Part shown: positions 1-64,000 of the stretch, piece by piece
How positions within the stretch are numbered: position 1 is the stretch's first letter
Layout: each line of letters begins with the position of its first letter
NCBI RefSeq assembly: GCF_000246985.2
Contig: NC_022084.1
Span: 1,286,817 to 1,350,816 of the forward strand
Length of the DNA: 64,000 nucleotides
Direction of reading: 5' to 3'
From: Thermococcus litoralis DSM 5473
Lineage (GTDB): Archaea; Methanobacteriota_B; Thermococci; Thermococcales; Thermococcaceae
Notes under the pieces: generated by a model
Told to the model about the DNA's origin: nothing
Databases searched by the model: none
Seen by the model: only the letters and a program-made list of their open reading frames with translations
Program-made: the position numbers and the translations under genes

Positions 1-504
1 GGTGGAACAGAGCACGTTGTCGACGAAGTCGAGAGAGCCCTTGAAGATGCCATCAAAGTCGTCAAGGACATTGTTGAGGACGGAAAGATCGTCGCTGGCG
101 GCGGTGCTTCAGAGATCGAACTTGCTATCAGGCTTGACGAATACGCAAAAGAAGTTGGCGGCAAGGAGCAGCTTGCTATTGAAGCCTTTGCCGATGCATT
201 AAAGGTAATTCCAAGAACCCTTGCAGAAAATGCTGGACTTGACCCAGTTGACGTCTTAGTGAAAGTAACTGCAGCTCACAAGGACAAGGGTGCAACAATC
301 GGTGTTGACGTCTTTGCTGGAGAGCCAGCTGACATGCTCGAGAGAGGAGTCATTGAGCCATTAAGAGTCAAGAAGCAGGCCATAAAGAGCGCAAGCGAGG
401 CTGCAATAATGATCCTTAGAATCGATGACGTCATTGCCGCAAGCAAGCTTGAGAAGGAGAAGGAAGGCGGAAAAGGACCAGGAGAAGAAGAAACTGAGTT
501 CTGA
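1..504 (+). CDS. Thermosome subunit, C-terminal part (runs off the left edge)
   Basis: This is the C-terminal third of a group II chaperonin, the ATP-driven cytosolic folding ring of archaea. The frame is open from base 1, and the start lies outside the window. Residues near the N-end read [15 protein letters not shown], the conserved GGGA-E equatorial-domain element of thermosomes. The frame continues through [13 protein letters not shown] and ends with the family-typical acidic, Gly/Glu-rich tail ([14 protein letters not shown]). The last equatorial segment, with [10 protein letters not shown], is also typical. The gene stands alone on the plus strand and is followed by a T-rich stretch that could end transcription. 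Many Thermococcales carry one or two thermosome genes; which one this is cannot be decided from the fragment. Confidence 0.95.
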
Positions 505-1202
505 AGTCTTACCCTTTTCTCTTCTTTTAGTTCATCATTATTCCTTCATCTGAACATGCTTAAGGAGATATGTGTCAATGCATATATTATGCAGGATGAA
601 AGGCAAAATCTAAACTTTTTGGAGGTATCATTTATGCCTCACGGATGATATTGTTACATTTGTCTTAACAAAAGGTATATAATCTGAACACCAAATACAT
701 CAGTAATTACTTTCCTCCTTTCCCCAAGACCTTTCCTACATCGAAAACATTTTCTCGAAATAAAAACTCCTGTAATGTTCTTCGGGAATTTAACGTGAAT
801 GGGAGATAACCAATACGAGAAACATGGGTTTGCATATCTTCCCTTCATCCTCATGTATTGCTCTCACTTTCAAGCTCTATGTCCAAAATGGGAGCAGGAT
901 GAAGTACAAGAGGCCGGTTGTCATGTATACCCCTCTAATGACACGAACCTGATGGTTCTCAAGCCTGGGAGTTGTATGAAAATGAAGTAATGCTCAATAT
1001 GGACTACTGGCTGGCAGACAACAGAACCTCCAAACTTGTTGTCATCTATGATTTGAGGGAAATACGGGCAGAAGTCAGCCTTCCACTGTGGTAGGGGACA
1101 AGCTTGAGGCATTTACTTGGATGCCTTCTGGAGAATAATAATCAACCCTGAATTTTATACTTTTCCGAAAAACTTTTTTATGAATTCGTTTAAACTTCAC
1201 GT
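505..1202. other. About 700 bp without an intact gene; possible decayed ORF
   Basis: No convincing intact gene is seen between the thermosome and the ABC transporter. Between about 799 and 1110 the plus strand gives protein-like peptides split over different frames. Examples are MKYKRPVVMYTPLMTR in one frame from 899 and WELYENEVMLNMDYWLADN from about 966 in another, each ended by stops. This looks like a decayed gene, but I cannot name its family. The 3' part (1140-1200) is AT-rich and carries the promoter for the downstream ABC operon, whose ATG lies very close to the TATA-like stretch, so its mRNA may have little or no leader. Confidence 0.35.
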
Positions 1203-2084
1203 ATGCTCCCGATCAAAGTAAAAAACCTCTCGAAATCATTTGACTCAAAGCGCGCCCTTGATGGCATTTCATTCTCTATAAGTGATCCAGGAATAGTCGG
1301 GATAATCGGCCCCAACGGTGCGGGAAAGACCACCCTGATTAGAATCCTTACCGGGCTGTTAAAGCCCGATTCTGGAAGGGTTGAGCTCTTCGGAAGAGAA
1401 CCTGAGAAAGCCAGGGAGCTATTTGCGCTCCTGCCCCAGGACGTCAGGGCCCACTTCTACACGCTCACACCGAGGGAGTACGTCTACCACTACCTACGAA
1501 TGCGTGGTCTTCCAAAGAGAGAAGCCATTAAGAAGGCCTATGAAACAATGGAAGCCTTTGGTATAGACTACGCTGACGAGCTCTTTTCTACCCTTTCCGG
1601 AGGGATGGTTAGGAGAGCCCTTCTGGCCATGGTTCTCTCGGCGGAGGTTCCTCTTTACTTCCTCGACGAGCCTACGGTTGGCCTTGACGTCCAGAACAGA
1701 CTCAGGCTGTGGGAAATCCTTCGCGAGAGGGCTGAGGAAGCAACGATAATCCTCACAAGCCACTACCTAAACGAGATATCGAGCGTCTGCGACAGGGTGC
1801 TCCTCCTCAAAGCGGGGAATATAGTCGCCGACGGCAGACCTGAGGAGATAGCGCGGGACTACCTCAGCGGGTTTACATCGAAGATCGTGGCTTTTGAGGG
1901 AGTTTCCCTTGGGGGCTTCTTCCTGAGGAGGGCCGGGAGGAACACCTACATCTACGCGCGCTCCAAAGCGGAGGAGAGGGAAATAATCGAGAGGCTTGAG
2001 GAGCTTGGGATTCCCTTCAGGAGGGAGGAGGTAACCATAGAGGACGTCTTTCTGGTCGGTGGTCTCGATGATAGCGCTGATTGA
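1203..2084 (+). CDS. ABC transporter ATP-binding protein (ABC-2 type exporter)
   Basis: The 293-residue nucleotide-binding subunit probably powers export of an unknown substrate with the permease encoded next. Walker A is GPNGAGKT (about residues 38-45), the signature is LSGGM (about 133-137), and Walker B is PLYFLDEP, followed by the H-loop TSHYLNE. The C-terminal 80 residues form the accessory domain usual in ABC-2/CcmA-like exporters. The next gene starts before this one stops, which points to translational coupling and a two-gene operon. The start ATG follows a short AT-rich promoter with almost no leader. The substrate cannot be read from sequence. Confidence 0.92.
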   Translation: MLPIKVKNLSKSFDSKRALDGISFSISDPGIVGIIGPNGAGKTTLIRILTGLLKPDSGRVELFGREPEKARELFALLPQDVRAHFYTLTPREYVYHYLRMRGLPKREAIKKAYETMEAFGIDYADELFSTLSGGMVRRALLAMVLSAEVPLYFLDEPTVGLDVQNRLRLWEILRERAEEATIILTSHYLNEISSVCDRVLLLKAGNIVADGRPEEIARDYLSGFTSKIVAFEGVSLGGFFLRRAGRNTYIYARSKAEEREIIERLEELGIPFRREEVTIEDVFLVGGLDDSAD

Positions 2085-2748
2085 GTACTACGCGAGGGCC
2101 CTGACCAAGGGAAAGTTCGCGCTGGTGAGCTTTGCCCTTCAGCCGCTCTCTTTCATCTTCATCGTCTACGTCGTGAGTGGCGGGAGGTTTCTTGACAGGG
2201 CACTCGCTGGGGCTATCGTGAGCTTCATAGCTGGCGTCGGCATAGCCGACCTCTCCATCGAGCTCGTGGGTATGAAGGCCCGTTCGAAGTTCTACGACAT
2301 AATAATGTCTCTTCCCGGTGGAAACTGGAGGAAGGCCCTTGGAATATCCATTGGAATGAGCATTCCAGCCTTTCCCTACGTTCTGCTCTTAACACTCCTG
2401 ATCTCGTGGCGTCTCGGATTAGAAGCAATACCCGGAATCTTGTTTGGAATAGTTTCTCTCTGGCTCTGGAGCGCTGGAATTGGCTTTTTCATGGGTGTCA
2501 AGATAAAGGAACCGCTCACCGTGATGAGACTCTCCAATTTGACCGTCACGGCCCTAACGGTCTTCCCACCGGTCTACTATCCCGAAAGCGTTCTCCCGGA
2601 GAAGGTCGCCGCAGTGATGAACCTTCTCCCGACGGTGAGTGCAGCCAGATTGATGACAGGAGAGGGTGGAAGCGCGTTTTTGACCTCAATCTTCTGGGCA
2701 GTTTTTGGAGTGTTCCTGCTCTTGAAGTTCAGGGGGCTTGAAGGTTAG
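2068..2748 (+). CDS. ABC-2 type transporter permease
   Basis: A hydrophobic protein of about 226 residues with roughly six predicted membrane segments. Examples are ALAGAIVSFIAGVGIA, the FPYVLLLTLLI region, and a C-terminal SIFWAVFGVFLLLKF. It is the membrane partner of the upstream ATPase. I place the start at ATG 2068, preceded by GGTGG; an in-frame GTG at 2059 is the alternative. Either way it overlaps the ATPase gene. The size and the ATPase-permease order match two-component ABC-2 exporters. The substrate is unknown. Confidence 0.88.
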   Translation: MIALIEYYARALTKGKFALVSFALQPLSFIFIVYVVSGGRFLDRALAGAIVSFIAGVGIADLSIELVGMKARSKFYDIIMSLPGGNWRKALGISIGMSIPAFPYVLLLTLLISWRLGLEAIPGILFGIVSLWLWSAGIGFFMGVKIKEPLTVMRLSNLTVTALTVFPPVYYPESVLPEKVAAVMNLLPTVSAARLMTGEGGSAFLTSIFWAVFGVFLLLKFRGLEG

Positions 2749-2777
2749 TTCATAACCGATAAAAACCCTTGGAAAGC

Positions 2778-3374
2778 TCAAGCTTTTAGTAGTCTTTCAA
2801 TTTCATTCTCAAGTTTTCTGAGCTTTTCCTTGGCTCTTCTGAGCTGAAGATTTGCAATTTCAACTACCTTCCTAAGATAATCCTCACTTACCCAGAGTTC
2901 TCCATTCATGCCCAAGGGAACGTCCATTCTCTCGGTTGAGCGAATCTCCACTACGAGTTTTTTGTGACTTATGCTCTTGATGTTTGAATGCTTGAAGCCG
3001 CAGGAGATAGCTAAGTTGAGTAATCCCACAGCATCTTCTAGGGTCTTTGCAGAAATGTGGAGTATCGGGCTGTGAAGCATGAACCAGAGCATGCCTTCGC
3101 TGTGTTTCCCTATAGCCTCAAGCACCTCCTCCAATTCCACTTCTCTATGCCACTTGCCTAGCCATACTGCATTGAGCTTGTCCCCAAAATCTGGCATCTG
3201 CATAACACTTATCCTGCCTGAGCAGGAGGATGTTGTGAAGTAGTTTTCAAGGGAGTTAATCTTCTTTAAAAGAGAGATAATGTCCTTGTCCACCAGATCT
3301 TTTTCAAGAGCTACCTTCAGGTTTTCGAGGGCTTTCGCCTTCTGCAGCTCAAAATTTTTCTCATACAAAAACAT
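2778..3374 (-). CDS. taw3: tRNA wybutosine-synthesising protein Taw3/TYW3
   Basis: A 198-residue protein matching the TYW3/Taw3 family, the SAM-dependent N-methyltransferase of wyosine-derivative formation at position 37 of tRNA-Phe. The hallmark TTSSCSGRIS lies near residues 47-56, followed by the family's K-WHR and FMLHSPILHI blocks. The C-terminal 40 residues form a charged helix, probably a coiled coil (LRRAKEKLRKLENEIERL). It is transcribed toward the ABC operon and sits 3' of a small redox gene on the same strand. Length is normal for the archaeal family. The start ATG at 3374 is the first in the frame. Confidence 0.9.
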   Translation of the reverse strand: MFLYEKNFELQKAKALENLKVALEKDLVDKDIISLLKKINSLENYFTTSSCSGRISVMQMPDFGDKLNAVWLGKWHREVELEEVLEAIGKHSEGMLWFMLHSPILHISAKTLEDAVGLLNLAISCGFKHSNIKSISHKKLVVEIRSTERMDVPLGMNGELWVSEDYLRKVVEIANLQLRRAKEKLRKLENEIERLLKA

Positions 3375-3405
3375 GGGAGAAATTAAAGAAGGCGATTTTT
3401 AAAGT

Positions 3406-3753
3406 TTATGTGGAAAGATATTGCCTAACCCTTCTCTCAAATTCAGCAAAGTTCGGCACGCCTATAAATTCAACACGGTTGTTTATTAAAATCGTTGGTG
3501 TTCCCATTATGTTGTGCTCCATAGCCTTTCTCTGCCCTTCTGGGGTCGCGACGCTCACCTCTTTCGCTATAACACCATCATATTTCCTCGCTATTTCTTG
3601 CGCCATTGCCCATGCTATCGGACAGTAAGGACAAGTGGGAGAAGTTATGACCTCAATGATAACTTTTGGCTTCTTAGGCTTGACCTCAATTATCCCTGCT
3701 TTCTTCATGAGCTCGAGCATCTTTTTTCTTCTAATCATCTCCAGCTCGTCCAT
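3406..3753 (-). CDS. Thioredoxin/glutaredoxin-like protein with CPYC motif
   Basis: A small (about 115 residues) thioredoxin-fold protein with the dithiol TSPTCPYCPIAW and the cis-proline strand MGTPTILIN. It probably acts as a cytosolic thiol-disulfide oxidoreductase or glutaredoxin-like reductant. A basic N-terminal helix (RRKKMLELMKKAG) precedes the fold. The start at 3753 is chosen because GGGGTGA sits at the right distance before it; an earlier in-frame ATG at 3777 lies ahead of this ribosome binding site. Its partner and electron donor are unknown. It may share a transcript with taw3, about 30 bp downstream. Confidence 0.85.
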   Translation of the reverse strand: MDELEMIRRKKMLELMKKAGIIEVKPKKPKVIIEVITSPTCPYCPIAWAMAQEIARKYDGVIAKEVSVATPEGQRKAMEHNIMGTPTILINNRVEFIGVPNFAEFERRVRQYLST

Positions 3754-3983
3754 GCTCTCACCCCAAGGAAAATTCAAGTGAAGGAATTTAAAAATGAATT
3801 TATGAAGAAGTTTTCAACAGTCATTGCACCATTTTCTATATAATGTGATTCTGAGGAGTAAGTGGATTTGGGTAATTATCATAACTAATGGGCATTATAG
3901 ATATCTTTTGAAATACACCTTCCATTAAAGTCCATTTTCGATCAATAAAACACATTGATGTATCGATGAAATTTAACTGACAC

Positions 3984-4000
3984 AAAAGGTTATATATACC
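3984..4000 (+). promoter_or_regulatory. TATA/BRE promoter of the GltP-like transporter
   Basis: The stretch AAAGGTTATATATACC is a good archaeal BRE-TATA element. It lies about 75 bp before the ATG at 4060, leaving an untranslated leader of about 45-50 nt that carries GGAGGTGA. An AT-rich inverted repeat (ATCAAT-N7-ATTGAT, 3941-3959) lies just upstream and might be a regulator site. Confidence 0.6.
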
Positions 4001-4059
4001 TTACTATATAACAATTAGGTGTAAAAAAGTTCATAAGTCCAAATCCGGAGGTGAACTTA

Positions 4060-5366
4060 ATGGGTATAATAAAAAAGTACACTAGTATACCTCTGCCATA
4101 TAGAGTTGGTGTTGCATTTTTATTGGGTGTCGCATTTGGGCTGAGTCTGTGGTACTACGACATGGCAAACGGAAGCAATCTCGGCGAAAGGGTAGCAACA
4201 TACATCTCACCTTTTGGTGCAGTGCTCGTAAGAATGCTCAAAATGGTCGTTATACCAATAGTGTTCTTCTCTCTCATAGTCGGATCTTCGGGATTATCGC
4301 CAAAAAAGCTGGGAAGGGTTGGTGCAAAAGTTCTCCTATGGTACATGCTCACATCATTTATAGCTGCAATGATAGGTGTCGGTATCGCAATGTTTGTGCA
4401 CCCCGGTCAAGGTGTAGCAGTTGACGTTGAAAACTTGGGAGTTCTATGGGAGAAGGAGGCCCCTCAATAACTCCCCCTTCAGGGCTGACGGATTTAATTC
4501 TTAAGATGTTCACAAATCCCTTTGAGGCATTGGCAAACGGCGAATTCCTCCCGATAATAGTCTTTGCCCTTCTGTTTGGTCTCGCGGCAAGAGTTCTTCT
4601 TGACCACACCCAAAATGAAACCGAAAGAAGACAGATTCAAATGGCACTTGACTTCGCCTCCGGCGCAAACTCGGTGATGTTCAAGATAGTTTCCTGGATT
4701 CTTGAGTACTTCCCAATCGGCGTGTTCTCATTAGCAGTTGTCAATTTTGGACTTTACGGCCCCTCAATAATTGGGCCTTACCTAAAGGCCGTTTTGGGAG
4801 TTATTTCAGGAATTGCTATAATGATATTTGTTGTATACTCCATCCTGCTTTCAGTCGTTCTCAAAGAGAACCCAATAGAGTTCTTTAAGAGGGCTAAAGA
4901 AGTTATGATAACATCATTTTTCACCAGAAGCAGTGCAGCCACACTTCCAGTCACAATTAAAACCGCAATAGAGTCTTTCAAGATAAAGAGGGAGCTTGCG
5001 GAGTTCTCTCTCCCAGTTGGTGCAACAATCAACATGAATGGAGTATGTATACACCTCCCGATGTGGGCCGTCTTTGCAGCAGATGTCTTTGGCATTGACC
5101 TCACAGTTAGCTCTTTGGCCATAGTTATAATAACCACCGTGCTGTCGGCAATAGGTGCGGGAGGAGTCCCTGGAGGAAGCCTAATGCTCCTCTTCATAGT
5201 GCTTGGAACCCTTGGCCTTGAGCCAAGCCAGATAGCAATAATAGTTGCCCTCGCTTTGGGAGTCAACCCACTCATAGATATGTTTGAGACAATGAACAAC
5301 GTTACCGGAGACCTCTGCTGTACTTATATTGTTGCCAGAAAAGAAGACATGATTGAGCAATCCTGA
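4060..5366 (+). pseudogene. Dicarboxylate/amino-acid:cation symporter (GltPh family), one frameshift
   Basis: Homologue of the Na+-coupled aspartate transporter GltPh. The first 137 residues carry TM1-3. The frame then ends at a TAA just after WEKEAPQ and resumes one base back, giving ITPPSGLTDLILKM and TNPFEALANGE, which align with the GltPh segment after TM3. The break is at a CCCC run (4460-4463); one more C would restore the frame. The second part carries the hairpin motif TRSSAATLP, the TM7 motif NMNG (NMDG is usual in the family) and NNVTGDL in TM8. ATG 4060 has GGAGGTGA before it. Either a sequencing error, a young pseudogene or a -1 recoding event is possible. Confidence 0.88.
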
Positions 5367-5383
5367 GCTTTTTTCTCTTTTAT

Positions 5384-5500
5384 TACTCTGTAATTCCCAG
5401 CATCTTAACAGCAATTTTGACAAGTTCTCCGTAGATGCAATACTCGTCTAATTTCTTTCCTCCGGTACTCCTAAGCAGTTTGCACTTACCACTGTCCCTT
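5384..5500 (-). pseudogene. Decayed C-terminal copy of the neighbouring HTH regulator
   Basis: Read on the minus strand, this stretch encodes DEYCIYGELVKIAVKMLG. The intact regulator next door (5646-6032) has DEYYIHGELVKIAVEMLG at the same place. The open piece starts at about 5500, has no start codon and no HTH part, and ends with a TAA at 5384. It is therefore a truncated, diverged duplicate. The remaining bases up to 5645 hold another short minus-strand peptide (ECHSIRVPIREILGEV) that I cannot assign and that ends in stops. No function is expected. Confidence 0.7.
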
Positions 5501-5645
5501 GAAGTGGATCTCACAATATGCAAGAACTTCTCCTAAAATCTCTCTTATTGGAACTCTTATTGAATGGCACTCTGTGGCTTTAATAGAAACTTACGAGATG
5601 CTGCTGATAATGGCTTTTGCACTCCTGATAGCTCTGCAGTGAAGC

Positions 5646-6032
5646 TCATCCAAATGTCTCTATACATATCCTGCAGAGCTTTGGGTCTATCCCGGGATCA
5701 ACCTTGGAGTGGAAGGAGCAGACGTAGCCCTTTCCAAGCATCTCAACCGCGATCTTCACGAGCTCTCCGTGGATATAGTATTCGTCGGGCTTCTCCTTCA
5801 TTATAATCTCTGCGAGTCTTTTCAACTTCTCATCAATGTCCGGGAATTTCTCTACCTCTATGAGAGCACCCCTATTCATTCGCAGGTATCTGGAGACGGC
5901 TGATTGAGTTATGTATAAAAGTCCGGCTATCTGAATTTGGCTAAGTCCTTTCTCTCTTAAAATCTCTACTAACCTTCTACGGAGAGAGGGATAGACGTAT
6001 TTTGCAACGGCTTCAAAGGCGTTGGTCTTCAT
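5646..6032 (-). CDS. XRE/Cro-type HTH transcriptional regulator (COG2522-like)
   Basis: A 128-residue DNA-binding protein. The helix-turn-helix is at about residues 30-52 (LSQIQIAGLLYITQSAVSRY), with a helical dimer region after it. The C-terminal tail has three cysteines (YVCSFH... and LCRIC). These could bind a metal or Fe-S cluster or act as redox sensors, which is inference. It is divergent from hcp. A TATA element (6054-6065) leaves almost no leader. ATGACATAAGTCAT (6094-6107) lies upstream of its promoter, and a better copy lies at the hcp start region. It is the obvious candidate regulator of the ATGACA-NN-TGTCAT regulon in this window. Confidence 0.85.
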   Translation of the reverse strand: MKTNAFEAVAKYVYPSLRRRLVEILREKGLSQIQIAGLLYITQSAVSRYLRMNRGALIEVEKFPDIDEKLKRLAEIIMKEKPDEYYIHGELVKIAVEMLGKGYVCSFHSKVDPGIDPKLCRICIETFG

Positions 6033-6093
6033 GATAGCTTTTATGACGAGCGGAATATATAAACCTTTCTGTCAACTTCTCCAACTTTTTGTC

Positions 6094-6107
6094 ATGACAT
6101 AAGTCAT
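6094..6107. promoter_or_regulatory. Operator-like inverted repeat ATGACATAAGTCAT
   Basis: This 14-bp site differs by one base from the consensus ATGACA-NN-TGTCAT seen at three other promoters in the window. It overlaps a perfect TGTCATGACA palindrome. It lies between the divergent regulator and hcp genes, upstream of both TATA boxes, so it could be an autoregulatory or activating site. Confidence 0.6.
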
Positions 6108-6172
6108 AAATCCCTTTGAGGTTAAGAAACCACAAAGCTTTTATGGAGAGAATTTCAATAGTAATCCGAGAT

Positions 6173-6186
6173 ATGACAAGTGTCAT
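6173..6186. promoter_or_regulatory. Operator-like palindrome ATGACAAGTGTCAT at hcp
   Basis: A 14-bp inverted repeat with perfect six-base arms. It lies about 30 bp after the likely hcp TATA element (CTTTTATG, 6138-6145), at or just past the expected transcription start. A bound protein there would block initiation. The same motif and spacing recur at 21348-21361 and 21411-21424. Confidence 0.7.
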
Positions 6187-6207
6187 AAAAATGGGAGGTT
6201 GATAGAC

Positions 6208-7578
6208 ATGGCCATACGTGTTCCCGAGGCGTTTGATATGCTCTGCAACCAGTGCTCTATGAGCCTGGCTGGAGGATGCACGATTAGGGGAGTCTGCGGC
6301 AAGGATCCAGACCTTAACTCACTGCAGGAGGCTCTCCTCTATGGAATTAAGGGCACCTCGGCCTACTACTACCACTCCCTTGAAGTGGGCTACGACGATC
6401 CAGAGATCGGCCACTTTCTGAGCAAGGCCCTCTACTCAACGCTTACCAACGTCAATTTCGACAAGAACCGCTTCCTCCAGCTCATCCTTGAGAACGGAAG
6501 GGTCCATCTTGAGGCGATGAAGCTCCTCGACAAGGCCTACGTCGAGACCTTTGGAAGGCCTGAACCCGTTGAAGTACCAACTGGAACGGCCGAAGGACAC
6601 GGTATACTCGTGACAGGCCACAGCTACAAGGCCCTCTACGAGCTCCTGAAGCAGATAGAGGAGAGGGGCCTTGAGGATGAAATAAAGGTTTACACCCACG
6701 CCGAGATGTTCCCCGCTCATGCCTATCCTGAACTCAAAAAGTTCAAGGCCCTCTACGGCAACTGGGGAGGGTCTTGGCTCTATCAAAAGAAGGAATTCGC
6801 CGAGTTCCCAGGGGTTATAGTGGGTACTAGCAATTGTGTCCAGCAGCCGACCAAGGCCTATCAGGACAGGATTTTCACAACAGGAATAGCGGGCCTTGAA
6901 GGAGTGCCCCACATAGAGGACTACAACTTTGAGCCCGTGATAGAGAGGGCCCTTGAGACTCCGAGGATGAAGGCCTACGACGGCGGGAAGCTCCTGACGG
7001 GATTCCATCACACGAACGTCTTGGCCATGAAGGACAAGCTGATAGAGCTCATCAACGAGGGCAAGATAAGGCACATATTCGTTGTCGGCGGGTGTGATAC
7101 GCCGCACAAGGGCATGGGCTACTACGAGAGGCTTACCGAGCTGATTCCAAAAGATGCTATAATACTCTCCGCTGCCTGCGGAAAGTTCCGCTACAACGCA
7201 AGGGACTACGGCACCATCGAGGGAATTCCGCGCTTCCTTGACTTCGGTCAGTGTAACAACGTGTACTCCATAATTGAGATAGCAATAGCCTTAGCTAACG
7301 AGCTTGGAACCGATGTAAATTCTCTCCCGGTGAGCATCGTTTTGAGCTGGATGGAGCAGAAGGCTGTTGCGATACTCTACTCGCTCCTCTACCTCGGGGT
7401 AAAGGGCATATACCTCGGCCCCAAGCCGCCAGAGTTCCTCACTCCAAACGTCTTCGAAGCCCTGAGAAGGCAGTTCGACCTGAGGCTCATTAGTGATCCA
7501 GAGAGGGATCTTAGAGACATGCTAAACAGGGGCGTAAGCGTTGACGAGAGTGCCCCGGTCGCGGAGGAGCTGGAGTGA
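6208..7578 (+). CDS. hcp: Hybrid cluster protein (hydroxylamine reductase)
   Basis: A 456-residue hybrid-cluster protein that reduces hydroxylamine and, in better-studied relatives, NO. It serves in protection against reactive nitrogen and oxygen species in anaerobes. The N-terminal cluster ligands CNQCSM...GGCTIRGVCGK follow the C-x2-C-x7-C-x5-C pattern. Hybrid-cluster ligand regions follow, including GTSNCVQQP, VVGGCDTPHKG and LSAACGKFRY. The start at ATG 6208 has GGGAGGT nine bases upstream; an in-frame TTG at 6199 overlaps that site. It is monocistronic here, with an operator palindrome at its transcription start, and is divergent from an HTH regulator. Length is typical of the short archaeal form. 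Confidence 0.95.
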   Translation: MAIRVPEAFDMLCNQCSMSLAGGCTIRGVCGKDPDLNSLQEALLYGIKGTSAYYYHSLEVGYDDPEIGHFLSKALYSTLTNVNFDKNRFLQLILENGRVHLEAMKLLDKAYVETFGRPEPVEVPTGTAEGHGILVTGHSYKALYELLKQIEERGLEDEIKVYTHAEMFPAHAYPELKKFKALYGNWGGSWLYQKKEFAEFPGVIVGTSNCVQQPTKAYQDRIFTTGIAGLEGVPHIEDYNFEPVIERALETPRMKAYDGGKLLTGFHHTNVLAMKDKLIELINEGKIRHIFVVGGCDTPHKGMGYYERLTELIPKDAIILSAACGKFRYNARDYGTIEGIPRFLDFGQCNNVYSIIEIAIALANELGTDVNSLPVSIVLSWMEQKAVAILYSLLYLGVKGIYLGPKPPEFLTPNVFEALRRQFDLRLISDPERDLRDMLNRGVSVDESAPVAEELE

Positions 7579-7710
7579 GCTCTCTTCACTTTTTGCTTTG
7601 TATTTTCTTGAAAGCCTGAAAAGGATTTAGTCTCTCAGGCGCTCTATTTGTCGGAGTTGTATTTTCCTGAACTTTGAAAGTTTGATTTAAATTCTATCGC
7701 AATAATTTTG

Positions 7711-7723
7711 TTAAACTTTAAAT
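7711..7723 (+). promoter_or_regulatory. Promoter of the secreted nuclease gene
   Basis: TTAAACTTTAAAT is a strong BRE/TATA match about 65 bp ahead of the GTG start at 7783. The leader carries GGAGGTG directly before the start. This is the clearest promoter of the island and suggests that the first, secreted toxin gene heads the transcript. Confidence 0.6.
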
Positions 7724-7782
7724 AGTAAATTTTTTAGAGTTCGGGATTAATTATCCAGTGCACGTATCTGGAGGTGTAGTAA

Positions 7783-8847
7783 GTGTGGAAGAAAACCCTC
7801 GCCTTCCTATTCGGGTTTTTGATTTTAGGAGTAACGTTCAGCGGTGCGAGCGCTACGGCAAGCTTTGTTAACGGAACGGTGAACGGCACCGTAACGGTTC
7901 CGTCAGAGTTAACTCTTGAGAAGAAGCCTGGAAACGAAGTTCAGCCGCAGTTCTGGGGGATTATTGGTCTTATATTACTTGATGCCGCAGCGAGCTAGTT
8001 CCTTGAGCATTACGTTTCTCCAGAAGTTGCAGCAGTCTACGATGCAGTCACAATACTCATTGACCCCGCTAAAATCGCAGAGAAACTGGGAATCAAGGGG
8101 GCAAAACTCGGAATTAAGGTCATTAGCCGCAATAAGGTGCTGATCGGTCTCTTCGAGGACAGCAAAGTCGTTAAGGAAATCACGTACGCTTCCAAGGATC
8201 TCGCTGAATGGGTAAGTAACAAGCTTGGAAAAGACTACATAGGGAAGATTGTTGAAAAATACGTTGTCAAGAGCGGAGGATTAAAGAAGGGCTATGACTT
8301 CGATGAGGTGGCAAAAACCCTAAAGAGAATATACGAATTGGGTATAACTAACGGTAACGCCAGAAGATTCATCGTTGACAAAGGCTGGGACGTTAGGAAA
8401 CTGGAGAAAGTGCTCGAAGACGTGAAGAGCGTCAGAGGAGGAGACGATTTAATCAGGAGGATCAACGCTGATCTCGGAAATGAGAGGGCAAGAACTCTTG
8501 GGCCGCTTTACGAGGCAGAGGTCGTGAACCACCTCAAGAGAAGTGGGTGGAAGGTGGAGGAAGTTGAGAAGGACGTAGTAACGTCTCTTGGAAATACTGA
8601 AATTGACATCATTGCCAAGAAAGGGTTGGAGACTGTGTTGATAGAGTGCAAGAGAAGCTTTGGAGGAGTAAAGCCTAGCCAGATATTAGCTCAGGCTGAG
8701 TATGCTAAGAGCAAGAACATCAGGAAAATCTACGTGTACTACTCGAGGGATGCTTACAATCCAAGAGTAATGAGTGCTATACGAGAAGCAAAGTCTAAGT
8801 ATGGGGTGGATATAGAGTTAGTCCAGTTGAGTTCGGAATTCAACTGA
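7783..8847 (+). pseudogene. Secreted PD-(D/E)XK nuclease, putative polymorphic toxin; in-frame TAG
   Basis: One reading frame runs from GTG 7783 to 8847 with a single TAG at 7996-7998. The first 71 codons encode a signal peptide (basic MWKK, hydrophobic core, ...SGASA) and a short exported segment. After the TAG the same frame continues without a start: FLEHYVSPEVAAVYDAV, an amphipathic middle region, then a restriction-endonuclease-like domain. That domain has EAEVVNHLKRSGW, the catalytic EIDIIAK and VLIECKR. Mrr/RecB-like nucleases use such D...ExK sites to cut DNA. The layout of export signal, linker and C-terminal nuclease resembles polymorphic toxins. It heads the 13-kb island and is followed by a putative immunity gene. 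The internal GTG at 8137 could give a cytosolic fragment. Confidence 0.8.
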
Positions 8848-8882
8848 CTTTCTTTTATTTAACATTGAAGGGGGGTGACGCC

Positions 8883-9674
8883 ATGGGGGACTGTTATGAT
8901 ATAGTTGCGGTGTTTGAAAGGCCTTGGAAGGAGATTGTTGATGAATTAGATAGGCAGTTTGGGCTCGTTAAAGACACGGGGCATGGTCCGGACGAGTGGT
9001 ATGAACATTATGACACAAAAGGATTTAAATTAGTGTTCAAAGGGAGGACTAAGGATATAATCCTGAAGACTACTAAACCTGAGTGGTATGCAGGCGTTGG
9101 CTTCTGGATTGAAGTGTTCTCAAAGAGTGAAATAACAATAGTTGACTTTGGAACCTGTACAAGTAAATTTTGGCATGTCTCAAGCAAGGAGCTATTGAGG
9201 TTTTTTGAGAAGTTAACGAACGCCGGAGCAGTGCTAATTATAGGTTACGTGTACGGGAGTGAAAGGTTTGAGGATATTTTTGGAGAGTGGGACCAGTTCC
9301 TCGTCTATGAGTGGCTGGAGAAAGCCCTAAAGCATGGAAAGCTTGAAATCCTTCCTTCTGGAGTTACCATCGTGAAGGACAACTTGCTCCCCATCGAGGA
9401 CGGCCTCTACGAACTTGCTGAAATACCTTGGATGGAAGAAAAGGAGTACGTTCTCATAAAAAGCCTGAACGGGCATAAAATCCTCGTCTCGATATGGAGG
9501 AGTGATTTGACTTATGAAGACTCTTACCGGGAACTCCTTGAGGATAAGACTTGGTTCAGCCGGGACATAACCACGTTGATCTTCGGGAGAATTGGGAAAA
9601 GAGTTAAGGACGAGTTCCTCGTCAAAAGGGCTGAAGAGTATTTTAAAGCACAGGTGGATGAGGATGAGCGTTGA
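8883..9674 (+). CDS. Hypothetical protein, putative immunity protein to the upstream nuclease
   Basis: A 263-residue soluble protein with no signal peptide, no membrane segment and no family I recognise. It is acidic, as immunity proteins often are, and has two similar-sized halves (about 1-130 and 140-260). The ATG at 8883 follows GGGGGGTGA; an in-frame start 18 bases earlier overlaps that site. It lies 35 bp after the nuclease toxin gene, where polymorphic toxin loci place the cognate immunity gene. It does not show the GTF/YDP motif of the later island proteins. The immunity function is inferred from position only. Confidence 0.55.
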   Translation: MGDCYDIVAVFERPWKEIVDELDRQFGLVKDTGHGPDEWYEHYDTKGFKLVFKGRTKDIILKTTKPEWYAGVGFWIEVFSKSEITIVDFGTCTSKFWHVSSKELLRFFEKLTNAGAVLIIGYVYGSERFEDIFGEWDQFLVYEWLEKALKHGKLEILPSGVTIVKDNLLPIEDGLYELAEIPWMEEKEYVLIKSLNGHKILVSIWRSDLTYEDSYRELLEDKTWFSRDITTLIFGRIGKRVKDEFLVKRAEEYFKAQVDEDER

Positions 9675-9689
9675 TCATTTAGGTTTAAG

Positions 9690-9880
9690 AAGAAGTACGA
9701 CATGGCTTTAAGCTTTATGGCGACTTGGGTGATGTTGATATAATTACCAGAAAATGATGAAATAGTTTTACATTGAGTGCAAGAGAGGAAGTAGCGAATA
9801 TCTGACGAACAATTGTTGAAAGAGGCGGAATACGACAACATGATGCGTGTAAGAAAACTAATTGTGTACTACTCTCGTGA
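9690..9880 (+). pseudogene. Remnant of a second PD-(D/E)XK nuclease toxin domain
   Basis: Pieced over two or three frames, this stretch encodes GDLGDVDIITRK, FYIECKRGSSEYLT and VRKLIVYYSRDP. These correspond to EIDIIAKK, VLIECKR and IRKIYVYYSRDA in the intact nuclease at 8.5-8.8 kb. The DVD and ECK catalytic positions are still readable, but frameshifts and a stop break it. The IS982-like element starts right after the YYSRD codons, so the last part of the domain is missing. It shows that a second, diverged nuclease toxin module once stood here. Confidence 0.75.
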
Positions 9881-10784
9881 CCCTAGTTCCCACCACCTGT
9901 GAAGTTGTACAATCTGTCCAGATTCACGGCCAGAATCGCCCCTAAAATCCTGACAGTTAACCCCCTCAAACTAACACTCCTGCTCAGCCTCAGAAGAAAC
10001 TCAGAAAACCTAAAAAACAAAGTCTCAACCCTCCTGCGAAAGTCAGACACGTACTTGTAAAACTTCTTCTCTTCCAGATTACTAATCTGATTCCCCCGCT
10101 TTACTGGCGTGTAAACAACGCCAAACCTCAGAAATTCCTCCTCGAGCCCCCTGCTAACATACCCCTTATCCAAAAACAGAAAACAGCCAGAAAACTCCTC
10201 AACAATCACCCAGAACTTTTCCCTGACAACACTCACATCATGCTTATTCGCCGGATCAACAGACAGTAAAGCCAGCAAATTTCCATCAGAGTAACAGGTC
10301 AGCTTGTACCCATAGTAAAACTTTTTTTAGAGGGAAAAAACTCAACTGCAGGCTTTTCAGAGATGACTTCTAAAGAACCCTCCTTATCCTTCCTGTTTTT
10401 TCTGGCCAACTCCTTGGTCTGAATGGGCTTTGAGTCCAGTATTCTAACGTATTCTCTGGCGTGTTTTTTGAATAATTCTTCCTGTGCTAGGAGTAGGAGT
10501 TTTTCGTGCCTGTTCAAGCGTTCTGTTAGCTTCATTTCTTCGATTAGGACTCTGTAAGCGTGCTTGTAAACTCCGTTAAAGTGCAAGTGTGCTAGTATTG
10601 CGAAGGTTATCAGGTCGTAGAGGCTGATTATTTCCCTGTGAGTGTTTTTTGGGTAGTGTTTGCTGACTATCGGGTAGATTTCGGATTTTATGATCAGGAT
10701 TTTCCTCTGAAAGCTCAATACAACCACCAATCAACCAAAAAACTTAAGTGCTTATAACTCCAACGATCTGATGGGAACTAGGGT
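9881..10784. mobile_element. IS982-like insertion sequence (about 0.9 kb)
   Basis: The element is bounded by terminal inverted repeats. The left end begins CCCTAGTTCCCA (9881-9892) and the right end is its inverse, TGGGAACTAGGG (10772-10783). Its length and transposase fit the IS982 family known from Pyrococcus. Five bases on either side (CGTGA and TTTAA) do not match, so no target-site duplication is evident. This suggests a later deletion or recombination at one end. It cuts off a toxin remnant on the left. Confidence 0.8.
9883..10730 (-). pseudogene. IS982-family transposase, split by a -1 frameshift
   Basis: DDE transposase in two pieces on the minus strand. The first (10730-10299) holds the N-terminal helical part and ARILDSKPIQT-like residues (YVRILDSKPIQTKEL) that resemble the first catalytic Asp region. 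The second, open from about 10320 to 9883, carries YYGYKLTCYSDGN, SVDPANKHDVS and LFLDKGYVSRGLEEEF. The two are joined by a -1 shift at a run of seven A (10322-10328 on the opposite strand). The element may be dead, may rely on slippage at the A7 run, or the sequence may have one extra or missing base there. Confidence 0.8.
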
Positions 10785-10818
10785 TTAATTTTAATTTTTC
10801 TTTAGTTTATCAGGGGTG

Positions 10819-11556
10819 ATGAACTTGATAACTTGGTACTTTGATGTTGAGTATTTGAGAAAAAATCTGGAAACTGAGGAAATAACAACTCAAGGTAAAA
10901 CTCCCATGCAGCTTTCAACAATATTGAAGTTGTTTCGTTTGCCCGCAGGGAGGTACTTATTAAAAATATTGGGAGAAGAAGTGCTTGCAGATGATTCCGG
11001 TGAAGCGATATACTTTACCAGTGTTCCCCAAGATGCATTCCTCGTGAGCATCTATCTCCGGGGAGCTTTAGAGAAATTTAACCAAGAGATTGCTACAAAG
11101 ACCTGGTTTGTTGAATTTTTACAAAAATACGTTTATCCTCCTGAAATCAGAAGAATTCCAGATCCACGGCTAAGAGAGGTTCCTATAGAAGAACTAAGAC
11201 GAGAATACTTGTTAGAGTGTCCAGATGTTAAAGGATACGTTTTTGACGTTACATTCGGAAAGATTTTGAGCCCGGTGGTGTTTAAACTCAAAGGAGAAAA
11301 AGTGTTTATATGCTCGGAACTTTACTTTGCGGATAAAGGCAACATCCTTAACCCCAAAAGGGTAGTGATAGAGGGTGATGCTGGCTCATTGTCGAGAGCT
11401 TTCCTGAAAATGGGAGAAGAGACTTTAAAGAGTCTAGTTGAACTAGGTGAACTGCTACCTCCGGGAGCGTGGAAAGAGCCATTGGCGGAATACATTGAAG
11501 TTCTTAACACTTTCAGAAAGTTTAGTCTTAGTCTGGTAAGAGGCAAGCGTACTTAA
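10819..11556 (+). CDS. Hypothetical island protein, putative immunity protein
   Basis: A 245-residue soluble protein with no recognised family. Near residues 140-160 it has TFGKILSPVVFKLKGEKVFI. This resembles the SFGTYEPVSPVVFRKEGN segment of the 14.7-kb protein, so it may be a distant member of the island's shared family. The C-terminal 60 residues are helical. ATG 10819 follows AGGGGTG. It sits between the IS element and a broken RNase-type toxin whose N-terminal remains overlap its last codons. The role as an antitoxin is inferred from context. Confidence 0.5.
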   Translation: MNLITWYFDVEYLRKNLETEEITTQGKTPMQLSTILKLFRLPAGRYLLKILGEEVLADDSGEAIYFTSVPQDAFLVSIYLRGALEKFNQEIATKTWFVEFLQKYVYPPEIRRIPDPRLREVPIEELRREYLLECPDVKGYVFDVTFGKILSPVVFKLKGEKVFICSELYFADKGNILNPKRVVIEGDAGSLSRAFLKMGEETLKSLVELGELLPPGAWKEPLAEYIEVLNTFRKFSLSLVRGKRT

Positions 11557-11970
11557 ACGGCTGGGATGCCAACGATGCTAAAAAGCTTGCAGAGGATTTT
11601 GACGAGGGGGTACAGGGGTTTCAGGGCACACTTCAATGGGGCAAACCTTGATTGTGGAGTATTCGAAGAAGGAGATGTTATCATTGATGCAAAAGGGGCA
11701 AAACATATTATTTTCAACCACCTCATGAAAAAAGCCTGGAAAAGATCAGTTCACTCACATTTCCACCGTGGATCTTTTAAACGAAATGGGCAAGGTTATA
11801 GAAAACCCAGACAAAATTGAATGCGGAGACATTGTCAGTGGAAACAGAGAATAGTACTTGTTAAATATTCCCCAAAGCTGGGAAAGAAAGTGGTGGTAGT
11901 GATTGAGATGGGAGATGTACCGGATAGTTACTTCGTTTCCAGCACCGAAATACTGAGGGTGGTGGAGTGA
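11541..11970 (+). pseudogene. Broken BECR-like RNase toxin module
   Basis: Read over three frames, the stretch gives NGWDANDAKKLAEDFDEG, then EEGDVIIDAKGAKHIIFNHL, then KVIENPDKIECGDIVSGN, then KKVVVVIEMGDVPDSYFVSS. The second piece aligns with EGEVIIDDEGATHIIERHI of the intact toxin at 13.6 kb, and the order of pieces follows that protein. At least three shifts separate the pieces. The last frame ends with TGA at 11968-11970, overlapping the ATG of the next gene, as coupled toxin-immunity pairs do. I infer a former secreted or cassette RNase toxin whose immunity gene (11970-12860) survives. Confidence 0.65.
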
Positions 11971-12860
11971 TGCACATCTCTTTTTATTTTATAAGCCAGG
12001 ATAGAGGATTTCCAGTACTCATAACTGAGAAGAGTTCAATTTTTTTGACCAGAGAGCCAGTTCCTTTCGATGAGTTTAAAAGACGAATAAACGCCCTTGT
12101 CTTCAGCGAGGCTGATTTCACGGACCTCTTCGAAGTTAGGATATTCAAAAAAGATCCGTATATTGAGATAAAACTTTCGAATGGCACGAAACTTAGAACA
12201 ACTATTGAAAATTTTCTTGAAGGTGTGAACAAATCAGTTGAAAACCTTTCTAGAGTTATATCCAGGGAGCCTGTACACTTGGAAAGCTTAGTCCTTAAGA
12301 TAATCTCACCCCCCTCATGTGAAAGCAGGAAAAGTTGCAGAAATGAGTATGAACTTGAGATCTATGGGGAAAGTCTTTACATAATAAGCTCTACAGTTTA
12401 CTTGGACGAATACCTTAGCGAATTGATCGAGCTTAGAGACTTCATAAAAAGTGGGAAGCTTCCGAGAGAGTCATGGAGAATTATTCATGACCTCGATGGA
12501 AAAATCAGAGAAGTTCTTAGTATGGATACCAGCAAACCCGAAAACCGTGGCATGCTTCTTGAGTTCACCAGACTTAAGGGGTTATCAAAAGGAGCATCTC
12601 CACCACTTATCCGTTTCACTTTTGCAATGTATGATCCCTTTGAGGTGATTTACGTGGCAGAATCTGAAAGTGGCAGCATAATGCTAATATTCATCCTCTA
12701 TGCTCAGATGGCAGTTGTTGTTAAAAAGGAATCTCTGCTCAAGTCAATTGAGAGAGCAATTCAAGATGCACGTAACGAACTTGAGAAACTTGAGTACAGA
12801 TCAGAAAGGCAAATAGACTCAAGAGGTGAAGATTTTTTTAAGAAAGGGGCAGGAGAGTGA
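11970..12860 (+). CDS. Island immunity-like protein, family A (paralogue of 19825-20688)
   Basis: A 296-residue soluble protein clearly paralogous to the one at 19825-20688. Both carry DRGFPVL near the N-end, EW/SWR-I-D-DG-I in the middle, and ASPPLIRFTF-MYDPFEVIY versus APPFVRFTLSTYDPFEVLY near residue 220. The YDPFEV segment is a variant of the G-[ST]-[FY]-[DE]-P motif shared across the island. The C-terminus is a long charged helix. The ATG overlaps the stop of the broken RNase toxin (TGATG), so it is probably the cognate immunity gene. No catalytic residues are evident. Confidence 0.65.
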   Translation: MHISFYFISQDRGFPVLITEKSSIFLTREPVPFDEFKRRINALVFSEADFTDLFEVRIFKKDPYIEIKLSNGTKLRTTIENFLEGVNKSVENLSRVISREPVHLESLVLKIISPPSCESRKSCRNEYELEIYGESLYIISSTVYLDEYLSELIELRDFIKSGKLPRESWRIIHDLDGKIREVLSMDTSKPENRGMLLEFTRLKGLSKGASPPLIRFTFAMYDPFEVIYVAESESGSIMLIFILYAQMAVVVKKESLLKSIERAIQDARNELEKLEYRSERQIDSRGEDFFKKGAGE

Positions 12861-12864
12861 GCTC

Positions 12865-12912
12865 ATGTCCTTCTCTATTACCCTAAGGTTAGGCTTGGCT
12901 TTACCTCTTTAA
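12865..12912 (+). pseudogene. Scar of a double-domain immunity gene with a large internal deletion
   Basis: A 15-codon ORF reading MSFSITLRLGLALPL. The first four codons and GAGCTCATG context match the start of the gene at 17975 (MSFSFIFFG). The next codons match that gene's internal SITLRLGTYEP at about 18232-18255, also at DNA level (ATTACCCTAAGGTT). It is therefore a start fused to an internal piece by deletion. It is not expected to be functional. Confidence 0.6.
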
Positions 12913-12949
12913 TTTTTCGTATCGAGCAGTAAATCATGGGGGTGTCGTT

Positions 12950-13591
12950 ATGACAAAGGCGAGAGTTAAGCTCTGGTATACTCTTCCAGATACCAGCTAC
13001 CTGAGAAAAGCTGTTTTATCCTCACTTTTAGATGCCGTTGAAACTTATAGCGAGTCCGTAAAAGAAGGGGACGAAGAAGATTTTAGCAAGCTCCTGGGAG
13101 ACATTGTTTTAAGAGGATTTGAGTATGAGGTTAGATACGGCCTGAAAATTGAGGATGTCGAGCTTATAGCCCCTGCTATTGGGAATTTACTTCACTTCCT
13201 CGAAGACGTTGCCCTATCCTTAGTGTATGTCAAAAAGGGAGAGAACGGCATTAAAAGTCTCTCGGCTTTTCCCTTGGATGTTAATCCGTTAAAAACAGTT
13301 GACATAGAGAGATCAATGTTTAGCAATGATTCTCTCAAATTGCTCTTTGGGACATTTGAGCCAAAAAGAACGTATTTCCTCCACAAGCAAGGAAACGTTC
13401 TCGAAATAAAATCATCTGATGATAATACAACAATCCATATAAATGCCGATGAATATGTGGACAACATTAAAAATGATCTCGTGAGTGGAATCTACAATGT
13501 TGAAGAAATCTTGAAAATGCATACCTTGCTAGGGGTCTTACGCACCAGGATTCAGTGGTTAAAGGTAATGACGAGATACGCCCTAAAGTGA
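12950..13591 (+). CDS. Island immunity-like protein, family B (intact paralogue of 16585-17242)
   Basis: A 213-residue soluble protein. It shares KLWYTLP at the N-terminus, ETYSESV-EGDEEDF, ELIAPAIGNL and LKLLFGTFEPKRTYFL with the frameshifted copy at 16.6 kb. GTFEP is the island-wide motif, followed by beta-rich and then helical sequence. The start ATG lies after GGGGGTGTCGTT. It ends eight bases before the orphan RNase-type toxin domain. In this island an immunity gene usually follows its toxin, so its cognate toxin may be lost. Function is inferred from family membership. Confidence 0.6.
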   Translation: MTKARVKLWYTLPDTSYLRKAVLSSLLDAVETYSESVKEGDEEDFSKLLGDIVLRGFEYEVRYGLKIEDVELIAPAIGNLLHFLEDVALSLVYVKKGENGIKSLSAFPLDVNPLKTVDIERSMFSNDSLKLLFGTFEPKRTYFLHKQGNVLEIKSSDDNTTIHINADEYVDNIKNDLVSGIYNVEEILKMHTLLGVLRTRIQWLKVMTRYALK

Positions 13592-13598
13592 AAAGTCA

Positions 13599-13925
13599 AT
13601 GCAAAAAGTTAGCTACTTCCCGGAAGGAGAGGTTATAATTGATGATGAAGGGGCGACACACATAATTGAAAGGCACATTAAAAAGGGGGTGTATGATTAT
13701 AAATCGAAATTTGAACAGATAACCGCCAAACAGCTTCTGCAGATGCTTGAAGAGACTATTAAAACAGGTGAGATAAACTGTCGCAGAAGTAATCCACCGA
13801 AGGAAGTAGTCCTTGAAAAGTATTATCCCGGGATAGGGGCCAAGAACCGGCTGAGAGTTGTCATAAGGAAAATATCCAATGGCTCATACAAGATAGTGAC
13901 AGCACACCCTGTGGATTGGGACTGA
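13599..13925 (+). CDS. Orphan BECR-like RNase toxin domain
   Basis: A 108-residue protein that looks like the C-terminal catalytic tip of a polymorphic toxin with no delivery part. It has EGEVIIDDEGATHIIERHIKK (H-x-I-x-x-R-H), a central helix, then RLRVVIRKISNG and SYKIVTAHPVDW. A His-containing first block and a final V-TA-[YH]-P strand are typical of EndoU/colicin-type (BECR fold) RNases; assignment rests on this pattern, not a search. The ATG at 13599 has only a weak ribosome binding site. The gene that follows (13979) would be its immunity gene. Remnants of related domains occur at 11.6, 15.2 and 16.4 kb. Confidence 0.6.
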   Translation: MQKVSYFPEGEVIIDDEGATHIIERHIKKGVYDYKSKFEQITAKQLLQMLEETIKTGEINCRRSNPPKEVVLEKYYPGIGAKNRLRVVIRKISNGSYKIVTAHPVDWD

Positions 13926-13978
13926 GTACAAGGGACCACCTTTTAATTTTTTAACTACATAGCATTGGGGTGATACAA

Positions 13979-14644
13979 ATGGTGAATTTCAAAATCACGT
14001 TTAAACTTGAAGAACCTTTTGGCCCCTTGGAAAAAAGGGCGAGAAGAGCAGTAACGGAAGGAAAAGAACACGGCTATTCAGACGAATCGATAATAGAGAC
14101 AGTTCTCAGCGAGTACGATGTCAGCATCAGTTGCAGAGTAGAGGAAGTGTTTAACGCGACTGTCCACCTCAACGAATTTCTTTATGAGCTTTTTAGATTT
14201 GCATTTTATGCCGTAACAGGCGAAGTGCCAGAAGACGTGAAGTCATATGGATGGAGCTTCAAGAGGCTCGCAGAACTCCCGGACTGGCTTGATGAGGAAG
14301 TTAGGGTCCTGAGAGGACTATTGGGGGAGGAGTTTAACGAACTAACGTCCAGTCCATTTTTAAGGTCCTTCCTCGGAAGCTACGATCCCATTTTAATCGT
14401 ATACGGGTTCAGGAAGGGCGAATACATGTATCTCGTGAACGTGGACTACAGAAAGGTCTGCAGGGTATCAACCAGTGAGTTCTTGAGGAGAGTAATGAAT
14501 GTCGCAGAGGAGGCTATCACGGAATTGGAGTCCTGCACTCGCGTATTTGATGGGAATGGGATTAGAAAGTACAGAGAGATGATCGACGGGTACAGGGAAC
14601 TAACTAAAAGATTGAAGAATTTGCTGGGAATTGGAAATTATTAA
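13979..14644 (+). CDS. Putative immunity protein to the RNase-type toxin
   Basis: A 221-residue soluble protein with no known family. It carries FLGSYDPILIVYGFRKGEY near residue 135, the island's G-[ST]-[FY]-[DE]-P motif. KRLAELPDW resembles IGELPDW in the broken gene at 17236-17939, with which it shares overall order. ATG 13979 has GGGGTGAT before it; an earlier in-frame GTG (13970) lies inside that site. It directly follows the orphan toxin by 53 bp, so it is the best candidate for the matching antitoxin. Confidence 0.6.
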   Translation: MVNFKITFKLEEPFGPLEKRARRAVTEGKEHGYSDESIIETVLSEYDVSISCRVEEVFNATVHLNEFLYELFRFAFYAVTGEVPEDVKSYGWSFKRLAELPDWLDEEVRVLRGLLGEEFNELTSSPFLRSFLGSYDPILIVYGFRKGEYMYLVNVDYRKVCRVSTSEFLRRVMNVAEEAITELESCTRVFDGNGIRKYREMIDGYRELTKRLKNLLGIGNY

Positions 14645-14720
14645 CGGGGAGAATAATGTATGGGTCCAAAATTCGCCTTGAATTTGTTGAGAAAAGTAGA
14701 AAAGCCCGGGGATGCCCTCA

Positions 14721-15224
14721 ATGCCAGTTAGATTTTCAGTTGATTCCCCTCTTGAAGAGTTGGAGGAATCAGGAGGATTTGGGGCTTGGATCACTATAGA
14801 GGTGAATGGAAAGCGGATTGTGTGGGCTGCCTGCTACATCCTGCAGGCAATCTCCGGAATTCTTGCCACAGTAACCCTCGCGGTTGCATCGTGTGATGGA
14901 ATCCCTTACGTGCTTGAAAAGTTTGGGGAGGACGAGATAAGGGTGATAAAGGGGAACTGCAGGGACGAGGAACTTAGGGTAAGTTTTGGCACCTACGAGC
15001 CCGTCTCCCCAGTGGTGTTCAGGAAGGAGGGTAACTACCTGCTCATCGAGGCCTTCGAGAACCAGCAATTGGTTGGCAGGGAGAGAGTCGAAGTCAGAGA
15101 ATACGTTAAAGCTGCCCTTGAATTCCTTGATGAGTACCTGAAGGGAACGAAGGATGAGGCTTACGTGACTGGGCTTGAGAGGGTTAAAGAGCTCGTGAAA
15201 AAGAAATTTCATTTGACCCTCTGA
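14721..15224 (+). CDS. Island immunity-like protein, family C, single domain
   Basis: About 167 residues, corresponding to one half of the double proteins at 15330 and 17975. Shared elements are an N-terminal strand pattern with VNGKRI, the cysteine helix ATVTLAVASCDGIPYV, and SFGTYEPVSPVVFRKEGNY followed by a C-terminal helix. The start is uncertain: ATG 14712 and ATG 14721 are both in frame and neither has a clear ribosome binding site. The 70 bp before it give a different frame (MYGSKIRLEFVEKSR), so the original N-terminus may have been replaced. A toxin remnant follows. Confidence 0.55.
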   Translation: MPVRFSVDSPLEELEESGGFGAWITIEVNGKRIVWAACYILQAISGILATVTLAVASCDGIPYVLEKFGEDEIRVIKGNCRDEELRVSFGTYEPVSPVVFRKEGNYLLIEAFENQQLVGRERVEVREYVKAALEFLDEYLKGTKDEAYVTGLERVKELVKKKFHLTL

Positions 15225-15325
15225 GTGCTCTCCAGCGTCTGGGGAGAAGGAGCGGGTTTAAATATAATCTCGAAAAAGAACCGTACAGGATAATAACGGC
15301 CTACCTAAAGTGGTTAGGGAGGTAG
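15225..15325 (+). pseudogene. 3' remnant of a BECR-like toxin gene
   Basis: The frame directly after the preceding stop reads ...GFKYNLEKEPYRIITAYLKW and ends with TAG at 15323-15325. YRIITAY matches the last conserved strand of the orphan toxin (YKIVTAH). No catalytic part remains. It ends five bases before the ATG of the next immunity-like gene, the expected toxin-then-immunity order. Confidence 0.55.
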
Positions 15326-15329
15326 ACAA

Positions 15330-16418
15330 ATGTCGTTCTCCATTTTATTTTTTCCAAAGGATGAGGAAGGGCTGAAGGCTCACTTCAAATACGATATAAC
15401 CTTGAACTTCGAGATAAACGGCGAAGTCATTAAAACGCTATGCAGTGGACGAGAGGCAGTTTTCAGTGCGATTTACCTTCTGGCATTCTGTTCAGCTTCC
15501 TGCGAAGGCATAAAAGAGCTGGAAATGCGCAGTGGTCTATGCACAACTTTCTTGAGCGACGTAGAGCAATGTCGGAGTGCTAAGGGCAAGCTTGTCACCG
15601 ACTTCGGTTCAATAGAACCATCGGTCGTCTTTGCCTTTACCAAAAAGTCTGACAAAGTCAGAATCGAGGTTCTCGTAGATTATGAAATTGAGTACTACAA
15701 AACATTTGAGGTGTCACTGAGTGAGGTGGCAAAGTCGGTATTGGAGTTTTTGGAGTCCGTGGTGAGCATTGTCGGAGATGACAAGCTGAGAAGAAGCTTG
15801 GAAATTGCCAAGGACATTGCGACAAGAGAAGGTCTGATTGCCCCATCCGCAGAGGAAGGCTTCAAAATAACTGTTGATTGGGTGGGGGAGTTTAAATGCG
15901 GGTCCAAACGAATGCCCCTGCTGTATTCAGGGGTGAGAGCCAGAAGGGTGTTGTTTAGCGGCATAGTTGATCCGCTAAGCTTTGCATCCGAGCTCATTAA
16001 CCTCGCAATTCTCACAGAGGAGAGCCGTGAAGAGACCAGTACTCCGGTACCATTGGCGTACAGGGATTGGTTTAGAGAAGCACTCGCCTTAATCGGAACT
16101 GTAGGCAAGAAAAAACCTGCCATGATTTTAACACTGGGGAGCTTTGATCCGCGGCCAATTTTCGTTTTCAGGGACTCCGGCGAACTCCTCTTGGTCAGTC
16201 CCTCACGCAAAACTGTAGCAAGAGTACCCGCCAAAGACATCGTCCCGGCCGTTAGCTCCGCGGTTTTGGATGTGGTCGGCTGGTTGAAGAAGTGGGACGA
16301 CACGGAGTATCCAGGATACGTCTCGAAAGAAAAGGCGATATCAATGATAACTGAGGAGCTTGAGAGGATAAAACAGAAAAAACCGGCTGGGGGAAGAGAA
16401 GAGACACATCCCCTGTAA
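15330..16418 (+). CDS. Island immunity-like protein, family C, two fused domains
   Basis: A 362-residue protein made of two related halves. Half one has SASCEGIKELEMRSGLC and TDFGSIEPSVVFAF (about residues 52-110). Half two begins near residue 183 with FKITVDWVGEFKCGSKRM and has LTLGSFDPRPIFVFRDSGE (about 273-291). It is collinear with the protein at 17975-18967. The start has GGGAGGTAGACAAATG. It follows a toxin 3' remnant and precedes another, so it is probably the immunity protein of the lost upstream toxin. No enzymatic motif is seen. Confidence 0.6.
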   Translation: MSFSILFFPKDEEGLKAHFKYDITLNFEINGEVIKTLCSGREAVFSAIYLLAFCSASCEGIKELEMRSGLCTTFLSDVEQCRSAKGKLVTDFGSIEPSVVFAFTKKSDKVRIEVLVDYEIEYYKTFEVSLSEVAKSVLEFLESVVSIVGDDKLRRSLEIAKDIATREGLIAPSAEEGFKITVDWVGEFKCGSKRMPLLYSGVRARRVLFSGIVDPLSFASELINLAILTEESREETSTPVPLAYRDWFREALALIGTVGKKKPAMILTLGSFDPRPIFVFRDSGELLLVSPSRKTVARVPAKDIVPAVSSAVLDVVGWLKKWDDTEYPGYVSKEKAISMITEELERIKQKKPAGGREETHPL

Positions 16419-16437
16419 GGGCAAAATAGCACTGGAG

Positions 16438-16533
16438 GTGGACACAGAAATTGGCAGAGTAAGGGGGATACTACAGAGGATAGGATACAAAAGCTACAAG
16501 GTTCTTACGGCATACCTGTTAAAATCCCACTGA
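16438..16533 (+). pseudogene. Second 3' remnant of a BECR-like toxin gene
   Basis: The frame reads RVRGILQRIGYKSYKVLTAY and ends with TGA at 16531-16533. YKVLTAY again matches the final strand of the orphan toxin (YKIVTAH). Only about 30 codons remain. The next immunity-like gene starts about 50 bp later. Confidence 0.55.
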
Positions 16534-16584
16534 GTTGATGCCCACAATTTTTTATATGCTGCATTAACTTATAAGGTGGTGCAC

Positions 16585-17242
16585 ATGACAAGGGTTCATC
16601 TGTGGTACACACTCCCAACTAAAGACTACCTGAAGGGAGCAGTCGTTTCGTCGCTCTCAGACACCGTGGAAACATACACTGAATCCGTTGAAGAAGACGA
16701 CGAAGAGGACTTCAACGAGCTCCTCAAAGGCATTATCTCAAGGGCATTTGAATACGGCGTTAAGTACGGGTTGGCGGTGAACGGCAGAGAGCTGATAGCA
16801 CCCGCCTGTGGGAACTTAATTGACTTTTTTGAGGACGTGGCACTCTCGATTGTTTACGCAGGGGAGGAAAGGATTCAATAATCGAACTCATGAGTCTCCC
16901 GGCGGAGGTAAACCCCCTCAGGAACAACCCTGTCACCAGAAACATGTCCATGGAAGAGGTGTTTTTTCCTGAAGGGCCCCTTAAACTCTTCTTCGGCACC
17001 TTTGACCCCATAAAGTTCGTCCTGTACCGCAAACATAGCAAAATCCTTGAAATTGAGTCGCCGGACAACGGAGTAACCGTCCGGGTGGGGGTTGAAGAGT
17101 ACGTAGAGGGCATTAGGGAAGACCTCATAAGGGGAGTACATGAGGTGGAAGAAGCCCTAAAAACGTTCACCCCCTGCGGGCTTTATATCCAAAAATACAA
17201 TGGGTGAAGGTGATAGTAAGGTATGCGCTCAGCACATGGTGA
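16585..17242 (+). pseudogene. Family B immunity-like gene broken by two frameshifts
   Basis: Paralogue of 12950-13591. The first frame gives VHLWYTLPTKDYLKGAV, ETYTESVEEDDEEDF and ELIAPACGNL, then ends at 16881. The second resumes one base back with IIELMSLPAEVNPLR and LKLFFGTFDPIKFVLY. A further shift near 17195 is needed to read KIQWVKVIVRYALSTW, which matches IQWLKVMTRYALK of the intact copy. The first break is in the purine run GGGGAGGAAAGG. ATG 16585 follows AAGGTGGTG. The natural stop at 17240-17242 overlaps the next start. Confidence 0.7.
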
Positions 17243-17939
17243 GAAGCATGACCCTGCACACCACTAACCCGGGGGTTTACTGGTACTGGTATGCCATAAA
17301 AACGCTGGATTCAACCGCTAAAAGCGTGGACGAGCTTTTGGAGTGGATGGAGGTACTTTTTGACTTCGATAATGTTCTCAAGCACCACCTGCCGGAGCTC
17401 AGAGGTCACTGGATTGAGAACCACTCACTCCTAACTGGGGTTCCTAGGAACATCAATGTTCTCTCCACCACCGTAAGCTTCCCCCGCTTTCTTGGAAACT
17501 TCATAGCTGGAATTTTATACGCGCTCGAAAAGGAGAACGAGTTCAGAAAGTTCATTGGAGGACCGGGAGTTAAACGCCTGCAGGGGACGGCAGGATGGTT
17601 CCCGAGGACGTGCTGAGGCCCATTGGAGAGCTCCCCGACTGGGCAAGGAGAACGCAAGCAAAGGTCAAACTCTACGTGGACATGGACTTTGGAGCCTTTG
17701 ACCCCACCCTTCATGCAGTACTTTTAAGGAGTGGAAACTCTCTGATTTGGATTTTCGACAATGGCAGGGTCTACAAGATGAGGGGAAGAGAGTTCACGAG
17801 GTTTGCTTTGGACATTCTCATTGCAGGGAGGGACTCAATAAATGTCCTAATAGATCGTATTGATATTCGTTCATCCCTGGCCAAGGCCACAATAAGGCAC
17901 ATTGACAGGTCGATTGGAATGCTCTCGTTCGATAGGTAG
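17236..17939 (+). pseudogene. Immunity-like gene with one frameshift (relative of 13979-14644)
   Basis: The first part reads NPGVYWYWYAIKTLD, VLFDFDNVLKHHLPEL and FLGNFIAGILYALEKE, and stops at 17616. The second part is open through VPEDVLRPIGELPDW, DFGAFDPTLHAVLLRSGN and EFTRFALDILIAG to 17939. VPEDV and ELPDW also occur in the protein at 13979, which joins the parts into one gene of about 234 codons. GAFDP is the island motif. The start ATG overlaps the stop of the upstream gene (ATGGTGA), as in coupled genes. Confidence 0.65.
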
Positions 17940-17962
17940 CTCGGATGACATAGGGAAAAGAA

Positions 17963-17994
17963 GGAGGTGAGCTCATGTCTTTCTCCTTTATCTT
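17963..17994 (+). repeat. 32-bp perfect direct repeat, copy 1
   Basis: From GGAGGTGAGCTCATG through the first codons of the family C gene at 17975, these 32 bases are identical to 20681-20712. Similarity continues at a lower level for about 60 bp. A shorter version (GTGAGCTCATGTCCTTCTC) lies at 12857-12875. The repeat spans ribosome binding site and start codon, so recombination here swaps whole coding regions behind a working start. Confidence 0.8.
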
Positions 17995-18967
17995 TTTTGG
18001 CTTTGAGGAGGCTCTTAGGGGTGAGGTGCCTGCGGATACTTTAACCATTGCCATTAAAAACGGGGATGAGATTATACCCTTGGGCGACTGCTTTACCAGA
18101 GACGCTGTTGGTGACGTTATTGATGCCATTGCATTCGCTGTTAACTCCTGCGAGGGCGTTAAGGAACTGTACATTCGGAGCGGGAAGTGTGATGTTTTGT
18201 TATTTCCTGGTAGATATTGTCAAGATAACAGTATTACCCTAAGGTTGGGCACGTACGAACCAATATCCTATATCCTCTTTAAAATCAATGGCGACCTCAT
18301 CCAGCTTAAAATACGCCGGGAGGATAGAAAAGATGTGACGACCGTGGAGGTTCCTCGCGAGAAGTTCGTTCCATCCGCCATAAGCTTTGTCAGCTCCTTC
18401 CTCGTGAAGTTTCCTGATGAGGACTTAATGAGGGAGCTTAGGATTGTGGAGGAAATGGCGAGTAGGAAGGGCTTTCTCCCCACTGAGAAAAAGTTTGAAA
18501 TTAAGGTTGAGTGGCTCGGGGAGGTTAAATGCAGGAACAAGAAGTTTTCCCTGGTTTACGCAATCATAAGTCATGGCAAGGAAATATTCAGCGGGCTCGT
18601 TGAACCGGTGGCATTTGCCGGCTCGCTGTTGGAAGTCCTCAGGAGTATTCGCGGTCTGGAGAACAGGTGCCAGGTAGAGCTAACTCTCTACGAAGACGTG
18701 ATAAGAAGAGCATCCTCCCTGGTTGGGGAGGGATCTTTGGAGTACTTTGTGCCCTGCTTCGGGAACGAATGGCCGGGCCCGTTGTTAGTCTTTAAAAAGA
18801 ACCGTGAACTGGCCTTTGTGAACGTTAAAACCGGCTTGATTGTGGGGGTCGGTATGGAAGAGGTGGAGGGTGAGGTCGTGAGGGCTGTGAAGGAAGTTGT
18901 TGAGAAACTCGAAGAACGGGGAGAAGCGCACTGGCTCAGAAAAGAGCTTGAAGAGATCTTGAGATAG
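17975..18967 (+). CDS. Island immunity-like protein, family C, two fused domains
   Basis: A 330-residue double-domain relative of the protein at 15330-16418. Half one has NSCEGVKELYIRSGKC and LRLGTYEPISYILFKINGD. Half two begins FEIKVEWLGEVKCRNKKF and has a degenerate motif, VPCFGNEWPGPLLVF, where the usual G-[ST]-[FY]-[DE]-P is changed. The C-terminus is a charged helix. The start follows GGAGGTGAGCTC, part of a repeat found at three places in the island. No toxin remnant is seen directly before it. Confidence 0.6.
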   Translation: MSFSFIFFGFEEALRGEVPADTLTIAIKNGDEIIPLGDCFTRDAVGDVIDAIAFAVNSCEGVKELYIRSGKCDVLLFPGRYCQDNSITLRLGTYEPISYILFKINGDLIQLKIRREDRKDVTTVEVPREKFVPSAISFVSSFLVKFPDEDLMRELRIVEEMASRKGFLPTEKKFEIKVEWLGEVKCRNKKFSLVYAIISHGKEIFSGLVEPVAFAGSLLEVLRSIRGLENRCQVELTLYEDVIRRASSLVGEGSLEYFVPCFGNEWPGPLLVFKKNRELAFVNVKTGLIVGVGMEEVEGEVVRAVKEVVEKLEERGEAHWLRKELEEILR

Positions 18968-19013
18968 TAGGATAAACTCCAGCGGTGAGGCACTGGAGTT
19001 GAGGCTGGTGATC

Positions 19014-19210
19014 ATGTGCCCGGAAATTTACTGGTATTGGTGCATCCCAGAGAGGGGAAGAGGTATGGATGAACTCTTGAAGCATATGAAGGCGCTTTTC
19101 GACTTCGATGGTGTTTTAAAACGTTGAGCTTGTTGACGGTCGCTTGTCCCTGGGCAGAGCAACTGTTAGGCACGTTAAGAGGTTCGTCTCGCATTTGGGG
19201 GTCTACGGGG
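19014..19210 (+). pseudogene. Immunity-like gene remnant with internal deletion
   Basis: The 5' piece (19014-19127) reads EIYWYWCIPERGRGMDELL and ALFDFDGVLK, matching GVYWYWYAIK and VLFDFDNVLK at the start of 17236-17939. Directly after its stop another frame reads RLSLGRATVRHVKRFVSHLG, matching SSLAKATIRHIDRSIGML at that gene's end. About 190 central codons are missing. It is thus a deletion derivative of a second copy of that gene. Confidence 0.65.
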
Positions 19211-19218
19211 GAATAGCT

Positions 19219-19758
19219 GTGTGTGAGTTCAGGTGGAAAAGGCTTGAGCTGAGGAGGGGTCCACTCTGGAGGGTCATTGTAGTCCCACCGAGGCACTACA
19301 GAATAAAACTTGGCCCGATTGAAATTTATTCCTCTGTTCACCCCCTGAGGTTGATATTGACTATTGAAAGCCTCGCCCAAGGAGCTAAGTACCTACTCTC
19401 CAATAATTTTGAGGACATGGAACTTGAAGACGAGCCCGACTATACAACCCTAATAAGCTCCTGTGGGACGTTCAATGGTTTCTTTCTGCTTTCGCTAGGT
19501 CTTCCAGAGGATTTTGGAGTGGTTCTTAAACGGGAGAATCACAGGGTAACCCTATGTTACCCAGATAATTTCGACATCCCCCTTCCCACTTACTCAGTGA
19601 AGAAATGGGAGGCCCCAGCGGAGGAACTGGGGGAGTGCATGAGAAAAGCCGCGATCGAAGGAATTGAAAATCTTTTCATCGAAATCACCAAAGCTCTGAG
19701 AGGCGAATACCTTGAGTGGGGGGAGAAGGTGCTCAAGATACTCAAAAAAGTGGAATAA
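19219..19758 (+). CDS. Hypothetical island protein, putative immunity protein
   Basis: About 179 residues, soluble, no known family. It contains LISSCGTFNGFFLLSLGLP near residue 75, a degenerate form of the island motif (GTFN), and a helical, charged C-terminus. I choose GTG 19219 with GGGGGAA upstream. The frame is open farther back, but that part encodes the 3' end of a different, deleted gene. It is followed by the family A gene. Function is inferred from context. Confidence 0.5.
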   Translation: MCEFRWKRLELRRGPLWRVIVVPPRHYRIKLGPIEIYSSVHPLRLILTIESLAQGAKYLLSNNFEDMELEDEPDYTTLISSCGTFNGFFLLSLGLPEDFGVVLKRENHRVTLCYPDNFDIPLPTYSVKKWEAPAEELGECMRKAAIEGIENLFIEITKALRGEYLEWGEKVLKILKKVE

Positions 19759-19824
19759 TAGTGGGTCGGGAGGTGGAGTATGCGAAAGATATGCTTATAA
19801 TCTTCAGGGAGATACTGACAGGAG

Positions 19825-20688
19825 GTGGTTTCAATCTTTGCTTTTTCATTCTTCCTACAGGAGGGAGATAGGGGATTTCCAGTGCTGGTGCTCGAAGAGG
19901 GGCCAGTTTTCATCAGTGAAGACCCAGTGACGCTGGATGAATTCATAAGCTCCCTAAAGGCACTCCACTCGATGGATGCTCTCCCGAAAAAGCTCTGGGA
20001 CCTGAAGATAATGGCTGAGGGTGGATGGGTTTACCTGACCCTTCGGCATGGTGGGGAAGTACAGCTCACCCGTGACAACTTCATCGAGGCAATCCGAACT
20101 TCCATCCAGAACCTGAAATCGGTTCTTAATAATAAACCCATGCGGATGGAGTGGCTCAGGTTCAAACTAAAGCCGCCTTCCCATGAAGTTCTTGAGATGT
20201 TCGGTGAACCTGAGGATATCATGGACGAGTACGAAGTTCAAGTTTACGGGAGCATGTACGTACTGGAGGCGTTTGTTAATCTCGAGGGGTACGTTGAGGA
20301 GCTTAAACTTCTCAAGGCGTTTGTGTCGGATGGCAAACTGCCTGCGGAGGAGTGGCGGGTAAAGTGGAACGTTGATGGTGAAATCAAGAGGCTGTCTTCC
20401 AAAGAGGCAAAAAAGCCGGAGGATAGGGGCCTTCTCCGCGAACTAGCAGGCCTTGAAAAGCTCTCAGCAGGAGCGGCTCCTCCTTTCGTTCGCTTTACCC
20501 TTTCAACCTATGACCCCTTTGAAGTTCTCTATGCGGCAGACTCTGGAAAGGGAGAATTTTTGCTGGCATTCGTCCTGTATTCCGGTATGGCAGTCAAAAT
20601 CCCAAAGAACGCTCTCCTGAGGGCCATCGATGAGGCCATCAAAGATGCAGAAAAGGAACTTAAAAGGGTAAAGCTATCTGGGAGGTGA
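19825..20688 (+). CDS. Island immunity-like protein, family A (paralogue of 11970-12860)
   Basis: A 287-residue protein homologous over its whole length to 11970-12860. Matching blocks are DRGFPVLVLEEGP, DEYEVQVYGSMYVLEAF, AEEWRVKWNVDGEI and PPFVRFTLSTYDPFEVLYA. The GTG start at 19825 lies inside GGAGGTG, so the true start is uncertain and the original ATG may have been lost. The peptide before it (VEYAKDMLIIFREILTGGG) may be another fragment. Base composition is more GC-rich than the 11970 copy. Confidence 0.6.
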   Translation: MVSIFAFSFFLQEGDRGFPVLVLEEGPVFISEDPVTLDEFISSLKALHSMDALPKKLWDLKIMAEGGWVYLTLRHGGEVQLTRDNFIEAIRTSIQNLKSVLNNKPMRMEWLRFKLKPPSHEVLEMFGEPEDIMDEYEVQVYGSMYVLEAFVNLEGYVEELKLLKAFVSDGKLPAEEWRVKWNVDGEIKRLSSKEAKKPEDRGLLRELAGLEKLSAGAAPPFVRFTLSTYDPFEVLYAADSGKGEFLLAFVLYSGMAVKIPKNALLRAIDEAIKDAEKELKRVKLSGR

Positions 20689-20712
20689 GCTCATGTCTTT
20701 CTCCTTTATCTT
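20681..20712 (+). repeat. 32-bp perfect direct repeat, copy 2
   Basis: Identical to 17963-17994. It overlaps the last codons of the family A gene and provides the start of the truncated family C copy that follows. Its position at the right end of the island suggests that the end was formed by recombination or truncation there. Confidence 0.8.
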
Positions 20713-20824
20713 CTTTGGCTGGGAAGAGGCTCTTAGGACTGAGATGTTTGCGGATTACTTAATCAGCACCATCAAACACAGAGAGGAGATTTATCATTTT
20801 GAGCAGTTTTTGGCTAATTTATAA
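20693..20824 (+). pseudogene. Truncated family C immunity-like gene (first 43 codons)
   Basis: Reads MSFSFIFFGWEEALRTEMFA, very close to MSFSFIFFGFEEALRGEVPA of the gene at 17975, then diverges and stops at 20824. All of the motif-bearing part is missing. It marks the right border of the island, 25 bp before the end of the convergent DUF2249-type gene. Confidence 0.7.
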
Positions 20825-20849
20825 AGATATTCCAAAGAAATACTCGTGG

Positions 20850-21326
20850 TCACATCTTTTCCAGCGCCTTTAGCTCTTTCATCATTTCCTCAAAGCGCTC
20901 GTCACTCATGCCGATGAGCTTCTTGGCCTTTCTCAGCGTTACCGTCCTCGCGAGCGTCTTCCTCATAACGGGGTTCTGGAGTGGTGAAAAGCCGTACTTA
21001 ACGAGTATGTCGAGGGCTTCGGGGTATGCCTTGAGGAGCTTGGCCACGTTGGTGTCTTCCATTATCTCTTCCAGCTTATCATCGCACTCCTTGACCTCCA
21101 TCTTCAGCTCCTTTGACTCCTCCGTTTTGCTCACCTTCAGCACGAAGAACTCTCCCACTTTGTTCAGCTCCACTTGATAGCCAGCCTCTTCGAGCTTGGG
21201 TATTATATCTACAAAGGGTTTGTCGCCGATTACCTCAAGGGTCTCCCCGATTTTGAGCCGCTCAAGGTTTTCCAGTATCATAACCGCAGGCTGTGGTGGT
21301 TTCAAACCCCTAACATCCAGTATCAT
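20850..21326 (-). CDS. DUF2249/TusA-like plus DUF1858-like protein
   Basis: A 158-residue protein with two parts. Residues 1-68 look like a TusA/DUF2249 fold (LDVRGLKPPQPAVMILENL, GYQVELNKVGEFFVLKV). Residues about 85-125 look like DUF1858 (LLKAYPEALDILVKYGFSPL). Such proteins accompany hemerythrin/DUF438 and nitrosative-stress genes in anaerobes; their biochemical role is not settled. It is divergent from the flavodiiron gene. Its TATA element (21359-21368) is overlapped by an ATGACA-TT-TGGCAT site. This ties it to the same control as hcp. Confidence 0.8.
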   Translation of the reverse strand: MILDVRGLKPPQPAVMILENLERLKIGETLEVIGDKPFVDIIPKLEEAGYQVELNKVGEFFVLKVSKTEESKELKMEVKECDDKLEEIMEDTNVAKLLKAYPEALDILVKYGFSPLQNPVMRKTLARTVTLRKAKKLIGMSDERFEEMMKELKALEKM

Positions 21327-21347
21327 TTCCCATCACCGCTTCTATTT

Positions 21348-21361
21348 ATGACATTTGGCAT
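21348..21361. promoter_or_regulatory. Operator-like site ATGACATTTGGCAT
   Basis: One mismatch from ATGACA-NN-TGTCAT. It overlaps the TATA element of the leftward DUF2249-type gene, so binding would compete with TBP. Confidence 0.6.
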
Positions 21362-21379
21362 ATAAACCTTGTTGGACAA

Positions 21380-21391
21380 TTCTGTCCAGAA
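21380..21391. promoter_or_regulatory. Inverted repeat TTCTGTCCAGAA before the flavodiiron TATA
   Basis: Arms TTCTG and CAGAA around TC, directly before the TATA-like GCTTAAAAG. It is embedded in a second repeat, TGGACA-ATTC-TGTCCA (21373-21388). The same TTCTGTCCAGAA core lies before the iorA TATA box (42112-42129). Confidence 0.45.
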
Positions 21392-21410
21392 AGGCTTAAA
21401 AGCATTTGAT

Positions 21411-21424
21411 ATGACATTTGTCAT
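21411..21424. promoter_or_regulatory. Operator-like palindrome ATGACATTTGTCAT at the flavodiiron gene
   Basis: Perfect six-base arms with the same two-base spacing as at hcp. It lies about 25 bp after the TATA-like GCTTAAAAG, at the expected transcription start, and 13 bp before the ATG. Confidence 0.7.
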
Positions 21425-21436
21425 GAAGGTGGTAAT

Positions 21437-22612
21437 ATGAAAAGTGTGAAACTCTTGGATGGAGTCTACTGGGTCGGTGTTAAGGACTGGAGCAGGAGGA
21501 TATTTGACTCCCTCATCCCCCTCCCGGAAGGCACCTCTTACAACGCCTACCTCGTGTTCGGCAACGAAAAGAGCGCCCTCATAGACACCGTAAACCCGGG
21601 TTTCGAGAGAGAACTTGAGGAAAAGATGAACGAGGTAGTGCCCCTTGAGGGGATAGACTACGTGGTCATGAACCACGCTGAACCTGACCACGCGGGTGCA
21701 ATACCCCACATAATGGAGCGCAACAAAAAGGCCCTCCTCATCACAACGGAAAAGGGAAAAGAGCTCGCGAAAGCATACTACAATGTCCCCGATGAGAGGA
21801 TAATGGTCGTGAAGGAGGGGGATGAGGTAGACCTCGGCGGCAAAACGCTCCGCTTTATAGAGGCTCCATGGCTCCACTGGCCGGAGACGATGTTCACCTA
21901 TCTCGTTGAGGACAAAGTGCTGTTCCCATGCGACTTCTTCGGTGCTCACACTGCCCACGGCCTCTACGATGATGAGGTTCCCTCCATAATCGAGTACGCC
22001 CAGAGATACTTCGGTGAAATCATGATGCCCTTTGCGGGCATGGCCAAAAGGGCCATGGAAAAGCTCAAAGGGCTGGAGATCAAAATGATAGCCCCAAGCC
22101 ACGGCCCCATCTACAGAAACCCGGAGAGGATTCTAAAAGCCTACGAAAGCTGGGTGAAGGGAGAGACTAAGGAGGAGGTGCTTGTAGCTTACGTGAGCAT
22201 GTGGGGCTCCAACAGGGAGCTTGCGAAAGAGCTGGCTGACCTGCTCGTGGCAAGGGGGATTGACGTTAAGGTTCACGACCTCGTGAGCGCCGACATCGGG
22301 GAGCTCGCAAAGGACCTCGTTGACTCAAGGGGTATAGTGCTGGCAGCGCCTACGGTGCTCGGGAGTGCTCATCCGCTCGCCGTTTATGCTGCCTACCTCG
22401 TGAAGGCCCTGAGGCCCCCGGCGAAGTACGCTGTCCTAATAGGCTCCCACGGATGGCACGGGAGGAGCATAGACGCAATACTGGAGATTCTGAAGGGTGC
22501 AAGCTTTGAGCTGCTCGGGACGATAGATGTCCACGCGAGGCCGAAGGAGGAGGACTATAAAGCCCTCCACAGTTTAGCTGACCTTCTGGCGAAAAAGGTT
22601 AGGGGTGAGTAA
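21437..22612 (+). CDS. Flavodiiron protein (A-type flavoprotein, FprA family)
   Basis: A 391-residue cytosolic enzyme that reduces O2 to water and/or NO to N2O using electrons from reduced rubredoxin, F420 or a related donor. The beta-lactamase-like domain (1-250) carries the diiron ligands NHAEPDHAG (about 79-87), PCDFFG and SHGPIY. The flavodoxin domain (255-391) has VAYVSMWGSNRELA and SHGWHGRS for FMN. It is the first gene of an apparent operon with the DUF438 protein (1-bp gap) and a cupin. Two palindromes lie in its promoter. The preferred substrate cannot be judged from sequence. Confidence 0.92.
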   Translation: MKSVKLLDGVYWVGVKDWSRRIFDSLIPLPEGTSYNAYLVFGNEKSALIDTVNPGFERELEEKMNEVVPLEGIDYVVMNHAEPDHAGAIPHIMERNKKALLITTEKGKELAKAYYNVPDERIMVVKEGDEVDLGGKTLRFIEAPWLHWPETMFTYLVEDKVLFPCDFFGAHTAHGLYDDEVPSIIEYAQRYFGEIMMPFAGMAKRAMEKLKGLEIKMIAPSHGPIYRNPERILKAYESWVKGETKEEVLVAYVSMWGSNRELAKELADLLVARGIDVKVHDLVSADIGELAKDLVDSRGIVLAAPTVLGSAHPLAVYAAYLVKALRPPAKYAVLIGSHGWHGRSIDAILEILKGASFELLGTIDVHARPKEEDYKALHSLADLLAKKVRGE

Positions 22613-22613
22613 A

Positions 22614-23954
22614 ATGACCGAGCTTTTGAACACCCGCGAATACAAGAAGGAACAGCTCAAGAAGCTCCTCCTAATGATACACGAAGGAGAAAGCGTTGAA
22701 AAGCTAAAGGAAGAGTTTAGATCAGTTTTGAGCAACATCTCTCCGCTTGAGATACCCCTCATCGAGCAGGAGCTTGTGAAGGAGGGAATTTCCGCCAGGG
22801 ATATAGCCAAGATGTGCGACCTTCATGTCGAGCTGTTCCGTGAAGCCGTTAAAGGTACGGAAGAGCTTGAGGAGAGGGATTTACCCGACGGCCATCCCCT
22901 GAAGACCCTCTACCTTGAGAACAAGGAAATAATGAAGGACGCTGAGATGCTCAATCTCTATGCAAGAACTTTGGCAACAACAAAAGACGAACGTATGCGT
23001 AAAGAAATCCTAGGCGTTCTGGAGGAGATAGTGGGCAACCTGAGAATGGTCGGCTTCACCCACTACAACCGCGAGGAGATGTTGATATTCCCGTACATAG
23101 AACGCCGCGGACTTACGGCCATAGCCACAGTCCTCTGGACGAAGCACGACGAGATAAGGGCCATGATAAAGCAACTTGCAGAGCTTTTGAGAAAGAGGGA
23201 GGAGATGCCCTGGGAGGAGTTTGTGGAGAAATTCAAGGCAAAGGCCGGTGAGGCTGCCTTCGCTTTGAGTGACATGGTTTTCAGGGAGAACAACATCTTT
23301 TACCCAACGCTCAAGGCTCTCTTAAGCGAGGGCGAGTGGAAGGCAATAAAGATGCAGGAAGATGAAATCGGCTACTACAAGGTGAAGCCGCCGGAGTGGG
23401 ACCCGGGTGAGGACGTTAAGCCCCTTCACCCCTGGGAGATAAACCCCGAGCTGAGCGTTGAACAACTCCTTACCCTCCCGAAGGAAGTCCAGCAGGCCCT
23501 TAGGGGTCAACCTTTGGAGTTTGATAAGAGCGGGCTAAAGCGTGAGGGAGACATAGACCTCGGAACGGGCTATCTCAACATAGGGGAGCTGAAGGCGATC
23601 TTCGAGGCGCTCCCGGTTGACGTGACCTTCATAGACAAAGACGATAGGGTTAGGTTCTTCTCGCCCGGAGAGAGGATTTTCACGAGGACGCCTTCGGTGC
23701 TCGGAAGACCAGTACAGCTCTGCCACCCGCCGAAGAGCGTTTACGTTGTCAACAAAATCCTCAAGGCCTTCAAGGAGGGGAGAAAGAAAGAGGCTACTTT
23801 CTGGCTCAGACTCGGCCCAAAGTACGTTTACATCAAGTATGTTCCTCTGTTCGACGAGAAAGGCGAGTACATGGGAACGCTTGAGATGACGATGGACATA
23901 GCACCCTATAAGAAAATAGAGGGTGAAAAAAGGCTTTTGGACTGGAGGGATTGA
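22614..23954 (+). CDS. DUF438 / hemerythrin-like / PAS domain protein
   Basis: A protein of about 446 residues. An N-terminal DUF438 helical domain (about 1-70) is followed by a hemerythrin HHE-type bundle (about 90-245) with DGHPLKT, GFTHYNREEMLIFPY, WTKHDEIR and FRENNIFYP, whose His/Glu residues can hold a diiron site. A PAS domain follows (about 320-430: FEALPVDVTFIDKDDRVRFF). Family members are linked to O2, NO or redox sensing. ATG 22614 follows GGGGTGA; a GTG at 22605 overlaps the ribosome binding site. The gene follows the flavodiiron gene by one base and probably acts with it. Confidence 0.88.
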   Translation: MTELLNTREYKKEQLKKLLLMIHEGESVEKLKEEFRSVLSNISPLEIPLIEQELVKEGISARDIAKMCDLHVELFREAVKGTEELEERDLPDGHPLKTLYLENKEIMKDAEMLNLYARTLATTKDERMRKEILGVLEEIVGNLRMVGFTHYNREEMLIFPYIERRGLTAIATVLWTKHDEIRAMIKQLAELLRKREEMPWEEFVEKFKAKAGEAAFALSDMVFRENNIFYPTLKALLSEGEWKAIKMQEDEIGYYKVKPPEWDPGEDVKPLHPWEINPELSVEQLLTLPKEVQQALRGQPLEFDKSGLKREGDIDLGTGYLNIGELKAIFEALPVDVTFIDKDDRVRFFSPGERIFTRTPSVLGRPVQLCHPPKSVYVVNKILKAFKEGRKKEATFWLRLGPKYVYIKYVPLFDEKGEYMGTLEMTMDIAPYKKIEGEKRLLDWRD

Positions 23955-23955
23955 G

Positions 23956-24267
23956 ATGTTTGTAGTTAAAGCTGAAGAAGCTGAGAGGATAGAGAACCCC
24001 TATGGTGCTGACGTTAGAGCCCTGCTCAAGAGGGAAAATGCAAAGGTAATGCTTGTCACTTTAAACCCAGGAGAGGCTTTGGAGAGGCACACAACATCTG
24101 TTGATGCTTTCGTCTACATCTTAAAGGGAAAGGCCCTCGTGGAGGTCGGGGAGGAAAGCGAGGAAGCTAAAAAAGACGTCCTAGTCTTTCTTCCAAAAAA
24201 TATTCCTCATGCCGTCAGAAATGCTGGCAGTTTACCTTTGAAGTTTTTGGTTGTCAAGCTCGGCTAA
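23956..24267 (+). CDS. Small cupin-domain protein
   Basis: A 103-residue single-domain cupin. Motif 1 is PGEALERHTTSVDAFVYILKG, and motif 2 is VLVFLPKNIPHAVRNAGS with the usual final His. Several metal-ligand positions are present, so a metal-binding or sensory role is likely, but the substrate is unknown. ATG 23956 follows GGAGGGATTGAG and starts one base after the upstream stop, so the gene is third in the flavodiiron operon. An in-frame start 33 bases earlier lies inside the previous gene. Confidence 0.85.
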   Translation: MFVVKAEEAERIENPYGADVRALLKRENAKVMLVTLNPGEALERHTTSVDAFVYILKGKALVEVGEESEEAKKDVLVFLPKNIPHAVRNAGSLPLKFLVVKLG

Positions 24268-24309
24268 GCTTTTTATTTTTCAACGCCCAAATTTAGAGAG
24301 GTGTTTACG

Positions 24310-25383
24310 GTGGAGAGAAAAATTTTTGAGAAAAGAATAAACCGGTTCCAGGAGCTTTTGAAGAGGGAAGACATCGACGGTGCAGTAATAAGAACGCTCT
24401 CGACTTTTGTCTACTTCACCGGCACGAAGTGGCTTAGGCCAGCCCTTTTAATACCTCAAGAGGGAGAACCAACCGTAATCGTTGCCAAAGGGGAAGCCGA
24501 ACTCTTCAAACAGAGGAGCTGGATTGAGAACGTCGTGGAGTTTCAAAAGACCGAAGACCTCATGGCCAATGTAACTATCTGGATAAAGAGAAACGGTTAC
24601 AGCAGAGTTGGCATGGAGTTCAGCGTGGAGAGAGATGCTTACATTCTCTTTTATGAACTCTTTAAAAAGCTCAACCCCGATGTAGAGGTTGTGGACGTTA
24701 GAGGACTTTCCATGGAGCTTAGGATGATTAAAGACAAATGGGAGCTGGAGAATATAAGAAAGGCAGGAAAAATAGCTGTGAAGGGAATGAAAGTTGCGGA
24801 GGAGGAGATAAAACCTGGAAAGACGGAGCTTGAAGTTGCTGCTGAGATTATGAGAGAGTTAATGCTTAACGGTAGCGAGGAGCCAAAAGTTTACGTCTCG
24901 GCAACTCCAAGAGCCCATGCAGAGCCCTTTAGGGACGTGGAGGTCAGGGAGGGAAGCGTTGTATCCGTCGTCATAGGCGCCGACTGGAACCACTATTACG
25001 CAAACATAACTAGGTCTTTTCCAGTGGGAGAAATAAGCGAGAGGGCAAAAAATGCCATAGATGCAATGGAAGAGGCATACATAACCTCTGTAGAGAATAC
25101 AAAGCCTGGTGTGAGATTTGCCCAGGTGGAACGGGAGATTGAGAAGATCTACACATCCAGAGGGCTTAAGGAGTACTACATAACCGGCTACACTCATGGC
25201 GTTGGGCTTCTCATTGAGGAAGACCCGATAACGACGATAGTTGTCCCACACAGGGCGATGGAGGCTAAGGAAGGCATGGTGCTCGCCATGGTTCACGCCC
25301 CTCTGATGATACCGGAAGGGGCAGTAAAGAAGGAGGACACTTTCATACTTGGCAAAAAGTTAGAGAACGTGACAAAATATTAA
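24310..25383 (+). CDS. M24-family (Xaa-Pro peptidase/prolidase-like) protein with altered metal site
   Basis: About 357 residues with a creatinase-like N-domain (1-125) and a pita-bread C-domain. The order of motifs follows prolidases. The first metal Asp (GADWNHYYANITRSF) is present, but the second, usually in S/G-DITR, is Asn here. The His (TGYTHGVGLLIEEDP) is kept. The usual E of the EPG segment is replaced (AMVHAPLMIPEG), and the last Glu (KKEDTF) is kept. Two of five ligands are thus changed, so activity as a two-metal peptidase is doubtful. The start GTG 24310 has AGAGGTG before it; GTG 24301 is inside that site. Confidence 0.8.
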   Translation: MERKIFEKRINRFQELLKREDIDGAVIRTLSTFVYFTGTKWLRPALLIPQEGEPTVIVAKGEAELFKQRSWIENVVEFQKTEDLMANVTIWIKRNGYSRVGMEFSVERDAYILFYELFKKLNPDVEVVDVRGLSMELRMIKDKWELENIRKAGKIAVKGMKVAEEEIKPGKTELEVAAEIMRELMLNGSEEPKVYVSATPRAHAEPFRDVEVREGSVVSVVIGADWNHYYANITRSFPVGEISERAKNAIDAMEEAYITSVENTKPGVRFAQVEREIEKIYTSRGLKEYYITGYTHGVGLLIEEDPITTIVVPHRAMEAKEGMVLAMVHAPLMIPEGAVKKEDTFILGKKLENVTKY

Positions 25384-25386
25384 AAA

Positions 25387-26199
25387 TCAGAAAGCTCCAG
25401 TGCCAATTCCGCAGATCTTCGCAAAAGGACAGATGGAGCAGTCCTCTGTGTATGGCTTTAATGGGGGCTCACCTTTAACTGCTTTCGTTATTTCTTTTGC
25501 CTTCTCCATGTCTTCATCGTCCCCTTCAAGGACGAGCGTTACACTTCCTTCCGCTCCTCCAGCGCCGCCAGCGGCTATTGGGATTGCATCAACATTGGCA
25601 AGTATCTCGTAGGCTTCAACTTCGGTTATAGGGATTGCGTGTGGAATAGGGACTAAAGCGGAGTATAGCCCTGTCCCCCAGTCAAAGGACTTTATTCCCG
25701 TCAGCTTTGCGCTTACTTCCACAGGCGTTGGAGTGAACTTCTCGAGGCTGATTGGGGTTATGGTTAATACTCCCTTGGTTATTGTCCATCCAAAAGTTCT
25801 GCCGATTGTTCCCCCGTCTGGAGCGGCTGCAAAAACCGCAACATTCCAATTAACGTCTATGGCGTTTCCTCCTTTTATAAAAACATCCTCAGGCCCCATC
25901 TCTTTCAAAGCTTCAAGTGGGTCGTCAAAGGGCTTTCCCTTGTAGAGGACGAGGTGCTTTGGCCATGTAGCCTTTGGGGTAACGCACGTTCTTCCCTTGC
26001 TTATAATCCCCACTGTCCATTTTTCTTTCTCAATTTTCTCTCCGAGGATTTCTTCTGCAATGTAAGCGGCTGTTGTTCCAGTTGCTATGTATACAAAACC
26101 GTTCTTGAGGGCGTTTTGAACTTCTTCCATAGCAACAACGGCTTTAGCAATCAAGCGCTTGCTTTCGGAGGGAGTTAAAGTCACAAGGGCTCTTTGCAT
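25387..26199 (-). CDS. Conserved hypothetical protein with a C-terminal Cys cluster
   Basis: A 270-residue protein of a family I know only as uncharacterised. It has ATGTTAAYIAEEI (a Gly-Thr loop like nucleotide or sugar-phosphate binding sites), FIKGGNAIDVNWNVAVFAA and GGAGGAEGSVTLVLEGDD. The tail CSICPFAKIC may hold a metal or Fe-S centre. The start at 26199 follows GGGGTGA; the ATG at 26208 is before that site. It converges with the M24 gene with four bases between stops. No operon partner is visible. Confidence 0.7.
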   Translation of the reverse strand: MQRALVTLTPSESKRLIAKAVVAMEEVQNALKNGFVYIATGTTAAYIAEEILGEKIEKEKWTVGIISKGRTCVTPKATWPKHLVLYKGKPFDDPLEALKEMGPEDVFIKGGNAIDVNWNVAVFAAAPDGGTIGRTFGWTITKGVLTITPISLEKFTPTPVEVSAKLTGIKSFDWGTGLYSALVPIPHAIPITEVEAYEILANVDAIPIAAGGAGGAEGSVTLVLEGDDEDMEKAKEITKAVKGEPPLKPYTEDCSICPFAKICGIGTGAF

Positions 26200-26458
26200 G
26201 AAAATCACCCCATTAAATCTTGCATCTTAACCTTATTAAAATTGTGGAAAAGAGGTTAAAGAGAGTCTATAACGGACTTAACATCTTCGGGTGGTTATTT
26301 TTGTTGGCAATGAAAGTCTTCTGAAATGCAGTTTTCTCTAGCATAACACCTCAGCTCAAAACTAACTATTAGACAAATTTGAGTATTTGTAACCATCAAC
26401 ATGTAATAATAGCCAAAACTATTTAAGTTCCAGCATCCTATTTTCTTTGGTGTATTAG

Positions 26459-27464
26459 ATGGAAAATAAAGAGATAGCGATATTTGCCGGAGGCTGCTTC
26501 TGGTGTATGGAAGAGGCCTTTGAGAGGCTTCCCGGAGTGATTGAAGCAATATCTGGCTACACCGGCGGCTGGGTGGAGAACCCTACCTACGAGCTCGTTT
26601 CAACGGGTGATACAGGCCACAGGGAAGCGGTTAAGGTTATCTACGATCCCTCAAAAATTTCCTATGAGAGACTTTTGGATGTCTTCTGGAGAAACATAGA
26701 TCCCATGGATCCAGGCGGCCAGTTCGCCGATAGGGGCGAGCAGTACAAGACGGCTATATTTTACCTCAACGAAGAACAGAGAAAGCTAGCTGAGGAATCG
26801 AAGAGGAGACTTGAGCTCTCTGGAATATTCAAAGAACCCATAGCCACTGAAATCCTCCCGGCGAAGAAGTTTTATCCGGCCGAAGACTACCACCAGGGCT
26901 ACTACTTCCGCTTTGAGACGAAGTATAAGAACTACAAGCTCTATTCTGGAAGGTTAGGCTTCATAAAGTCTGTGTGGGAGAAAAACCGGCACTTTCGCCT
27001 CTTCCCTGAGAGGGAGCTTTACTGGCTTGGCTACGTGAAACCGAGCGATGCAGAGCTTAAAAAGCCTGCTAACTCCTCTCCAGTATAGGGTTACACAGTT
27101 TGGATACACTGAGCCACCGTTCCACAATGAGTACTGGGACAACCATGAGGAAGGAATATACGTTGATGTGGTCTCGGGTGAGCCCCTGTTCAGCTCTCTC
27201 GATAAGTACGATTCCGGAACTGGATGGCCGAGCTTCACGAAGCCCCTTGAGGAGTGGGCTATCGTTGAGGCTGAAGAGTGCAAGGGCTTTCTTTGCGGGC
27301 GGGAAGTAAGGAGCCGCTTTGCAGGCTCCCACCTTGGCCACGTCTTTGAGGAACCTACTCCAACTGGAAAGAGGTACTGCATAAATTCTGCTGCTATTAG
27401 GTTTATTCCCAGAGAAGAGCTTAGAAAATACGGTTATATCGCCTACGAGCAGCTCTTTGAATAA
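26459..27464 (+). pseudogene. msrAB: Bifunctional methionine sulfoxide reductase MsrA-MsrB, one frameshift
   Basis: Repairs S- and R-methionine sulfoxide in proteins. The MsrA part (to about residue 180) has the catalytic [11 protein letters not shown]. The MsrB part has SGTGWPSF and the catalytic [11 protein letters not shown]. The frame breaks at 27058-27070. KPSDAELKK should run on into [11 protein letters not shown], but an extra base near AAAAAGCCTG sends it to a stop at 27088. The MsrB frame then runs open to 27464. Fusion of A to B is known in Thermococcales, so I read this as a single gene. A TATA-like CTATTTAAG lies at 26419-26427. No zinc CxxC pair is evident in the MsrB part. Confidence 0.85.
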
Positions 27465-27591
27465 TATGATTTTGGAGAGTAGAGGGAGGTTGTAAAAGAA
27501 GGGCATGAAGGAGGAATTTCCCAGGGACTAGACTTGTAGTATAATGTGTTGTCTATTAACCTTTTTTGTAGAAAAAAGAAACAGAAAAGGC

Positions 27592-27945
27592 TCAAAGTGA
27601 TTCAATAACCGCCTTAACTTCCTCAAGCGGCTCTTTGATGACTTCAACTATGTCATCTGCAGTGTTTATGGCAACGTATACGCTTCCTTCTTTCTCGTAG
27701 AGCAGTACTGGACAGGGAGCAAAAGATCCAACCTCGTATTCAACTTTTGTCATCTCGTAGAACTTCTTCGGATTGCAGACGTAGAGGATTCTATATGGCT
27801 CCATCTCAACTCCAAGCTTTGCTTTAACTACTTCACTCGGCGTAAATTCAAGCACGACCTTGTATCCCTTCTCCTCAAGCTTTGCCTTCAACTTTTCTTC
27901 GGCTTCTTTTAGAGACATTTCGACCTTTCTTCTATACCTAAACAT
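27592..27945 (-). CDS. DUF302-family protein
   Basis: A 117-residue protein of the DUF302 fold. Typical features are the N-terminal amphipathic helix (SLKEAEEKLKAKLEEKGYKV), PYRILYVCNPKKFYEM, and FAPCPVLLYEKEGSVYVA. Its two cysteines (VCNP, PCPV) lie at positions often seen in the family. The function is unknown, though the genes are frequently near sulfur or redox genes. Start ATG 27945 has AAGGAGGTGG before it. It follows the TlpA-CcdA gene by 12 bp and is likely cotranscribed with it. Confidence 0.85.
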   Translation of the reverse strand: MFRYRRKVEMSLKEAEEKLKAKLEEKGYKVVLEFTPSEVVKAKLGVEMEPYRILYVCNPKKFYEMTKVEYEVGSFAPCPVLLYEKEGSVYVAINTADDIVEVIKEPLEEVKAVIESL

Positions 27946-27957
27946 TTGACCACCTCC

Positions 27958-29239
27958 TTAAAGTTTTGCAAGCTTTTCAAATAGAGCACTCCAGAGCTTG
28001 AGGGGAGTTAGTTCGGTGAGCATCAGAGCTCCGAAGAGGATTATCACAATCCCCAGAATTTTCTCCCACTTAGCTTTCTTCTCCTTGGTTAGGCTTAGTC
28101 TGTTCGATAGGAACTTTTTATTTATCCAATCCGCAAAATCTTTTGAGCTAAGGATCAAATAGATGGTAAGCCCCATTCCCAGACCGTAGATACCCATGAC
28201 CATTATCCCCTTTAAGACGCTTCCACTTAATGCTGCTGTAATAACAGCAAACCCAACGTACGGTGCTATGCATCCAATCCAAGTGGCTCCAAGTGCAGAA
28301 CCCAATAGAAAGTCGTAAAAATAGCCGTTCTTTGATGAAATCCTCTCTGAAGGAGAGGGAATGAATTTAACCACTTTTTGGTTAACAGTATTACTTATTA
28401 GCGATGCTCCAACCAGAATGAACCCGAGGCCACCTACAAGATAGAGAGCCCCCCCTAACCTGAGCGATATAAGAGCCCAAGCTACCTGCTAAGGCCCCAA
28501 GCAGGGAAAAAGACACAACAAGGCCTGCTATAACAACCTCAATCTTCCTCTTTGCAAAGAGGAGTGAAAACGTTCCCGCTATAAGAGGGAGAACACAGGG
28601 CGAAAACACGCTTAGAATCCCAGCTGAGAAGATGGGTAGGAGGACTGCTAAAGATAAATTGCCTGTGGAAGAGGTTTCATCTTTCCCTTGTGATTCCTCG
28701 CTTGACCTCTCGCTATTCGTCGCATCCCCGAGGCTGTTCTGCACAAAAAATTCCAAACCTTCGGGATTTAATGCCCCAACGGCCACCCCTTTCAGAATCT
28801 TCTCTCCATTTTCAACTTTGAATATTGCCATGGTTGGTGTCCCAGGCACGCCGACGTTTATTAGCTCACCCTCTTCTTTTGGGGTGTAGTAGCCCACGTT
28901 GTCCGGCTGGATGACGAGAACTTTATCGTAAACCCTGTACTGGAGGTTTGTTAGTGCTCTCCCTTTATAAACGTCGATTGAGACCAAATTTATGCCCCTC
29001 AAGACTTTCTCTGCCTTTTGTGTCGGGAAAACATTGGTTTTCATATAATTACAGGCTGGACAAGTCTCTGAATGATAAAAGATGAAGAAGTGTTCTCCTT
29101 CATGATCTGAAAGTAAGGTCTCAAGCTCTTTTTCGCTTGAGATCGTGTAAAACTCCAAATTCCCATAAGTTACACTACTCGCACTCACCAAGCTTGTGAA
29201 GATGACAAGTGCAATCAGGAGCATAGTGGGCTTTCTCAC
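27958..29239 (-). pseudogene. Thioredoxin-like/CcdA (DsbD-type) fusion, one frameshift
   Basis: A membrane thiol-disulfide system in one chain. A signal peptide is followed by an extracytoplasmic thioredoxin-like domain with SETCPACNYMK and the cis-Pro region GVPGTPTMAIF. Then comes a CcdA-type membrane part with FSPCVLPLIAGTFSLLFA and WIGCIAPYVGFAV, whose cysteines carry electrons across the membrane. The frame is lost at a G7 run (28449-28455). With G6 it reads on through GALYLVGGLGFILVGASL into the second open part, which ends at 27958. This again may be a homopolymer error. It would keep extracellular thiols reduced. Confidence 0.85.
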
Positions 29240-29299
29240 ATTTTCACCCCAAGAAATGTGGAAAAATGGATTAAAAAGCTTTTCTTGAAGGGTTTTTCA

Positions 29300-29629
29300 T
29301 CAAAAGGTCATCGGAACGTAGCCCTTCTCAAGGTGCTCTGCTATGATCTTTCCTACATACTCTACTTTGGTATATTTTTGCAGGGAAACCTCAAACCCCT
29401 CAAGCTCCGCGATCCTCTTACATGCTACTGGAAGCTTTCCAAGCTCTTTAAGCTTCTCAATCCACGGAATGAAGCGCTCGTCTCCATCTGCTACTGCCTT
29501 CTCTATCGGCCCGAAGAGGATAACCTCAACGTCCTCAACCCATTTGTGTTTTATTGCATTGGTTGCCCACATAAAGCCAGGTAAGGCCCTCTCGTCGTCG
29601 CTTGAGATTATGACCAAAGCCTTAGCCAT
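29300..29629 (-). CDS. DsrE/DsrF-like sulfur-relay family protein
   Basis: A 109-residue DsrE-fold protein. It has KALVIISSDDERALPGF at the first strand, VEVILFGPIEKAV, and a late ELGKLPVACKRIAELEGF. The single Cys (VACKR) sits where DsrE/TusD-like proteins have their persulfide-carrying residue. A role in sulfur transfer is inferred. It is encoded two bases before a small Cys-rich protein on the same strand and close to the thiol-disulfide genes. Confidence 0.75.
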   Translation of the reverse strand: MAKALVIISSDDERALPGFMWATNAIKHKWVEDVEVILFGPIEKAVADGDERFIPWIEKLKELGKLPVACKRIAELEGFEVSLQKYTKVEYVGKIIAEHLEKGYVPMTF

Positions 29630-29631
29630 TT

Positions 29632-29838
29632 TCAGCCCTCCAAAGCTTTAATGAACTCCTCAAAGCTCCCGACGGATATCTCCTTTTCCCCGGCTATGAC
29701 GTTTATGTTGCCGCATTCATATTTTGCGCAGAGGCCTATGCACTCCTCAACGCTAACACTGTAGCCCTTCTCTTCGAGGAGCTTCACAACCTCATCGAGC
29801 CTCTCCCCAGCGCAGAACTTGCACACCTTAGCTTCCAT
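29632..29838 (-). CDS. Small four-Cys protein
   Basis: A 68-residue protein with VCKFCAGERLDEV, then SVEECIGLCAKYECGN. The C-x2-C and C-x3-C-x4-C pattern and the fold outline resemble small DUF1450/thioredoxin-like ferredoxins, but I cannot fix the family. It could bind a metal or [2Fe-2S] cluster. Start 29838 is chosen for GGTGAT upstream. It is cotranscribed with the DsrE-like gene, which suggests a joint redox or sulfur role. Confidence 0.65.
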   Translation of the reverse strand: MEAKVCKFCAGERLDEVVKLLEEKGYSVSVEECIGLCAKYECGNINVIAGEKEISVGSFEEFIKALEG

Positions 29839-29989
29839 TAGCATCACCAATCTGTGCTTAATGAAGCAGACTTATGGCCCTTATCCTTTCCAAAATGGAA
29901 AAATTCTTCTGCGAAGGCTTGACATTCCTGCCCCATGTAAGGTCCCTCCGAGAGCTTTTTAAGCAAATCAGTGAAAAATAATTCTGGTG

Positions 29990-30190
29990 ATGCCCGTGCC
30001 GATGGTGATAATTGAGGGCCCGAAGGCGGATGTGGAGACCAAGAGGGAGCTCGTGAAAAGAATAACCGAGGTGATAAGGGAGGTCTACAAGGTGCACCAC
30101 GTGAGCGTCATAATCCACGAGAACGAGACTGAGAACGTTGGCTCGGATGGCGAGCTCCTCTCGGACATAATAGCGAGGAGAAGGGGATAA
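29990..30190 (+). CDS. 4-oxalocrotonate tautomerase family protein
   Basis: A 66-residue tautomerase-superfamily protein. After removal of Met, the catalytic Pro-1 (PVPMVIIEGP) is in place, followed by the helix KRELVKRITEVIREVY and the strand HVSVIIHE. Family members catalyse keto-enol tautomerisation of dicarboxylic acids, but the archaeal substrate is unknown. ATG 29990 is used because it places Pro next to Met; an in-frame GTG lies three bases before. It stands alone between minus-strand genes. Confidence 0.85.
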   Translation: MPVPMVIIEGPKADVETKRELVKRITEVIREVYKVHHVSVIIHENETENVGSDGELLSDIIARRRG

Positions 30191-30201
30191 ACCCCTTCCC
30201 T

Positions 30202-31581
30202 TTACCCCCTTGCAGAAACGGCTTTCTTCAAAGCCCCTATCCTTATCCGCCCCCACAGGAAGCCGACGATAGCAGCAACCATGTTTCCAATTACTATTCC
30301 AATCCACACTCCCCTGAGGCCCAGGGTCGTGTAGTGGACGAAGATGTAGGCAAAGCCCACCTGCATCACGAGCGTCCTGAATATTGTGAGGATTAGGGAC
30401 TTCTCGCCCTCCCCTATGCCCTGGAACATCGCCGAAGTCATCATTCCGAAGGGCGTGAGGACGAGAAAGACCGGGAGGGTTCTTAAAGCGCTTATGAGCT
30501 CCCCCTTTATCACCTGGGCAGATTCTGAGTACGTGAAGAGGTAGGCCACCTGAGGCGCGAAGAGCATTATGAACGCAACAACCGCAAGCTCTATCATGAA
30601 GGCGATCTTGATGGCATAGAGATAGGCAGTTTCAAGCTTTTCAAAGCTCCTCTCCCCGTAGGCCGCTCCAGTGACGGATGTGGTCGCTGCCGCCATTCCG
30701 AGTATGGGCACTATGCCGAGCATCGTGATTCTCCACGCGCTCGTGAAGACGGCAACCCCGTTCTCTCCCCCAGCGGTTATGGCGACGCTGTTGAGGAAGA
30801 ACATCGCTATGGACATCGAGAGCTGGGAGAGCGAGGAGGGCAGGCCAACTCGGAGGATGTCCTTTAGGATCTCCCTGCTCGGCGAGAAGTCTCTAAGGTT
30901 TATGTCCACGTAGGTGTCCCGCTTTATGAAGAGCCAGTAGGCGATGAAGAGGAAGGTCACCACCATGGAGAGCAGCGTCGCGTAAGCGGCTCCAACGACG
31001 CCAAAGCCGAGGGTGTAGATAAACACCGGGTCAAGGACTATGTTGAGGCCCGAGCCGAGCACCATGGCTAACATGGCCCTGTTGGCGTCTCCCTCCCCCC
31101 TCAGGATGCCGTTGCCGACGTTGTTGAAGACTATGACGAACGCTCCGACAAGGAGAACCCTCGCGTACTCTATGGCCAGCTCGACGGCCTCTCCTTTCGC
31201 GCCCATGGAGCGGAAGAGGGAATCCATAGCCGGGAGCATTGTGATGGTTATTGTAACTCCAAGGATGAGGGAGAGGATGAGGGAATGGACGGCAACGTTG
31301 TCAGCTCCTTCCTTGTCCCTCGCGCCTATCCTTCTCGCTATCGCGGAGCTCGTGCCCACCCCCAGGCCAGCTGCAAGCGCTATTATGCCCATGAAGACCG
31401 GGAAGAAGAGGCCGACAGCGGCAAGCGATTCTGGCCCCAGGCCCGAGACCCATATTCCATCGGCGAGGTTGTAGAGGGTCTGAACCGACATGCCTATCAT
31501 CATGGGGATCGAGAGCCTGACTATGGCCTTTTTGGGGTCGCCCCTCAAAAGCTGGACGCCCTTCGTGGTTTTTTCACTCAT
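30202..31581 (-). CDS. MATE-family multidrug/cation efflux transporter
   Basis: A 459-residue membrane protein with about twelve predicted segments and the two-fold repeat of MATE/DinF-like exporters. Typical pieces are RLSIPMMIGMSVQTLYNLAD, GLGVGTSSAIARRIGARDK and ILGMAAATTSVTGAAYGERS. It probably exports cationic compounds by Na+ or H+ antiport. The ATG overlaps the stop of the upstream MarR gene (ATGA), which makes a regulator-pump operon. No substrate can be given. Confidence 0.92.
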   Translation of the reverse strand: MSEKTTKGVQLLRGDPKKAIVRLSIPMMIGMSVQTLYNLADGIWVSGLGPESLAAVGLFFPVFMGIIALAAGLGVGTSSAIARRIGARDKEGADNVAVHSLILSLILGVTITITMLPAMDSLFRSMGAKGEAVELAIEYARVLLVGAFVIVFNNVGNGILRGEGDANRAMLAMVLGSGLNIVLDPVFIYTLGFGVVGAAYATLLSMVVTFLFIAYWLFIKRDTYVDINLRDFSPSREILKDILRVGLPSSLSQLSMSIAMFFLNSVAITAGGENGVAVFTSAWRITMLGIVPILGMAAATTSVTGAAYGERSFEKLETAYLYAIKIAFMIELAVVAFIMLFAPQVAYLFTYSESAQVIKGELISALRTLPVFLVLTPFGMMTSAMFQGIGEGEKSLILTIFRTLVMQVGFAYIFVHYTTLGLRGVWIGIVIGNMVAAIVGFLWGRIRIGALKKAVSARG

Positions 31582-31990
31582 TCTTCTCCCCCCAGTCCTT
31601 TTATGGCCTTCCTCAGCAAGTTTGCAAAAACAATCCTCTCATCTGCACTCATTTCGGCAAACATCTTTTCATCAAGCTCCTCTCCAGCCTTTGATATTTC
31701 TTCGAGCAACTCAAGGCCTTTATTTGTGAGCCCTACCCTATAGCTCTTCCCCTGCGCTCCCTCTCAACAATGCCTTTATTTTCAAGAGAGCGGAGAACCT
31801 TTGAGGCGGTCGCTTTGGAGACCTTCATCGCCTTTAAAAGCTCGCCCTGGGTTCTGGCCTCTCCAAGGTGGATAAGGGCCTTAAACTCCAGGAAGGTTAT
31901 CCCGATTTCCTCAAGCCTCCCTTCGAAGGCTTTTCGCATGAGCCAGTAGAGCTCCGAAACCAGGTCGCAGGGTTTTTCACTTTTCTGCAT
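31578..31990 (-). pseudogene. MarR-family regulator of the MATE operon, one frameshift
   Basis: A winged-helix regulator. The first frame gives LVSELYWLMRKAF, ITFLEFKALIHLGEA, recognition helix MKVSKATASKVLRSLENKG and the wing VERERRG, then stops at 31733. The second frame continues as KSYRVGLTNKGLELLEEI and ends IKGLGGEE at 31578. One G is missing at a G4 run (31749-31752). The whole would be about 137 residues, normal for MarR. A 16-bp perfect palindrome overlaps its start region, which suggests autorepression. It probably responds to a compound exported by the pump. Confidence 0.85.
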
Positions 31991-31991
31991 G

Positions 31992-32007
31992 AGTTTCAAT
32001 TGAAACT
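31992..32007. promoter_or_regulatory. 16-bp perfect palindrome AGTTTCAATTGAAACT (MarR operator candidate)
   Basis: The palindrome lies immediately before the ATG (31990) of the MarR gene, between it and a TATA-like GTTTTAAACC (about 32009-32018 on the minus strand). It thus covers the likely transcription start. The size and placement fit a MarR dimer site. Confidence 0.7.
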
Positions 32008-32072
32008 TGGGTTTAAAACTGTTTCCTAGAAAACCATATTAACCCTGCCGGCGAAATTAAAAGGGTGATACC

Positions 32073-32534
32073 ATGAAAACGCTCGTCGTCTTCTACTCCC
32101 GGAGCGGGACCACTAAGAGAGTGGCTCAAGAGCTCGCAGAGGCCCTCGGTGCTGACATCGATGAGGTTATAGACAAGAAGTCCCGCAAAGGCATCCTTGG
32201 CATTCTGAGGGCGGGCTACGACGCCACGAGGGAAAAGACAACGGAGATAGAGTTCACGAAAGACCCCTCGGAGTACGACTTCGTCATAGTCGGAAGCCCT
32301 GTCTGGAACCGTAGGGTAACTCCCGCGATCAGGACGTACCTTCTGCAGAACAGGGGAAAAATCAAGGCAGCTGCTTTCTTTGCTACCTGCATGGGCAACT
32401 CCGGAAAGTGCCTCGACCAGATGGAGGAGCTCTATGGCGATAAGGCGGTCCTTAAAAAGACCCTGGTGAAGAAGGAGCTTGAAAAAGGAATTAAAGAACT
32501 CCAGGAGGAGCTCAAGGCCCTGATGGCTACTTAA
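32073..32534 (+). CDS. Flavodoxin
   Basis: A 153-residue flavodoxin. The FMN phosphate loop is YSRSGTTKRVA (about residues 8-18), and the ring-binding segments are GSPVWNRRVTP (about 74-84) and FFATCMGNSGK. It is an electron carrier or NAD(P)H:quinone reductase-like flavoprotein in the cytosol. ATG 32073 follows GGGTGAT. Its 3' end overlaps the convergent nitroreductase gene by 8 bp. Confidence 0.88.
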   Translation: MKTLVVFYSRSGTTKRVAQELAEALGADIDEVIDKKSRKGILGILRAGYDATREKTTEIEFTKDPSEYDFVIVGSPVWNRRVTPAIRTYLLQNRGKIKAAAFFATCMGNSGKCLDQMEELYGDKAVLKKTLVKKELEKGIKELQEELKALMAT

Positions 32535-33063
32535 ACCTCTTTCCAAACTCGTTGTGGCTGACCTTTTCCCACTCAAAGACTTCATCGCCGTGGGGCGGCT
32601 TGTTCTCCGCGGGATAGCCTACCCCGATTATGCACAGTACGCGGTAGTTTTCTGGAATTCCCAGAAGCTCCCTTACGTACTCCTCCGCTGTTTTGGTCTC
32701 GTCGTGCATCCTGTTCCGTATCTGCACCCAGAAGGAAGCTAAACCCAAAGCATACGATGCAAGATGGATGTGTTCGGCCGCTATGCTTGCATCCTCGATC
32801 CAGACGTCGCTCCTGCTCTCATCGGCGGCAACGACTATCGCCAGTGGTGCCGTTTTGAGACCGGAGGCACCGAGTTTTGCCCTTGAGAGTGCCTCAAGCT
32901 TCTCTTTCTCGTCCACCACTATGAAGTGCCACGGCCTCTTGTTGTAGGAGCTCGGAGAGAGGAAAGCCGCTTCCAGGAGGCTCTCAACCACCTCTCTCGG
33001 GACGGGTTTGTCCTGAAAGCGCCTTATGCTCCTCCTCTTTTTGAGCACCTCAAAGAACTCCAT
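32527..33063 (-). CDS. Nitroreductase-family protein
   Basis: A 178-residue FMN-dependent nitroreductase-fold protein. Residues RRSIRRFQDKPV and SPSSYNKRPWHF form the N-terminal FMN site, and LGIPENYRVLCIIGVGYP is the C-terminal conserved block. It may reduce quinones, nitro compounds or flavin with NAD(P)H. Start 33063 has GGTGGGAGC before it; an upstream in-frame ATG (33120) lies before that site and overlaps the neighbouring promoter region. It converges with the flavodoxin gene, a possible redox partner. Confidence 0.88.
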   Translation of the reverse strand: MEFFEVLKKRRSIRRFQDKPVPREVVESLLEAAFLSPSSYNKRPWHFIVVDEKEKLEALSRAKLGASGLKTAPLAIVVAADESRSDVWIEDASIAAEHIHLASYALGLASFWVQIRNRMHDETKTAEEYVRELLGIPENYRVLCIIGVGYPAENKPPHGDEVFEWEKVSHNEFGKRFK

Positions 33064-33133
33064 GCTCCCACCGCTAAGGTTTTTGGATGGAGGGTATAAA
33101 AACTGTTTGAAAACGTTCAACCGGGTGATCGAT

Positions 33134-33970
33134 ATGATAGGGTGGATCGGCCTGGGTCACATAGGTAGGGCCATGGCGGAGAGGTTATCGGAGGAGTACG
33201 AGCTCCTCGTCTGGAACAGATCGATAGAGAAGGCCAGAGGTTTCAAGAACGTCGCAAAAACTCCGGAGGAAGTGGCCGAGAAATGCTATGTGATCTTCCT
33301 CTCGCTCTACGACAGCGAAGCGGTGAGGCAGGTCTCGGAGAGGCTTTTAAAGGCAGACCTCAGCTGGAAGATAGTGGTGGACCCCACCACGAACCACCAC
33401 GAGAAAGTCCTGGAGTTCCACGAGATGTACAGAAACGTGGGAGCCTTTTACCTCGAAAGCCCCGTCATCGGGAGCGTCATTCCTGCAAGAAACGGCCAGC
33501 TGACGATCCTCGTGAGCGGAGAGAGGGAGGCCTTTGAGAAAGTCCGCCCCTACCTTGAGAAACTCGGGAAGAAGATATTCCACTTCGAGGAGCCCGGAAA
33601 GGCCACGAAGCTCAAGCTGATAAACAACTTTGTTCTCGGAGCCTTCATGGCTGCCCTTGGTGAGGCAGTGGCTTTGGGTGAGAAAGCCGGAATCCCGAAG
33701 GAGGAGCTCATAGAGGTGCTTGAGAACGGCGCCGGCAACTCGGTGGTGCTGAAGGCGAAGAAGGAGAAGCTCCTTGGCGATGACTACTCGACGCACTTTT
33801 CCGTGAAGAACCTCGTTAAGGACCTCTCCTACGCTTACGAGCTCGCTGTGGCATCAAGGAAGGCAGTTCCTCTCAACGCTGCCGTGAGGGAACTTTACAG
33901 GGTCGCCTTTGAGAGGGACATGGAGGAGCTCGACTTTTCGGTGGTTTACAAACTCCTCAGGGAGCTTTAA
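33134..33970 (+). CDS. 3-hydroxyisobutyrate dehydrogenase-family oxidoreductase
   Basis: A 278-residue NAD(P)-dependent beta-hydroxyacid dehydrogenase-like protein. The Rossmann start is IGWIGLGHIGRAMAERL. The substrate loop VVDPTTNHHEK and the catalytic helix GKATKLKLINNFVLG (K and N of the family motif) are present. A second helical domain follows. Relatives act on glyoxylate, succinic semialdehyde or hydroxyisobutyrate; the substrate here is open. ATG 33134 follows GGGTGATCGAT. Confidence 0.85.
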   Translation: MIGWIGLGHIGRAMAERLSEEYELLVWNRSIEKARGFKNVAKTPEEVAEKCYVIFLSLYDSEAVRQVSERLLKADLSWKIVVDPTTNHHEKVLEFHEMYRNVGAFYLESPVIGSVIPARNGQLTILVSGEREAFEKVRPYLEKLGKKIFHFEEPGKATKLKLINNFVLGAFMAALGEAVALGEKAGIPKEELIEVLENGAGNSVVLKAKKEKLLGDDYSTHFSVKNLVKDLSYAYELAVASRKAVPLNAAVRELYRVAFERDMEELDFSVVYKLLREL

Positions 33971-34026
33971 TTTTGAAAAGGATTAAATTCATAAACCATC
34001 TTTCATACTTTTTTCGGTGAGGTAGC

Positions 34027-34983
34027 ATGGACTTTTCGAGACACTTCCCTATCATAGGCATTGAAGGACAGAGAAAGCTGAGCGAGAGTAAGGTGGCAGT
34101 CGTTGGGGCTGGTGCCCTTGGGAGTTGGGAAGTTTACTTCCTCCATAAACTTGGAATTGGAGAGATAATCGTCATAGACAGGGATTTTGTAGACGAAAGC
34201 GACCTCCCTAGGACAATATACACTAAGGAAGACATAGGAAAGCCAAAAGTGGATGTGCTAAAGGAGAAATTTGGAGTTAAAGGTTACTTTGAGGATTTGA
34301 ACCCCTCAACAGTTGCTCTTCTTGACGAAGCTAACCTGATAATAGATGGAACCGACAACATCTACACAAGGCAGGTTATAAACGACTATGCAGTAAAAAA
34401 CGGTAAGCCTTGGATATATGTGGGGGTCTTATCTACCTATGGAAACATAATGCCGATAATTCCAGGTAAAACAGCATGCTTCAGATGTTTTATGCCAAAG
34501 TTGCCATCTAGACCCATGCCTACCTGTGCAATAGCCGGTATTATGAGTTATGTTCCACCCCTAGCGGCTTCAATAGCCGTTAGTATTGCAGCGAAGATTT
34601 TGCTGGGAGAAGAAGTTAAAAGCGAACTCATATTCTTTGATACAAAAACTCTGGACTTTGAAAAAGTTGAAGTACCTAGGAGGGAAGACTGTCCTGCATG
34701 TGTAAGAAGGGAGTTCACATTTCTGGAAAAGCGCATAAAAATAGAAAGACTTTGCGATGGCTCAATTCAAGTAACACCTCCAGAGAGAATGGATGTTAAC
34801 TTTGAAGAACTTGGAAAACAGCTCGAAAAGCTTGGTATTGAATACCTAAAAACTCCCCAATTCATTCAATTTGAAGATGAGGATTATGAGATATTGATAT
34901 TCAAAGGTGGGAGGATGGTAATTAGGGGAGCTGAAGAGGAGAGAGAAGCAAAAAATCTCTTTGCGAGATATTTGGGTGGTTGA
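34027..34983 (+). CDS. E1-like (ThiF/MoeB/HesA family) adenylyltransferase
   Basis: A 318-residue ATP-dependent activator of ubiquitin-like sulfur carriers (SAMP/MoaD/ThiS type). The nucleotide loop is VVGAGALGSW (about residues 26-35), followed by VIDRDFVDESDLPR and the adenylation Asp in IIDGTDNIYTR. Two Cys pairs (CFRCF, CPAC) form the zinc site. The C-terminal 90 residues extend beyond the E1 core. The gene ends one base before thiI, so both may serve thiolation of tRNA or thiamine synthesis, as inferred from context. Confidence 0.9.
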   Translation: MDFSRHFPIIGIEGQRKLSESKVAVVGAGALGSWEVYFLHKLGIGEIIVIDRDFVDESDLPRTIYTKEDIGKPKVDVLKEKFGVKGYFEDLNPSTVALLDEANLIIDGTDNIYTRQVINDYAVKNGKPWIYVGVLSTYGNIMPIIPGKTACFRCFMPKLPSRPMPTCAIAGIMSYVPPLAASIAVSIAAKILLGEEVKSELIFFDTKTLDFEKVEVPRREDCPACVRREFTFLEKRIKIERLCDGSIQVTPPERMDVNFEELGKQLEKLGIEYLKTPQFIQFEDEDYEILIFKGGRMVIRGAEEEREAKNLFARYLGG

Positions 34984-34984
34984 C

Positions 34985-36076
34985 GTGATACTCGTAAGAT
35001 ACGGAGAGATAGCAATAAAAGGTAGAAAAAGAAGGGAGTTTGAGAGAAAATTAGCCGAGAATATCCAGAAGGCTCTAAGGAGGAAAGGCATAATTGGAAA
35101 AGTGAAGGTAATAAGGGGAAGGATTCTCGTTGATGCCCCGAATGAAGCAGCGGAGATAATAGCCAAAATCCCCGGGGTGGTGTCTGTATCTCCTGCTAGA
35201 GCTATGGACTACGACGAAGTTCCTGTATATCTCAAGAAAGCCCTTAGACAGTTTAATCCAAGGAGCTTTAAAGTTGAAACTCAAAGACTGGATAAGACTT
35301 TTTTGAAGACATCTATGGAGGTCAACAGGGAGATAGGGGCTTTTATTGTCAAGGAGTTTGGGTGGAAGGTTGATCTAGAGAACCCGGAACTTACCGTAGG
35401 CATTGAGATAATAGATGGTAAAGCCTACGTGTTCTTTGAGAAAATTAGAGGCGTTGGCGGTCTTCCCGTGGGCACACAGGGAAAAGTTGTTGTTCTCTTG
35501 AGTGGAGGAATAGATTCTCCAGTGGCGGCATTCTTAATGCTAAAAAGAGGGGCTGGGATAACAGCGGTTCACTTTGACCAAGGAAAAAACGCGAAAAAAG
35601 TCGTAGAGAGGGTCGTAGAGATCCTCAACGACTACTCCCCCGAGCCAATAGAGCTGATCGTGGAGAACCACTTCGAGATCCTTAAGCCCTACGTTTTTAC
35701 CTTGAATAAGCTCAACCGCAGAGAATGGACATGTGTAGTATGCAAGGTTGCTATGCTCAGACGAGCAGCTGAGATAGCAAAAGAGCAGGGTGCCCTTGGA
35801 ATAGTAACAGGGGATTCTTTAGGACAAGTAGCCTCTCAAACCCTAACGAATCTTTACTTTGAAACCATGAGTGTGGATTTTCCAGTCCATAGGCCTCTTT
35901 TGGGATTTGACAAGGAGGAGATAGTGGCGATAGCAAGGAAGACAGGTACCTATGAAGCTTTTCTTGAGTATCCTTACTGCGACTGTCCCTTCAGGCCCGA
36001 AAGGGTAGTTACACAGGGAAAACTGGAAGAGTTTGAAAGAATAAGGGAGGAGCTTAGAAAGGAGGGCATAATCTGA
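34985..36076 (+). CDS. thiI: tRNA 4-thiouridine synthase ThiI
   Basis: A 363-residue protein that thiolates U8 of tRNA and may supply sulfur for thiazole. It has an N-terminal ferredoxin-like and THUMP region (1-165) and an adenylation PP-loop LLSGGIDSPVAAF (about 177-189). CVVCKVAML and the late CDCPFRP are additional Cys pairs. The rhodanese domain of bacterial ThiI is absent, as usual in archaea. I choose GTG 34985, right after the E1-like gene; a start farther upstream lies inside that gene. YRYGE-type N-terminus (ILVRYGEIAIKG) supports it. Confidence 0.92.
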   Translation: MILVRYGEIAIKGRKRREFERKLAENIQKALRRKGIIGKVKVIRGRILVDAPNEAAEIIAKIPGVVSVSPARAMDYDEVPVYLKKALRQFNPRSFKVETQRLDKTFLKTSMEVNREIGAFIVKEFGWKVDLENPELTVGIEIIDGKAYVFFEKIRGVGGLPVGTQGKVVVLLSGGIDSPVAAFLMLKRGAGITAVHFDQGKNAKKVVERVVEILNDYSPEPIELIVENHFEILKPYVFTLNKLNRREWTCVVCKVAMLRRAAEIAKEQGALGIVTGDSLGQVASQTLTNLYFETMSVDFPVHRPLLGFDKEEIVAIARKTGTYEAFLEYPYCDCPFRPERVVTQGKLEEFERIREELRKEGII

Positions 36077-36149
36077 GAAGTTTACAAAGAAATAGTATTT
36101 CTTGATTTATGATAGAAGTTTACTTTTCAAAACATTCTTTTTGAGAAAG

Positions 36150-36161
36150 CAAACTTTATAT
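36150..36161 (+). promoter_or_regulatory. Promoter of the large membrane-anchored protein
   Basis: AAACTTTATATC is a good BRE/TATA match about 60 bp before the ATG at 36213. It leaves a leader of about 35 nt with AAAAGGAGGAA. Confidence 0.55.
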
Positions 36162-36212
36162 CGTTTTAGGCTGTATAAACATTTAGCCAAACTTCAAAAG
36201 GAGGAATTGTGG

Positions 36213-38699
36213 ATGGGTTTAGGGGACTCTTCCTTGCCTCATTTAATGAAGTTCCCGAGCTCTAAAAAATCTTTGTGTGCTGTGCTCCTCTTTTTGCTAA
36301 CACTCCCATTTGCATCCTCTGGAAAAATATTTGTATGGGACGTTGGGGGAATAATACTCCATCCCAGGCTCTCCCCCGATGGGCTTTACTTCAGCACCTA
36401 CGGAGAAAGGGTGTGGCTCAAGACCAACGAGACTCACTTTATCTACTGGGAACAGCCCTACCTCCTCAACGGCCTTTCGGTTGGAGATAAAGTTTACATG
36501 GCCGCTGACTGGGGGCCGGCTCTGGCCTTGAATCCCTCCAACGACACGCTCTACGCCTGGGAATACCCCGGCTTGCAGTTCATCCACGTCTATACCAAAA
36601 GAGATACCGCGTACTTCGCCGGTATGCTCAACGGAACCGGCGGAGTTGGAATACTTAAAAACGGCACCATGACCTTTTATCGCCTCCCCAACGAGACCTT
36701 CAAAGCCTACGACGTCTTTCCAGTTCTCGACAGGGTTTACTTCACCGTTGAGTTTAAAAATGAGCCCAAGGGTGGCGTAGGGTTGCTCTTCCCGGATAAC
36801 GGGACGTTCTACCTGTGGCGCTTCCCCGAGAACTATTCGACTCTCGTTCCAGACGGGATAACCGTGGATGGGAACCTCACAGTTTACGTGGCAATAATGG
36901 AGGGCGAAATGGCGGGCGTTGCGATGTTTGAGCCCCACAACGCTACTTTTCACTTCCTCAAGATTATAGGTAGACCCCTCCACGTTAAGCTCTTTGGAAA
37001 CTACGTTCTCGTAATGAACTCGGACTGGGATCTGGTGCTCTTCAACCCGGGGAACGTTACGTGGACTGGAAAGGCCGTTCTCAAAAAGGAAACCGGGAGA
37101 GCGGAGGTTATCGCCCTTGGGGGACCCACCAAGACCCTGGAAGTTAAACGCGGGGAGATGGAGATAGAGCCCACGCTTGAAAAGGTGGAGAAAAGGGACT
37201 ATCCCGAGGGCTACACTACCTTCTATGCAATCGCCTTCACGCACGACTTCGGTGGGGGTTATGTTGGTTCAGATGGAAAGCTAATACTCCTCGAAGAGCT
37301 GAGGCCAAAGGTTCACCTCCTCTACGAGAGTGGAACCTTAAGGGCGTGGGTGACGCCGAGGGAGTGCTTCCCGGGGCCGGTTTTCATCTACATAAACGGA
37401 AAGCTCGCGAGGTGGGGGGAGGAGGTGGAGTGGAACGCAACTTTCCTGGCCGGTGAGTACAACATCACAGCGGTCTACTTTGACGGCGAGGACGTTTACA
37501 TGAATCAAACAGTGATCATAAGTGATTTAAAGCCAAAACTCCTCTGGAAAAAGTCCCTTAGAGTAAAAAATGGGACGATTATTTATGGAAAAATAAACGT
37601 GCCTGGAGCACCTGTGAACATCTCAGGGAGAACAGTCTGGACAGACTCGGATGGCTACTTCTCCTTCTTTGTAGAGAATAGAAGTTATTCCTCAACTGAA
37701 ACCCCAGAACCTAAACCGAGTACTTTTAACTGGGCTGTTCTTCTCGTGGTTCTCGGTGTTACAACTGGAGCTGGAGGAATTGCATTCTACATGAAGAAAG
37801 ATAAGAGAGGGTTGGTTTTGCTACTCATAGGGCTCATCTTAATAGCAGGGTACTTTGTAGTACCAAAACCAAGAGAAGCTGTCTTAGAAGAAAAACCCCT
37901 AACTCTTTCTATCGTTGTGGTTATGCCTCCGGCCTTTTATGGTGCTAACATAACTGTCTTAGTAGATGGCGAAGAAATCGGAAGGACCGATAAGAGAGGG
38001 AGACTTAATATTCCACTTGATTATGGTATTCATGAGGTTCTCCTCAGATCGGGTAATTCAACGACATCTCTTATGGTTGCAATGGCAGAAGACAGGAACT
38101 TAACGGTGCCTTTCTTCCCCGGAGTTAATGCCATCCTAAGAAATGGGCCTGGCTACAACAGTTTTTCTGCAAGTTTTGGTGAGATAGTACTCAACACAAT
38201 GCATGCCAATACTTATCCTTTAGGACCCATGAGCTTGAAGACTTATACTACTCCAGAGGAGTGTGAACTGTGCAAACTTAAAGCCTCTATGGTTGGCGTT
38301 GTGGAAGGTGAAACCTGTAGGCTGTGCTGCCTTGAAAGTAAAAACTTTGGACCTGCTGTGGTTTTTGCTTACTACTTCCATCTGATATGGGATGTCATAG
38401 AAAGATATCAATGCATCATTCCATGGCCTCCAATGCCTGAGACCAATGCCGTTGTAACTGGAGCTTCAATAAACTCTTATGCAAGTGACATCTGGAACAG
38501 TCTTCCCCAGCCGGGGTGGGGTGATTTACACCCGTGTTTGGCTCCCCTTGATGGCATAGATCCCAAAGACCCGGCCAACATATGCACCATACTCGAATGC
38601 GCAGATGTCAACTTTGACTGCAACTGTTATATGACTTGCTTTACCGGGCCTTTCAAGGTGTGGGATGCATTCGTCAAGTGTCTGGAAAATAAAGAGTAG
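36213..38699 (+). CDS. Large secreted/membrane-anchored protein with propeller-like domain and Cys-rich tail
   Basis: About 828 residues. A signal sequence (residues about 20-37) precedes a long region of repeating YFSTYGE/VYFTVEF/LYAWEYPG-type strands, rich in N-x-S/T sites. This resembles beta-propellers of the Vgb/PQQ kind. An Ig-like segment (LRPKVHLLYESGTL) follows. Two membrane segments near 504-526 and 533-552 come next, then a carboxypeptidase-regulatory-like piece. The last 150 residues have more than ten Cys (CELCKLK, CRLCCLES, CNCYMTC). ATG 36213 follows AAAGGAGGA by eight bases. The function is unknown; the tail may be disulfide-bonded or metal-binding. Confidence 0.75.
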   Translation: MGLGDSSLPHLMKFPSSKKSLCAVLLFLLTLPFASSGKIFVWDVGGIILHPRLSPDGLYFSTYGERVWLKTNETHFIYWEQPYLLNGLSVGDKVYMAADWGPALALNPSNDTLYAWEYPGLQFIHVYTKRDTAYFAGMLNGTGGVGILKNGTMTFYRLPNETFKAYDVFPVLDRVYFTVEFKNEPKGGVGLLFPDNGTFYLWRFPENYSTLVPDGITVDGNLTVYVAIMEGEMAGVAMFEPHNATFHFLKIIGRPLHVKLFGNYVLVMNSDWDLVLFNPGNVTWTGKAVLKKETGRAEVIALGGPTKTLEVKRGEMEIEPTLEKVEKRDYPEGYTTFYAIAFTHDFGGGYVGSDGKLILLEELRPKVHLLYESGTLRAWVTPRECFPGPVFIYINGKLARWGEEVEWNATFLAGEYNITAVYFDGEDVYMNQTVIISDLKPKLLWKKSLRVKNGTIIYGKINVPGAPVNISGRTVWTDSDGYFSFFVENRSYSSTETPEPKPSTFNWAVLLVVLGVTTGAGGIAFYMKKDKRGLVLLLIGLILIAGYFVVPKPREAVLEEKPLTLSIVVVMPPAFYGANITVLVDGEEIGRTDKRGRLNIPLDYGIHEVLLRSGNSTTSLMVAMAEDRNLTVPFFPGVNAILRNGPGYNSFSASFGEIVLNTMHANTYPLGPMSLKTYTTPEECELCKLKASMVGVVEGETCRLCCLESKNFGPAVVFAYYFHLIWDVIERYQCIIPWPPMPETNAVVTGASINSYASDIWNSLPQPGWGDLHPCLAPLDGIDPKDPANICTILECADVNFDCNCYMTCFTGPFKVWDAFVKCLENKE

Positions 38700-38736
38700 C
38701 GTATAGAGAAAGAATGAATTCAAACCAATATCTTAA

Positions 38737-39297
<561 letters not shown>

Positions 39298-39414
39298 TTT
39301 TGTTCTTTCTTCTCTTATCTCTTTTGCGATCCGATACTTGAGTTTACCATTCCCAATCCAAGGATAACCTCTTAATTTTTTAGATCGATTACTTCCGAAA
39401 ATTTTATAATCATG

Positions 39415-39432
39415 ACTCGAGTATACTCGAGT
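39415..39432. promoter_or_regulatory. 18-bp perfect palindrome at the methyltransferase transcription start
   Basis: ACTCGAGTATACTCGAGT is a perfect palindrome built of two CTCGAG units around TATA. It lies about 10 bp after the TATA-like ATTTTATAAT (39401-39410), so it covers the expected start of transcription, 13 bp before the ATG. It is a likely operator for a regulator or for the methyltransferase itself. Confidence 0.7.
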
Positions 39433-39444
39433 AGGTGAGAGAAC

Positions 39445-41148
39445 ATGACCGAAGCACCAACTCTCGATAAAATAAAAAAGCTGGGCCAAGTTCTTACTCC
39501 CTTTGAAATTGCGGAATTTCTTGTTAATTGGGCAATAAAAAGTCCCAAAGACTTAATACTCGAACCCAGTTGTGGAGATGGTATTTTTTTAAGGGCGGCA
39601 ATCAGGCGGTTGATGGAACTCGGGGCTTCCCCAGAATCAATATCTAAACAGGTTTATGGCGTAGAAATAGATTCTGAAATACTTGAAAAGACTAAAAAAC
39701 TTCTTTTGACTGAATTTTCTTTTGTGCCAACTCTGATAAATGCAGATTTTTTTGATTTAGAACCTCCAAGAGGTCAGCAGACCCTGAATAACTTGCTCAC
39801 AGCCCCAAAAATTCCAAGGGTGGATGTTATTGTTGGAAATCCTCCGTACATTAGATATCAATCTTTTTCGGGAAAAACAAGGGAGAAGGCTCTCAGAACG
39901 GCCCTCGAAGAGGGGGTTAAGCTGCCTGAACTCACAGCATCCTGGGTTCCATTCGTAATTCATGCAGAGAAGTTTCTTAAAAAAGATGGTCGTCTTGCGA
40001 TGGTCCTTCCTTCGAAACTTCTCCATGTTGGATACGCAAAACCATTTAGAAAATGGCTTCTGAAGAAGTTTTCTAATATTACGATAATCTCGTTTGAGAG
40101 GAGAGTATTCCCAGGCATTCTCGAAGATACAGTTTTGCTCTTAGCCAGTAAATCTGGGCCTTATGGGGTTCGATTTGTAGAGGTTACTGATGAAAGGGAG
40201 CTCTCTGGGTTGGATTTGGAATCTTCAACTTTCGTACTTACGCGGCCAAATCCTGATGAGAAATGGACAAAGTACATACTCCCGCAGAATTTGGAAAGTT
40301 CATTGGGGGAAATACTTAATAAAGTGCAGGAAAAGGTTGTACTACTAGGGGAGCTGGGAATAGTGACAATTGGAGTGGTGACTGGAAGCAATGAATTCTT
40401 TACCCTAACGGAAGAGGAGGCAAGCTCATGGGGAATCGAGAAGGAATATCTGGTACCTTTGGTCTCTCGGGCTGAACAAATATCCGGAGTTGAAATTACA
40501 ACCTCCGACTGGGAACTTATCAAAAAGCTCGGCCAAAAGTGCTATCTTCTGGAGGTTACAAAACCATGGGACGAACTGGGAATGGGGGTGAGAGAATACC
40601 TAATTAAAAGAGGAGACGAACTCAACGTTAGAGCTCGCTACAAAGTGAGAATAAGAAAAACATGGTATACCGTGCCTGGAGTTAGGTTTCCAGACCTTTT
40701 TATGAGCTATATGTCCCATGAAGTACCCAAAATGGCTTCCAATGAGATCGTGGTAAATGAGCGGAAAGCCACTAGCACAAACACAATTCACCAGATATTC
40801 CTCAAGAGGAAACTTGAACCGAGGCTGCTCTCTACTCTGTTTTACAACTCTCTAACATTGCTCTCCACTGAGCTTGTAGGAAGATTTTACGGGGGAGGCG
40901 TCCTAAAGATCGAGCCAAAAGAAGCTGAGAAAATCTTAATTCCAATGGCTGAAGAACCAAAGGAAATTCTTGATATCTCTTCGAAAGTTGACCGGTTACT
41001 AAGGGCTAAAAGAACCGCTGATGCTGTTGCTATTGTCAATGAGGTCATACTTGAAGGAGAACTCGGATTGAAACCACGGGATGTTGAGGTTATTGAGGAG
41101 ACCTGGAAGTATCTCCAGGAAAGAAGAATGAAAAAGAGCCTTGGCTAA
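39445..41148 (+). CDS. Type II N6-adenine DNA methyltransferase (gamma class)
   Basis: A 567-residue modification enzyme. Motif I is LEPSCGDGIFL (about residues 33-43), and motif IV is IVGNPPYIRY (about 128-137), the order of gamma-class N6A methyltransferases such as M.TaqI. The C-terminal 300 residues form the target recognition region. It shows no endonuclease motif, so it is not a fused type IIG enzyme. A convergent gene whose 3' end overlaps by four bases encodes a PD-(D/E)XK protein, the likely cognate restriction enzyme. The ATG has AGGTGAGAGAAC before it. The recognition sequence is unknown. Confidence 0.88.
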   Translation: MTEAPTLDKIKKLGQVLTPFEIAEFLVNWAIKSPKDLILEPSCGDGIFLRAAIRRLMELGASPESISKQVYGVEIDSEILEKTKKLLLTEFSFVPTLINADFFDLEPPRGQQTLNNLLTAPKIPRVDVIVGNPPYIRYQSFSGKTREKALRTALEEGVKLPELTASWVPFVIHAEKFLKKDGRLAMVLPSKLLHVGYAKPFRKWLLKKFSNITIISFERRVFPGILEDTVLLLASKSGPYGVRFVEVTDERELSGLDLESSTFVLTRPNPDEKWTKYILPQNLESSLGEILNKVQEKVVLLGELGIVTIGVVTGSNEFFTLTEEEASSWGIEKEYLVPLVSRAEQISGVEITTSDWELIKKLGQKCYLLEVTKPWDELGMGVREYLIKRGDELNVRARYKVRIRKTWYTVPGVRFPDLFMSYMSHEVPKMASNEIVVNERKATSTNTIHQIFLKRKLEPRLLSTLFYNSLTLLSTELVGRFYGGGVLKIEPKEAEKILIPMAEEPKEILDISSKVDRLLRAKRTADAVAIVNEVILEGELGLKPRDVEVIEETWKYLQERRMKKSLG

Positions 41149-41990
41149 TCCAAGTGAGTATCTAGGAACTTTATAAGATCCTTCACCGCGTCGTCTATTG
41201 AAATTCTTTCCCTTTTGATTCTCTCAGTTTCAACGGGAACGTATCTGCCATTCTCCTCCCGGAACATGAAAAGACCTACTGCGTTGTTGTATTTTAGTAG
41301 ATTCCTGAATTTTTCGAGAAGAAGATCGGGATTATCAAAGTCTACTCTCCTTCCTGTTTTCTTGTCAAGACGGCCCGAGGCAAGCCTGGATGCCCAGAAC
41401 GAGTAAAAGCCGGGAATGGAGGTATGAATCCATCGCATCCACCAACTGTTATTAGAAACTTCAGAAAAAGTATTCTTGGAGTTTAAGGCATTTATTATGG
41501 CCTCTTCGGGAGTGTAGCGAAGTTTTAAATCCACTGCGGTGAACTTGACTTCTTTTAATCTTTTATCTAGATCGCTCTGCGTCTTTCTTTCCTTCTGAAC
41601 CGTTGTTCCCTTCTTATGCCTTGGGCTACCTGTCATTTTGACTTCGCCAGCCACCAAAACAGTAGCGTCCCTCACATAAGCGAGATCAACGTCATGAGTT
41701 CTCTCAGAATAGCCAGGAATTCTTCTATCTGTTAGGCGGTAGATTCCCCCAGATCTTATGTAAATCAATTCGCTGATAAAATCTCTAAATGCGTTTCCTT
41801 TCTGTCGGTATTCTCCCTCTGGAAGTCTGCCGTTAATACGAGCTTTTTCAACGATTTGATAGTATGCTTTCAGAAAATCGTCCTGAATAGGCTCGAAGTA
41901 TCCCCTAGAGGTTCTGGCCAATTCAGTTATAGACTCACAGAACTTCTTAATAACAGGGCTCTTCAAAGTATGGCAAACGCTAGTTTCCAT
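41145..41990 (-). CDS. Putative type II restriction endonuclease (PD-(D/E)XK)
   Basis: A 281-residue soluble protein. The segment RTHDVDLAYV followed by TVLVAGEVKMTGSPRHKK fits the D...ExK catalytic core of restriction enzymes. Upstream helices (NAFRDFISELIYIRSGG) are typical of the fold's N-terminal part. I do not recognise a characterised isoschizomer. Position decides the call: it is convergent with and overlaps the adenine methyltransferase gene. Start 41990 has GAGGTGAAACT before it. Confidence in nuclease fold is good, in restriction function moderate. Confidence 0.7.
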   Translation of the reverse strand: METSVCHTLKSPVIKKFCESITELARTSRGYFEPIQDDFLKAYYQIVEKARINGRLPEGEYRQKGNAFRDFISELIYIRSGGIYRLTDRRIPGYSERTHDVDLAYVRDATVLVAGEVKMTGSPRHKKGTTVQKERKTQSDLDKRLKEVKFTAVDLKLRYTPEEAIINALNSKNTFSEVSNNSWWMRWIHTSIPGFYSFWASRLASGRLDKKTGRRVDFDNPDLLLEKFRNLLKYNNAVGLFMFREENGRYVPVETERIKRERISIDDAVKDLIKFLDTHLD

Positions 41991-42111
41991 AGTTTCACCT
42001 CGTAGGAGACTAAACCATGGACAAATTAAAACTGTTTTGTAGAGCTTTGCTTCTATTGTAAGTAGTCGTTAAACACTTTCACTTTCAATCCCAATAATGT
42101 TTAACGCTGCC

Positions 42112-42129
42112 TTTTTCTGTCCAGAAAAA
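42112..42129. promoter_or_regulatory. Inverted repeat upstream of the iorA TATA box
   Basis: TTTTTCTG-TC-CAGAAAAA, with eight-base perfect arms, ends just before the TATA element GATATATAGG (42131-42140). The core TTCTGTCCAGAA is the same as at 21380-21391 before the flavodiiron gene, with the same position relative to TATA. Confidence 0.5.
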
Positions 42130-42168
42130 TGATATATAGGTTCGCTTCCAAAACCATATGGTGTTCCT

Positions 42169-44172
42169 ATGTCCCTAAAAGAGGTTCTCAAAGAGGAGCC
42201 CCACATGGGGTATATGCTGGCTAATGAGGCTATTGTAAGGGCAGCACTGGAGGCCGATGTGAAAGTTGCGGCTTTTTATCCAGGTTCTCCCCAAACAGAA
42301 ATTCTCGACACCTTCGACAGGGTCTCCCACTACCGAGATGACATCGTCGTTGAGATAGCCGCCAACGAGAAGGTTGCCCTTGAAACAGCTGCCGGAGCCG
42401 CTTTCGTCGGCCTCAGGGGATTCACTTCAATGAAGAGCGTCGGCGGAAACGTTGCGTCTGATACGCTTTACTCGCTCGCTTACACGGGAGTCAAGGGCGG
42501 GCTCGTTGTGGTTATAGCGGACGATCCCTATGCCCACTCCTCCCAGTCTGAGCAGGACGGCAGGTGGTTCGGCTACACCGCTTATCTGCCAATGCTCGAA
42601 CCTTCCAACCCTCAAGAAGCCTACGAGATGGTGAAGAAGGCCTTCGAGCTGAGCGAGAAGTACGGGAGCGTTATTTTAGTGAGAACGACGACAAGGGTGA
42701 ACCACCAGAGCGGCCTCGTAAAGGTTGGAAAGCTTGAGAGGACGCCCTTCGATAAGCTTTCATGGAAGGAGAACCGGAGGAGCTACGCGACCGTTGGTTC
42801 GCTTGCGAGGAAGTTCAAGGCTGAGCTTTTAGAAAAGATAGCGAAAATGAAGGAAGACCCTGAATTCCTGGCCCTGAACCGCGTTGAGTACTTCGACGGC
42901 AAGGAAGTGAAAGCTGTAAAGCCAGAGGAGGCGAAGGGGATCGGCATAATCACCTCTGGTGTAGCTTACTCCTACGTCCTCGAGAGCCTTCAGAAGCTCG
43001 GAGGAGAAGCATACGTGCTCAAGCTCTCGGTGCTGAATCCAATCCCGGAGAAGCTCATCGGGGACTTCATAGAGGGCCTTGAGAAGGTAGTGGTAGTGGA
43101 GGAGCTAACTCCTTACATAGAGGGCTTCGTGAGGCAGATAGCGAAGGAGAGGAATCCAAACATCGAGATAATCGGCAAGAAGAGCGGCCACTTCCTTGAG
43201 ATGCTCGAGTACAACGTTCCCATAGTCATCAAGGTCCTCGCCGAGGTTCTTGGAAGGGAGCTCCCCTTTGACTACGAGGGGCACTTCAAGAAGATGTGGG
43301 AGCTGGCAAAGCTCGCCCCGCCGAGGATGCCCACCTTCTGCGCCGGCTGTCCTCATAGAGCCACTTTCTGGGCGCTCAGAAGGGCGATGGGTAACATAGA
43401 GAACTACTACTTAGCAAACGATATCGGCTGCTACTCGATGCTGGCTTTGGAGCACATCGGCTGGACTGATTCTCTCTTAGCGATGGGTGCTTCCCTTGGA
43501 ATAGCCCACGGTGTCCAGCATTCCGCTCAGGAGAGGGTAGTTGCCGTTGTAGGAGACTCAACGTTCTTCCACGCAGCTTTACCAGGAATAGTCAACGCCA
43601 TCAGGAACAGCTCCAAGATGACGCTCATAATTCTCGACAACGCCGTAACGGCCATGACCGGCCAGCAGGCCCACCCAGGCAGTCCAAAGAAGGTAAACCC
43701 CTACGAGAAGCGCATAGACATAGAGAGCGTTTTGAGAGGTCTCGGCGTGGAAAAGATAGTGGTTGTGGATTCTTTCCAGGCTAGAAAGAACATAGGCAAG
43801 CTCAGGGAAGCTCTGAAGTACGACGGCCTTTCCGTGGTCATATCGAGGGGAGACTGCGCCCTCTACCACTTCCGCGAATACAGGCGCGCCGGAGGAAAGA
43901 TAATCCCCTACTTCGTTGACAAGGATGCCTGTGAGAGGGCCTACAACTGCATAAGGGACTTCGGGTGTCCGGCGATAGTGGTAGACGAGACCGACCTGAA
44001 GGCGAAGATTCTGCCGGAGGTCTGCGTCGGCTGCGGCGTCTGCGCCCAGCTGTGTCCTCACAACGCGATTCACTCGACGGCGATTCTCTACGGCGGCGAG
44101 GACAAGCCCTACGTGACGATAGAGGACTACCGCGAACTGGAGCAGATAATGCTCAGGAGGGGAGGACAATGA
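42169..44172 (+). CDS. iorA: Indolepyruvate:ferredoxin oxidoreductase, alpha subunit
   Basis: A 667-residue thiamine-pyrophosphate enzyme subunit that, with IorB, oxidises aryl pyruvates from aromatic amino-acid breakdown to aryl-acetyl-CoA, reducing ferredoxin. The N-terminal pyrimidine-binding domain has AFYPGSPQTEI and SVGGNVASDTL. The TPP domain has FCAGCPHRATFW, ANDIGCYSML and VVGDSTFFHAALPG. The C-terminus holds two cluster motifs (CERAYNCIRDFGCP, about 587-600, and CVGCGVCAQLCPH, about 620-632). iorB follows with a four-base overlap. Confidence 0.95.
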   Translation: MSLKEVLKEEPHMGYMLANEAIVRAALEADVKVAAFYPGSPQTEILDTFDRVSHYRDDIVVEIAANEKVALETAAGAAFVGLRGFTSMKSVGGNVASDTLYSLAYTGVKGGLVVVIADDPYAHSSQSEQDGRWFGYTAYLPMLEPSNPQEAYEMVKKAFELSEKYGSVILVRTTTRVNHQSGLVKVGKLERTPFDKLSWKENRRSYATVGSLARKFKAELLEKIAKMKEDPEFLALNRVEYFDGKEVKAVKPEEAKGIGIITSGVAYSYVLESLQKLGGEAYVLKLSVLNPIPEKLIGDFIEGLEKVVVVEELTPYIEGFVRQIAKERNPNIEIIGKKSGHFLEMLEYNVPIVIKVLAEVLGRELPFDYEGHFKKMWELAKLAPPRMPTFCAGCPHRATFWALRRAMGNIENYYLANDIGCYSMLALEHIGWTDSLLAMGASLGIAHGVQHSAQERVVAVVGDSTFFHAALPGIVNAIRNSSKMTLIILDNAVTAMTGQQAHPGSPKKVNPYEKRIDIESVLRGLGVEKIVVVDSFQARKNIGKLREALKYDGLSVVISRGDCALYHFREYRRAGGKIIPYFVDKDACERAYNCIRDFGCPAIVVDETDLKAKILPEVCVGCGVCAQLCPHNAIHSTAILYGGEDKPYVTIEDYRELEQIMLRRGGQ

Positions 44173-44771
44173 ACGTCATCTACTGCGGCGTCGGCGGGCA
44201 GGGCATAGTGCTCATGTCCAACATAGTCGGCGAGGCCTGTGCGAGGAAGGGAATCCACGTGGTCAGCGGAGAGCTCCACGGCCTCTCCCAGAGAAGCGGT
44301 TCCGTTATAGTTCACCAGCGCATCGGCGAAGGCCTTTCGCCACTCATTCCCTACGGCGAGGCAGACGTGATTTTAGCGCTCGAGCCGATGGAGGCTCTTC
44401 GCTACGTCTACTTCCTCAAGCCCGGAGGAGTTGTGATAACGAACACGCGCCTCATCCACCACCCATACGAGACGGAGAACTTCGTGAAGGGCAAGATAGA
44501 CAAATACATCACCTACGAGGAGATAGTCGAGAACATAAGGAAATCCGGTGCGAAGCTCTACGAGATAGACGCCCTCAACCTGGCTGAAGAAGCAGGAACA
44601 GCCCTCGCTCAGAACGTCGTCCTCGTTGGTGCCCTAACGGCCCTTCCAGACTTTCCAATAGATAAGGAGACGATGCTCGAAGCTGTGAAGGCGAGCGTGC
44701 CAGAGAAGGCGGTGGAGGCCAACGTAAAGGCCTTTGAGCTTGGATACAACGCGATGAAAAAGCTCCTTTGA
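44169..44771 (+). CDS. iorB: Indolepyruvate:ferredoxin oxidoreductase, beta subunit
   Basis: A 200-residue gamma-domain subunit of the 2-oxoacid:ferredoxin oxidoreductase family. NVIYCGVGGQGIVLMSNIVG is the conserved opening, with GLSQRSGSVIVHQR and ILALEPMEALRYVYFL after it. ATG 44169 follows GGAGGACA and overlaps the iorA stop (ATGA). The frame is open much farther upstream, but that part is an out-of-frame reading of iorA. A T-rich stretch after the stop (44771-44790) may end transcription. Confidence 0.95.
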   Translation: MNVIYCGVGGQGIVLMSNIVGEACARKGIHVVSGELHGLSQRSGSVIVHQRIGEGLSPLIPYGEADVILALEPMEALRYVYFLKPGGVVITNTRLIHHPYETENFVKGKIDKYITYEEIVENIRKSGAKLYEIDALNLAEEAGTALAQNVVLVGALTALPDFPIDKETMLEAVKASVPEKAVEANVKAFELGYNAMKKLL

Positions 44772-44906
44772 TTTTTCCTTTTTTAGTTTTAGCCGTGAGC
44801 ATGATATTTTTCCTGTTATGTTGATTTAATACCCACTTTTGTGTAGAAAACTTTTAAAAGCATTTTCTCTTACACAAAAATGTACCGATAATGGACGGTG
44901 ATGGTC

Positions 44907-45632
44907 ATGTTGAAAGTGGATAACCTGAGAGTTAAAGTGGAAGATAAGGAGATTTTAAAGGGTATTTCCCTCACCGTTGATGATGGAGAACTCCATGTTG
45001 TAATGGGGCCTAATGGAAGTGGGAAATCCACCCTCGCTTTGACCATAGCAGGTCATCCAAAATACCAAGTAGTAGACGGTAGAATACTCTTTGAAGGAGA
45101 AGACATAACCAATATGCCTCCCGAGGAAAGGGTCAAAAAGGGGATTTTTCTAAGCTTTCAACATCCAGTGGAAGTTGAAGGTGTCAAGGTTATCCAGTTT
45201 TTGCAGAGAGTTTTGAAGAACCTCAAGGGGTTTGATGAGATACAGGCTTATGAGCTCATATTTAATGCTGTTCAAGAGCTCGGGTTAGATGAGTCAATAC
45301 TTGCAAGGTTCTTGAACGTCGGATTTTCTGGAGGCGAGAGAAAGAAACTTGAAATGCTCCAAGCATACCTTGTGAAGCCAAAGCTTCTTATCTTGGACGA
45401 GCCCGACAGCGGGGTTGATGTGGATTCTCTAAAAATGATAGCCAATGTTATAAACAAACTTCACGAAGAAGGCACGTCGATTCTTTTGATAACCCACTAC
45501 GGTAGAATCCTCGAGCACCTTAAGCCCAGCAGGGTTCACGTTATTAAGGAAGGAAAAATAGTTGCATCTGGGGGAGTTGAGCTGGTAAAGATGATAGAGG
45601 AGAAGGGTTTTGCGGCGGTGGAGGCGTTATGA
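44907..45632 (+). CDS. sufC: Fe-S assembly ATPase SufC
   Basis: A 241-residue ABC-type ATPase of the SufBCD scaffold. Walker A is GPNGSGKST, the signature is FSGGERKKLEM, and Walker B is LLILDEPDSGVD. The family-specific ITHYGRIL follows. ATG 44907 has GGTGATGGTC before it; earlier in-frame starts lie in that site. It is the first of three overlapping genes sufC-sufB-sufD, the common archaeal order. A TATA-like CTTTTAAAAG lies at about 44850. No cysteine desulfurase gene is in this cluster. Confidence 0.95.
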   Translation: MLKVDNLRVKVEDKEILKGISLTVDDGELHVVMGPNGSGKSTLALTIAGHPKYQVVDGRILFEGEDITNMPPEERVKKGIFLSFQHPVEVEGVKVIQFLQRVLKNLKGFDEIQAYELIFNAVQELGLDESILARFLNVGFSGGERKKLEMLQAYLVKPKLLILDEPDSGVDVDSLKMIANVINKLHEEGTSILLITHYGRILEHLKPSRVHVIKEGKIVASGGVELVKMIEEKGFAAVEAL

Positions 45633-47056
45633 CCGAATATTCCAAGCTTGAAGAAATTTTAAAGGCTGGCTCCCTTGAGGAAATACTCGGTACTGCTGTC
45701 CCCTATCCTAAGGAAATAGAACTGAAGGGAAAGATAAGCCGAGACACCGTTGAGGAACTTTCAAGAATAAAGAAAGAACCAGAATGGATGCTTAGGCATA
45801 GGTTGAGGGCTTTAGAACTTTTTGAAAGACTCCCAATGCCCAAATGGGTTGTTGGTATTGAGGAACTCGATCTGGACAACCTTATTCTTTACACCAAACC
45901 GGAGCTACAGAAGGAGGTAAGGGACTGGGATGATTTGCCAGAGAACATTAGAAAAACTTTTGAGAGACTTAACATTCCGGAAATAGAGAAGAAGTTTCTT
46001 TCTGGACTTACGGCGGTATTTGACAGCGAGAGCGTTTATTCTCAGCTCAAAGATGAGTTTGAGAAGAAGGGCATAATAATGGTTCCAATGGAGGAGGCCG
46101 TGAAAAAATACCCCGATTTGGTCAAGAAGTATTTCGGAAGGGTCTTTCCACCGGGTGAGCACAAGTTCTCGGCCCTTCATCATGCGCTCTGGAGTGGAGG
46201 TGCCTTCGTCTACATCCCCAAGGGGGTCAGAGTTCCCTTCCCGATAGAGGCCTTCTTCGTCATCGGTTCGGCACTTGAGGGTCAGTTCGAGCACACTCTC
46301 CTCATAGCGGACGAAGGCAGCTACGTCCACTTCATTGAGGGCTGTTCAGCACCGATGTACAAGGGCTTCTCCTTCCACGACGGCATGGTAGAGATTTACG
46401 CCCACAAGGGAGCAACCGTCAAGTTCACCACCATACAGAACTGGAGCAGGAACGTCATAAACTTCAACAACAAAAGGGCGATAATCGAGGAAAACGCCTA
46501 CGTCGAGTGGATAGAGGGAAGCATAGGGAGCAGAATAACCTACACATATCCGTCAAGTGTTCTAAAAGGGGACAACGCCAGGACTGCTCAATACGTAGTC
46601 TCACTCAGCAACGGACCTTTCCTAAAGGATACTGGAGCTAAGAGCTTTCACGTGGGCAAAAATACAAGTTCAAAGATAATTTCCAAGAGCATAAGTGCCA
46701 ACGGGGGAATAAACATTTATCGTGGTCTCGTGAGGATAGCCAAGGGAGCAAAGAACTCAACTGCTACAGTTTCATGTGATTCTCTCATTCTTGATGAAAA
46801 AAGCAGGGCCTACACTTATCCACACAACCAGAACGATGAGCCTTCGGCAAGCATAATTCACGAGGCAACGACTGGAAAGCTCAGTGAAGATAAGCTCTTC
46901 TACCTCAACGCGAGGGGCATAAAGGAAGAAGAAGCTAAAAGCCTCATAGTGCTTGGTTTTATAAGCGAAATTCTTGAGGGACTTCCCTTTGAATACGTTG
47001 AAGTTCTCAAGAAGGTTATAGAGCTTGAGTTCAGCGAAGTGGGAGGTGTTGGATGA
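45629..47056 (+). CDS. sufB: Fe-S assembly scaffold SufB
   Basis: A 475-residue SufB. It has the long N-terminal helical part and the beta-helix core. EGCSAPMYKGFSFHDG, FTTIQNWSRNVINFN and SCDSLILDEKSRAYTYPHNQ are family hallmarks. The protein assembles clusters with SufC and SufD. The ATG overlaps the sufC stop (ATGA). Its stop in turn overlaps the start of sufD, so the three subunits are translationally coupled. Confidence 0.95.
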   Translation: MTEYSKLEEILKAGSLEEILGTAVPYPKEIELKGKISRDTVEELSRIKKEPEWMLRHRLRALELFERLPMPKWVVGIEELDLDNLILYTKPELQKEVRDWDDLPENIRKTFERLNIPEIEKKFLSGLTAVFDSESVYSQLKDEFEKKGIIMVPMEEAVKKYPDLVKKYFGRVFPPGEHKFSALHHALWSGGAFVYIPKGVRVPFPIEAFFVIGSALEGQFEHTLLIADEGSYVHFIEGCSAPMYKGFSFHDGMVEIYAHKGATVKFTTIQNWSRNVINFNNKRAIIEENAYVEWIEGSIGSRITYTYPSSVLKGDNARTAQYVVSLSNGPFLKDTGAKSFHVGKNTSSKIISKSISANGGINIYRGLVRIAKGAKNSTATVSCDSLILDEKSRAYTYPHNQNDEPSASIIHEATTGKLSEDKLFYLNARGIKEEEAKSLIVLGFISEILEGLPFEYVEVLKKVIELEFSEVGGVG

Positions 47057-48162
47057 TGTCACTTACAATAACTGCAGAAGCGCTTGAAAAGCTCACCTAT
47101 CAGAAGTACGGAGATAGCCCTACGATAAGGAGTTACACCAAATGGAAGCTGTTCGAGGAAAACTCTCCGCTAAAGCTCCCTACGGAAGCAAAAGCCGGCG
47201 AAGTGCCGGTTAGCGGACACGTTGTGTTTTCTGGAAGCGAGACAAGTTTTAATCTTCCCCCAGGAGTTGAGCTTGAGGAGGGAACCCTAGGTCTTTCTCA
47301 GCCAGAAGAGTCGAGAATTCTGGGCTTCCATTTTTATGCCCTTAAGAAAGCTTACCGGCTTAAGATAACCAAAAACTTGCTTGAACCGCTTGTAATAGTT
47401 TCCCACCTCTCTGAAAATGCTTTCATAAGCCATCACCTCAGTATTGAAGTAGAAAACACCAATGTGCCGATAATAATCTACGACCTCTCTGAAAAAGGAA
47501 CAAAATCCTTTGTGGTTGAACTTAGGCTTAAAAATGCTGAAGCTGAGATCTTGACCGTTGGGAATCACAAAGCTTTGTCCCACTACCTTCTCAGAGCTAC
47601 GCTTGGCGAGGGATCAAAGGTTAGAGCGTTCACTATAGTCAAGGGAGGAAAAATGAGCCATCACAGAGAAGACTACTCCCTTGAAGGAGTTGGAAGCGAA
47701 CTCATCTTAAGGGGAATTCCCATAGGGATAGGCTCAGCCGTTGATTACCTAACTAATGTTCTTCAATATGGAGAGAAAAGTAAAAGTGAAACACGGGTAA
47801 ACGGCTATTCCTACAAGAATGGATGGGTAGTGCACAGAGGTGTAGCAAAAGTTTTTGAAAAGGCTAAGAACTCTTCGAGTGAAGTCAGCTCCCACGTGGT
47901 CATCATGGATGAGGGATCCTTGGGCGTTAGCGTGCCTATGCTTGAGGTGGACACCGGAGAGATAGAGACGGCGTCGCATTCGTCGAGCGTTGCCCAGTTT
48001 GATGAGGATGCCCTATTTTACCTCCGCTCCCGTGGATTGAGCAGGGAAGAAGCCTTGAGCCTTTTTGTGCACGGCATTGGAGAGGCTTTAAGTGATCACC
48101 TAGAGAGATTAAAGGCAAAGGCCAGAAGCAACATAATGACCCTCATTGAAGAGCTTTTGTGA
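47053..48162 (+). CDS. sufD: Fe-S assembly protein SufD
   Basis: A 369-residue SufB/SufD-family protein. The beta-helix core has GGKMSHHREDYSLEGVGSE, ETRVNGYSYKNGWVVHRG and SSEVSSHVVIMDEGS, and the C-terminal AQFDEDALFYLRSRGLSREEA is typical. The start is one of two adjacent ATG codons (47053 or 47056) after GGAGGTGTTGG. It is the last gene of the suf operon; T-rich sequence at 48165-48190 may terminate it. There is no SufS or SufU downstream. Confidence 0.93.
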   Translation: MMSLTITAEALEKLTYQKYGDSPTIRSYTKWKLFEENSPLKLPTEAKAGEVPVSGHVVFSGSETSFNLPPGVELEEGTLGLSQPEESRILGFHFYALKKAYRLKITKNLLEPLVIVSHLSENAFISHHLSIEVENTNVPIIIYDLSEKGTKSFVVELRLKNAEAEILTVGNHKALSHYLLRATLGEGSKVRAFTIVKGGKMSHHREDYSLEGVGSELILRGIPIGIGSAVDYLTNVLQYGEKSKSETRVNGYSYKNGWVVHRGVAKVFEKAKNSSSEVSSHVVIMDEGSLGVSVPMLEVDTGEIETASHSSSVAQFDEDALFYLRSRGLSREEALSLFVHGIGEALSDHLERLKAKARSNIMTLIEELL

Positions 48163-48198
48163 GTACAATTTTGTTTACTTTTTTCTTCCTTGTAAAGC

Positions 48199-48212
48199 AC
48201 AACTGTTATATA
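48199..48212 (+). promoter_or_regulatory. Promoter of the tandem-repeat lipoprotein
   Basis: AACTGTTATATACCC is a BRE/TATA-type element, about 100 bp before the ATG at 48302. It leaves a leader of about 65-70 nt. AGAAGG precedes the start at 48288-48293. Confidence 0.5.
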
Positions 48213-48301
48213 CCCTTACAAGTAACTCTTGTTATAAGTCACTAGACAGAATTTGCTCCTTTTGATTTTTACCTTTTCGTGACTGAAAGAAGGTTTTAAA
48301 A

Positions 48302-51300
48302 ATGAAAACGAAAAAATTTGCAGGCTTTGCCCTGCTTTTAAGCGTCGTAATGCTCGGCGCGTTCATCTCTGGATGCATAAACCAAAGTGTTAGTACGGAA
48401 ACTGTCAGCAGACCTGAGGAGACGGTAACAAAAACCGAAACCGAGACAAAAACTCAAACGGAAACAACTAACCCTACTACCACAACTCCAAAAGAGACCA
48501 CAACTAGTGTTCCAACAGAAACTATCCCCCAGCCTAACTGGGAGGCCGATGAGGAGAAGCTCAAAGGGTTAATTGAGCTCTACGACAAGGAGATAGTTGA
48601 CGCTAAAGAAAAGCTCACAAAACTTGGCTTAGAGATAAAAAGTTCCGAAATCGAAAATTGGGAAAAATCGGCGAAGATTCTATCTGAAATGGCCGCCAAC
48701 GAGAGCGACGTTGAGAAGAGGGTTTACATCCTCCAGAGCTTAGCCGAGCTAAAGTACTACGAGGCTCTAAATATGAGGTCGCTCGTGGGAATAGGGGCAG
48801 TTGAGACTTCCTACTGGGAGAATGCCAGCAACGGAGAGCCGATAACGGACTTCTACAACATGCGTGGTGACTTCTTCTACATCTCAAACGGCGAGATATT
48901 GAAGCTGAACCGCGAGAACATGGTAGAGAAAATGATGGCGATTAAAGGCTACCAGATGGAAGGCCTTGAGATATACCACGTGGGCACCGGGAGCGCTTTG
49001 GTGGCTATCCGCGAGGGTGGAAGGACCGTTGGAGCTGGCCAAATAGCGGTCGCGAGAGTAGGAGTACCCAGCGAGGGCAATGGGACAATTATACAGGTTC
49101 TCAACTGGAATGGAACTCCGTTCCACAACAAGTACCGCCCGCAGTTCAGGCTCGTTAACCCCGAGACCGGCGAGGTTGTGAAGGAGATAACCCCCGACGA
49201 GAACGGCATCATGGTAATCCCGCCGATAAACACCACCCTCCTTGGAATAGCTGACGACGACGGCTTCTGCTACAGACCCCTGCCGCCGGACACCAACACA
49301 ATAGAACCGATTCCGCTGCCAGCTGATGACGAACCTATAGTGTGCCCCGCACCCCAGCTTGCACCGTTTATCTTCGACCCGACCAACGGCACGACAGGCC
49401 CCTACAACCCCGCCCCGCTTGAGCAGGCCTACTTAATGCCCGGGAACTACACCGTAACGGTAATCTCAATGAAGGCCGACCTCAAACAGCTGGCAGAGCA
49501 GCTCGTCAACCTTAACATGGCAGTTGGGAGCACCCACTTCGAGATAAAAGATGCGAAGAGGGCCCTTGATGCATTCCAGAGCGCCATAACGGGCTCTTCG
49601 TTGAAGGCCTCGATGCAGACCCAAAGTGAGCTGTGCTCGTGCACAATAAGTCCCCTCCTCGACGGGATATTCATGGACAAGTTCGGCGAGAAGTCCTTCG
49701 GAGAGCTTCCAAATGCAAGGGTAGTCAACATCACCTTTGGAAACGGGCCTTTCATTCCCATCCAGCTGGAGAAGGCAAAAAACGTTAGCTCGGAGGTCAT
49801 GGTCTACGCCATAACCGACGCGAAGGGCAGAACCACTGTGATACTCGGTGATCCGGGAACCAGAGCAGATGGCGCGGAGCTCGGAGAGGTCGAGCCGAGG
49901 TTTGCATCCATAGCTCCAAGCACCACAAGACTGGCACCGGACTACCTTGATAGGGTCTTCCTCGAAGTCTACACGGGCAGGAACTCCCAGACAGGCAAGG
50001 AAATCAAGGTAATCGCCTTCAAGGTTCTGAACACCGAGGGAACCGTTGGGCTCAGGGCGACCGCTTTCATAGAGGACGGACAACTGGGAGTTGTCTCACT
50101 GCCCATCAATGAGACATCTTCGTTCAACACAATACCCACGCCCTTTCCTCCTCAGTATGACTGGGAAGCGGACGAGGCGGAGCTCAGCGCCCTCATAGAC
50201 ATCTACGACAAAGAGATAGCCGATGCCAAGGAGAAGCTCGAAAAGCTGGACTTCCAGCTTGAAAGCCCCGAGATAAGCGGCTGGGAAGAGAACGCTGCAG
50301 TCATGCTGAAGGCAGTGGAGAGAGAAGAGGACGCTAAGGCCAGGGTGGCCATACTCCAGGAGGTTGCGCAACTCAAGTACCACGAGGTTCTCAACCTGAG
50401 GGCCCTCGTGGAAGTTGGCGCGGTCGAGACCTCCTACTGGGAGAACGCCACCACTGGCGAGCCGATAGAGTCATTTTACCGGGAAGACGGTTCATTTTTC
50501 TACGTCTCGAACGGCGAAGTGAAGAAGCTGAGCCGCGGTGGAATGGTCGAAAGAATGGCCGCCGTCAAGGGCTACAGCGAGGGAGACCTCGAGCTGTACC
50601 ACGTCGGCACCGGGAGCACATTGAGGGCGATCCGCGAGGGTGGAAGAACCGTCGGAGCTGGACAGATAGGCGCGGTCAATATCGGCGTCCCGGAGAACGG
50701 GACAGAGCTTACCCTAATCGGTGGGAGCAAGGAGATATCGCTCGTCCTCATAGACCCCGAAACAGGCAAAGAAATAGCCAGAATCCACCCGGACGAGAAC
50801 GGGACCTACCTCATACCCCCGATCGGTGGGTCTGGTGAGGTGGTTGCCGAGACGGATCCGCCAGGAGGTCCTTTTGGAGGCGGTTTCTGTTACAGACCGC
50901 TGAATGGTCCTACCATTGCCCCTCTTCAGCCCCTACCCGAGCCGGAGATCGAGTTCACACTGGACTGCGGCCAAACGAGCGCCATGATGCCAATAATCCT
51001 CCAGCCCTCGAACGAGAGCACCATAGAGCCAGCGTCCTTTGAAGAGTCCTACCTCAGGCCCGGAGAGTACACTATAACAGGTTTCGCCATGAAGGCGGAC
51101 CTTAAACAGCTCGCCGAACAGCTCGTCAGCCTCACGGTTAAGGGAGAGGGCACGAAGGTATCGGTAAAAACCCCAACCAAGGTCAGCGAGCTCCTGAAGG
51201 GAGCCTTTGAAAACGCCCAGAGAACAGACACTGGCACGAAAGACTGGGAGGAGAGCGGGAGCTTTCCGCCGACGAGCCCGCCCCTCAAGGCCATCTTCGA

Positions 51301-51742
51301 CGACAAATTCGGAGAATGGCCATTCGATGAAATTCCAGAGGCCAGGCTGATAAACATAACCTTTGGAAACGGACCCTTCATCCCGATAGTCCCCGTCCAG
51401 TGGAATAAGCTCGGAGATAAGGACACGATAATCACCGTCTACGCGGTAACGGACTCAAAGGGAAACACCATGATAGCGCTCGACGACCCGGGCATCGGTG
51501 GAGAGAAGCCAAACACGAACAGGATAGCCGTTAACTACCTCGACAGAACCTTCGTGGAGGTCTACACGGGGAGGAACCCGCAGAACGGCGAGAGGGTCAG
51601 GGTCATAGCCTTCAAGCTTCTCGGCGCTGATGGGATCATAGACACAAGAGGGACTACCATAATAACCAGCCAGGCGGAGATAGACTTCTCAATCTTTGCC
51701 GCTCCCGACGCGGAAGATGTGGAGAAGATATTCGGCCCGTGA
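48302..51742 (+). CDS. Lipoprotein with two tandem copies of a novel domain of about 540 residues
   Basis: A 1146-residue surface protein. A signal peptide ends in the lipobox LGAFISGC (Cys 25). A Thr/Glu-rich linker follows (residues about 27-77). Two long repeats begin at about residues 79 (NWEADEEKLKGLIELYDKEI) and 620 (DWEADEAELSALIDIYDKEI). Each has an N-terminal helical part, then VETSYWENA, YHVGTGSALVAIREGGRTVG, FCYRPL and NITFGNGPFIPI. I recognise no family. The two copies are about half identical by eye, so the duplication is old. It has its own promoter and a terminator hairpin. It may be an S-layer-associated or binding protein, but nothing shows the ligand. Confidence 0.85.
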   Translation: MKTKKFAGFALLLSVVMLGAFISGCINQSVSTETVSRPEETVTKTETETKTQTETTNPTTTTPKETTTSVPTETIPQPNWEADEEKLKGLIELYDKEIVDAKEKLTKLGLEIKSSEIENWEKSAKILSEMAANESDVEKRVYILQSLAELKYYEALNMRSLVGIGAVETSYWENASNGEPITDFYNMRGDFFYISNGEILKLNRENMVEKMMAIKGYQMEGLEIYHVGTGSALVAIREGGRTVGAGQIAVARVGVPSEGNGTIIQVLNWNGTPFHNKYRPQFRLVNPETGEVVKEITPDENGIMVIPPINTTLLGIADDDGFCYRPLPPDTNTIEPIPLPADDEPIVCPAPQLAPFIFDPTNGTTGPYNPAPLEQAYLMPGNYTVTVISMKADLKQLAEQLVNLNMAVGSTHFEIKDAKRALDAFQSAITGSSLKASMQTQSELCSCTISPLLDGIFMDKFGEKSFGELPNARVVNITFGNGPFIPIQLEKAKNVSSEVMVYAITDAKGRTTVILGDPGTRADGAELGEVEPRFASIAPSTTRLAPDYLDRVFLEVYTGRNSQTGKEIKVIAFKVLNTEGTVGLRATAFIEDGQLGVVSLPINETSSFNTIPTPFPPQYDWEADEAELSALIDIYDKEIADAKEKLEKLDFQLESPEISGWEENAAVMLKAVEREEDAKARVAILQEVAQLKYHEVLNLRALVEVGAVETSYWENATTGEPIESFYREDGSFFYVSNGEVKKLSRGGMVERMAAVKGYSEGDLELYHVGTGSTLRAIREGGRTVGAGQIGAVNIGVPENGTELTLIGGSKEISLVLIDPETGKEIARIHPDENGTYLIPPIGGSGEVVAETDPPGGPFGGGFCYRPLNGPTIAPLQPLPEPEIEFTLDCGQTSAMMPIILQPSNESTIEPASFEESYLRPGEYTITGFAMKADLKQLAEQLVSLTVKGEGTKVSVKTPTKVSELLKGAFENAQRTDTGTKDWEESGSFPPTSPPLKAIFDDKFGEWPFDEIPEARLINITFGNGPFIPIVPVQWNKLGDKDTIITVYAVTDSKGNTMIALDDPGIGGEKPNTNRIAVNYLDRTFVEVYTGRNPQNGERVRVIAFKLLGADGIIDTRGTTIITSQAEIDFSIFAAPDAEDVEKIFGP

Positions 51743-51768
51743 AGGGCCTTTTTCTTTTTGAACTTTTT
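51734..51768 (+). terminator. Hairpin plus T-run after the lipoprotein gene
   Basis: GGCCC-GTGAA-GGGCC overlaps the stop codon and is followed by TTTTTCTTTTTGAACTTTTTT. This is a clear terminator-like structure. Confidence 0.65.
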
Positions 51769-52259
51769 TCTGTTAAAAATTGAGAAGAAACAAAAGCGTT
51801 AATCGCCCTCTCGTTCTTTATTCACTAACACCAAAAGTGTCTTTGATTGAAATGCACTAAATGCTTAACTGGGCTTCAAGGCATCGTTGAGTTCCGGGTT
51901 CTGCTTCAAACTCTTACCCTGGGGAAGAGAGCGAGTGTTTAAATAGATTAGAGTTATAGAATCTTCTGATGTCGGCCCAAAGAATCCCTATCGGCAAATT
52001 TTCAGTGATAACTCAGCTGTCACAGAAGGCCCTTCGCCTCTAATGTGGATAAGAGGAAGAATGGTTTTGGCTTTCGGTATTGAGCAAATAGGAGTAAGTT
52101 GAGCGATGGAGGAATCTTGAAACGGGATATTATTCAGGAATAGCATAAAAATAGTGGTGTCTTACGGCTATTGCCGCTTCATCTCAATGTAACTTATGAT
52201 TTTTAGGCTTTAAACTTGTTTTGATCCACCTTGGGGACAAGGCTTGCTAAAAGAGAAAA
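51769..52259. other. Non-coding stretch, nothing recognised
   Basis: AT-rich sequence with scattered stops in all frames. I see no tRNA, no convincing small gene and no repeat until the tandem 11-mers at 52260. It separates the lipoprotein gene from an IS-like remnant. Confidence 0.4.
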
Positions 52260-52290
52260 GTTATCATAAGGTTATCATAAGGTTATCATT
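52260..52290. repeat. Three tandem copies of GTTATCATAAG
   Basis: Two perfect copies of GTTATCATAAG (52260-52270, 52271-52281) are followed by a third partial one (GTTATCATTTG, 52282 onward). It lies directly left of the IS-like remnant. Confidence 0.7.
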
Positions 52291-52304
52291 TGGGGCATTA
52301 CGTT

Positions 52305-52715
52305 TTTCTTTTGAAGGCCTTGCCTTTCAGGGCGGGGATGCAGTATTCGGAAATTCAGCCTCTCAAATAGAAACCCTTTTAAACTCCTACAAAGTAATGA
52401 GGCCTCGGAGAGGCCAAATTTAATAACCCGATGAGATGAGGGGGTTGCGTTACCACTCCGCCTTGAGTGGTTGACGCTGTGAGGCGTCTTCAAAAACTGC
52501 CCTTTGAGGCAGTCAAAAACGAAGGATTTAGCCTCCAAACCATAACCCCAATCCGCTTTGCGGTAGGGGTAACGGGGGCGAGACCGTGCCCTCGGGCTGA
52601 ACCGAAACCGGCAACGGGAGTAGGGAATGAGTCGCCCGTAAACCTTCCTGCTATTGGCGAGGGGTTAGCTCGTTGGAACCCTCGCCTTTCAAGGCGGGAA
52701 GGAGGTCAGATTATA
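52305..52715. mobile_element. IS200/IS605-like remnant or miniature element with end hairpins
   Basis: The stretch begins near GCCTTGCCTTTCAGGGCGGGGATG and ends near CCTCGCCTTTCAAGGCGGGAAGG. Both form GCCTT...AGGC-type short hairpins, as ends of Thermococcales IS200/IS605 elements do. Between them is GC-rich structured sequence (52440-52680). It gives no intact transposase but could be the 3' end of a tnpB gene plus its guide RNA scaffold. No tnpA is present. It could instead be a miniature element. The call rests on pattern memory and needs a search. Confidence 0.4.
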
Positions 52716-52747
52716 TTTGGAACCTTTAGCCAGGTATTTCTGTCTAA

Positions 52748-52760
52748 AGATTTAAATTAA
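52748..52760 (+). promoter_or_regulatory. Promoter of the trp operon
   Basis: AAGATTTAAATTA is a TATA-like element 40-50 bp before the first plausible trpC starts, so the leader is short. No leader peptide or attenuator is seen, as expected in archaea. Confidence 0.5.
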
Positions 52761-52797
52761 TTTCGCCGAGCGTACTCTGGTGAGCTCCAAATGGGTG

Positions 52798-53481
52798 ATG
52801 GTTTTTGGATTGAGCAGGGCTATTAGAAAAGCCGAGAAGAACGCCATAATAGCCGAGCTGAAGGTCTATTCTCCGAAGTACGGGGATCTTCTGAAGGGCA
52901 GGGATCCCTTTGAGATTCTGAGGGCCTACGAAAGGGCAGGGGCGGTTGGAATCTCTTACATAACCGACCCGAAGTACTTCAGGGGGAGCTTTGAGTTCCT
53001 TAAAGCCCTCTGCAAGGAAACTGAACTGCCAGTTTTGCGGAAGGACTTCATAGCCAGCAAGGGGGAAGTCGAAAAGACTGCTGAAGCTGAAGCCTCGGCG
53101 GTTCTCCTGATAACGCGCCTTCTGAAGGAGCAACTGCCCGAGTTCGTGGACTTCGCGAAGGAGCACGGCTTGGACACCCTCGTGGAGGTGCACAGCGAGG
53201 AGGAGCTGGCGATAGCACTCCAGACGGACTCAACTATGATAGGGATAAACAACCGCGACATAGGGAAGCTCGAGCTCGACGACGGCAACGTGAGCCTAAC
53301 GGAAAAGCTGGCGCCGCTCATACCAAAAAGATACGTGAAGGTCAGCGAGAGTGGCATAGCCAATACGGAGGATCTTAGGAGGGCTTTAAGACATGCGGAT
53401 GCCGCTCTGATAGGTACCGCGCTCATGAAGGCCTCAAATCCAGAGGAGTTTCTCAGAAAGCTCGTGGAGGTGGAAGTATGA
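52798..53481 (+). CDS. trpC: Indole-3-glycerol-phosphate synthase
   Basis: About 227 residues of a TIM-barrel enzyme that closes the indole ring of CdRP in Trp synthesis. IIAELKVYSPKYGD (catalytic Lys), LPVLRKDFIAS, INNRDIG and VSESGIAN are the family motifs. The start is uncertain. GTG 52780, ATG 52798 and TTG 52810 are in frame; TTG has GGGTGAT at good distance, and ATG sits next to that site. It is the first gene of trpCDEGFBA, and it overlaps trpD by four bases. Confidence 0.92.
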   Translation: MVFGLSRAIRKAEKNAIIAELKVYSPKYGDLLKGRDPFEILRAYERAGAVGISYITDPKYFRGSFEFLKALCKETELPVLRKDFIASKGEVEKTAEAEASAVLLITRLLKEQLPEFVDFAKEHGLDTLVEVHSEEELAIALQTDSTMIGINNRDIGKLELDDGNVSLTEKLAPLIPKRYVKVSESGIANTEDLRRALRHADAALIGTALMKASNPEEFLRKLVEVEV

Positions 53482-54455
53482 GCCTTCTGGCAAAGATCGT
53501 CGAGGGAAGGAACCTGAGCTTTGAGGAGGCCTACGAGCTGTTCAACGAGCTGAAGGGGAGCGATGGAGTGCTTATAGGGGCCTACCTAGCTGCACTCCAG
53601 ACCAAGGGCTACACCGGCGAAGAGCTCGCGGGCCTGGCGAGGGCAATGAGGGACAGCGCAGTCAAGCTCGACCTCGGGAAGGTGGCCGATACCGCCGGGA
53701 CGGGGGGAGACGGCAGCTCGACCATAAACGTCAGCACGGCCTCGGCTTTGATACTCTCAGCCTTCACGAGGGTCGCTAAACACGGAAACGTTTCCATAAC
53801 ATCGAAGAGCGGTTCAGCCAACGTACTTGAGGCGCTTGGCGTAAACATACGGGTTCCCCCGGAGAGGGCCAGGGAGATGGTCAAAAGGACGAACTTCACG
53901 TTCATCTTCGCCCCCGCCTATCACCCGGCACTCAAACCAATAATGCCCGTGAGAAAGGCCCTTGGGATAAAGACAGTCTTCAACGTCATCGGACCGCTTG
54001 CAAACCCAGCTGATCCAGCGTACCAGGTAGTCGGCGTTAACTCTCCAGAGCTTCTGGAACCCGTGGCTGAGGGCCTTGAGTTCCTCGGGGTTGAGAGGGC
54101 CCTGGTCGTCCACGGTTCGGGCATGGATGAAGTTTCTCCCCACGGAAAGACCCTCGTCCTGGAGGTTGGCAATGGAGTCGAGAGGTACACGCTCTCGCCT
54201 GAGGACTTCGGAATCAGCCCAGTGAAGCCCCTGCCGTGCTCCTCCCCCGAGGAGAGTGCCGCGAGGATAAAGGCGGTTCTCGGGGGTTCGGGAAGGAGGG
54301 AGGACAGGGACTTCATCCTCGTCAACGCTTCAGCGGCTCTCTACGCCTCAGGGGTTGCAGGCGACTTCAGGGAGGGCCTTGAGATGGCCAGGGAAGTCTT
54401 GGGTCAGGGAATGCTTGAAAAACTGGAGGAGATAGCATGCCTCTCAAAAAGCTAA
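53478..54455 (+). CDS. trpD: Anthranilate phosphoribosyltransferase
   Basis: A 325-residue enzyme that joins anthranilate with PRPP. DTAGTGGDGSSTINVST (the PRPP loop) and KHGNVSITSKSGSAN are diagnostic, with GPLANPADP later. The ATG overlaps the trpC stop. The reading frame extends 19 bases into trpE. Length is normal. Confidence 0.95.
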   Translation: MSLLAKIVEGRNLSFEEAYELFNELKGSDGVLIGAYLAALQTKGYTGEELAGLARAMRDSAVKLDLGKVADTAGTGGDGSSTINVSTASALILSAFTRVAKHGNVSITSKSGSANVLEALGVNIRVPPERAREMVKRTNFTFIFAPAYHPALKPIMPVRKALGIKTVFNVIGPLANPADPAYQVVGVNSPELLEPVAEGLEFLGVERALVVHGSGMDEVSPHGKTLVLEVGNGVERYTLSPEDFGISPVKPLPCSSPEESAARIKAVLGGSGRREDRDFILVNASAALYASGVAGDFREGLEMAREVLGQGMLEKLEEIACLSKS

Positions 54456-55738
54456 AGCCCGTTGACCCTTTGAAGCTCTACAGCGCCCTTAGAGACTTTG
54501 GGATGCCATTCATGCTCCGCTCTGCCGAGAAGGACTCCAGGAAGGCCAGGTTCACCTACATATCGGCCGAGCCGGAGTTCGTCGTGGAGGTCGGCGAGGG
54601 CACTGAGATCGACGGGGAGAGAGTTTCCGACGAGAGGAACCCCTTCAGAGCTCTTAAAGGGCTCATGGGGGAGAGGGTCGAGGGCAGGAGGTTCATGGGT
54701 GGCTTCGTTGGCTACGTCTCCTACGATTCAGTCCATTCCATCATCGGGGGGAAGATCGAGGAGCCCTCGGTCTTCGGCTACTACCCATGGACGTTCATCT
54801 ACGACCACTCCACCGGCGCTCTCTCCTTCTTTTACCTCGGAGAGGCTCCCTTTGATCCCGAGGCCTTAGTTGAAAGGGCCAGGAGAGAAGAGCCACGGCT
54901 TGAAGACGGCGGTTCTGAAGTTATATCTACAGACGCAGGCATGGAAGAGTTCGTTGAAATCGTCAGGGCTGGGAAGGAGTACATATACTCAGGAGACGTC
55001 TTCCAGGTGGTTCTGTCGCGCGAGTACAGGGTCAGGACGGAGCTCGATGCCCTCGAAATCTACAAGCGGCTCGTGGAGCTCAACCCCTCCCCGTACACCT
55101 TCATCCTGGAGTTCGAGAAGACAGTCGTCGGAGCATCACCCGAAACCATGGGCTCCGTCGAGGGGAGGACCTTCAAGATAAACCCCATAGCAGGAACGGC
55201 ACCGAGGGGAAGGACGGAGGAGGAAGACTGGGAGCTGGAAAAGGCCCTTCTCTCCGACGAGAAAGAGCGAGCTGAGCACGTCATGCTCGTTGACCTTGCC
55301 AGAAACGACGTCAGGAGGGTTTCAAAGCCAGGGAGCGTTAAGCTAACCCGCTTCTTCGACGTCCTGAAGTACAGCCACGTCCAGCACATAGAGAGCGAGG
55401 TAGTCGGTGAGCTCGATGAGGGGAAAAACGCGTTCGACGCCATGGAGGCGGCTTTTCCCGCTGGAACGCTCACGGGGGCGCCGAAGATAAGGGCGATGGA
55501 GATCATAGACGAGCTGGAGAGGAGCAGGAGAAGGGTCTACGGGGGAGCGGTGGGTTACTTCTCCCTCACTGGGGATGCCGACATGGCGATAGCGATAAGG
55601 ATGGCCGAGATCGAGGGCAGGAAAGCGAGCGTTAGGGCTGGGGCAGGTATAGTCGCGGATTCAGTTCCAGAGAAGGAGTTCTTCGAGACCGAGAACAAGA
55701 TGAGGGCAGTTCTGAAGGCGCTGGGGGTGAGGGAATGA
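54437..55738 (+). CDS. trpE: Anthranilate synthase component I
   Basis: A 433-residue chorismate-using subunit. The C-terminal catalytic half has GDVFQVVLSREY, NPSPYTFILEFE, INPIAGTAPRGRT, LVDLARNDVRR and AFPAGTLTGAPKIRAMEII. The N-terminal part carries the Trp-feedback region. It works with TrpG, encoded next with a four-base overlap. ATG 54437 follows GGAGATAGC. Confidence 0.95.
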   Translation: MPLKKLKPVDPLKLYSALRDFGMPFMLRSAEKDSRKARFTYISAEPEFVVEVGEGTEIDGERVSDERNPFRALKGLMGERVEGRRFMGGFVGYVSYDSVHSIIGGKIEEPSVFGYYPWTFIYDHSTGALSFFYLGEAPFDPEALVERARREEPRLEDGGSEVISTDAGMEEFVEIVRAGKEYIYSGDVFQVVLSREYRVRTELDALEIYKRLVELNPSPYTFILEFEKTVVGASPETMGSVEGRTFKINPIAGTAPRGRTEEEDWELEKALLSDEKERAEHVMLVDLARNDVRRVSKPGSVKLTRFFDVLKYSHVQHIESEVVGELDEGKNAFDAMEAAFPAGTLTGAPKIRAMEIIDELERSRRRVYGGAVGYFSLTGDADMAIAIRMAEIEGRKASVRAGAGIVADSVPEKEFFETENKMRAVLKALGVRE

Positions 55739-56313
55739 TAGTCCTCGTCAACAACAGGGACTCCTTCATCTGGAATTTAGCAGAGTACGCCTCCCTCTTC
55801 GACAGGGTAAAGGTCGTTCCGAACACTATAACGCTTGGGGAGCTCAAAAGGCTCGACCCTGATGGAGTGATAATCTCCCCAGGCCCGGGGCACCCGCTCG
55901 AGAGGAGGGAAGTGGGAAACTCGCCGGAGATAGTCCTCGAGGCGGGGGTGCCTATCCTCGGGGTCTGCCTCGGCCACCAGATAATAGCGACGGCCTTCGG
56001 CGGGAAGGTGGGGAGAGTAAAGCCGAGGCACGGGAAGGCCAGTCCCGTAAAGCACGACGGGAAGGGCGTCCTTAGGGGGATCAAGAACCCGCTGACCGCT
56101 GGAAGGTACCACTCCCTCGCCGTCCTGGAAGTCCCGAGGGAGTTCGAGGTGAGCGCGGTTTCCCTCGACGACAACGTGGTCATGGGGATAAGGCACAGGA
56201 AGCTCCCGATAGAGGGCCTTCAGTTCCACCCCGAAAGCGTTCTGACCGAATGGGAGAGGAAAGAAGGCTTGAGGATAATCAAAAACTTCGTGGAGATGAG
56301 CAGAAATGGTTGA
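55735..56313 (+). CDS. trpG: Anthranilate synthase glutamine amidotransferase component II
   Basis: A 192-residue class I amidotransferase that delivers ammonia to TrpE. The catalytic Cys lies in GVCLGHQIIA (about residues 77-86), and His/Glu in LQFHPESVLT (about 162-171). The oxyanion strand GPGHP is present. It overlaps trpE by four and trpF by eight bases. Confidence 0.95.
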   Translation: MIVLVNNRDSFIWNLAEYASLFDRVKVVPNTITLGELKRLDPDGVIISPGPGHPLERREVGNSPEIVLEAGVPILGVCLGHQIIATAFGGKVGRVKPRHGKASPVKHDGKGVLRGIKNPLTAGRYHSLAVLEVPREFEVSAVSLDDNVVMGIRHRKLPIEGLQFHPESVLTEWERKEGLRIIKNFVEMSRNG

Positions 56314-56932
56314 GTTCGTTAAGATATGCGGCGTAAAAACAACGGATGAGCTCAGGCTTGTCGAGAGATACGCAGATGCAACGGGAGTAGTGGTGAACTC
56401 AAGGTCGAAGAGGAAGGTGCCGCTGAAGACGGCCGCGGAGCTGATTGAGATGGCAGAGATCCCAATATACCTGGTCTCGACCATGAAGACCTTCCCCGAG
56501 TGGGTCAACGCGGTAGAGAAGACCGGGGCCGAGTACATCCAGGTTCACTCGGACATGCACCCCAAGGCCGTCAACAGGCTGAAGGATGAGTATGGAGTTA
56601 GTATTATGAAGGCCTTCATGGTCCCCAGGGAGAGCGACGATCCAGGAGAGGACGCGGAAAGGCTCCTTGAGCTCATAGGGCAGTACGAGGTTGACAAGAT
56701 ACTCCTCGACACAGGAGCGGGGAGCGGGAGGAGGCACGACTACAGGGTGAGCGCGATAATAGCCAAGGAGTACCCGATAGTTTTGGCAGGTGGTCTGACC
56801 CCCGAGAACGTTGGGGAAGCGATAAAGTGGGTTAAACCAGCCGAAGTTGACGTTTCGAGCGGCGTTGAGAGGAACGGCGTCAAGGACAGGGTTTTGATAG
56901 AGGCCTTCATGGCGGTGGTGAGGAATGGATGA
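56306..56932 (+). CDS. trpF: Phosphoribosylanthranilate isomerase
   Basis: A 208-residue TIM-barrel isomerase. Catalytic Cys is in [11 protein letters not shown], and Asp in [15 protein letters not shown]. The phosphate site is [13 protein letters not shown] and [10 protein letters not shown]. It starts eight bases before the trpG stop and ends eight bases into trpB. Confidence 0.95.
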
Positions 56933-58094
56933 TATGTTCTTTGGAAGGTTTGGGGGCCAGTTCGTCCCCGAGACGCTTATAAAACCTTTGAGGGAGCTTG
57001 AAAAAGCTTACAAAAAGTTCAAGGACGACCCTGAGTTCAACGAAACACTCGAGTACTACCTGCGGAACTGGGCGGGAAGGCCGACGCCCCTCTACTACGC
57101 GGAGAGGCTTAGCAAAAAGCTGGGAGGGGCGAAGATATACCTCAAGAGGGAGGACCTCCTCCACGGCGGGGCCCACAAGACGAACAACGGCATAGGCCAG
57201 GCCCTCCTTGCCAAGTTCATGGGGAAGGAGAGGCTCATAGCCGAAACGGGAGCGGGCCAGCACGGCGTCGCCACGGCTATGGCGGGGGCGCTCCTCGGGA
57301 TGAAGGTAGACGTTTACATGGGCGCTGAAGACGTCGAGAGGCAGAAGATGAACGTCTTCCGCATGCAGCTGCTCGGCGCGAGGGTTATTCCAGTTGAAAG
57401 CGGCTCAAGAACCCTGAAGGATGCCATAAACGAGGCCCTCCGCGACTGGGTTGCCACCTTCGAGTACTCCCACTATCTAATAGGCTCGGTTGTCGGGCCC
57501 TACCCCTACCCGGTCATCGTGAGGGACTTCCAGTCGGTAATAGGTAGGGAAGCCAGGGAGCAGATACTCGAAGCCGAGGGGACGCTACCGGATGCAGTAG
57601 TGGCCTGCGTGGGGGGAGGGAGCAACGCAATGGGCATCTTCTACCCCTTCGTGAACGATAAGGTCAGGCTCATAGGAGTCGAAGCTGGAGGGAAGGGACT
57701 TGAAACGGGCCTCCACGCGGCCTCGCTGAACGCCGGTGAGCTCGGCGTTTTCCACGGCATGCTCAGCTACTTCCTCCAGAACGAGGAGGGCCAGATAACT
57801 CCAACCCACAGCGTTTCGGCGGGGCTTGATTATCCTGGAGTTGGTCCCGAGCACGCCTACCTCAAGGATAGCAGAAGGGCCGAGTACGTCACGGTGACCG
57901 ACGAGGAAGCCCTGAGGGCCTTCCACGAGCTTTCCAGGACGGAGGGAATACTGCCGGCCCTCGAATCGGCCCATGCGGTAGCTTATGCCATGAAAATAGC
58001 CCCCGAGATGGATAAAGACGAGATAATCATAGTCAACCTCTCGGGGAGGGGCGACAAGGACCTGGATATAGTCAGGGGGGTCGGGAATGTTTGA
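56925..58094 (+). CDS. trpB: Tryptophan synthase beta chain (TrpB1 type)
   Basis: A 389-residue PLP enzyme that condenses indole and serine. The PLP lysine is in [12 protein letters not shown] (about residue 83), with [25 protein letters not shown] (phosphate loop) and NLSGRGDKD. It is the TrpA-partnered TrpB1 form by its length and N-terminus ([11 protein letters not shown]). It overlaps trpF and trpA by eight bases each. Confidence 0.96.
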
Positions 58095-58842
58095 GGGGGG
58101 CTCGCTGATTCCCTACCTCACAGCCGGCGACCCGAGCGTCGAAAAGACCCTTGAGTTTTTACTAGCGGTCGAGGAGTTTGCTGGATTAATAGAGCTCGGA
58201 ATCCCCTTCAGCGACCCGATGGCGGACGGGAAGACGATCCAGGAGTCCCACTACCGCGCCCTGAGAAACGGCTTCAAACTCGAAGACACATTCAGGATCC
58301 TCCGCGAGTTCAGGAGGCACTCCTCAACTCCCGTGATCCTGATGACCTACTACAACCCGGTTTTCAGGACGGGTGTTAGAAAGTTCCTCGGAGAGGCTAA
58401 GGCCAGCGGGGCCGACGGGATACTCGTGGTGGACCTCCCCGTGAGCCACGCGGGGGAATTCCTCGACATCGCGAGTGAGGAGGGAATAAAGACAGTCTTT
58501 TTAGCGGCTCCAAACACCCCCGATGAAAGGCTCAGGGAGATAGATAAAGCCTCTACCGGCTTCGTCTACCTTATCTCCCTATATGGAACCACTGGAGCAC
58601 GCGACAGACTTCCAGAGACGGCTTTTGAGTTCGTGAGGCGCGCCAGAAAGATATGCAACAACAAGCTGGCGGTCGGCTTCGGTGTTTCGAGGAGGGAGCA
58701 GGTGGAGGAGCTCCTCAGGGCTGGGGCGGACGGGGTTGTGGTTGGAAGCGCACTGATAGAGCTCATATCCCGCAGTGAGAACCCAGTGGAGGAGCTGAGG
58801 AAAAAGGTAGCGGAGCTCTCGGGCTACTCTAAAGCTTTGTAG
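58087..58842 (+). CDS. trpA: Tryptophan synthase alpha chain
   Basis: A 251-residue TIM barrel that splits indole-glycerol phosphate. The catalytic Glu is in [15 protein letters not shown] (about residues 36-50), and the catalytic Asp in GILVVDLPV. The phosphate site is GFGVSRREQ and GVVVGSALI. It is the last gene of the trp operon. Its 3' end runs into the convergent tyrA gene. Confidence 0.95.
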
Positions 58843-59591
58843 AACCTTTCATAGGCCGCTTCTATTTCTTCCCATTCCAGTTTCCCTGAGCCTCTCCGGG
58901 TCCGGTGGGTTCTTCCTGAGGAAATCGAGGAACTCCTCTATCTGCTTCCTGGACATGCTGAGTACTTCCCTTATGAAATCGGGAGAATCGTGGAGCACAG
59001 CCTTTCCGTAGGTCTCCAGGAAGGCCCAGGAAGTTCCACCGAACTCCCCCAGTCCGAGCTCCCTGGAGAGCGAGAGGTAGCTTAATCCGATGAAGTAGGG
59101 GACGCCTATGACGAAGCCCATGAGCCTGTCGTGGGTCTTCCAGTCGAGAAAGGACACGTTCCCCCGATGGAGCGTATAAAGTCAGCGACCTCCTCCGCAT
59201 CCTCTTCCCTCCCAGGGATGGGGACCACTATGAACCTCTTCCCCTCGATGGTCTTCGCTCCGGGCCCGAACATGGGGTGAACGCTCGCAGCTCTTGTTTC
59301 CTCGTCAAAGCCCGCGTAGGCTTCAATAACCAGGGACTTGAAAGTGGCTATGTCGAAGACGATCTTTTTCCCGCCGTGCTCCCTTGATATCTCCGCGAGC
59401 TTTTTCAGCCTCTCTGGAGTTGATCCGATGGATGAAGCCACAATTATCACGTCCGACTCCAGGTAGAGCTCCTCCAGCGATCCAACGTCGCTACGCCCGT
59501 GCTCGGAGTAGAAGATCACCTCGAACCTTCCGCCGAGACACCTCTCGAAGAGCCTTCCCATCCTTCCGTAGCCCGCGATTCCAATGCGCAT
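58824..59591 (-). pseudogene. tyrA: Prephenate dehydrogenase TyrA-like, two frameshifts
   Basis: NAD(P)-dependent enzyme of Tyr synthesis. The first part has GIAGYGRMGRLFERC, VIIVASSIGSTPERL and ASVHPMFGPGAKTIEG. At a G5 run (59161-59165) one G is missing. The frame then resumes as VSFLDWKTHDRLMGFVIGVP. A further shift near 58880-58890 is needed to read [17 protein letters not shown], ending with TAG at 58824 inside the trpA 3' end. Without it the ORF stops at 58849. The start ATG lies inside the 3' part of the upstream aminotransferase frame (76-bp overlap). The enzyme is expected to be needed, so sequence errors are a real possibility. Confidence 0.82.
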
Positions 59592-60610
59592 TCCAACTCC
59601 TCCCTGATGACCCTTAATCCCCTCTCAAGCCCCTTCCCTGAGAGGGATATCCTTATGAAGTTGGGGTAGTCGCCAAAGGCCACCCCTGGAAAAACGGCAA
59701 CTCCCCTTGAGAGCAGCCTCTCGGCGAAGGTCATACCATCCTGGGGCGTTCTGAGGAAGATGTAGAAAGCTCCCTCAGGCTCAACGAAGTCGAAACCCCT
59801 GAGCATCTTCGAGGCCATCATGGCCCTCTCAAGGTACACCCTCCTGACCTCTTTGATGAGTTCATCCCTGAGTTCGAGTGCCTTTACTCCAGCCCTCTGG
59901 ACAAAAGGGGGGACACATGTTACAGTGCTCTCTATGAACCTCTGTATCCTCCTGATCTCGTTCCGCTCTCCTATTGCGTAGCCGAGCCTGAAGCCGGTCA
60001 TGGAGTAGAGCTTTGAAAAGCCCTTAACTGTAACTACGTTTTCGTAGAGCTCTCTCGCTGGTGTAAAACGGGTGAAGCTGAGTTCAGCGTAAACCTCGTC
60101 CGAGAGCACCTTAATGCCACTCTCCTCGGCTACCCCCAGCAGTTCCCTGAGCTCCTTACCAGACAGAACCCTCCCCGTCGGGTTGTTGGGGTAGTTGATT
60201 ATGAGGAGGTCAGCTTTTATCTCCCCAACCCCTGGAGTCCACCTCTCCTCCAAGGTCGTTTTTATAACCTCTACTTCCCTCCCGAACTGCTGAGCTATCA
60301 GCGAATAGGCGTTCCAGTGGGGAGAAACGACGGCCACTTTTTTAGCAGACGCTATCTCGGCCGCTATGAGGATCTTAGCACCCGGGGCGACGATGACTTC
60401 ATCGGTCGAAACTCCCTCGAACTCGGCTATCCTCTCCCTCAACTCCCTTATTCCGCCGGTACTCGTGTAGCCGGTTTCCCCCCTCCTGAGCGACTCTACA
60501 GCCTCCTCGATTATCTCCCTTCTCACAGGGATATCAGGCTGGCCGGCGTCGAGCCTCGATTCAGGCTTAACCTCATTTATCCTGTTGAAGAACTCGTACA
60601 CGTTGAACAT
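59516..60610 (-). CDS. Aspartate/aromatic aminotransferase (class I/II PLP)
   Basis: A 364-residue fold-type I aminotransferase. NYPNNPTGRVL, LSDEVYAELSF and VKGFSKLYSMTGFRLGYAIG (PLP Lys in SKLYS) are present, and the last part has YPNFIRISLSGKG. Between chorismate mutase and tyrA it most likely converts prephenate products or aryl pyruvates to Phe/Tyr. The last 25 codons (CALESRATEGWEGSS...) run 76 bp into tyrA and look unlike the family, so the true C-terminus may end near 59590. Start 60610 has GAGGTGA before it. Confidence 0.88.
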   Translation of the reverse strand: MFNVYEFFNRINEVKPESRLDAGQPDIPVRREIIEEAVESLRRGETGYTSTGGIRELRERIAEFEGVSTDEVIVAPGAKILIAAEIASAKKVAVVSPHWNAYSLIAQQFGREVEVIKTTLEERWTPGVGEIKADLLIINYPNNPTGRVLSGKELRELLGVAEESGIKVLSDEVYAELSFTRFTPARELYENVVTVKGFSKLYSMTGFRLGYAIGERNEIRRIQRFIESTVTCVPPFVQRAGVKALELRDELIKEVRRVYLERAMMASKMLRGFDFVEPEGAFYIFLRTPQDGMTFAERLLSRGVAVFPGVAFGDYPNFIRISLSGKGLERGLRVIREELECALESRATEGWEGSSRGVSAEGSR

Positions 60611-60850
60611 CTTTGCTCACCTCAAGGATGGCTTCGAAAACCCTTCTAAATTCGCCTGCCCTGGATAGAACTTCTCTCTCCCTGTCCGGGTCGTAAACTG
60701 GCAGTCCGAGCTTTAGCTTGGCCTCCCCTATGGCCCTTGCTACTTCCATCCTCCTCTGGAGAAGCTGGAGAATTTCCCGGTCAATCTCGTCTATCCTTCT
60801 CCTCAGAATGGCAAGTTCTACAAGATCAGGACTCGATATTGGCGGGACAT
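60573..60850 (-). pseudogene. aroQ: AroQ-type chorismate mutase, start disrupted
   Basis: A minus-strand frame gives SSPDLVELAILRRRIDEID, REILQLLQRRMEVARAIGEA, LGLPVYDPDREREVL and EAILEVSKDVQRV, the classical AroQ helix pattern. It carries the Arg, Arg, Lys and Arg positions of the active site. It ends at 60573 within the aminotransferase gene. No ATG, GTG or TTG occurs in this frame before the conserved part. The only good start, ATG 60850 after GGTGACGGTG, is one base out of frame, so a one-base error or mutation between 60820 and 60850 is likely. A TATA-like CAAACTTTAATC lies just upstream. Confidence 0.75.
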
Positions 60851-60902
60851 CACCGTCACCGTTTTGGGATTAAAGTTTGGGGATTTAACATTTTGGACAG
60901 GC

Positions 60903-61970
60903 TCACCTAGCCATTCCCTCCCAGGCCCTTCTCCTCAGGAGGTGGTCTGCTATTACGAAGGCAACAGCGCTTTCCACGACGGGGAGGGCCTTTGGGACTA
61001 TGCAGGAATCGAAGCGTCCCCTAAGCCTGAGCGTGACTTCCTCCATCCTCCCCAGGTCAACCGTTCTCTGGGGGAGGTAGATGGATGGTGTCGGCTTGAA
61101 GGCAGCCCTCACCACGAGCGGCATCCCGGTGGTTATGCCCCCCAGAACACCGCCGTGGTTGTTGGTCTCGGTCACAACCTTTCCGTCCTTCAGGACGAAG
61201 GAGTCGTTTGCCTGGCTCCCCCTGAGCTCCGCTAACCCGAAGCCCAGGCCGAACTCAACGCCTTTTACGGCCGGGATCCTGAAGAGGGCCGAGGCTATAT
61301 CCGCCTCGATGTCCTCCTCCCAGGGGCCGCCGAGGCCCGGAGGAACGTTGAAGGCGACGGCCTCAACAATTCCTCCAACACTATCGCCGGCCTTTCTGGC
61401 CCTTTCCATCTCCTCAACCATGGCATCAAAGGCCCTCTCGTCTGGGCAGTAGGGGTTTTTAGAGCTCAACAGCTCCTCGGGAGAAACGTGGGCCTCCACG
61501 CGCCCTATCCGCTTGAGGTAAGCCCTAACCTTGATTCCTTCCCTCTCCAGGAGCTTCTTGGCGAAGTAGCCCGCTATAACGACCCCAACCGTCAGCCTCC
61601 CCGAGAAGTGACCGCCCCCGCGATAATCGTTATACCCGAAGTACTTTATCCCCGCTGGATAGTCCGCATGCCCCGGTCTCGGCGTGTTCCTTATCTCCTC
61701 GTAGTACGAGGAATCCACATCTCTATTTTCCACGATGACGACAACTGGCGTCCCCGTTGTTCTCCCCCTGAAGACCCCCGAGAGGATCTTTGGCTCGTCA
61801 GTTTCTCTCCTCTTTGTGGAGAACCTCTCTATGCCCTTCCTCCTCTCAAGCTCCCGTTTGAGCTCCTCAACGCTGACCTCTATTCCAGGGGGGAGTCCCT
61901 CTATAAGGACTCCAACAGCTTTTCCGTGGCTCTCGCCGAATATTGAAAAGCCCAGCAGTTTCCCCCTCAT
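60903..61970 (-). CDS. aroC: Chorismate synthase
   Basis: A 355-residue FMN-dependent enzyme making chorismate from EPSP. Signatures are FGESHGKAVGVLIEG, GRTTGTPVVVIVEN, RPGHADYPAGIKYFGYNDYR and GGGHFSGRLTVGVVIAGYFAK. ATG 61970 overlaps the aroA stop (ATGA), so both are translated in series. Length is typical. It feeds both the trp operon opposite and the chorismate mutase downstream. Confidence 0.95.
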   Translation of the reverse strand: MRGKLLGFSIFGESHGKAVGVLIEGLPPGIEVSVEELKRELERRKGIERFSTKRRETDEPKILSGVFRGRTTGTPVVVIVENRDVDSSYYEEIRNTPRPGHADYPAGIKYFGYNDYRGGGHFSGRLTVGVVIAGYFAKKLLEREGIKVRAYLKRIGRVEAHVSPEELLSSKNPYCPDERAFDAMVEEMERARKAGDSVGGIVEAVAFNVPPGLGGPWEEDIEADIASALFRIPAVKGVEFGLGFGLAELRGSQANDSFVLKDGKVVTETNNHGGVLGGITTGMPLVVRAAFKPTPSIYLPQRTVDLGRMEEVTLRLRGRFDSCIVPKALPVVESAVAFVIADHLLRRRAWEGMAR

Positions 61971-63166
61971 CCCAGGAGCCTCCTCAGGTCATCGAAAAAC
62001 CCCGGGTGCGACTTGGAGACGCTCTCCGTGTCCTCGATTACCGAGGGGCCCTCAGCACCCAGCGCGGCTATGCTCATCGCCATGGCTATCCTGTGGTCGT
62101 TGAAGGTCTCTACCTTAGCTCCCCTCGGCCGTCCGCCCTCTATCTCAAGCCCGTCCTCAAGCTCCCTCACCTTAACCCCCATCCTTGACAGGTTGACCGC
62201 CATCGCCCTCACCCTGTCGCTCTCCTTGAACCTGAGCTGTCTCGCCCTTATCACGCTCCTCCCCTTTGCATAAGCCGCAACAACGGCCAGTATGGGGAAC
62301 GAATCCGGGAAATCGGAGCAGTCGAGTGCAACAGCTTTAAGCTCGCCCCCATCTACCTCCACATAATCCCTTCCCCTCTTCACCCTCGCCCCGAACTCCT
62401 CAAGCGCATCCAGGAAGGCCATATCCGCCTGCACATCTTCCCTCAAGAGGTTGTTCACCCTAACTTTACCGTACAGGGCCCCAGCTGCCAGGAAGAAGGA
62501 GGCAGTTGAGTAATCGCCCGGAACCTTGTACCTTGTCCCCTTAACTCCAGGATAGACCTCGAAGTAGAAGCCGTCCCTCTCAAATTCCACTCCAAATGCC
62601 TCCATCGTCCTGAGCGTCATCTCGATGTAGGGCTTTGAGACGGGGTTCCTGGCCTCGACCTTTAGCCCAACCTTCGCCCCCAGAAGGAGCAGGCCACTGA
62701 CAAACTGGGAGGACTTGGATGCGTCGACCGAGACCCTCCCGGGCTTTACAGGGCCCTTCACGGTAAGCGGGAGGCTAAAACCATCAACCTCCGCCCCAAG
62801 GTCCTTCAGGGCTTTCACGAGCCCCTCCATCGGCCTCTCCCTCAGCCTTCTCGCCCCGTCTATGAGGGTTTTCCCCTCAATACTCCCAGCGAGAGCAATC
62901 GAAAACCTCGCCGTTGTCCCGGATTCCCTGGCGTAGACAAAGCCAGGGGAGGGCTCCTCTGGAGGCACAACGGTTTTTCCATCCACATCTGCACCGAAGG
63001 CCCTTAGGGCGTTCAAAGTTGCCAGGGTGTCATCGCAGACCAGGGGGTTCTCTATGGTGCTCCTCCCTTCAGCCAGCAGGGCAAGGAAGTAGGCCCTGTG
63101 AGTGTAGCTCTTCGAGGGAGGGGCATCGAGCTCTCCCCTGACTTCATCAACGGGCCTGATTATCAA
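61967..63166 (-). CDS. aroA: EPSP synthase (3-phosphoshikimate 1-carboxyvinyltransferase)
   Basis: About 399 residues. The shikimate-phosphate site SKSYTHRAYF, the PEP loop ESGTTARFSIA, SKSSQFVSGLLL and the late DHRIAMAMSIAALG are present. I choose TTG 63166 because GAGGTGATC lies before it. The frame is open for 16 more codons, which lie inside the shikimate kinase gene. It overlaps or abuts both neighbours in the aro operon. Confidence 0.93.
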   Translation of the reverse strand: MIIRPVDEVRGELDAPPSKSYTHRAYFLALLAEGRSTIENPLVCDDTLATLNALRAFGADVDGKTVVPPEEPSPGFVYARESGTTARFSIALAGSIEGKTLIDGARRLRERPMEGLVKALKDLGAEVDGFSLPLTVKGPVKPGRVSVDASKSSQFVSGLLLLGAKVGLKVEARNPVSKPYIEMTLRTMEAFGVEFERDGFYFEVYPGVKGTRYKVPGDYSTASFFLAAGALYGKVRVNNLLREDVQADMAFLDALEEFGARVKRGRDYVEVDGGELKAVALDCSDFPDSFPILAVVAAYAKGRSVIRARQLRFKESDRVRAMAVNLSRMGVKVRELEDGLEIEGGRPRGAKVETFNDHRIAMAMSIAALGAEGPSVIEDTESVSKSHPGFFDDLRRLLG

Positions 63167-63171
63167 CGCGA

Positions 63172-64000
63172 TCACCTCAGCTCTGTTATCAGGACTTCCC
63201 CAAACTGTTCCCACTCCTCGGCAAGCTCCTCTGGCTCATCCGTGACGGCAAAAACCGCCGGCCCCTTCCCGCTCAGCCCAACCACAGCCTCCCTCTCCAG
63301 GGCAATCCTGAAGGGCTCGATGGGGTGGCCAAGATACGTCGAGTAAACCAGACCGTTTATGAGAGCCGCTTTCCTCCACTCGCCCTCAAGGGCCAGTCTT
63401 ATTGCCTCCTCCACGTAAGGCCTGATTGGGGAGAAGTCCCTTCCGCTTAGGCTTTCCGTTAGGAGGGTCTTTCCGGAGAGTAGGAGCACAACGGGAAGGG
63501 GCTCGACTTTGGAACTGTGGAGAACCCTCATCCCGAGGTTGTCGGTGACCCAGAGCGAACCGAAGTAGGAGGCGCAGGCGTCGTCAAAGGCCCCGGTTAG
63601 GGTAACACCAGCCCTCTTGGCGGCCTCGACCCCTGCTTTAACCACTTCCATTTCGCTCATATCAAGCCCGAGTGCATTAGCCAGGGCCTTTGAGAGGGCG
63701 TTGGCTGCTGCGGAGCTGCTCTTGAGGCCCATCGCAATTGGTATCTCCGACTCTATACTGAACTTGATCCCGAAGTCCTCGCCTGTTTTCTCCCTGAAAA
63801 CATCAGCGACCGCTTTAACGAGCCTGAAATCCCTAACCTGCTCCCCCCCTAACCCTGATCTCGCCCTCTATTCCATCACCCTTTAACTTGACCTCCGCCC
63901 TCGTCCACAGCTTTATCCCGATCGCTGAACCCACTCCCGTTGCGAAGGCGTTGACAACGGTAACGGCGCTACTGGCCGAGGCCCTCAAGCGCAGCCCCCC
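63172..64000 (-). pseudogene. aroK: Archaeal GHMP-type shikimate kinase, one frameshift, touches the right edge
   Basis: An ATP-dependent kinase of the GHMP superfamily, unrelated to bacterial AroK. The N-terminal [20 protein letters not shown] is followed by [14 protein letters not shown]7 run (63843-63849) then shifts the frame; with G6 it reads on through [18 protein letters not shown] to the ATP loop PIAMGLKSSSAAANALS and on to 63172. The C-terminal part has GLSGKGPAVFAV. The start may be TTG 63988 or lie outside the window. Upstream aro genes would be expected beyond the edge. Confidence 0.85.

What the first reader, a model, noticed from the sequence alone, without database searches (positions are those of the whole stretch)
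7996..7998. Single in-frame TAG splits the secreted nuclease
The frame from GTG 7783 (signal peptide) to 8847 (nuclease) is interrupted only by one TAG. The 46 codons after it, before any start codon, are clearly coding and continue the chain. A start at GTG 8137 would give a cytosolic nuclease without export signal. It may be a silenced toxin (immunity array without active toxin), a sequencing error or readthrough. Silencing of the effector while immunity is kept is an expected stage in toxin-locus decay.
Basis: seen in the sequence. Interest (0 to 1): 0.7.

Follow-up and report, generated by a model that had tools for sequence, protein, structure and literature searches.

The report
Silenced archaeal toxin, immunity gene kept
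A secreted DNA-cutting toxin gene in a heat-loving archaeon carries one premature stop codon, while the gene that protects the cell from that toxin, next door, is intact; relatives carry whole copies and differently broken copies, so this looks like an ordinary, recent loss of a weapon while the shield is kept.

Summary
In detail: the frame 7783-8847 is open except for TAG 7996-7998 (codon 72), and the sequence after it is coding. Intact full-length relatives exist in other Thermococcaceae, with a sense codon in that column. The gene is a modular toxin: signal-peptide head, middle domain, and a PD-(D/E)XK nuclease tip with its catalytic motif complete. The next gene (8883-9674) is intact and is the predicted immunity protein. 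The window copy is a mosaic: its head matches one relative, its tip and immunity gene are 97-100% identical to another. Tip and immunity co-vary across loci and the head does not, as in polymorphic toxin systems. No other head copy exists in this genome, and two relic tips in the window are broken. At the same chromosomal site, two congeners carry different toxins broken in other ways (insertion sequence; frameshift). Readthrough is unlikely: stop position not conserved, no CUA-anticodon tRNA found, no PylS above cut-off. Internal restart is unlikely: GTG 8137 has no ribosome-binding site. A sequencing error is not excluded, because the assembly has other point lesions and ambiguous bases. Best reading: a recently inactivated polymorphic toxin with immunity retained; a known kind of event in an uncurated archaeal family.

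The parts
7762..7782 (+). Ribosome-binding site region (GGAGGTG) of the toxin gene
   Evidence: anti-SD duplex -13.2 kcal/mol for the 18 bases upstream of the start
7783..7998 (+). Toxin gene, part before the stop: signal-peptide-like N-terminus and start of the head domain, 71 codons plus TAG
   Evidence: head family aligned
7996..7998 (+). Premature TAG (codon 72); all 11 aligned relatives have a sense codon for a hydrophobic residue in this column
7999..8847 (+). Toxin gene, part after the stop: rest of the middle domain and the nuclease tip, 282 codons plus TGA
8380..8847 (+). C-terminal cassette of the toxin (PD-(D/E)XK nuclease tip), 97-100% nt identical to L008; the breakpoint with the head lies near codon 200
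   Evidence: UPF0102, Mrr_cat, Hjc matches; invariant YEAE, TEIDII, ECKR and Q in alignment A4; identity profile
8883..9674 (+). Predicted cognate immunity gene, 263 aa, intact, strong ribosome-binding site
   Evidence: homolog directly after the toxin tip in 13 of 14 nuclease-tip loci; co-varies with the tip; anti-SD duplex -14.8 kcal/mol
9690..9880 (+). Relic of a second nuclease tip, frameshifted and headless
   Evidence: three-frame translation with motif fragments DVDIITRK, IECKRGSS, QLLKEAEY in different frames; the same stretch follows the immunity gene in L008
9880..10785 (-). IS982-family insertion sequence, 906 bp, 16-bp inverted ends, two-ORF transposase; matches the description of ISTli1 of Thermococcus litoralis
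   Evidence: PMC7335449
10816..11556 (+). Predicted immunity gene of a displaced toxin; the same gene follows the toxin in G007
11544..11861 (+). Headless, frameshifted relic tip of the toxin that G004 carries at this site; uninterrupted counterpart of the IS insertion site in G004
   Evidence: 97.8% nt identity to G004; flank comparison
11967..20688 (+). Rest of the array: several intact predicted immunity genes in paralogous families, with frameshifts at 16576-17207 and 17200-17939 and a headless tip-like ORF at 13599-13925

Best explanation
The gene is the head-bearing toxin of a polymorphic toxin locus of Thermococcaceae. The intact form would be exported through its N-terminal signal and would deliver a C-terminal PD-(D/E)XK nuclease into competitor archaea, while the cell is protected by the immunity protein encoded directly downstream. 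In this strain a recent nonsense change at codon 72 truncates the product to a 71-residue exported peptide without nuclease. The immunity gene has its own strong ribosome-binding site and stays intact, so the strain is a non-producer that keeps immunity. Shown here: the frame, the single stop, intact and broken relatives, modular exchange of tip plus immunity, an intact immunity gene and absence of another head copy. Inferred: export, toxicity, delivery, neutralisation and loss of function.
For: The stop is unique and the downstream frame is conserved and under purifying selection. Seven copies with the same type of tip have no stop or frameshift and keep both start and tip. All 11 aligned copies have a sense codon for a hydrophobic residue in the stop column. 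A homolog of 8883-9674 directly follows the tip in 13 of 14 loci. Tip and immunity identities correlate (Mantel r 0.38, p 0.027), while head and tip do not (r 0.01). Head codons 1-200 resemble G028, whereas codons 201-354 and the immunity gene are 97-100% identical to L008. The head family has no second copy in the genome. Independent lesions occur elsewhere: stop codons in G028 and G030, frameshifts in G028, G030 and G007, an in-frame tip deletion in G031, and an IS in G004. No CUA anticodon among the tRNAs and no PylS above cut-off. TAG terminates conserved genes such as the ferritin-like gene ending at 39297 and the TrpA-like gene ending at 58842.
Against: No reads, so the stop may be an assembly error. 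The window has other single-base lesions, for example a frameshift in the gltP-like gene that is whole in G004, and three tRNA genes hold ambiguous bases. Toxicity and immunity are inferred from anatomy only. The excess of broken toxins over broken immunity genes is modest (6/14 against 1/14, Fisher p 0.08; 8/16 against 1/16 with G004 and G007, p 0.016).
Confidence: 0.68

Rival explanations
1. Assembly or sequencing error: the strain has a normal sense codon there and an active toxin.
For: Only one lesion in 354 codons and purifying selection on both sides. Other point lesions in the window, such as the gltP-like gene that is whole in a congener and frame breaks in the TyrA-like and AroK-like genes. 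Ambiguous bases in three tRNA genes of the assembly.
Against: The other lesions are indels, whereas this is a substitution in a non-homopolymer context. Relatives and congeners have genuinely different breaks in the same family, including an IS insertion that cannot be an error. The two relic tips in the window are also degraded.
Confidence: 0.25
2. Split gene: translation restarts at GTG 8137 and gives a 236-residue cytosolic nuclease held in check by the immunity protein, acting like an intracellular toxin-antitoxin pair.
For: The 236-codon frame contains the whole nuclease tip with its motif.
Against: No Shine-Dalgarno site: -3.2 kcal/mol against -13.2 for the toxin start and -14.8 for the immunity start, with a background median of -3.8. 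No related copy has a conserved split at this place.
Confidence: 0.04
3. The TAG is read through or recoded and full-length toxin is made at a low level.
For: The frame after the stop is conserved, as it would be for a recoded gene.
Against: No other copy has a stop at this codon; the other stops lie elsewhere. None of the 45 tRNA genes shows a CUA anticodon (one intron-bearing gene and three with an ambiguous base were read by eye) and no PylS passes the cut-off. TAG ends ordinary genes in the window.
Confidence: 0.02

Closest known systems
Polymorphic toxin systems (Zhang et al. 2012; predicted in archaea by Makarova et al. 2019, both known here only as cited in PMC8416519 and PMC6393860)
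   Same: N-terminal export module, exchangeable C-terminal tip, cognate immunity gene directly downstream, orphan tips and extra immunity genes, exchange of tip plus immunity between strains.
   Different: Head and immunity families here match no Pfam model, lack large repeats or a known delivery apparatus, and were found only in Thermococcaceae. Activity is untested.
Rhs and CDI loci with orphan tips (for example Salmonella rhs, PMC3967940)
   Same: Headless tips downstream of a main gene, each with an immunity gene; recombination between main gene and orphan.
   Different: In the window the main gene itself is stopped by a point change and the relic tips are frameshifted, so no working donor tip remains.
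VARTIG modules of Thermococcales (PMC8416519)
   Same: Hypervariable Thermococcales loci with recombining C-termini and co-directed small genes.
   Different: VARTIG proteins carry Ig domains and no nuclease; this family carries a nuclease tip and showed no Pfam Ig domain in its head.
UPF0102/YraN, Mrr and Hjc nucleases (PD-(D/E)XK)
   Same: Catalytic core and motif order.
   Different: Here the core is a toxin tip behind an exported head rather than a housekeeping or restriction enzyme.

Membership tests
Polymorphic toxin system | Exported N-terminal head shared by toxins with different C-terminal tips | tested here: met
   L073 (G084) has the same head and an unrelated tip, with a nuclease tip downstream; G004 and G007 share the first ~50 residues but have other middles and tips. 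The signal peptide was judged by eye.
Polymorphic toxin system | Immunity gene directly after the tip | tested here: met
   13 of 14 nuclease-tip loci have a 262-289 aa homolog directly downstream
Polymorphic toxin system | Tip and immunity exchanged as a unit independently of the head | tested here: met
   Identity profile and Mantel test
Polymorphic toxin system | Tip toxic, neutralised specifically by the neighbour | not testable with these tools
   Needs a bench assay
Polymorphic toxin system | Known delivery route | not testable with these tools
   No delivery apparatus looked for; only a signal-peptide-like N-terminus seen
PD-(D/E)XK nuclease | Catalytic E...D...ExK...Q motif and family match | tested here: met
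   UPF0102 above gathering score; motif invariant in A4. The AlphaFold model was too poor to add evidence (pLDDT 41.5).
Pseudogene by nonsense mutation | Intact homologs with a sense codon at the site | tested here: met
Pseudogene by nonsense mutation | Stop present in the organism and not an assembly error | not testable with these tools
   No reads and no second sequence of the strain
Recoded gene (pyrrolysine or suppressor) | tRNA-CUA, PylS, conserved stop position | tested here: not met
ISTli1 (IS982 family) | 905 bp, 15/16 inverted ends, two-CDS transposase | tested here: met
   906 bp, 16-nt ends at 94%, two ORFs (PMC7335449); sequence itself not compared with ISTli1

The most novel reading that the evidence does not exclude
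In Thermococcaceae this uncurated toxin family is inactivated again and again by independent lesions while the immunity genes are kept. The hcp-tusA site would then work mostly as a store of immunity against neighbours' toxins, refilled by exchange of whole tip-immunity cassettes.
Probability: 0.3. Interest if true: 0.55.

Novelty: new member of a known kind. Interest (0 to 1): 0.36.

Why it matters
Archaeal polymorphic toxins are predicted but, according to PMC8416519, had not been tested experimentally as of 2021. This family gives a compact case with intact, broken and mosaic copies in cultivable hyperthermophiles and a clear tip-immunity pairing. It would allow a direct test of whether losing the weapon and keeping the shield is favoured. 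The stop codon itself is ordinary.

Tried and rejected
Pyrrolysine or suppressor decoding: rejected. Restart at GTG 8137: no ribosome-binding site. Copies in viral contigs, plasmids or phages: none found. Structure prediction with a two-sequence alignment: poor, so no fold search was run. Immunity and head families against Pfam, and immunity against PDB and (window protein) PADLOC: no convincing match. The strain was first guessed to be T. barophilus Ch5 from genome size; rejected because that genome is 2,388,527 bp (PMC4714111).

Full report
Observation. The window frame from GTG 7783 to TGA 8847 holds exactly one stop, TAG at 7996-7998, codon 72. The next in-frame start is GTG 8137. The window lies in a single-contig genome of 2,215,172 bases, a Thermococcaceae by its relatives. 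An IS982-type element at 9880-10785 of 906 bp with 16-bp ends and a two-ORF transposase fits the published description of ISTli1 of Thermococcus litoralis (PMC7335449), so the strain is probably that species.

Homologs. The part after the stop finds full-length relatives in one MAG contig (L008) and in other Thermococcaceae. The head alignment finds 31 of 94 genomes of the family and none of the further genomes of the phylum searched. Fourteen copies with nuclease tip and long head were read in detail. Seven (L008, L062, L064, L066, L067, L068, L072) have no lesion seen. Six are broken: the window; G028 twice, by TGA and by frameshift; G030 twice, by TAG at codon 41 and by frameshift; and G031 by an in-frame deletion in the tip. 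L065 (G042) seems to lack a start codon at the expected place. In the column of the window's stop all 11 aligned relatives carry a sense codon for a hydrophobic residue. In a rough hand count (matches better than 1e-5, contig edges left out), about 16 of 44 head matches lie in interrupted or short frames.

Anatomy. The tip passes the Pfam gathering score for UPF0102 and weakly matches Mrr_cat and Hjc. Its YEAE, TEIDII, ECKR and Q residues are invariant or nearly so in seven copies, so the PD-(D/E)XK motif is complete in the window. The neighbour 8883-9674 has a strong ribosome-binding site, and a homolog directly follows the toxin in 13 of 14 loci. It matches no Pfam or PADLOC model and no convincing PDB chain.

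Modularity. By 25-codon windows, codons 1-200 of the window copy are closest to G028 over almost the whole stretch (79-100% nt) and distant from L008 after the first 50 codons. Codons 201-354 are 97-100% identical to L008 and 52-77% to G028 until the last four codons. The immunity protein is 99% identical to that of L008. Across 12 loci, tip and immunity identity correlate (Mantel r 0.38, p 0.027), while head and tip do not (r 0.01). G084 has the same head with an unrelated tip (L073). This is the pattern that defines polymorphic toxins.

The same chromosomal site in congeners. The locus lies between a hydroxylamine reductase gene and a TusA-like gene. In G011 the two flanks lie close together, with no toxin array between them. 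G004 carries another toxin cut by the same type of IS at its tip. G007 carries a third toxin broken by frameshift. The window keeps a headless, frameshifted remnant of the G004 tip at 11544-11861, including the uninterrupted counterpart of the IS site, and another nuclease-tip relic at 9690-9880. Three congeners thus show three toxins with three different lesions. In the window the predicted immunity genes at 8883-9674, 10816-11556 and several in 11967-20688 are open, while two at 16576-17207 and 17200-17939 are frameshifted. No other head copy is found in the window's genome.

Is the stop decoded? The 45 tRNA genes found show no CUA anticodon; the intron-bearing gene and three genes with an ambiguous anticodon base were read by eye. 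No PylS exceeds the family cut-off. TAG ends ordinary genes in the window. No relative has a stop at this codon. Readthrough is therefore unlikely. GTG 8137 has no ribosome-binding site (-3.2 kcal/mol against a background median of -3.8), so a cytosolic restart is unlikely too.

Is the stop real? This cannot be settled here. Codons 73-200 show 14 synonymous against 5 nonsynonymous changes relative to G028, so any inactivation is recent. The assembly has other point lesions: a gltP-like gene frameshifted in the window and whole in G004, and apparent frame breaks in TyrA-like and AroK-like genes, which were not compared with relatives. Three tRNA genes hold ambiguous bases. These keep the error hypothesis at about one in four. 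Against it, the other lesions are indels and the family is demonstrably broken in several independent ways.

Broken toxins against broken immunity genes: 6/14 against 1/14 (Fisher p 0.08), or 8/16 against 1/16 including G004 and G007 (p 0.016). These counts were chosen after seeing the data and the toxin gene is longer, so this is suggestive only.

Verdict. An ordinary inactivating nonsense change in a polymorphic toxin with its immunity kept, in a family not yet in the curated libraries searched. The original archaeal survey (Makarova et al. 2019) was not available, so I cannot say whether this family is listed there.

Noticed in passing
window 4051-5366: A dicarboxylate-symporter-like gene (gltP-like) is split by a single-base frameshift near 4430; the congener G004 has it whole (452 aa). 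Sequencing error or recent pseudogene.
   Followed up: partly
window 58842-59591 and 63172-63950, - strand: TyrA-like and AroK-like genes show apparent frame breaks with the frame continuing in another phase. Not compared with relatives.
   Followed up: no
G000:C1 825207-825279, 546233-546307, 648439-648523: Three tRNA genes contain ambiguous bases (N), a sign of base-level uncertainty in this assembly.
   Followed up: partly
window 9880-10785: ISTli1-like IS982 element with a two-ORF transposase; the same type of element sits in the toxin tip of congener G004.
   Followed up: yes
window 11967-20688: Long array of paralogous, uncharacterised predicted immunity genes (11967 and 19825 related; 15330 and 17975 related), with a headless tip-like ORF at 13599-13925.
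   Followed up: partly
L070 (G030) toxin, codon 41: A second species has a TAG in the same toxin family at a different place, just after the signal peptide, again with an intact immunity gene directly downstream.
   Followed up: partly

Follow-up and report, generated by a model that had tools for sequence, protein, structure and literature searches.

The promoter of the DNA methyltransferase gene (M) of a two-gene restriction-modification (R-M) locus of Thermococcus litoralis DSM 5473 contained two copies of CTCGAG, and this pair of sites was kept in all seven archaeal genomes that encode a close relative of M. We propose that M and its neighboring endonuclease gene (R) constitute the TliI system, which is directed against CTCGAG, and that M probably regulates itself through these two sites, which would be its own targets. 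R-M systems that enter a new cell must make the methylase before the nuclease, and the known solutions to this timing problem (i.e., C proteins, repressor methyltransferases and promoter methylation) were established in bacterial systems. The locus described here is an archaeal case with two genes, in which the recognition sequence itself, placed at a TATA/TFB-type promoter, appears to be the sole regulatory input, and the enzyme of T. litoralis, TliI, is already known. In the literature searched, which consisted of titles and the first parts of abstracts and included few subscription papers, no archaeal example of promoter regulation by a system's own site was found, and the locus may be the first archaeal variant of a mode of regulation that is already known.

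The M and R genes of T. litoralis

The window, i.e., the whole stretch of 64,000 nucleotides that was analyzed (G000:C1:1286817-1350816), is part of the single-contig 2.2-Mb genome (2,215,172 bp) of T. litoralis. Of the two ADP-sugar-kinase genes in this genome, one encodes an ADP-glucokinase that matches PDB 4b8r, an entry from T. litoralis, with full identity across 466 residues. M (39445-41148, + strand) encodes a gamma-class N6-adenine DNA methyltransferase of 567 aa, while R (41145-41990, − strand) encodes a Type II restriction endonuclease of 281 aa that is probably R.TliI. As originally predicted, the ORF coordinates place the two genes in convergent orientation with their stop codons overlapping by four bases (41145-41148). 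The absence of a separate C-protein gene was also borne out, because the flanking gaps of 147 bp between a ferritin-like gene and M and of 178 bp between R and iorA are too small to hold one. The locus is thus supported as a Type II R-M pair that has no room for a C gene. The ferritin-like gene and iorA lie next to each other, about 90 bp apart, in genomes G096 and G101, which identifies the M/R pair as an insertion in T. litoralis that, judged from the spacing in these two genomes, extends approximately from 39298 to 42158.

M matched the Pfam families N6_Mtase, Eco57I and M_Eco57I_C and contained the methyltransferase catalytic motifs LEPSCGDG and NPPY, in line with the gamma class to which it had been assigned. 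Its closest solved structure by sequence was that of M.BseCI (E = 1.2e-9). The methyltransferase domain of M starts near residue 10, and Pfam gave no helix-turn-helix match that would point to an extra N-terminal DNA-binding domain. Searches with three methyltransferase families found two clear DNA methyltransferases in the T. litoralis genome, M and a C5 methyltransferase, and the remaining matches that were inspected look like RNA methylases. An ATPase gene lies about 1 kb downstream of the C5 methyltransferase gene (L068:3273-4418), and no restriction gene was evident beside the latter in a 10-kb stretch.

The nuclease had been said to resemble none that could be recognized. This did not hold, as the PADLOC model PDLC03576 for Type II restriction endonucleases already covers R (281 of 281 positions, 668 bits). 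Given that the R homologs scored lower with this model, i.e., 607 for a 91%-identical protein and 402-414 for proteins of about 65% identity, PDLC03576 was apparently built on R or a near-identical protein. No Pfam or NCBIfam match of weight to R and no relative of R among solved structures were found. R did not match the XhoI/PaeR7I family (PF04555) at E up to 1 and was thus rejected as a member of this family; a genome-wide search with PF04555 was uninformative, as the controls likewise gave no match. The motif HDVDLAYV...GEVK of R was invariant across five homologs except for flanking residues. By eye, this motif fits the PD-(D/E)XK pattern, and E74...D102...E116-V-K118 (gene on the − strand) is the candidate active site in the alignment. 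The AlphaFold model of R made from the alignment of five sequences was poor (mean pLDDT 49.6). Outside Thermococcales, a pattern-limited search of genome_contigs returned no R relatives beyond three Thermococcus records, and none were found in plasmids (E up to 0.1) or in viral contigs.

A CTCGAG doublet in the M promoter

The palindrome ACTCGAGTATACTCGAGT, which is perfect over 18 bp, was found at 39415-39432 as described in the original prediction. It sits between a TATA-like box (39402-39409) and the ribosome-binding site GGTGAG of M (39434-39439, + strand), just downstream of the former; GGTG is invariant in all seven M loci. The box belongs to a putative BRE/TATA-like element, CCGAAAATTTTATAA (39395-39409, + strand), and the relatives have a TATA-like element at a similar distance from the doublet. 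The palindrome contains two copies of CTCGAG, at 39416-39421 and 39426-39431, which are 10 bp, or one helical turn, apart. If transcription of M starts about 26 bases from the center of the TATA-like box, the second copy would cover or touch the start.

A perfect palindrome of 18 bp alone is not rare: the window contained two, compared to 0.24 expected, the other being TCCTCTTTGCAAAGAGGA at 28546-28563. No second match to ACTCGAGTATACTCGAGT was found in the window with up to three mismatches allowed, and a match occurred in 1 of 100 shuffles. The M promoter was the sole place in the window where a 6-bp palindrome recurred at 10 bp, and it held the sole pair of CTCGAG sites 0-24 bp apart in the whole 2.2-Mb genome (20 in the reversed-pattern control). 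A putative TATA-like element of R was found at 42023-42032 (− strand). In five of the six R loci examined, that of T. litoralis included, the 300 bp upstream of R were free of CTCGAG, while one copy was found at −261 in G037.

Distribution and conservation of the doublet

Relatives of R were identified in 7 of the 115 Thermococci-class genomes surveyed, and R adjoins M in each of them. Relatives of M at E ≤ 1e-30 were found in the same seven genomes and in G019, whose M is 33% identical. Within the genus of T. litoralis, the pair is restricted to T. litoralis (1 of 13 genomes). The sequence CTCGAG-N4-CTCGAG lies directly upstream of M in all seven genomes whose M is at least 57% identical, and it was absent upstream of the archaeal M relative of G019. 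The seven genomes form two clades, one consisting of G000, G049 and G037 with the spacer TATA, and the other consisting of G064 (TAGA) and G089, G072 and G077 (TGAA), and the number of independent cases is therefore few. When the first clade is compared with the other genomes, all 12 site bases match, as against 16-23 of 60 upstream bases, the latter being not far above chance, and the string invariant across the M promoters is CTCGAGTNNACTCGAGTNGGTG. The conserved unit is the CTCGAG pair, not the palindrome itself: the latter, which had been put forward as an operator, is not kept where the spacer is TAGA or TGAA.

Class-wide, the doublet was found in 13 of the 115 genomes, once in each, with seven copies at M promoters and six inside ORFs. 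If sites were placed uniformly, a total of about 0.9 such pairs would be expected across the six other carriers of the M/R pair, compared to 0.04 in T. litoralis, and the chance that a doublet falls beside M is far smaller than that.

Two of the carriers have interrupted genes next to an intact doublet. In G037, a frameshift divides R and M is also frameshifted, at a T-run (G037:C4:37125-39533; L007, L008, L020), for which assembly error, decay and phase variation are possible explanations, and in G077, two in-frame TAA codons interrupt R and one TGA interrupts M. Both genomes are drafts and may contain sequencing errors. The doublet with its flanks was also found in 11 stretches of viral contigs, none of which encodes relatives of M or R by tblastn.

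CTCGAG as the probable recognition sequence

T. litoralis is the source organism of TliI, whose target is listed as CTCGAG in REBASE. Because T. litoralis DSM 5473 is this source, the M/R pair is very probably the TliI system. As CTCGAG is also the invariant core of all seven M promoters, it is very probably the recognition sequence of the pair. The original prediction had placed the recognition sequence within the palindrome and offered CTCGAG or GTATAC. The first of these stands; the second was rejected, as only three of the seven loci have the spacer TATA and GTATAC is absent from the other four. No paper naming the enzyme TliI was found in the literature searched.

Avoidance of CTCGAG was compared within genus g4 between 6 carriers and 55 non-carriers of the pair (one-sided). 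The carriers had fewer sites per Mb (P = 0.015) and a lower ratio of CTCGAG to GAGCTC (P = 0.039), with genomes counted without correction for kinship. The lowest number of sites among the 61 genomes of this genus was the 36 of the carrier G064, while several non-carriers were as depleted as the carriers (G074, 63 sites; G092, 92; G093, 113), and the 284 sites of T. litoralis are typical for its own genus. The depletion in carriers is thus weak, and avoidance was rejected as proof of the specificity. Strong depletion (63-167 sites) occurred in six genomes that lack the pair, i.e., G074, G068, G069, G082, G092 and G093, which may have or have lost another CTCGAG-directed system.

Proposed regulation of M

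The doublet is confined to one promoter and travels with one gene pair, which points to M or R as its reader. Given that M has no extra Pfam domain and that the flanks leave no room for a C gene, the locus fits the kind of system that is regulated by promoter methylation. According to PMC6237814, modification of a recognition site located in an M promoter lowers the activity of that promoter. On entry into a new cell, the CTCGAG sites of T. litoralis M would be unmethylated and M would be strongly transcribed. As M accumulates, it would methylate (or sit on) both sites, which are spaced by one helical turn and located between the TATA-like box and the predicted start, and transcription of M would drop, while R would be expressed from its own promoter, which has no such sites. 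By analogy with known systems, this arrangement suggests that the methylase monitors its own activity and lowers its own expression by negative feedback. We infer that methylation is more likely than occupancy to be the signal. It should be added that N6-methyladenine placed where the promoter melts might, in principle, also aid initiation rather than hinder it.

Self-repression of the methyltransferase by binding to its own site had been suggested in the original prediction. The part concerning the site was upheld, as two presumed own sites are found in the promoter, while repression by M as a bound protein appears unlikely, albeit the best of the alternatives. In that case, one or two M molecules on the doublet would block TFB or RNA polymerase, whether the sites are methylated or not. 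The sites overlap the predicted start and their spacing of one turn on one face of the helix would suit side-by-side binding, and methyltransferases that act as repressors are known (PMC3874152). However, the precedents with an own site in the M promoter have methylation as the signal, and PMC6237814 describes the methyltransferases that repress as bound proteins as using an extra DNA-binding domain, which is absent from M by Pfam, and an operator that bears no relation to the site they recognize. Moreover, a methyltransferase is expected to leave fully methylated sites.

That R is the actor is highly improbable; in this reading, R would bind or cut the promoter sites while they are unmethylated and thereby destroy or silence any copy of the locus that lacks protection. 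R would have the same target if the pair is TliI, and it is present in the same seven genomes, but a single site anywhere would suffice for such a role and a fixed pair in the promoter would be unneeded; we know of no precedent for an endonuclease acting through promoter sites in this way. It is equally hard to regard the doublet as the binding site of a host transcription factor that has no link to the pair. A promoter with a perfect palindrome does bring an operator to mind, but no other promoter in the 115 genomes has the doublet, and a host regulon was rejected, as the six other copies are all inside ORFs. Inheritance of a doublet that has no function, for which the presence of only two clades and the shortness of the alignments could be cited, is likewise most improbable, since all 12 bases were kept while the flanks diverged.

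Presumed own-site copies in bacterial promoters

Bacterial relatives of M with 32-36% identity were examined in 10 of 131 plasmid records. None of these 10 had a CTCGAG doublet within 200 bp upstream, and their R-side partners were of other kinds. A single CTCGAG was observed at the start codon of the M relative of Gordonia (L051).

Copies of a presumed own site were found in promoters of another group, the XamI-family systems, which are encoded on plasmids, have distant relatives of M and are named for a system with the recognition site GTCGAC. A search with one XamI-family M protein returned 17 plasmid records, and 12 loci were examined in all, with five matches of already sampled species (three of Pseudomonas aeruginosa, one of Sphingomonas and one of M. 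kansasii) left out. By annotated starts, 6 of the 12 loci have GTCGAC no more than 40 bp ahead of the first gene of the operon. Gordonia and M. kansasii also qualify when an unannotated small ORF is counted, which gives eight loci with upstream GTCGAC (L095:2066-2079, L096:1422-1441, L098:1483-1502, L094:2013, L097:1350, L099:1344, L101:1457 and L104:1484). Among 10 non-redundant loci, four had GTCGAC within 45 bp, compared to 0.36 expected (P = 2.5e-4, post hoc); as the test was conceived after the Massilia locus had been seen, this result is a lead and not proof. Doublets of GTCGAC were found in three loci (Massilia, Micrococcus and Gordonia), and in Micrococcus and Gordonia the two copies flank a −10-like TATAGC/TATAAC. 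No GTCGAC was found upstream of the operons of P. aeruginosa, Agreia, Tabrizicola and Sphingopyxis.

The unannotated small ORFs before M (L098:1531 in Gordonia and L101:1482 in M. kansasii) are similar to an annotated ORF of 74-75 aa in Micrococcus and Rhodococcus, and the small ORF is possibly a regulator of XamI-type operons. The P. aeruginosa operon, whose promoter lacks GTCGAC, has at L093:2050-2082 the inverted repeat TGGATACACAAATGTGTATCCA, before a small ORF.

Comparison with known systems

TliI comes from the same organism as the locus described here, and its target CTCGAG is the conserved promoter element of the latter, with which TliI is very probably identical. The XhoI/PaeR7I endonucleases presumably share this target, but they belong to PF04555, which R does not match. 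In R-M systems controlled by C proteins, the C gene is found beside R or M, whereas the T. litoralis locus has none.

CfrBI, LlaDII and AhdI are systems regulated by methylation of the M promoter (PMC12707154 and PMC3874152), and according to the former, its effect is restricted to M in LlaDII and AhdI. Like these systems, the T. litoralis locus has its own site in the M promoter, if CTCGAG is that site (all seven loci), and has no separate repressor domain. Unlike these bacterial systems, the M promoter of T. litoralis looks archaeal, with a TATA-like box, and its sites are paired at a fixed spacing of 10 bp. The CfrBI genes are divergent and have overlapping promoters, whereas M and R of T. 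litoralis converge. Repressor methyltransferases of the SsoII/EcoRII type regulate their own genes with no C protein involved (PMC3874152), as we infer for T. litoralis M. These enzymes, however, carry a helix-turn-helix at the N terminus and use an operator that differs in kind from their recognition site, whereas T. litoralis M has no extra domain by Pfam.

The XamI-family systems share with the T. litoralis locus an N6-adenine methyltransferase and own-site copies in the operon promoter (GTCGAC by their named specificity), three of them as doublets. They differ in that their M proteins are only 22-25% identical to T. litoralis M, their R proteins are of another family, their promoters are bacterial and a small ORF precedes M in most of them. 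The promoter own-sites of the TliI group and of the XamI family are a possible case of convergence, recognized post hoc. We tentatively suggest, at somewhat less than even confidence, that own-site copies in the methylase promoter are a convergent timing device that works without a C protein in both domains, with CTCGAG doublets at an archaeal TATA promoter and GTCGAC singles or doublets near the promoter elements of operons of the bacterial XamI family. If so, the specificity of uncharacterized R-M systems could be read cheaply from their promoters.
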